From Saccoglossus kowalevskii (taxonomy: Eukaryota; Hemichordata; Enteropneusta; Harrimaniidae): a stretch of DNA of 20,894 bases. This document shows positions 1 through 20,894 of this stretch, piece after piece. The stretch lies in assembly GCF_000003605.2 (NCBI RefSeq), contig NW_003140510.1, positions 1 to 20,894 on the forward strand, read 5' to 3'. Each line of letters opens with the position of its first letter. Position 1 is the stretch's first letter. The position numbers were made by a program, and so were the translations under genes. The notes beneath the pieces are model-generated. The model was not told where the DNA came from. It did no database searches and was given only the letters and a program-made list of their open reading frames with translations.

Positions 1-105
1 ATTCCCAGCAGGTCTTCCATGCAAGTACTAAACCACGCCCGATGCATGCTTAACTTCGGCGATCAGACGAGAACTGGTGTATTCTGCAATGGTCTGGCAG
101 TAGGC
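1..105 (-). rRNA. 5S rRNA unit 1, cut by left window edge
   Basis: Covers all but about 16 nt of the 3' end, which lies outside the window. It has two single-base insertions against the majority ('ctaaacc' and 'gatgcatgctt' on plus), so it is probably not a sound gene. Confidence 0.8.
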
Positions 106-201
106 TGAAGATTCGTCGGAATTGTATGTCATTTAATGCTACGGCTAGGCAAAAAATCATGGGAAAAGTTTGTATGTAATGTGGAATAAAAATGTTGATG
201 A

Positions 202-324
202 GCCTACTGCACGTGGTATTCCAGGCCGGTCTCCCATGCAACCACGCCCGAGGCACGCCCGATGTAGCTTAACTTCAGTGATCGGACGTGAACTGGTGTA
301 TTCTGCAATGGTTTGGCAGTAGGC
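202..324 (-). pseudogene. 5S unit 2, loop-E-deleted, internal 11-bp duplication
   Basis: Loop-E-deleted class: plus-strand 'catgcaaccacg' replaces 'catgcaagtactaaccacg', removing 7 nt. A second oddity is an 11-bp direct duplication, 'cacgcccgagg' followed by 'cacgcccgatg', which brings the unit to 123 nt. Confidence 0.85.
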
Positions 325-421
325 TGAATATTCGTTGGAATTGGATTTCAATTAATGTTTCGGCTAGACAAAAAATCAAGGGAAAAAGATAGAATGTACG
401 GTGGAATAAAAATGTTGATAA

Positions 422-540
422 GCCTACTGCACGTAGCATTCCCAGCAGGTCTCCCATGCAAGTACTAACCACGCCCGATGCAGCTTAACTTCAGTGATCG
501 GACGAGAACTGTTGTATTCTGCTATGGTTTGGCAGTAGGC
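422..540 (-). rRNA. 5S rRNA unit 3
   Basis: Full length, 119 nt. Carries 'tagcattcccagcagg' near the 3' end and 'ctgctatgg' in the helix II strand. Follows unit 2 as in the dimer repeated at units 33-36. Confidence 0.88.
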
Positions 541-637
541 TGAATATTCGTCGGAATTGGTTGTAATTTAATACTTCGGCTAGGCAAAAAATCCCGGGAA
601 AACGTTAGTATGTACGGTGGAATAAAATAGATGATGA

Positions 638-756
638 GCCTAATGCACGTGGTATTCCCAGCCTGTCTCCCATGCAAGTACTAACCACGCCCGATGCAGC
701 TTATCTTCAGTGATCGGACGAGAACTGGTGTATTCTGCAATGGTTTGGCAGTAGGC
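638..756 (-). rRNA. 5S rRNA unit 4
   Basis: Full length, 119 nt. The 3' arm reads 'gcctaatgc' on plus, breaking helix I pair 6. The downstream T run is only four T's because the flank reads 'aataaaatag'. Confidence 0.87.
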
Positions 757-852
757 TGAGTATTCGTCGGAATTGGATGTCATTTATGCTACGGCTAGGC
801 AAAAAATCATGGGTAAAATTTAGTATATAATGTGGAATAAAAAAGTTGATGA

Positions 853-970
853 GCTACTGCACGTGGTATTCTCAGCATGTCTCCCATGCAGGTACTAATC
901 ACGCCCGATGCAGCTTAACTTCAGTGATCGAACGGGAACTGGTGTGTTCTGCAATGGTTTGACAGTAGGC
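853..970 (-). pseudogene. 5S unit 5, 1-nt deletion in helix I
   Basis: One C is missing from the 3' arm of helix I ('agctactgc'). Also has the altered loop C ('gatcgaacggg') and 'gacag' near the 5' end. 118 nt. Confidence 0.82.
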
Positions 971-1066
971 TGAATATTCGTCAGAATTGCATGTCGTTTA
1001 ACGCTTCGGCTAAGCAAAAAACACGGGAAAAAGAAAGTATGTATGGTGGAATAAAAATGTTGATGA

Positions 1067-1163
1067 GCCTAATGCACATGATATTCCAGGCCGGTCTCCC
1101 ATGCAACCACGCCCGATGCAGCTTAACTTCAGTGATCGGACGAGAACTGGTGTATTCTGCAAT
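1067..1163 (-). pseudogene. 5S unit 6, 5'-truncated and spacerless, loop-E-deleted
   Basis: Lacks the 7 loop E bases and also its first 15-18 nt. After 'tattctgcaat' the sequence jumps straight into 'aaaaacgttcatca', the terminator flank of unit 7. The start, TATA-like site and nearly all spacer are gone. Confidence 0.88.
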
Positions 1164-1166
1164 AAA
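1161..1166. other. Spacerless deletion junction, units 6/7
   Basis: Plus 'ctgcaat' from inside the 5S gene joins 'aataaaaacg' from the terminator flank. The shared 'aat' marks a microhomology deletion of about 90-100 bp, taking the gene 5' end, start site, TATA-like element and most of the spacer. Confidence 0.85.
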
Positions 1167-1177
1167 AACGTTCATCA

Positions 1178-1281
1178 GCCTACTGCACGTGGTATTCCCA
1201 GCCGGTCTACCATGCAAGTACTAACCACGCCCTATGCGGCTTAACTTCAGTGATCGGACGTGAACTAGTGTATTCTGCAAT
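1178..1281 (-). pseudogene. 5S unit 7, 5'-truncated and spacerless
   Basis: Ends at 'tattctgcaat' and runs directly into the terminator flank of unit 8, the same junction as unit 6. Other changes are 'gtctaccatg', 'ccctatgcggc' and 'gaactag'. Confidence 0.88.
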
Positions 1282-1284
1282 AAA
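1279..1284. other. Spacerless deletion junction, units 7/8
   Basis: Same breakpoint sequence as at 1161 and 118 bp from it, so the fused short unit was itself tandemly duplicated or the deletion recurred. Confidence 0.85.
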
Positions 1285-1295
1285 AACGTTCATCA

Positions 1296-1413
1296 GCCTA
1301 CTGCACGTGGTATTCCCAGCCGGTCTCCCATGCAAGTACTAACCAAGCCTGTGCAGCTTAACTTCAGTGATCGGACGAGAACTGGTGTATTCTGCAATGG
1401 TTTGTCAGTAGGC
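1296..1413 (-). pseudogene. 5S unit 8, 1-nt deletion
   Basis: 118 nt. One base is lost at 'aagcctgtgcagc', inside the helix II/A-box area. 'tttgtcag' replaces 'tttggcag' near the 5' end. Confidence 0.82.
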
Positions 1414-1510
1414 TGAAAATTCGTCGGAATTGGATGACATTTAATGCTTCGGCTTGGCAAAAAATCATGGAAAAATGTTAGTGTGTATGGTGGAATAAAA
1501 ATGTTCATCA

Positions 1511-1629
1511 GCCTACTGCACGTAATATTCCCAGCCGTTCTCCAATGCAAGTACTAACCAAGCCTGATGCAGATTAACTTCAGTGATCGGACGAGAACTG
1601 GTGTAATCTGCAATGGTTTGGCAGTAGGT
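1511..1629 (-). rRNA. 5S rRNA unit 9, divergent
   Basis: 119 nt but with many substitutions: 'cgtaatattc', 'ccgttctccaatgc', 'accaagcctgatgcagatt', 'gtgtaatctgc', and a changed first base pair of helix I ('gtaggt'). Confidence 0.82.
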
Positions 1630-1726
1630 TGAATATTCGTCGGAATTGGATGTCATTTAATGCTACGGCTAGGCAAAAAATCATGGGTAAAAGTTAGTAT
1701 GTAATGTGGAATAAAAATGTTGATGA

Positions 1727-1845
1727 GCCTACTGCACGTGGTATTCCCAGCCGGTCTCCCGTGCAAGTTCTAACCACGGCCGATGCGGCTTAACTTCAGT
1801 GATCGGACGAGAACTGGTGTATTCTGTAATGGATTGGCAGTACGC
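1727..1845 (-). rRNA. 5S rRNA unit 10
   Basis: 119 nt. Diagnostic 'cccgtgcaagttctaacc' and 'gatgcggc', shared in part with units 18, 68 and 71. 'cagtacgc' breaks helix I at one pair. Confidence 0.86.
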
Positions 1846-1942
1846 TGAATATTCGTCGGAATTGGATTTCAATTAATGTTTCGGCTAGGCAAATAATAAA
1901 GGGAAAAAGATAGTATGTACGGTGGAATAAAAATGTTGATAA

Positions 1943-2061
1943 GCCTACTGCACGTGGCATTCCCAGCAGGTCTTCCATGCAAGTACTAACCTCGCCCGAT
2001 GCAGCTTAACTTCGGCGATCGGACGAGAACTGGTGTATTCTGCAATGGTTTGGCAGTAGGC
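1943..2061 (-). rRNA. 5S rRNA unit 11
   Basis: 119 nt. 'ggcattcccagcaggtcttcc', 'acctcgccc' and 'cttcggcg'. The last also occurs in unit 1, as does the following 'tgaagattcg' spacer start. Confidence 0.87.
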
Positions 2062-2158
2062 TGAAGATTCGTCGGAATTGTATGTCATGTAATGCTACGG
2101 CTAGGCAAAAAATCATGGGTAAAAGTTAGTATGTAATGTGGAATAAAAATGTTGATGA

Positions 2159-2277
2159 GCCTACTGCACGTGGTATTCCCTGCCGGTCTCCCATGCAAGT
2201 ACTAACCACGCCCGATGCAGCTTATATTCAGTGATCGGACGAGAACTGTTGTGTTCTGCAATGGTTTGACAGTAGGC
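2159..2277 (-). rRNA. 5S rRNA unit 12
   Basis: 119 nt. 'ccctgccgg', 'cttatattcag', 'gtgttctgc' and 'gacag', the set also found in units 58, 78 and 90. Confidence 0.87.
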
Positions 2278-2374
2278 TGAATATTCGTCAGAATTGCCTG
2301 TGGTGTAACGCTTTGGCTAGGCAAAAAATCCCGGGAAAAATTTTGTATGTACGGTGGAATGAAAATGTTGATAA

Positions 2375-2493
2375 GCCTACTGCACGTGGTATTCCCAGCA
2401 GGTCTCCCATGCAATAACTAACCACACCCGATGCAGCTTAACTTCAGTGATCGGACGAGAACTGGTGTATTCTGCTATGGTTTGGCAGTAGGC
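2375..2493 (-). rRNA. 5S rRNA unit 13
   Basis: 119 nt. 'catgcaataactaaccacacc' alters loop E and helix V positions; 'ctgctatgg' alters helix II. The downstream T run is four T's ('gaatgaaaatg'). Confidence 0.86.
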
Positions 2494-2590
2494 TGAATAT
2501 TCGTCAGAATTGGATGTAATTTAATACTTCGGCTAGGCAAAAAATCCCGGGAAAACGTTAGTATGTACGGTGGAATAAAAATGATGATGA

Positions 2591-2710
2591 GCTCTACTGC
2601 ACGTGGTATTCTCAGCCTGTCTCCCATGCAAGTAATAACCACGTCCGATGCAGCTTAACTTCAGTGATCTGACTACAACTGGTGTATTCTGCAATGGTTT
2701 GTCAGTAGGC
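2591..2710 (-). rRNA. 5S rRNA unit 14, divergent
   Basis: 120 nt with one extra base in helix I ('gctctactgc'). 'agtaataaccacgtcc', 'gatctgactacaact' and 'gtcag' give several stem and loop changes. First of the trimer 14-16, repeated at 93-95. Confidence 0.82.
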
Positions 2711-2807
2711 TGAAAATTCGTCGGAATTGGTTAACAATTAATGCTTCGGCTAGGCAAAAAATTCCGGGAAAAAGTTAGTATGTACGGTGGAATAACAATG
2801 TTAATGT

Positions 2808-2926
2808 GCCTACTGCACGTGATATTCCCAGCCGGTCTCTCATGCAAGTACTGTCCACGCCCGATGAAGCTTAACTTCAGTGATCGGACGTGAACTGGAG
2901 TATTCTGAAATGGAGTGGCAGTAGGC
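2808..2926 (-). rRNA. 5S rRNA unit 15, divergent
   Basis: 119 nt. 'ctctcatgcaagtactgtcc', 'gatgaagc' and 'tctgaaatggagtgg'. The T run past its 3' end is broken ('aataacaatg'). Nearly repeated as unit 94. Confidence 0.84.
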
Positions 2927-3023
2927 TGAATATTCGTCGGAATTGGATGTCATTTAATGCTACGGCTAGGCAAAAAATCATGGGAAAATGTTAGTATGTA
3001 ATGTGGAATAAAAATGTCGATGA

Positions 3024-3141
3024 GCCTACTGCACGTGATATTCTCAGCCGGTCTCCCAAGCAAGTACTAACCACGTCCGGTTAGCTTAACTTCAGTGATC
3101 AGACGAGAACTGGTGTATTCTCCAATGGTTTGGCAGTAGGC
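3024..3141 (-). pseudogene. 5S unit 16, 1-nt deletion
   Basis: 118 nt. 'cacgtccggttagc' lacks one base at the A box/intermediate element junction. 'cccaagcaag' changes the C box. Confidence 0.82.
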
Positions 3142-3238
3142 TGAATATTCGTCAGAATTGGATGTCGATTAACGCTTCGGCTAGGCAAAAAATCAAGGGA
3201 AAAAGATAGTATGTACGGTGGAATAAAAATGTTGATGA

Positions 3239-3358
3239 GCCTAATGCACATGGTACTTCCAGGCAGGTCTCCCATGCAAGTACTAACCACGCCCGATGCA
3301 GCTTAACTTCAGTGATCAGACGAGAACTGGTGTATTCTGCAATGCTTTGGCAGTAGGC
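3239..3358 (-). rRNA. 5S rRNA unit 17
   Basis: 120 nt, one extra base at 'tggtacttccaggcagg'. 'gcctaatgc' disturbs helix I. Loop E is retained. Confidence 0.83.
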
Positions 3359-3455
3359 TGAATATTCGTCCGAATTGTATGTCATTTAATGCTTCGTCTA
3401 GGCAAAAAATCATGGGAAAAAGTTAGAATGTAATGTGGAATAAAAATGTTGATGG

Positions 3456-3574
3456 GCCTACTGCACGTGGTATTCCCAGCCGGTCTCCCGTGCAAGTCCT
3501 AACCATGCCCGATGCGGCTTAACTTCAGTGATCGGACGAGAACTGGTGTATTCTGCAATGGTTTGGCAGTAGGC
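3456..3574 (-). rRNA. 5S rRNA unit 18
   Basis: 119 nt, four substitutions from the majority: 'cccgtgc', 'gtcctaacc', 'catgccc' and 'gatgcggc'. The 5' half matches the majority. Confidence 0.89.
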
Positions 3575-3671
3575 TGAATATTCGTCGGAATTGGATTTCA
3601 ATTAATATTTCGGCTAGGCAAATAATCAAGGGAAAAAGATAGTACGTACGGTGGAATAAAAATGTTGATAA

Positions 3672-3790
3672 GCCTACTGCACGTGGCATTCCCAGCAGGT
3701 CTCCCATGCAAGTACTAACCACGCCCGATGCAGCTTAACCTCAGTGGTCGGACGAGAACTGGTGTACTCTGCAATGGTTTGGCAGTAGGC
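3672..3790 (-). rRNA. 5S rRNA unit 19
   Basis: 119 nt. 'ggcattcccagcagg', 'cttaacctcagtggtcgg' and 'gtactctgc'. Confidence 0.87.
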
Positions 3791-3887
3791 TGAATATTCG
3801 TTGGAATTGGATGTCATTTAATGCTACGGCTAGGCAAAAAATCATGGGTAAAATTTAGTATGTAATGTGGAATAAAAATGTTGATGA

Positions 3888-4006
3888 GCCTACTGCATGT
3901 GGTATTCCCAGCCGGTCTCCCATGCAAGTACTAAACACGCCCGATGTAGCTTAACATCAGTGATCGGACAAGAACTTGTGTGTTCTGCAATGGTTTGACA
4001 GTAGGC
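3888..4006 (-). rRNA. 5S rRNA unit 20
   Basis: 119 nt. 'tgcatgtgg', 'taaacacg', 'gtagcttaacatc', 'gacaagaacttgtgtgttc' and 'gacag'. Confidence 0.86.
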
Positions 4007-4103
4007 TGTATATTCGTCAGAATTGCATGTAGTTTAACACTTCGGCAAGGCAAAAAATCCCGGAAAAAAGTTGGTATGTGCGGTGGAATAAAAATGTTGA
4101 AAA

Positions 4104-4222
4104 GCCTACTGCACATGGTATTCCCAGCCGGTCTACCATGCAAGTACTAACCACGCCCGATGCAGCTTAACTTCAGTGATCGGACGAGAACTGGTGTATT
4201 CTGCAATGGTTTGGCAGTAGGC
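4104..4222 (-). rRNA. 5S rRNA unit 21
   Basis: 119 nt, two substitutions ('cacatgg', 'gtctaccatg'). Start of the duplicated block whose second copy begins at unit 39. Confidence 0.9.
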
Positions 4223-4318
4223 TGAATACTCGTCGGAATTGGATGTCATTTAATGCTACGGCTAGACAAATAATCATGGGAAAATTTAGTATGCAATGTG
4301 AAATAAAAATGTTGATGA

Positions 4319-4437
4319 GCCTACTGCACGTGGTATTCCCAGCTGGTCTCCCATGCAAGTACTAACCACGCCCGATACAGCTTAACTTCAGTGATCGGAC
4401 GAGAACTGGTGTATTCTGCAATGGTTTGGCAGTAGGC
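4319..4437 (-). rRNA. 5S rRNA unit 22, near-majority
   Basis: 119 nt, only two substitutions from unit 47 ('cagctgg', 'gatacagc'). All five helices can form; a good candidate for an expressible gene. Confidence 0.92.
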
Positions 4438-4534
4438 TGAATATTCGTCGGAATTGGATGTAATTTAATACTTCGGCTAGGCAAAAAATCCCGGGAAAAC
4501 GTTCGTATGTACGGTGGAATAAAAATGATGATGA

Positions 4535-4654
4535 GCCTAATGCACGTGGTATTCCCAGCAATGTCTCCCATGCAAGTACTAACCACGCCCGATGCAGCTT
4601 AACTTCAGTGATCGAACGGGAACTGGTGTGTTCTTCAATGGTTTGACAGTAGGC
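4535..4654 (-). rRNA. 5S rRNA unit 23, variant
   Basis: 120 nt, one extra base in 'agcaatgtctcc'. Altered loop C ('gatcgaacggg'), 'ttcttcaatgg' breaking helix II, and 'gcctaatgc' breaking helix I. Probably not functional. Confidence 0.84.
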
Positions 4655-4751
4655 TGAATATTCGTCAGAATTGCATGTCGTTTAACGCTTCGGCTAGGCA
4701 AAAAATCCCGGGGAAAATTTGGTAAGTACAGTGGAATAAAAATGTTGATGA

Positions 4752-4856
4752 GCACATGATACTCCAGGCCGGTCTCCCATGCATCCACGCCCGATGCAGC
4801 TTAACATCAGTGATCAGACGAGAACTGGTGTATTCTGCAATGGTTTGGCAGTAGGC
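4752..4856 (-). pseudogene. 5S unit 24, 3'-truncated and loop-E-deleted
   Basis: 105 nt. In addition to the loop E deletion it lacks 7 nt of the 3' end ('gatgagcacatg'), removing the 3' arm of helix I. The deletion lies between two 'gc' dinucleotides and is shared only with unit 42. Confidence 0.88.
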
Positions 4857-4953
4857 TGAATATTCGTCCGAATTGTATGTCATTTAACGCTACGGCTAGA
4901 CAAATAATCATGGGAAAAATTTAGTATGCAATGTGAAATAAAAATGTTGATGA

Positions 4954-5072
4954 GCCTACTGCACGTGGTATTCCCAGCTGGTCTCCCATGCAAGTACTAA
5001 CCACGCCCGATACAGGTTAACTTCAGTGATCGGACGAGAACTTGTGTACTCTGCAATGGTTTGGCAGTAGGC
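4954..5072 (-). rRNA. 5S rRNA unit 25
   Basis: 119 nt. 'cagctgg', 'gatacaggttaac' and 'cttgtgtactctgc'. Same sequence in unit 43 and close to unit 84. Confidence 0.88.
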
Positions 5073-5169
5073 TGAATATTCGCTGGAATTGGATGTAATT
5101 TAATACGTCGGTTAGGCAAAAAATCCCGGGAAAAAATTGGTATGAACGGTGGAATGAAAATGTTGATTA

Positions 5170-5288
5170 GCCTACTGCACGTGGTATTCCCAACCGGTCT
5201 CCCATGCATGTACTAACCAAGTCCTATGCAGCTTAACTTCAGTGATCGAACGGGAACTGATGTGTTCTTCAATGGTTTGACAGTAGGC
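5170..5288 (-). rRNA. 5S rRNA unit 26, chimeric
   Basis: 119 nt. The 3' half ('catgcatgtactaacc', 'aagtcctatgc') matches unit 44; the 5' half ('gatcgaacggg', 'actgatgtgttcttc', 'gacag') matches unit 45. A crossover within 'cttaacttcagtgatcg' joins them. Confidence 0.86.
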
Positions 5289-5384
5289 TGAATATTCGTC
5301 AGAATTGCATGTCGTTTAACGCTTCGCTAGGCAAAAAATCCCGGGGAAAATTTGGTATGTACAGTGGAATAAAAATGTTGATGA

Positions 5385-5496
5385 ACCTAATGCACATGAT
5401 ACTCCAGGCCGGTCTCCCATGCAACCACGCCCGATGCAGCTTAACTTCAGTGATCAGACGAGAACTGGTGTATTCTGCAATGGTTTGGCAGTAGGC
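5385..5496 (-). pseudogene. 5S unit 27, loop-E-deleted
   Basis: 112 nt. Lacks the 7 loop E bases; first 3' base changed ('gaacctaatgc'). Repeated as unit 46. Confidence 0.87.
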
Positions 5497-5592
5497 TGAA
5501 TATTCGTCCGAATTGTATGTCATTTAACGCTTCGTCTAGGCAAAAAACACGGGAAAAAGATAGTATGTATGGTGGAATGAAAATGTTCATCA

Positions 5593-5711
5593 GCCTACTG
5601 CACGTGGTATTCCCAGCCGGTCTACCATGCAAGTACTAACCACGCCCGATGCAGCTTAACTTCAGTGATCGGACGAGAACTGGTGTATGCTGCAATGGTT
5701 TGGCAGTAGGC
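5593..5711 (-). rRNA. 5S rRNA unit 28, near-majority
   Basis: 119 nt, two substitutions ('gtctaccatg', 'gtgtatgctgc'). Helices intact. Confidence 0.91.
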
Positions 5712-5808
5712 TGAATACTCGTCGGAATTGGATGTCATTTAATGCTACGGCTAGACAAATAATCATGGGAAAAATTTAGTATGCAATGTGAAATAAAAAT
5801 ATTGATGA

Positions 5809-5926
5809 GCCTACTGCACGTGGTATTCCCAGCTGGTCTCCCATGCAAGTAGAAACCACGTCCGGTGAGCTTAACTTCAGTGATCGGACTAGAACTGGTG
5901 TATTCTGCAATGGTTTGTCAGTACGC
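5809..5926 (-). pseudogene. 5S unit 29, 1-nt deletion
   Basis: 118 nt. 'agtagaaaccacgtccggtg' alters loop E and shortens the A-box side. 'gtcagtacgc' breaks helix I. Same as unit 48. Confidence 0.83.
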
Positions 5927-6023
5927 TAAAAATTCGTCGGAATTGGTTAACAATTAATGCTTCGGCTAGGCAAAAAATTCCGGGAAAAAGTTAGTATGTA
6001 CGGTGGAATAAAAATGTTGATGT

Positions 6024-6142
6024 GCCTACTGCATGTGATATTCCCAGCCGGTCTCTCATGCAAGTACTGTCCACGCCCGATGCAGCTTAACTTCAGTGAT
6101 CGGACGAGAACTGGTGTATTCTGCATTGGTTTGACAGTAAGC
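6024..6142 (-). rRNA. 5S rRNA unit 30
   Basis: 119 nt. 'tgcatgtgatattc', 'ctctcatgcaagtactgtcc' and 'gacagtaagc', related to units 15 and 94. Same as unit 49. Confidence 0.86.
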
Positions 6143-6240
6143 TGAATATTCGTCGGAATTGGATGTAATTTAGTACTTCGGTTAGGCAAAAAATCATGGA
6201 AAAAAAGTTAGTAAGTACGGTGGAATGAAAATGTTGATAA

Positions 6241-6359
6241 GCCTACTGCACGTGGTATTCCCAACCGGTCTCCCATGCAAGTACCAACCACGTCCTATGC
6301 AACTTAACTTCAGTGATCAGACGAGAACTGGTGTATTCTGCTATGGTTTGGCAGTAGGC
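6241..6359 (-). rRNA. 5S rRNA unit 31
   Basis: 119 nt. 'caaccgg', 'agtaccaaccacgtcctatg', 'caacttaac' and 'ctgctatgg'. Four-T terminator flank. Confidence 0.86.
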
Positions 6360-6456
6360 TGAATATTCGTCGGAATTGGATGTAATTTAATACTTCCGCT
6401 AGGCAAAAAATCCCGGGAAAACGTTAGTATGTACGGTGGAATAAAAATGATGATGA

Positions 6457-6575
6457 GCCTAGTGCACGTGGTATTCCCAACAATGTCTCCCATGCAAGTA
6501 CTAACCACGCCCGACGCAGCTTAACTTCAGTGATCGACGAGAACTGGTGTATTCTGCAATGGTTTGGCAGTAGGC
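6457..6575 (-). rRNA. 5S rRNA unit 32
   Basis: 119 nt as an extra base in 'acaatgtctcc' is offset by a missing one in 'gatcgacgag' (loop C). 'gcctagtgc' gives a changed helix I pair. Confidence 0.83.
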
Positions 6576-6673
6576 TGAATATTCGTCGGAATTGAAGTCA
6601 TTTATACTGCTACGGCTATGCAAAAAATCATGGGTAAAAGTTAGTATGTAATGTGGAATAAAAATGTTGATGA

Positions 6674-6785
6674 GCCTACTACACGTGGTATTCCAGGCCG
6701 GTCTCCCATGCAACCACGACCGATGCAGCTTAACTTCAGTGATCGGACGTGAACTGGTGTATTCTGCAATGGTTTGGCAGTAGGC
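6674..6785 (-). pseudogene. 5S unit 33, loop-E-deleted
   Basis: 112 nt. 'ctactacac' and 'cacgaccgatgc' mark it. Identical dimer partner of unit 35, 425 bp on. Confidence 0.87.
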
Positions 6786-6882
6786 TGAATATTCGTTGGA
6801 ATTGGATTTCAATTAATGTTTCGGCTAGGAAAAAAATCAAGGGAAAAAGATAGAATGTACGGTGGAATAAAAATATTGATAA

Positions 6883-7001
6883 GCCTACTGCACATAGCAT
6901 TCCCAGCAGGTCTCCCATGCAAGTACTAACCACGCCCGATGCAGCTTAACTTCAGTGATCGGACGAGAACTGGTGTATTCTGCAATGGTTTGGCAGTAGG
7001 C
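6883..7001 (-). rRNA. 5S rRNA unit 34
   Basis: 119 nt. Only the 3' third differs from the majority ('cacatagcattcccagcagg'). Confidence 0.9.
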
Positions 7002-7098
7002 TGAATATTCGTCGGAATTGGATGTCATTTAATGCTACGGCTAGGCAAAAAATCATGGGTAAAAGTTAGTATGTAATGTGGAATAAAAATGTTGATGA

Positions 7099-7210
7099 GC
7101 CTACTACACGTGGTATTCCAGGCCGGTCTCCCATGCAACCACGACCGATGCAGCTTAACTTCAGTGATCGGACGTGAACTGGTGTATTCTGCAATGGTTT
7201 GGCAGTAGGC
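7099..7210 (-). pseudogene. 5S unit 35, loop-E-deleted
   Basis: 112 nt. Copy of unit 33 in the two-unit duplication. Confidence 0.87.
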
Positions 7211-7307
7211 TGAATATTCGTTGGAATTGGATTTCAATTAATGTTTCGGCTAGGAAAAAAATCAAGGGAAAAAGATAGAATGTACGGTGGAATAAAAATA
7301 TTGATAA

Positions 7308-7426
7308 GCCTACTGCACGTATCATTCCCAGCAGGTCTCCCATGCAAGTACTAACCACGCCCGATGCAGCTTAACTTCAGTGATCGGACGAGAACTGGTG
7401 TATTCTGCAATGGTTTGGCAGTAGGC
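7308..7426 (-). rRNA. 5S rRNA unit 36
   Basis: 119 nt, four substitutions, all near the 3' end ('cacgtatcattcccagcagg'). Copy of unit 34. Confidence 0.9.
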
Positions 7427-7523
7427 TGAATATTCGTCGGAATTGGATGTCATTTAATGCTACGGCTAGGCAAAAAATCATGGGTAAAAGTTAGTATATA
7501 ATGTGGAATAAATAAGTTGATGA

Positions 7524-7642
7524 GTCTACTGAACGTGGTATTCTCAGCCGGTCTCCCATGCAAGTACTAACCACGCCCAATGCAGCTTAACTTCAGTGAT
7601 CAAACGGGAACTGGTGTGTTCTGCAATGGTTTGACAGTAGGC
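7524..7642 (-). rRNA. 5S rRNA unit 37, variant
   Basis: 119 nt. Altered loop C ('gatcaaacggg'), 'gtctactgaacg' disturbing helix I. Its proximal T run is broken ('aataaataag'). Confidence 0.84.
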
Positions 7643-7739
7643 TGAATATTCCTCAGAATTGCCTGTGGTTTAACGCTTCGGCTAGACAAAAAATCCCGGG
7701 AAAAATTTGGTATGTACGGTGGAATAAAAATGTTGATGA

Positions 7740-7851
7740 GCCTAATGCACATGATATTCCAGGCCGGTCTCCCATGCAACCACGCCCGATGCAGCTTAAC
7801 TTCAGTGATCGGACGAGAACTGGTGTATTCTGCAATGGTTTGGCAGTAGGC
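7740..7851 (-). pseudogene. 5S unit 38, loop-E-deleted
   Basis: 112 nt. 'cacatgatattccagg' with the 7-nt loop E deletion; rest of the 5' half is majority. Confidence 0.88.
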
Positions 7852-7947
7852 TGAATATTCGTCCGAATTGTATGTCATTTAACGCTTCGTCTAGGCAAAA
7901 AACACGGGAAAAAGATCGTATGTAAGGTGGAATAAAAATGGTCATCA

Positions 7948-8066
7948 GCCTACTGCACGTGGTATTCCCAGCCGGTCTACCATGCAAGTACTAACCACGC
8001 CAGATGCAGCTTAACTTCAGTGATCGGACGAGAACTGGTGTATTCTGCAATGGTTTGGCAGTAGGC
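7948..8066 (-). rRNA. 5S rRNA unit 39, near-majority
   Basis: 119 nt, two substitutions ('gtctaccatg', 'cacgccagatgc'). Begins the second copy of the block that starts at unit 21. Confidence 0.91.
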
Positions 8067-8162
8067 TGAATACTCGTCGGAATTGGATGTCATTTAATGC
8101 TACGGCTAGACAAATAATCATGGGAAAATTTAGTATGCAATGTGAAATAAAAATGTTGATGA

Positions 8163-8281
8163 GCCTACTGCACGTGGTATTCCCAGCTGGTCTCCCATGC
8201 AAGTACTAACCACGCCCGATACAGCTTAACTTCAGTGATCGGACGAGAACTTATGTACTCTGCAATGGTTTGGCAGTAGGC
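8163..8281 (-). rRNA. 5S rRNA unit 40
   Basis: 119 nt. 'cagctgg', 'gatacagc' and 'cttatgtactctgc'. Counterpart of unit 22. Confidence 0.89.
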
Positions 8282-8378
8282 TGAATATTCGTCGGAATTG
8301 GATGTAATTTAATACTTCGGCTAGGCAAAAAATCCCGGGAAAACGTTCGTATGTACGGTGGAATAAAAATGATGATGA

Positions 8379-8498
8379 GCCTAATGCACGTGGTATTCCC
8401 AGCAATGTCTCCCATGCAAGTACTAACCACGCCCGATACAGCTTAACTTCAGTGATCGGACGAGAACTGGTGTGTTCTTCAATGGTTTGACAGTAGGC
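8379..8498 (-). rRNA. 5S rRNA unit 41, variant
   Basis: 120 nt. 'agcaatgtctcc' (one extra base), 'gatacagc', 'gtgttcttc' and 'gacag'. Loop C is normal, unlike its counterpart unit 23. Confidence 0.85.
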
Positions 8499-8595
8499 TG
8501 AATATTCGTCAGAATTGCATGTCGTTTAACGCTTCGGCTAGGCAAAAAATCCCGGGGAAAATTTGGTAAGTACAGTGGAATAAAAATGTTGATGA

Positions 8596-8700
8596 GCACA
8601 TGATACTCCAGGCCGGTCTCCCATGCATCCACGCCCGATGCAGCTTAACATCAGTGATCAGACGAGAACTGGTGTATTCTGCAATGGTTTGGCAGTAGGC
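8596..8700 (-). pseudogene. 5S unit 42, 3'-truncated and loop-E-deleted
   Basis: 105 nt. Same double deletion as unit 24, 3844 bp away, so copied by the block duplication. Confidence 0.88.
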
Positions 8701-8797
8701 TGAATATTCGTCCGAATTGTATGTCATTTAACGCTACGGCTAGACAAATAATCATGGGAAAAATTTAGTATGCAATGTGAAATAAAAATGTTGATGA

Positions 8798-8916
8798 GCC
8801 TACTGCACGTGGTATTCCCAGCTGGTCTCCCATGCAAGTACTAACCACGCCCGATACAGGTTAACTTCAGTGATCGGACGAGAACTTGTGTACTCTGCAA
8901 TGGTTTGGCAGTAGGC
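8798..8916 (-). rRNA. 5S rRNA unit 43
   Basis: 119 nt. Counterpart of unit 25 ('gatacaggttaac', 'cttgtgtactctgc'). Confidence 0.88.
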
Positions 8917-9013
8917 TGAATATTCGTTGGAATTGGATGTAATTTAATACGTCGGTTAGGCAAAAAATCCCGGGAAAAAATTGGTATGAACGGTGGAATG
9001 AAAATGTTGATTA

Positions 9014-9132
9014 GCCTCCTGCACGTGGTATTCCCAACCGGTCTCCCATGCATGTACTAACCAAGTCCTATGCAGCTTAACTTCAGTGATCGGACGAGAA
9101 CTGGTGTATTCTGCTATGGTTTGGCAGTAGGC
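9014..9132 (-). rRNA. 5S rRNA unit 44
   Basis: 119 nt. 'cctcctgc', 'caaccgg', 'catgcatgtactaacc', 'aagtcctatgc' and 'ctgctatgg'. Parent of the 3' half of unit 26. Confidence 0.87.
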
Positions 9133-9229
9133 TGAATATTCGTCGGAATTGGATGTAATTTAATACTTCGGCTAGGCAAAAAATCCCGGGAAAACGTTAG
9201 TATGTACGGTGGAATAAAAATGATGATGA

Positions 9230-9349
9230 GCCTAATGCACGTGGTATTCCCAGCAATGTCTCCCATGCAAGTACTAACCACGCCCGATGCAGCTTAACTT
9301 CAGTGATCGAACGGGAACTGATGTGTTCTTCAATGGTTTGACAGTAGGC
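9230..9349 (-). rRNA. 5S rRNA unit 45, variant
   Basis: 120 nt. 'agcaatgtctcc', 'gatcgaacggg', 'actgatgtgttcttc' and 'gacag'. The unit with no separate partner in the first block copy; its 5' half appears in unit 26. Confidence 0.85.
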
Positions 9350-9445
9350 TGAATATTCGTCAGAATTGCATGTCGTTTAACGCTTCGCTAGGCAAAAAAT
9401 CCCGGGGAAAATTTGGTATGTACAGTGGAATAAAAATGTTGATGA

Positions 9446-9557
9446 ACCTAATGCACATGATACTCCAGGCCGGTCTCCCATGCAACCACGCCCGATGCAG
9501 CTTAACTTCAGTGATCAGACGAGAACTGGTGTATTCTGCAATGGTTTGGCAGTAGGC
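9446..9557 (-). pseudogene. 5S unit 46, loop-E-deleted
   Basis: 112 nt. Counterpart of unit 27, 4061 bp away, with the same changed first base ('gaacctaatgc'). Confidence 0.87.
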
Positions 9558-9602
9558 TGAATATTCGTCCGAATTGTATGTCATTTAACGCTTCGTCTAG
9601 GC

Positions 9603-9608
9603 AAAAAA
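9603..9608 (-). terminator. Distal T6 run, possible backup terminator (representative)
   Basis: TTTTTT on the minus strand 46-51 nt past the 3' end of unit 47 (plus 'aggcaaaaaaca'). Present in most spacer types as 'ggcaaaaaatc', but lost in the type reading 'gacaaataatc'. A backup role is an inference. Confidence 0.5.
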
Positions 9609-9639
9609 CACGGGAAAAAGATAGTATGTATGGTGGAAT

Positions 9640-9644
9640 AAAAA
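9640..9644 (-). terminator. Proximal RNA polymerase III terminator of unit 47 (representative)
   Basis: TTTTT on the minus strand starting 10 nt past the helix I 3' end (plus 'aataaaaatg'). It recurs after most units. It is four T's after units 4, 13, 26, 31, 44, 59, 65, 79, 85 and others, and broken after units 15, 37, 68 and 94. Confidence 0.75.
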
Positions 9645-9653
9645 TGTTCATCA

Positions 9654-9772
9654 GCCTACTGCACGTGGTATTCCCAGCCGGTCTCCCATGCAAGTACTAA
9701 CCACGCCCGATGCAGCTTAACTTCAGTGATCGGACGAGAACTGGTGTATTCTGCAATGGTTTGGCAGTAGGC
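9654..9772 (-). rRNA. 5S rRNA unit 47, exact majority sequence
   Basis: 119 nt matching the array majority at every position, so it is the reference for this annotation. RNA positions: helix I 1-9/111-119 (nine Watson-Crick pairs), helix II core TGCAG 18-22/CTGCA 58-62, helix III CAGT 30-33/ACTG 46-49, helix V CGTGG 68-72/CCACG 105-109, helix IV pairs 82-96 and 83-95, loop C 34-45, loop E about 73-78 with 99-104. By alignment to the Xenopus numbering the A box is 51-65, the intermediate element 68-73 and the C box 81-98. It is one base longer than the usual GCC-to-GGC span of 118, the extra base lying in the 5' strand of helix II. In a ribosome it would sit in the large-subunit central protuberance with L5 and L11 family proteins. 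The most likely expressible copy in the window, but expression cannot be judged from sequence. Confidence 0.94.
9675..9722 (-). promoter_or_regulatory. Internal control region of 5S unit 47 (representative)
   Basis: By alignment to the Xenopus 5S gene the A box is 9708-9722 (AGTTAAGCTGCATCG on minus), the intermediate element 9700-9705 (CGTGGT) and the C box 9675-9692 (TGCATGGGAGACCGGCTG). These are where TFIIIA and TFIIIC bind in type 1 RNA polymerase III promoters. The C box differs from Xenopus by two bases, and these two form a base pair in helix IV. The same layout recurs in all full-length units. Confidence 0.8.
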
Positions 9773-9797
9773 TGAATACTCGTCGGAATTGGATGTC

Positions 9798-9804
9798 ATT
9801 TAAT
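9798..9804 (-). promoter_or_regulatory. TATA-like element upstream of unit 47 (representative)
   Basis: ATTAAAT on the minus strand, 26-32 nt before the first base of the 5S gene. The same motif at the same distance occurs in nearly every spacer ('atttaat' on plus), even between otherwise divergent spacer types. A TATA-like element near -30 is known to help 5S transcription in several animals, plants and fungi. Confidence 0.6.
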
Positions 9805-9869
9805 GCTACGGCTAGACAAATTATCATGGGAAAAATTTAGTATGCAATGTGAAATAAAAATATTGATGA

Positions 9870-9987
9870 GCCTACTGCACGTGGTATTCCCAGCTGGTCT
9901 CCCATGCAAGTAGAAACCACGTCCGGTGAGCTTAACTTCAGTGATCGGACTAGAACTGGTGTATTCTGCAATGGTTTGTCAGTACGC
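9870..9987 (-). pseudogene. 5S unit 48, 1-nt deletion
   Basis: 118 nt. Counterpart of unit 29 ('agtagaaaccacgtccggtg', 'gtcagtacgc'). Confidence 0.83.
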
Positions 9988-10084
9988 TAAAAATTCGTCG
10001 GAATTGGTTAACAATTAATGCTTCGGCTAGGCAAAAAATTCCGGGAAAAAGTTAGTATGTACGGTGGAATAAAAATGTTGATGT

Positions 10085-10203
10085 GCCTACTGCATGTGAT
10101 ATTCCCAGCCGGTCTCTCATGCAAGTACTGTCCACGCCCGATGCAGCTTAACTTCAGTGATCGGACGAGAACTGGTGTATTCTGCATTGGTTTGACAGTA
10201 AGC
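10085..10203 (-). rRNA. 5S rRNA unit 49
   Basis: 119 nt. Counterpart of unit 30 ('ctctcatgcaagtactgtcc', 'gacagtaagc'). Confidence 0.86.
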
Positions 10204-10300
10204 TGAATATTCGTCGGAATTGGATGTAATTTAGTACTTCGGTTAGGCAAAAAATCATGGAAAAAAGTTAGTAAGTACGGTGGAGTAAAAATGTTGATGA

Positions 10301-10420
10301 GCCTACTGGGACATATTATTCCCAGCCGGTCTCCCATGCAAGTACTAACCACGCCCGATGGAGCTTAACTTCAGTGATCGGACGAGAAGTAGTGTATTCT
10401 GCAATGGTTTGGCAGTAGGC
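10301..10420 (-). rRNA. 5S rRNA unit 50, divergent 3' end
   Basis: 120 nt. 'gcctactgggacatattattc' destroys the helix V 3' arm; 'gagaagtagtg' alters helix III. The duplicated block ends just before this unit. Confidence 0.82.
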
Positions 10421-10513
10421 TGATATTCGTTGGAATTGGATGTAATTTAATACTTCGTCTAGGCAAAAATCACGGGAAAAGATAGTATGTATGGTGAATA
10501 AAAATATTCATCA

Positions 10514-10632
10514 GCCTACTGCACGTGGTATTCCCAGCCGGTCTCCCATGCAAGTACAAACCACGCCCGATGCAGCTTATCTTCAGAGATCGGACGAGAA
10601 CTGGTGTATTCTGCAATGGTTTGGCAGTAGAC
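10514..10632 (-). rRNA. 5S rRNA unit 51
   Basis: 119 nt. 'agtacaaacc', 'cttatcttcagag' and 'gcagtagac' (one helix I pair broken). Confidence 0.86.
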
Positions 10633-10729
10633 TGAATATTTGTCGGAATTGGATTTCAATTAATGCTTCGGCTAGGCAAAAAATCCCGGGAAAAATTTAG
10701 TATGTACGGTGGTATAAAAATGTTCATCA

Positions 10730-10847
10730 GCTACTGCACGTGGTATTCCCAGCCGGTCTCCCATGCAAGTACTAAGCACGCCCGATGCAGCTTAACTTCA
10801 GAGATCGGACGAGAACTGGTGTATTCTGCAATGGTTTGGCAGTAGGC
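10730..10847 (-). pseudogene. 5S unit 52, 1-nt deletion in helix I
   Basis: 118 nt. One C lost ('cagctactgc'); 'taagcacg' and 'cttcagag'. Otherwise majority. Confidence 0.84.
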
Positions 10848-10944
10848 TGGATATTCGTTGGAATTGGATGTAATTTATTACTTTGGCTAGGCAAAAAATC
10901 CCGGGAAAAAGTTAGTATGTACGGTGGAATAAAAATGTTGATGA

Positions 10945-11063
10945 GCCTAATGCACGTGGTATTCCCAGCCTGTCTCCCATGCAAGTACTAACCACGCCCG
11001 ATGCAGCTTAACTTCAGTGATCGGACGAGAACTGGTGTATTCTGCAATGGTTTGGCAGTAGGC
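10945..11063 (-). rRNA. 5S rRNA unit 53, near-majority
   Basis: 119 nt, two substitutions ('gcctaatgc', 'cagcctgtc'). The first breaks one helix I pair. Confidence 0.9.
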
Positions 11064-11160
11064 TGAATATTCGTCGGAATTGGATGTCATTTATTTCTAC
11101 GGCTAGGCAAAAAATCATGGGTAAAAGTAAGTATGTAATGTGGTATAAAAAAGTTGATGA

Positions 11161-11279
11161 GCCTACTGCACGTGGTATTCTCAGCCGGTCTCCCATGCAA
11201 GTACTAACCACGCCCGATGCAGCTTAAATTCAGTGATCGAACGGGAACTGGTGTGTTCTGCAATGGTTTGACAGTAGGC
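11161..11279 (-). rRNA. 5S rRNA unit 54, variant
   Basis: 119 nt. 'ctcagccgg', 'cttaaattc', altered loop C ('gatcgaacggg'), 'gtgttctgc' and 'gacag'. Confidence 0.86.
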
Positions 11280-11376
11280 TGAATATTCGTCAGAATTGCA
11301 TGTCGTTTAACGCTTCGGCTAGGCAAAAAATCCCGGGAAAAATTTGGTATGTATGGTGGAATAAAAATGTTGATGA

Positions 11377-11488
11377 GCCTAACGCACATGGTATTCCAGG
11401 CCGGTCTCCCATGCAACCACGCCCGATCCAGCTTAACTTCAGTGATCGGACGAGAACTGGTGTATTCTGCAATGGTTTGGCTGTAGGC
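11377..11488 (-). pseudogene. 5S unit 55, loop-E-deleted
   Basis: 112 nt. 'cctaacgcacatgg', 'gatccagc' and 'ggctgtaggc' besides the 7-nt loop E loss. Confidence 0.87.
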
Positions 11489-11585
11489 TGAATATTCGTC
11501 TGAATTGTATGTCATTTAATGCTTCGACTAGGCAAAAAATCATGGGAAAAATTTAGAATGTAATGTGGAATAAAAATGTTGATGG

Positions 11586-11703
11586 GCCTACTGCACTTGG
11601 TATTCCCAGCCGGTCTCCCGTGCAAGTTCTAACCATGCCCGATGCAGCTTAACTTCAGTGATCGGACGAGAACTGGTGTATTCTGCATGGTTTGGCAGTA
11701 GGC
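11586..11703 (-). pseudogene. 5S unit 56, 1-nt deletion
   Basis: 118 nt. One A lost in helix II ('ctgcatgg'); 'cacttgg' and 'cccgtgcaagttctaacc'. Confidence 0.84.
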
Positions 11704-11800
11704 TGAATATTTGTCGGAATTGGATTTCAATTAATGCTTCGGCTAGGCAAAAAATCCCGGGAAAAAGATAGTATGTACGGTGGAATAAAAATGTTCATCA

Positions 11801-11918
11801 GCCAACTGCACGTGGTATTCCCAGCAGTCTCCCATACAAGTACTAACCACGGCCGATGCAGCTTAACTTCAGAGATCGGACGAGAACTGGTGTATTCTGC
11901 AATGGTTTGGCAGTAGAC
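11801..11918 (-). pseudogene. 5S unit 57, 1-nt deletion
   Basis: 118 nt. 'cccagcagtctcccatacaa' lacks one base in the C box region; 'gccaactgc' and 'gcagtagac' disturb helix I. Confidence 0.83.
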
Positions 11919-12016
11919 TGAATATTCGTCGGAATTGGATGTCATTTATTTGCTACGGCTATGCAAAAAATCATGGGTAAATGTTAGTATGTAATGTGGA
12001 ATAAAAATGTTGATGA

Positions 12017-12135
12017 GCCTACTGCACGTGGTATTCCCTGCCGGTCTCCCATGCAAGTACTAACCACGCCCGATGCAGCTTATATTCAGTGATCGGACGA
12101 AAACTGGTGTGTTCTGCAATGGTTTGACAGTAGGC
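12017..12135 (-). rRNA. 5S rRNA unit 58
   Basis: 119 nt. 'ccctgccgg', 'cttatattcag', 'acgaaaactgg', 'gtgttctgc' and 'gacag'. Same type as units 78 and 90. Confidence 0.87.
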
Positions 12136-12232
12136 TGAATATTCGTCAGAATTGCCTGTGGTTTAACGCTTTGGCTAGGCAAAAAATCCCGGGAAAAATT
12201 TTGTATGTACGGTGGAATGAAAATGTTGATAA

Positions 12233-12351
12233 GCCTACTGCACGTGGTATTCCCAACCGATCTCCCATGCAAGTACTAACCACGTCCTATGCAGCTTAAC
12301 TTCAGTGATCGGACGAGAACTGGTGTATTCTGCTATGGTTTGGCAGTAGGC
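12233..12351 (-). rRNA. 5S rRNA unit 59
   Basis: 119 nt. 'caaccgatctcc', 'acgtcctatgc' and 'ctgctatgg'. Counterpart of units 79 and 91; four-T terminator flank. Confidence 0.87.
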
Positions 12352-12448
12352 TGAATATTCGTCGGAATTGGATGTAATTTAATACTTCGGCTAGGCAAAA
12401 AATCCCGGGAAAACGTTCGTATGTACGGTGGAATAAAAATGATGATGA

Positions 12449-12568
12449 GCCTAATGCACGTGGTATTCCCAGCAATGTCTCCCATGCAAGTACTAACCAC
12501 GCCCGATGCAGCTTAACTTCAGTGATCGGACGAGAACTGGTGTATTCTGCAATGGTTTGGCAGTAGGC
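12449..12568 (-). rRNA. 5S rRNA unit 60
   Basis: 120 nt. 'gcctaatgc' and 'agcaatgtctcc' (one extra base); 5' two thirds match the majority. Confidence 0.87.
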
Positions 12569-12665
12569 TGAATATTCGTCGGAATTGGATGTCATTTAAT
12601 GCTACGGCTAGGCAAAAAATCATGGGTAAAAGTTAGTATATAATGTGGAATAAAAAAGTTGATGA

Positions 12666-12784
12666 GCCTACTGCACGTGGTATTCTCAGCCGGTCTCCCA
12701 TGCAAGTACTAACCACGCCCGATGCAGCTTAACTTCAGTGATCAAACGGGAACTGGTGTGTTCTTCAATGGTTTGACAGTAGGC
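12666..12784 (-). rRNA. 5S rRNA unit 61, variant
   Basis: 119 nt. 'ctcagccgg', altered loop C ('gatcaaacggg'), 'gtgttcttc' and 'gacag'. Position 1 of the six-unit repeat. Confidence 0.86.
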
Positions 12785-12881
12785 TGAATATTCGTCAGAA
12801 TTGCATGTCGTTTAACGCTTCGGCTAGGCAAAAAATCCCGGGGAAAATTTGGTATGTGCAGTGGAATAAAAATGTTGATGA

Positions 12882-12992
12882 GCCTAATGACATGATACTC
12901 CAGGCCGGTCTCCCATGCAACCACCCCTGATGCAGCTTAACTTCAGTGATCAGACGAGAACTGGTGTATTCTGCAATGGTTTGGCAGTAGGC
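12882..12992 (-). pseudogene. 5S unit 62, loop-E-deleted
   Basis: 111 nt. Loop E loss plus one base lost at 'ctaatgacatg'; 'cacccctgatgc'. Position 2 of the six-unit repeat. Confidence 0.87.
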
Positions 12993-13087
12993 TGAATATT
13001 CGTCCGAATTGTATGTCATTTAACACTTCGTCTAGGCAACAAACACGGGACTAGATAGTATGTATGGTGGAATAAAAATGTTCATCA

Positions 13088-13206
13088 GCCTACTGCACGT
13101 GGTATTCCCAGCCGGTCTACCATGCAAGTACTAACCACGCCCGATGCAGCTTAACTTCAGTGATCGGACGAGAACTGGTGTATTCTGCAATGGTTTGGCA
13201 GTAGGC
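13088..13206 (-). rRNA. 5S rRNA unit 63, one change from majority
   Basis: 119 nt. Differs from unit 47 only at 'gtctaccatg' (C box/loop D). Position 3 of the six-unit repeat and a good candidate gene. Confidence 0.92.
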
Positions 13207-13303
13207 TGAATACTCGTCGGAATTGGATGTCATTTAATGCTACGGCTAGACAAATAATCATGGGAAAAATTTAGTATGCAATGTGAAATAAAAATGTTGA
13301 TGA

Positions 13304-13422
13304 GCCTACTGCACGTGGTATTCCCAGCTGGTCTCCCATGCAAGTACTAACCACGCCCGATACAGCTTAACTTCAGTGATCAGACGAGAACTTGTGTACT
13401 CTGCAATGGTTTGGCAGTAGGC
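13304..13422 (-). rRNA. 5S rRNA unit 64
   Basis: 119 nt. 'cagctgg', 'gatacagc', 'gatcagac' and 'cttgtgtactctgc'. Position 4 of the six-unit repeat. Confidence 0.88.
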
Positions 13423-13519
13423 TGAATATTCGTTGGAATTGGATGTAATTTAATACGTCGGTTAGGCAAAAAATCCCGGGAAAAAATTGGTATGAACGGT
13501 GGAATGAAAATGTTGATAA

Positions 13520-13638
13520 GCCTACTGCACGTGGTATTCCCAACCGGTCTCCCATGCAAGTACCAACCACGTCCTATGCAGCTTAACTTCAGTGATCAGA
13601 CGAGAACTGGTGTATTCTGCTATGGTTTGGCAGTAGGC
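13520..13638 (-). rRNA. 5S rRNA unit 65
   Basis: 119 nt. 'caaccgg', 'agtaccaaccacgtcctatg', 'gatcagac' and 'ctgctatgg'. Position 5. Confidence 0.87.
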
Positions 13639-13735
13639 TGAATATTCGTCGGAATTGGATGTAATTTAATACTTCGGCTAGGCAAAAAATCCCGGGAAAA
13701 CGTTAGTATGTATGGTGGAATAAAAATGATGATGA

Positions 13736-13855
13736 GCCTAATGCACGTGGTATTCCCAGCAATGTCTCCCATGCAAGTACTAACCACGCCCGATGCAGCT
13801 TAACTTCAGTGATCAAACGGGAACTGGTGTGTTCTTCAATGGTTTGACAGTAGGC
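13736..13855 (-). rRNA. 5S rRNA unit 66, chimeric
   Basis: 120 nt. The 3' half is position-6 type ('agcaatgtctcc', as unit 60); the 5' half is position-1 type ('gatcaaacggg', 'gtgttcttc', as unit 61). One unit has thus been lost, giving a local five-unit period of 1071 bp. Confidence 0.86.
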
Positions 13856-13952
13856 TGAATATTCGTCAGAATTGCATGTCGTTTAACGCTTCGGCTAGGC
13901 AAAAAATCCCGGGGAAAATTTGGTATGTGCAGTGGAATAAAAATGTTGATGA

Positions 13953-14063
13953 GCCTAATGACATGATACTCCAGGCCGGTCTCCCATGCAACCACCCCTG
14001 ATTCAGCTTACTTCAGTGATCAGACGAGAACTGCTGTTATTTCTGCAATGGTTTGCAGTAGGC
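13953..14063 (-). pseudogene. 5S unit 67, loop-E-deleted with extra indels
   Basis: 111 nt. Like unit 62 but with further small indels: 'cttacttc', 'ctgctgttatttctgc' and 'gtttgcag'. Confidence 0.86.
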
Positions 14064-14158
14064 TGAATATCGTCGGAATTGGATGTAATTTAATACTTCG
14101 GCTAGGCAAACATTCCGGGAAAAAGTTAGTATGTATGGTAGAATAACAATGTTGATGG

Positions 14159-14277
14159 GCCTACTGCACGTGGTATTCCCAGCCGGTCTCCCATGCAAGT
14201 CCTAACCATGCCCGATGCGGCTTAACTTCAGTGATCGGACGAGAACTGGTGTATTCTGCAATGGTTTGGCCGTTGGC
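14159..14277 (-). rRNA. 5S rRNA unit 68
   Basis: 119 nt. 'agtcctaaccatgccc', 'gatgcggc' and 'gccgttggc' (two helix I mismatches). The T run past the 3' end is broken ('aataacaatg'). Confidence 0.85.
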
Positions 14278-14374
14278 TGAATATTTGTCGGAATTGGATT
14301 TCAATTAATGCTTCGGCTAGCCAAAAAATCACGGGAAAAAGATAGTATGTATGGTGGAAATAAAAAGTTGATTA

Positions 14375-14493
14375 GCCTACTACACGTGGTATTCCCAGCA
14401 GGTCTCCCATGCAAGTACTAACCACGCCCAATGCAGCTTAACATCAGTGATCGGACGAGAACTGCTGTATTCTGCAATGGTTTGGCAGTAGGC
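14375..14493 (-). rRNA. 5S rRNA unit 69
   Basis: 119 nt. 'ctactacac', 'agcagg', 'cccaatgc', 'cttaacatc' and 'actgctg'. Confidence 0.86.
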
Positions 14494-14590
14494 TGAATAT
14501 TCGTCGGAATAGGATGTAATTTAATACTTCGGCTAGGCAAAACATTCCGGGAAAATGTTAGTATGTATGGTAGTATAAAAATGTTGATGA

Positions 14591-14702
14591 GCCTAATGCA
14601 CATGGTTATCCAGGCCGGTCTCCCATGCAACCACGCCCGATGCAGCTTAACTTCAGTGATCGGACGAGAACTGGAGTATTCTGCAATGGTTTGGCAGTAG
14701 GC
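14591..14702 (-). pseudogene. 5S unit 70, loop-E-deleted
   Basis: 112 nt. 'cacatggttatccagg' and 'actggag' plus the 7-nt loop E loss. Confidence 0.87.
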
Positions 14703-14799
14703 TGAATATTCGCCCGAATTGTATGTCATTTAATGCTTCGTCTAGGCAAAAAATCATGGGAAAAAGTTAGAATGAAATGTGGAATAAAAATGTTGATGG

Positions 14800-14918
14800 G
14801 CCTACTGCACGTGGTATTCTCAGCCGGTCTCCCGTGCAAGTCCTAACCATGCCTGATGCGGCTTAACTTCAGTGATCGGACGAGAACTGGTGTAATCTGA
14901 AATGGTTTGGCAGTAGCC
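14800..14918 (-). rRNA. 5S rRNA unit 71, divergent
   Basis: 119 nt. 'cccgtgcaagtcctaacc', 'atgcctgatgcggc', 'gtgtaatctgaaatgg' and 'gcagtagcc'. Confidence 0.84.
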
Positions 14919-15015
14919 TGAATATATGTCGGAATTGGATTTCAATTAATGTTTCGGCTAGGCAAAAAATCAAGGGAAAAAGATAGTATGTACGGTGGAA
15001 TAAAAATGTTGATAA

Positions 15016-15134
15016 GCCTACTGCACGTGGCATTCCCAACAGGTCTCCCATGCAAGTACTAACCACGCCCGATGCAGCTTAACTTCAGTGATCGGACGAG
15101 AACTGCTGTATTCTGCAATGGTTTGGCAGTAGGC
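15016..15134 (-). rRNA. 5S rRNA unit 72
   Basis: 119 nt. 'ggcattcccaacagg' and 'actgctg'; otherwise majority. Confidence 0.88.
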
Positions 15135-15233
15135 TGAATATTCGTGGGAATTGGATGTAATTTAAATACTTCGGCTAGGCAAAAATCCCGGGAAATAGTT
15201 TAGTATGTATGGTGGAATAAAAATGTTGATGAA

Positions 15234-15347
15234 GCCTAATGCACATGGTATTCCAGGGACTGGCTGCCATGCAACCACGCCCGATGCACGCTTAACTTCA
15301 GTGATCGGACGAGAACTGGTGTATTCTGCAATGGTTTGGCAGTAGGC
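15234..15347 (-). pseudogene. 5S unit 73, loop-E-deleted with insertions
   Basis: 114 nt. Loop E loss plus insertions at 'ttccagggactggctgcc' and 'gatgcacgctt'. Confidence 0.86.
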
Positions 15348-15444
15348 TGAATACTCGTCGGAATTGGATGTCATTTAATGCTACGGCTAGACAAATAATC
15401 ATGGGAAAAATTTAGTATGCAATGTGAAATAAAAATGTTGATGA

Positions 15445-15563
15445 GCCTACTGCACGTGGTATTCCCAGCTGGTCTCCCATGCAAGTACTAACCACGCCCG
15501 ATGCAGCTTAACTTCAGTGAACGGACGAGAACTGGTGAATTCTGCAATGGTTTGGCAGTAGGC
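15445..15563 (-). rRNA. 5S rRNA unit 74, near-majority
   Basis: 119 nt, three substitutions ('cagctgg', 'gtgaacgg', 'ggtgaattc'). Confidence 0.9.
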
Positions 15564-15660
15564 TGAATGTTCGTCGGAATTGGATGTCATTTAATGCTAC
15601 GGCTAGGCAAAAAATCATGGGTAAAAGTTAGTATATAATGTGGAATAAAAAAGTTGATGA

Positions 15661-15779
15661 GCCTACTGCACGTGGTATTCTCAGCCGGTCTCCCATGCAA
15701 GTACTAACCACGCCCGATGCAGCTTAACTTCAGTGATCGAACGGGAACTGGTGTGTTCTTCAATGGATTGACAGTAGGC
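15661..15779 (-). rRNA. 5S rRNA unit 75, variant
   Basis: 119 nt. 'ctcagccgg', altered loop C ('gatcgaacggg'), 'gtgttcttcaatggattg' and 'gacag'. Position 1 of the six-unit repeat. Confidence 0.86.
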
Positions 15780-15876
15780 TGAATATTCGTCAGAATTGAA
15801 TGTCGTTTAACGCTTCGGCTAGGCAAAAAATCCCGGGGAAAATTTGGTATGTACAGTGGAATAAAAATGTTGATGA

Positions 15877-15987
15877 GCCTAATGCACATGATACTCCAGG
15901 CCGGTCTCCCATGCAACCACGCCCGATGCAGCTTAACTTCAGTGATCAGACGAGAACTGGTGTATTCTGCAATGGTTTGGCAGTAGC
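15877..15987 (-). pseudogene. 5S unit 76, loop-E-deleted
   Basis: 111 nt. Loop E loss and one G missing at the 5' end ('cagtagctg'). Position 2. The next spacer also has several one-base deletions. Confidence 0.87.
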
Positions 15988-16079
15988 TGATATTCGTCCG
16001 AATTTGTATGTCATTTAACGCTTCATCTAGCAAAAACACGGGAAAAGATAGTATGTATGGTGAATAAAAATTTTCATCA

Positions 16080-16198
16080 GCCTACTGCACGTGGTATTCC
16101 CAGCCGGTCTACCATGCAAGTACTAACCACGCCCGATGCAGCTTAACTTCAGTGATCGGACGAGAACTGGTGTATTCTGCAATGGTTTGGCAGTAGGC
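16080..16198 (-). rRNA. 5S rRNA unit 77, one change from majority
   Basis: 119 nt. Differs from unit 47 only at 'gtctaccatg'. Position 3. Confidence 0.92.
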
Positions 16199-16295
16199 TG
16201 AATACTCGTCGGAATTGGATGTCATTTAATGCTACGGCTAGACAAATAATCATGGGAAAAATTTAGTATGCAATGTGAAATAAAAATGTTGATGA

Positions 16296-16414
16296 GCCTA
16301 CTGCACGTGGTATTCCCTGCCGGTCTCCCATGCAAGTACTAACCACGCCCGATGCAGCTTATATTCAGTGATCGGACGAAAACTGGTGTGTTCTGCAATG
16401 GTTTGACAGTAGGC
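16296..16414 (-). rRNA. 5S rRNA unit 78
   Basis: 119 nt. 'ccctgccgg', 'cttatattcag', 'acgaaaactgg', 'gtgttctgc' and 'gacag'. Position 4, alternate form. Confidence 0.87.
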
Positions 16415-16511
16415 TGAATATTCGTCAGAATTGCCTGTGGTTTAACGTTTTGGCTAGGCAAAAAATCCCGGGAAAAATTTTGTATGTACGGTGGAATGAA
16501 AATGTTGATAA

Positions 16512-16630
16512 GCCTACTGCACGTGGCATTCCCAACCGATCTCCCATGCAAGTACTAAGCACGTCCTATGCAGCTTAACTTCAGTGATCGGACGAGAACT
16601 GGTGTATTCTGCTATGGTTTGGCAGTAGGC
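16512..16630 (-). rRNA. 5S rRNA unit 79
   Basis: 119 nt. 'ggcattcccaaccgatctcc', 'taagcacgtcctatgc' and 'ctgctatgg'. Position 5, alternate form. Confidence 0.87.
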
Positions 16631-16727
16631 TGAATATTCGTCGGAATTGGATGTAATTTAATACTTCGGCTAGGCAAAAAATCCCGGGAAAACGTTCGTA
16701 TGTACGGTGGAATAAAAATGATGATGA

Positions 16728-16848
16728 GCCTAATGCACGTGGTATTCCCAGCAATGTCTCCCATGCAAGTACTAACCACGCCCGATGCAGCTTAACTTCA
16801 GTGATCGGACGAGAACTGGTGTATTCTGCAATGGTTTGGCAGTAAGGC
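16728..16848 (-). rRNA. 5S rRNA unit 80
   Basis: 121 nt. 'gcctaatgc', 'agcaatgtctcc' (one extra) and 'cagtaaggc' (one extra in helix I). Position 6. Confidence 0.84.
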
Positions 16849-16946
16849 TGAATATTCGTCGGAATTGGATGTCATTTAATGCTACGGCTAGGCAAAAAAT
16901 CATGGGTAAAAGTTAGTATATAATGTGGAATAAAAAAAGTTGATGA

Positions 16947-17065
16947 GCCTACTGCACGTGGTATTCTCAGCCGGTCTCCCATGCAAGTACTAACCACGCC
17001 CGATGCAGCTTAACTTCAGTGATCGAACGGGAACTGGTGTGTTCTTCAATGGTTTGACAGTAGGC
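16947..17065 (-). rRNA. 5S rRNA unit 81, variant
   Basis: 119 nt. Same type as units 61, 75 and 87, with the altered loop C. Position 1. Confidence 0.86.
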
Positions 17066-17162
17066 TGAATATTCGTCCGAAATGCATGTCGTTTAACGCT
17101 TCAGCTAGGCAAAAAATCCCGGGGAAAATTTGGTAAGTACTGTGGAATAAAAATGTTGAAGA

Positions 17163-17274
17163 GACTAATGCACATGATACTCCAGGCCGGTCTCCAATGC
17201 AACCACGCCCGATGCAGCTTAACTTCAGTGATCAGACAAGAACTGGTGTATTCTGCAATGGTTTGGCAGTAGGC
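17163..17274 (-). pseudogene. 5S unit 82, loop-E-deleted
   Basis: 112 nt. 'gagactaatgc', 'gtctccaatgc' and 'gatcagacaag' plus loop E loss. Position 2. Confidence 0.87.
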
Positions 17275-17370
17275 TGAATATTCGTCCGAATTGTATGTCA
17301 TTTAACGCTTCGTCTAGGCAAAAAACACGGGAAAAAGATAGTATGTATGGTGGAATAAAAATGTTCATCA

Positions 17371-17489
17371 GCCTACTGCACGTGGTATTCCCAGCCGGTC
17401 TACCATGCAAGTACTAACCACGCCCAATGCAGCTTAACTTCAGTGATCGGACGAGAACTGGTGTATTCTGCAATGGTTTGGCAGTAGGC
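17371..17489 (-). rRNA. 5S rRNA unit 83, near-majority
   Basis: 119 nt, two substitutions ('gtctaccatg', 'cacgcccaatgc'). Position 3. Confidence 0.91.
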
Positions 17490-17586
17490 TGAATACTCGT
17501 CGGAATTGGATGTCATTTAATGCTACGGCTAGACAAATAATCATGGGAAAAATTTAGTATGCAATGTGAAATAAAAATGTTGATGA

Positions 17587-17705
17587 GCCTACTGCACGTG
17601 GTATTCCCAGCTGGTCTCCCATGCAAGTAATAACCACGCCCGATACAGGTTAACTTCAGTAATCGGACGAGAACTTGTGTACTCTGCAATGGTTTGGCAG
17701 TAGGC
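17587..17705 (-). rRNA. 5S rRNA unit 84
   Basis: 119 nt. 'cagctgg', 'agtaataacc', 'gatacaggttaac', 'cagtaatcgg' and 'cttgtgtactctgc'. Position 4. Confidence 0.87.
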
Positions 17706-17802
17706 TGAATATTCGTTGGAATTGGATGTAATTTAATACGTCGGTTAGGCAAAAAATCCCGGGAAAAAATTTGTATGAACGTTGGAATGAAAATGTTGAT
17801 AA

Positions 17803-17921
17803 GCCTACTGCACGTGGTATTCCCAACCGGTCTCCCATGCAAGTACTAACCACGTCCTATGCAGCTTAACTTCAGTGATCGGACGAGAACTGGTGTATTC
17901 GGCTATGGTTTGGCAGTAGGC
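17803..17921 (-). rRNA. 5S rRNA unit 85
   Basis: 119 nt. 'caaccgg', 'acgtcctatgc' and 'gtattcggctatgg'. Position 5. Confidence 0.87.
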
Positions 17922-18018
17922 TGAATATTCGTCGGAATTGGATGTAATTTAATACTTCGGCTAGACAAAAAATCCCGGGAAAACGTAAGTATGTACGGTG
18001 GAATAAAAATGATGATGA

Positions 18019-18139
18019 GCCTAGTGCACGTGGTATTCCCAGCAATGTCTCCCATGCAAGTACTAACCACGCCCGATGCAGCTTAACTTCAGTGAACGGA
18101 CGAGAACTGGTGTATTCTGCAATGGTTTTGGCAGTAGGC
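18019..18139 (-). rRNA. 5S rRNA unit 86
   Basis: 121 nt. 'gcctagtgc', 'agcaatgtctcc' (one extra), 'gtgaacgg' and 'atggttttgg' (one extra). Position 6. Confidence 0.84.
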
Positions 18140-18236
18140 TGAATATTCGTCGGAATTGGATGTCATTTAATACTACGGCTAGGCAAAAAATCATGGGTAA
18201 AAGTTAGTATATAATGTGGAATAAAAAAGTTGATGA

Positions 18237-18355
18237 GCCTACTGCACGTGGTATTCTCAGCCGGTCTCCCATGCAAGTACTAACCACGCCCGCTGCAGCT
18301 TAACTTCAGTGATCGAACGGGAACTGGTGTGTTCTTCAATGATTTGACAGTAGGC
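18237..18355 (-). rRNA. 5S rRNA unit 87, variant
   Basis: 119 nt. Altered loop C ('gatcgaacggg'), 'gcccgctgc' and 'gtgttcttcaatgatttg'. Position 1. Confidence 0.86.
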
Positions 18356-18452
18356 TGAATATTCGTCAGAATTGCATGTCGTTTAACGCTTCGGCTAGGC
18401 AAAAAATCCCGGGGAAAATTTGGTATGTACAGTGGAATAAAAATGTTGATGA

Positions 18453-18564
18453 GCCTAATGCACATGATACTCCAGGCCGGTCTCCCATGCAACCACGCCC
18501 GATGCAGCTTAACTTCAGTGATCAGACGAGAACTGGTGTATTCTGCAATGGTTTGGCAGTAGGC
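18453..18564 (-). pseudogene. 5S unit 88, loop-E-deleted
   Basis: 112 nt. 'cacatgatactccagg', loop E loss, 'gatcagac'. Position 2; the cleanest copy of this class. Confidence 0.88.
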
Positions 18565-18659
18565 TGAATATTCGTCCGAATTGTATGTCATTTAACGCTT
18601 CATCTAGGCAAAAAACACGGGAAAAGATAGTATGTATGATGGAATAAAAATGTTCATCA

Positions 18660-18778
18660 GCCTACTGCACGTGGTATTCCCAGCCGGTCTACCATGCAAG
18701 TACTAACCACGCCCGATGCAGCTTAACTTCAGTGATCGGACGAGAACTGGTGTATTCTGCAATGGTTTGGCAGTAGGC
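18660..18778 (-). rRNA. 5S rRNA unit 89, one change from majority
   Basis: 119 nt. Differs from unit 47 only at 'gtctaccatg'. Position 3. Confidence 0.92.
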
Positions 18779-18876
18779 TGAATACTCGTCGGAATTGGAT
18801 GTCATTTAATGCTACGGCTAGACAAATAATCATGGGAAAAATTTTAGTATGCAATGTGAAATAAAAATGTTGATGA

Positions 18877-18994
18877 GCCTACTGCACGTGGTATTCCCTG
18901 CCGGTCTCCCATGCAAGTACTAACCACGCCCGATGCAGCTTATATTCAGTGATCGGACGAAAACTGGTGTGTTCTGCAATGGTTTGACAGTAGC
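18877..18994 (-). pseudogene. 5S unit 90, 1-nt deletion
   Basis: 118 nt. Type of units 58 and 78, but one G is missing at the 5' end ('gacagtagctg'). Position 4, alternate form. Confidence 0.85.
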
Positions 18995-19089
18995 TGAATA
19001 TTCGTCAGATTTGCCTGTGGTTTAACGTTTTGGCTAGGCAAAAATCCCGGGAAAAATTTTGTATGTACGGTGGAATGAAAATGTTGATA

Positions 19090-19205
19090 GCCTACTGCAC
19101 GTGGCATTTCTCACCGATCTCCCATGCAAGTACTAAGCACGTCCTATGCAGCTTACTTCAGTGATCGACGAGAGCTGGTGTATCTGCAATGGTTTGGCAG
19201 TTGGC
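19090..19205 (-). pseudogene. 5S unit 91, degenerate
   Basis: 116 nt. Several one-base losses ('cttacttc', 'gatcgacgagag', 'gtatctgc') and 'gcagttggc'. Last unit of the higher-order repeat region. Confidence 0.84.
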
Positions 19206-19300
19206 TGAATATTGTCGGAATTGGAATTCAATTAATGCTTCGGCTAGGCAAAAAATCCCGGTAAATAGTTAATATGTCGGTGGAATAAAAATGCTAATGT

Positions 19301-19418
19301 GCTACTGCACGTAATATTCTCAGCTGGTCTCCCATACAAGTACTAACTACGCCCGATGCAGCTTAACTTCAGTGATCGGACGAAAACTGGTGTATTCTGC
19401 AATGCTCTGGCAGTAGGC
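19301..19418 (-). pseudogene. 5S unit 92, divergent
   Basis: 118 nt. 'gtgctactgc' lacks one helix I base; 'cacgtaatattctcagctgg', 'catacaag', 'taactacg' and 'aatgctctgg'. Confidence 0.84.
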
Positions 19419-19515
19419 TGAACATTCGTCGGAATTGGTTGACATTTAATGCTTCAGCTAGGCAAAAAATCATGAGAAAAAGTTAGTATGTACGGTGAAA
19501 TAAAAATGTTGATGA

Positions 19516-19632
19516 GCCTATTGCACGTGGTATTCTCAGCGGTCTCCCATGCAAGTAATAACCAAGTCCGGTGAGCTTAACTTCAGTGATCAGACTAGAA
19601 CTGGTGTATTCTGCAATGGTTTGTCAGTAGGC
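19516..19632 (-). pseudogene. 5S unit 93, two deletions
   Basis: 117 nt. 'ctcagcggtctcc' lacks one base and 'aagtccggtgagc' another; 'cctattgc' and 'gtcag'. Counterpart of unit 14. Confidence 0.84.
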
Positions 19633-19729
19633 TTAAAATTCGTCGGAATTGGTTAACAATTACTGCTTCGGCTAGGCAAAAAATTCCGGGAAAATGTTAG
19701 TATGTACGGTGGAATAACAATGTTAATGT

Positions 19730-19848
19730 GCCTACTGCACGTGATATTCCCAGCCGGTCTCTCATGCAAGTACTGTCCACGCCCGATGAAGCTTAACTTC
19801 AGTGATCGGACCGGAACTGGTGTATTCTGAAATGGAGTGGTAGTAGGC
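19730..19848 (-). rRNA. 5S rRNA unit 94, divergent
   Basis: 119 nt. 'ctctcatgcaagtactgtcc', 'gatgaagc' and 'tctgaaatggagtgg', as unit 15. T run broken ('aataacaatg'). Confidence 0.84.
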
Positions 19849-19945
19849 TGAATATTCGTCGGAATTGGATGTCATTTAATGCTACGGCTAGGCAAAAAAT
19901 CATGTGAAAATGTTAGTATGTAATGTGGAATAAAAATGTTGATGA

Positions 19946-20049
19946 GCCTACTGCACGTGGTATTCCCAGCCGGTCTCTCGTGCAAGAACTAACCACGCCC
20001 GATGCGGCTTAACTTCAGTGATCGGACGAGAACTGGTGTATTCTGCAAT
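19946..20049 (-). pseudogene. 5S unit 95, 5'-truncated and spacerless
   Basis: 104 nt. Ends at 'tattctgcaat' and fuses directly to 'aaaaatgttcatc', the terminator flank of unit 96: the same junction as units 6 and 7. Confidence 0.88.
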
Positions 20050-20052
20050 AAA
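20047..20052. other. Spacerless deletion junction, units 95/96
   Basis: Third instance of the 'gcaat'/'ggaataaaaa' junction, nearly 19 kb from the others and in a different unit context. Confidence 0.85.
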
Positions 20053-20064
20053 AATGTTCATCAT

Positions 20065-20181
20065 CTACTGCACGTGGTATTCCCAGCCGGTCTCCCAGGC
20101 AAGTACTAAAAACGCCCGATGCAGCTTAACTTCAGTGATCGGACGAGAACTGGTGTATTCTGCAATGGTTTGGCAGTAGGC
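20065..20181 (-). pseudogene. 5S unit 96, 3' end clipped
   Basis: 117 nt. 'gttcatcatctactgc' lacks the terminal bases of the helix I 3' arm; 'cccaggcaag' and 'ctaaaaacg' change the C box and helix V. Confidence 0.85.
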
Positions 20182-20278
20182 TGAATATTCGTCAGAATTG
20201 GATGTCATTTAATGTTACGGCTAGGCAAAAAATCATGGGTAAATGTTAGTATGTAATGTGGAATAAAAATGTTGATGA

Positions 20279-20396
20279 GCCTACTGCACGTGGTATTCTC
20301 AGCCGGTCTCCCATGCAAGTATTAACCACGCCGATGCAGCATAAATTCAGTGATCAAACGAGAACTGGTGTGTTCTGCAATGGTTTGACAGTAGGC
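20279..20396 (-). pseudogene. 5S unit 97, 1-nt deletion
   Basis: 118 nt. 'ccacgccgatgcagcataaa' lacks one base; 'agtattaacc', 'gatcaaacgag', 'gtgttctgc' and 'gacag'. Confidence 0.85.
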
Positions 20397-20492
20397 TGAA
20401 TATTCGTCGGAATTGCATGTCGTTTAACGCATCGGTAAGGTAAAAATCCCGGGAAAAAGTTGGTATGTACGGTGGAATAAAAATGTTGAGAA

Positions 20493-20611
20493 GCCTACTG
20501 CACATGGTATTCCCAGCCGGTCTCCCATGCAAGTACTAACCACGCCCGATGCAACTTAACTTCAGTGATCGGACAAGAACTGGTGTATTCTGCGTTGGTT
20601 TTGCAGTAGGC
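20493..20611 (-). rRNA. 5S rRNA unit 98
   Basis: 119 nt. 'cacatgg', 'gatgcaactt', 'gacaagaac' and 'tgcgttggttttgcag'. Confidence 0.87.
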
Positions 20612-20708
20612 TGAATATTCGTCGGAATTGGATGTCATTTAATGCTACGGCTAGGCAAAAAATCATGGGTAAAAGTTAGTATGTAATGTGGAATAAAAAT
20701 GTTGATGA

Positions 20709-20827
20709 GCCTACTGCACGTCGTATTCCCAGCCGGTCTCCCATGCAAGTACTAACCACACCTGATGCAGCTTAACTTCAGTGATCAGACAAGAACTGGT
20801 GTGTTCTGCAATGGTTTGACAGTAGGC
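20709..20827 (-). rRNA. 5S rRNA unit 99
   Basis: 119 nt. 'cgtcgtattc', 'accacacctgatgc', 'gatcagacaag', 'gtgttctgc' and 'gacag'. Its upstream spacer runs off the window at 20894. Confidence 0.87.
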
Positions 20828-20894
20828 TGAATATTCGTCGGAATTGCATGTCGTTTAACGCTTCGGTAAGGCAAAACATACCGGGAAAAAGTAG

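Follow-up and report, generated by a model that had tools for sequence, protein, structure and literature searches.

Satellite DNA derived from 5S rRNA genes is a kind of repeat already known, from the frog satellite PcP190 (PMC11675491; this paper and PMC12294053, PMC3215682 and PMC3433437 are cited throughout for the portions of their text that were available). PcP190 is a tandem satellite of ~190 bp in which a 120-bp 5S-derived part is joined to an unrelated variable part, and it is found on contigs separate from the 5S genes (PMC11675491, PMC12294053). For eukaryote 5S rRNA itself, the available text of PMC3433437 reports that the exchange of AU and GC is the commonest compensatory change (199 of 299 cases), and that helices I, III and IV are the most affected by compensated changes. 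That study compares species, whereas here we compare the founder of a satellite with the canonical genes of one genome. The terms "compensatory" and "secondary structure" are absent from the available main text of PMC11675491, and we found no literature on compensatory changes in a 5S-derived satellite, as judged from titles and listings, which does not prove its absence; the available parts of PMC10886601 (small-RNA-derived LTR elements) and PMC2048585 (honey bee rRNA) hold nothing that bears on the case.

Results

The window, by which we mean the whole stretch of 20,894 nucleotides of Saccoglossus kowalevskii DNA that was analyzed, is filled from end to end by a tandem array with a period of ~216 bp, composed of 120 bp of 5S-like sequence and 96 bp of spacer (Table 1). 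TRF reported a period of 216 with 93.4 copies over 1-20049 and additional rows up to 20876, and the Rfam 5S_rRNA model (RF00001) gave 97 matches in the window, all on the minus strand and scoring from 44.3 to 100.9 bits; every one of the 97 exceeds the gathering cut-off of 38 bits and so belongs to the 5S rRNA family. The best match, unit 47, had been placed by an earlier note on this DNA at 9654-9772, where the 5S match does lie although it is one base longer, and the helix strings quoted in that note are all present in it. The same note had called it the majority sequence, and it is indeed the column consensus of the 97 copies, but it is matched exactly by only one of them, unit 47 itself, and by none of 115 copies on two other contigs (C3145 and C3149). 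Unit 47 folds as a 5S RNA at -47.1 kcal/mol, and none of 200 shuffles was as good (mean -33.85, sd 3.44, z-score -3.85). Upstream of the gene, the TTAAAT motif is a possible TATA-like element.

Table 1. Coordinates in the window of the array, of unit 47 with its flanking motifs, and of the helix positions discussed in the text.
Feature	Position	Strand	Remarks
Tandem 5S-like array	1..20894	minus	TRF and 97 RF00001 matches; contig stretch C3147
Unit 47	9653-9772	minus	5S-like copy; RF00001 100.9 bits, best of 97
T5 run	9640..9644	minus	starts 9 bases past gene end; exact in 77/92 units
TTAAAT at -31	9798..9803	minus	exact in 52/92 units
Helix I, position 7 (U)	9766	minus	partner 9660; canonical G-C to U-A, two transversions
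Helix I, position 113 (A)	9660	minus	partner of position 7
Helix II, position 17, inserted U	9756	minus	absent from host canonical; uncompensated
Helix II, position 18 (U)	9755	minus	partner 9711; canonical C-G to U-A, both CpG transitions
Helix II, position 62 (A)	9711	minus	partner of position 18
Helix III, position 31 (A)	9742	minus	partner 9725; canonical G-C to A-U, both CpG transitions
Helix III, position 48 (U)	9725	minus	partner of position 31
Helix IV, position 83 (C)	9690	minus	pairs with G95 at 9678; common to host canonical
Helix V, position 70 (U)	9703	minus	pairs with A107 at 9666; common to host canonical

Neighboring units of the array are no more similar to each other than distant ones are. 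Units 22-30 are mostly closest to units 40-49, ~3.8-4.1 kb apart, and four unit pairs between these blocks are without difference in the aligned columns; growth of the array is in part by segmental duplication, and these duplicated units represent recent amplification within an old array. A subfamily of 15 of the 97 copies, as counted by alignment rows, lacks a 7-base piece of loop E, approximately positions 73-79, carries linked changes further down (e.g., 5384-5496, 9445-9557 and 18452-18564) and would be without a normal loop E; a separate string test for the deletion also returned 15 units, with u02 in and u81 out relative to the alignment rows. At 1105-1398 and 19929-20166, 5S-like copies stand head to tail with a 117-118-bp period and no spacer, an arrangement also seen at 332-568 of a stretch of C3149 (L022).

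The host assembly (572 Mb in 4830 contigs) holds canonical 5S arrays on contigs separate from the window. The RF00001 search of the host gave 18,217 first-look candidates, of which 47 were scored, and those scored all lie on C3485, C2212 and C3801, in repeats of about 1.14 and 1.58 kb. From 78,866 bases of these three contigs we obtained 51 canonical copies with alignments of at least 100 bases, and they are nearly uniform, the 46 copies of 119 nt differing by 0.97% on average. As the canonical reference we took a copy from C2212, to which 20 copies are identical and from which 17 of the 51 differ by C111T alone, a change that turns a helix I G-C into G.U. There are two types of canonical locus, with repeats of ~1579 and ~1139 bp and different gene-adjacent spacers (L014-L017 on C2212 and C3801; L011, L012 and L018 on C3485). 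All six canonical copies examined for it have TTTT directly 3' of the gene, whereas the T5 run of the array lies 9 bases downstream, so that the array copies are without the T-run directly after the gene that a functional gene would carry. The 96-bp spacer of the array has no match at E 1e-6 in the 78,866 bases.

The same satellite is present on C3145 (56 copies) and C3149 (59 copies), and there the 120-nt consensus is identical to unit 47, with no difference (115 of 118 hits were used, 3 under 100 nt being dropped). They came to light when ten contigs numbered near 3147, a non-random sample, were read over their initial 2,000 or 4,000 bases. At the diagnostic sites, the copies on the three satellite contigs hardly ever show the canonical state, which points to a single founder type. 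Other contigs with similar numbers begin with other satellites, of 53-, 50- and 36-bp units (L019 on C3146, L023 on C3150 and L027 on C3130), and this part of the assembly thus seems rich in satellite contigs. On C3148:1-4000 (L020), pieces of 27-29 bases from the internal promoter region of the 5S gene (its positions ~63-91) recur inside an otherwise different repeat, several of them ~944 bp apart (e.g., 348-376, 712-740, 1656-1682, 2600-2626, 3544-3570 and 3907-3935); L020 has no Rfam match and may belong to a second family of repeats that contains part of the 5S promoter.

The array consensus is ~92% like the host canonical 5S (110 of 120 columns), from which it departs by 9 substitutions and 1 insertion. 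Eight of the nine substitutions are in stems, where they form three compensated pairs (in helices I, II and III; Table 1) and two repairs of wobbles (position 20, U.G to C-G; position 26, G.U to A-U) and break no pair, and position 12 is the sole loop substitution of the founder. As U stands at both 17 and 18, either could be counted as the inserted base. The minimum energy of the founder is -47.1 vs. -50.5 kcal/mol for the canonical gene, and its helix II contains the uncompensated inserted U. Only 1 of the 10 founder differences is in the region 49-112, vs. 88 of 157 array variants (Fisher p = 0.006) or, on 207 copies from the three contigs, 107 of 204 (p = 0.009), although this boundary was set after the data had been seen, and with 50-97 the values are p = 0.045 and, on 207 copies, 0.053.

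These comparisons change the case that the earlier note had made. It had read helix III as changed from CGGT/ACCG to CAGT/ACTG, and this is a true double change relative to the host canonical gene (31-48, G-C to A-U). The helix V change and the helix IV flip from G-C to C-G that it also listed are of a different nature, because the host canonical gene has the same GUGG/CCAC and the same helix IV pair; these states are ordinary for the lineage, and we rejected both as marks of this array. Hence two of the three changes named as compensatory, those in helices IV and V, turned out to be ordinary for the host. Helices I and II, which were said to keep their complements, do contain them, but each has undergone a double change and helix II has the uncompensated U besides. 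The proposal that the founder was under selection for its fold consequently loses the evidence of helices IV and V, and stands on helix III together with the doubles in helices I and II that had gone unnoticed.

In which direction did these changes occur? At 7, 12, 17 (no insertion), 18, 48 and 62 the Drosophila start and mid probes have the letters of the host canonical gene, and because they match it and not the window at these six sites, the window side looks derived, the outgroup being one partial sequence, with position 31 outside its probes and its end probe placed by eye and not by MAFFT. At position 48 the Bombyx probe and, in the available text, Pollicipes (PMC3215682) also agree with the canonical gene. 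At position 26, by contrast with those sites, the window has the A of Drosophila and Pollicipes (PMC3215682, in part), so that there the canonical gene may be the changed side. The arthropod-type pattern to which the helices had originally been compared agrees with printed letters where these exist: the helix III 3' strand ACCG is in the Drosophila and Bombyx probes and in a Pollicipes primer (PMC3215682, in part), and for helices V (3' strand) and IV (3' base) the agreement, read by eye, is with the Drosophila probe only. Tribolium, on the other hand, already has ACTG, the window's helix III 3' strand, and a primer of it carries U48 (PMC11202950); among the papers found to hold this short string it alone was recognized as 5S work, the others being judged by title. 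One of two Pollicipes primers in the available text has A31 and the 5' strand CAGT (PMC3215682); halves of the helix III variant therefore arose elsewhere. Scans of viral contigs and genome contigs with eukaryote-type 5S patterns gave two distant eukaryote-type 5S loci (L001 and L002), and L001, in an alignment read by eye, has the helix IV C-G pair of the window, which tells us only that this flip occurs elsewhere. An exact 32-base string from the window had 0 matches in viral contigs, and there was no match in phages and plasmids at E 0.001.

Could the pair-keeping pattern of the founder be due to chance? When 9 substitutions were placed randomly on the canonical 5S with a transition weight of 2, the combination of 0 broken pairs and at least three double changes appeared in 0 of 20,000 runs without a CpG boost, and in 3, 80 and 221 per 20,000 with CpG transitions boosted 10x, 50x and 1000x, these being figures for pairs and a three-double-change threshold that were picked after the pattern had been seen, with the predicted fold of unit 47 itself as the pair list. 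A tenfold boost is more than the array itself calls for, since its CpG sites carry ~2.2x as many C-to-T and G-to-A variants per site as its remaining C/G sites do. In helices II and III both members of the compensated pair changed by CpG transition, which accounts for four of the six changes in such pairs; neutral decay would favor these transitions also, and some pairs of this kind could be products of CpG decay. The canonical 5S has 12 CpGs, of which 6 are changed in the founder, and these six make up precisely three of the four pairs in which CpG fully faces CpG (4 of 924 choices, by our own arithmetic). Except for the inserted U, the changes of the founder since its split from the canonical gene keep base pairs, and we take the founder to have been, very probably, a folded 5S variant under selection.

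The copies that now make up the array behave differently. Among the 92 full units, a set without the end copy and 4 oddly spaced copies, the mean difference is 9.6% in the 5S-like part and 15.2% in the spacer, and diversity is lower in the former (0.096 vs. 0.152, site permutation p = 0.0016). Single-copy variants are about as common in the gene as in the spacer (66 of 360 possible vs. 48 of 288, p = 0.60), as are all variant types together (157 of 360 vs. 133 of 288, p = 0.53), whereas variants shared by at least 4 copies are less common in the gene (49 of 360 vs. 60 of 288, p = 0.015). The lower diversity and the fewer shared variants suggest that the array may have been under some constraint at an early stage. 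Single-copy variants are alike at paired and unpaired sites (p = 0.78), and 28 pair-preserving variants were seen where 28.3 were expected (32 and 32.3 on 207 copies). The covariation score in alignment A1 (92 rows, 84 distinct, the 5 shortest copies left out) is 0.070, equal to the shuffled 0.070, and 1 pair has a double change, against a shuffled mean of 2.3 and 3 to 10 when partners were slid. The conclusion about the founder does not carry over to the array. In the 207 copies (174 distinct), 8 cells are changed on both sides and 1 of the 8 is a standard pair; the median copy has 7 differences, and all 38 pairs are kept in 20 of the 207. The variants of the array copies do not avoid breaking the fold, as those of a functional gene would, and recent array variants show no sign of selection on fold or promoter.

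Discussion

We conclude, with a probability of roughly 80%, that the window is part of a 216-bp satellite that arose from a variant host 5S gene whose fold was under selection, and that its copies have since decayed neutrally. The history we propose has three phases. In the first, as sequence comparison shows, a 5S paralogue split from the canonical lineage and its differences kept the folded RNA: three pairs were exchanged on both sides, two wobbles became Watson-Crick pairs and none was lost, and its internal promoter part changed little. The RNA of such a founder would presumably have been transcribed, incorporated into ribosomes and used. In the second phase, one variant gene was amplified, presumably by unequal exchange, together with ~96 bp of flanking sequence that does not resemble the canonical spacers, giving the long arrays, with segmental duplications, that we observe on at least three contigs. 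In the third, the copies decay: their recent variants bear no mark of selection for fold or promoter, so that the founder survives in the examined copies only as a consensus, matched by unit 47 alone. Several observations count against this explanation: the T-run 9 bases 3' of the gene end, which bears on the 3' end of the founder RNA, the uncompensated U in helix II, the CpG transitions, the lower diversity of the gene and its fewer shared variants.

A major question is whether the paired changes require selection at all. If the founder was already a pseudogene, C-to-T decay at facing CpGs may have produced them by chance, since, of the four ways in which two facing CpGs can undergo one transition each, two leave a compensated pair, and the helix II and III doubles, the change of half the canonical CpGs and the roughly doubled frequency of such transitions in the array are all in keeping with this. 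The helix I double, though, consists of two transversions, no pair is broken, and the changed CpGs fall on three of the four facing pairs; moreover, the neutral simulations rarely reproduce the pattern even with a CpG boost, on which ground we rejected pure CpG decay, and the real decay of the array leaves a standard pair in only one of eight doubly changed cells. We regard decay alone as very improbable. Was the founder, instead, the ordinary main 5S of an ancestor, or of a hybridizing species, that was later replaced by the present canonical arrays? The canonical gene and the founder differ at 10 places, the existence of canonical sub-types indicates that canonical turnover is active, and position 26 has the same A in the window, Drosophila and Pollicipes, yet at six other sites the Drosophila probes, one partial outgroup, side with the canonical gene, and replacement seems decidedly doubtful.

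Might the array itself be a living second 5S locus in which enough copies still work under birth-and-death evolution? Some copies retain every pair and one is identical to the consensus, the T5 run and TTAAAT are still exact in most and in over half of the units, respectively (Table 1), and the gene has relatively few of the older, shared variants. We nonetheless consider this quite unlikely, because recent variants show no constraint on fold or promoter, the copies have a median of 7 differences, the loop E subfamily has lost 7 bases and clean canonical arrays exist in the genome. A related scenario, which we hold to be unlikely though worth keeping in view, is that the founder type is a second living 5S (e.g., germ-line or stage specific) with few intact copies elsewhere, of which the satellite is a decaying offshoot; if so, the consensus of the satellite would be the fossil print of a specialized ribosomal RNA. 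That the apparent decay is sequencing or assembly error is scarcely credible: the whole window is one array and hard to assemble, but the same variants are found again in subfamilies and in duplicated segments, where several unit pairs are identical, the canonical arrays of the same assembly are clean and three contigs agree on the consensus, and we rejected error for these reasons.

If a variant 5S gene under selection did found the satellite, one family separates two phases, that of a protected RNA, in which stem changes keep pairs, and that after amplification, in which pair-keeping is at chance level, and together these provide an internal control for the reading of compensatory changes as evidence of function. 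The array is also a record of a variant 5S sequence whose gene may since have been lost. There are two warnings here: facing CpG sites in a stem can yield compensated-looking pairs by mutation alone, and selection on the fold of a founder must not be counted as evidence that an array is functional.

5S-like internal promoter sequence is used outside ribosomal genes by SINE3 elements and, reportedly, by Cassandra as well. In contrast to these mobile elements, our three contigs look like pure tandem arrays, and with 216-bp units on each and a spacer unlike the canonical ones they represent a 5S-derived satellite. The host resembles Pollicipes (PMC3215682, in its available part) and Tribolium (PMC11202950) in having several 5S types or truncated copies per genome; in both the spacer varies more than the gene, as it does in the array by overall diversity, though not by single-copy variants. 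Tribolium, however, is nearly uniform, with 99.4% identity in the genes and 94.1% in the T. castaneum spacer (PMC11202950) vs. 90.4% and 84.8% in the array, and the recent variants of the array are without visible constraint. The likeness to PcP190, as described in the available portions of PMC11675491 and PMC12294053, is in a 5S-derived part that is joined to an unrelated part, arranged in tandem and located apart from the working 5S genes, whereas the array differs in its 216-bp unit, in its host, which to judge by its 5S seems an invertebrate, and in the 5S part of its founder, which is ~92% like the host 5S as against about 70% in PcP190.
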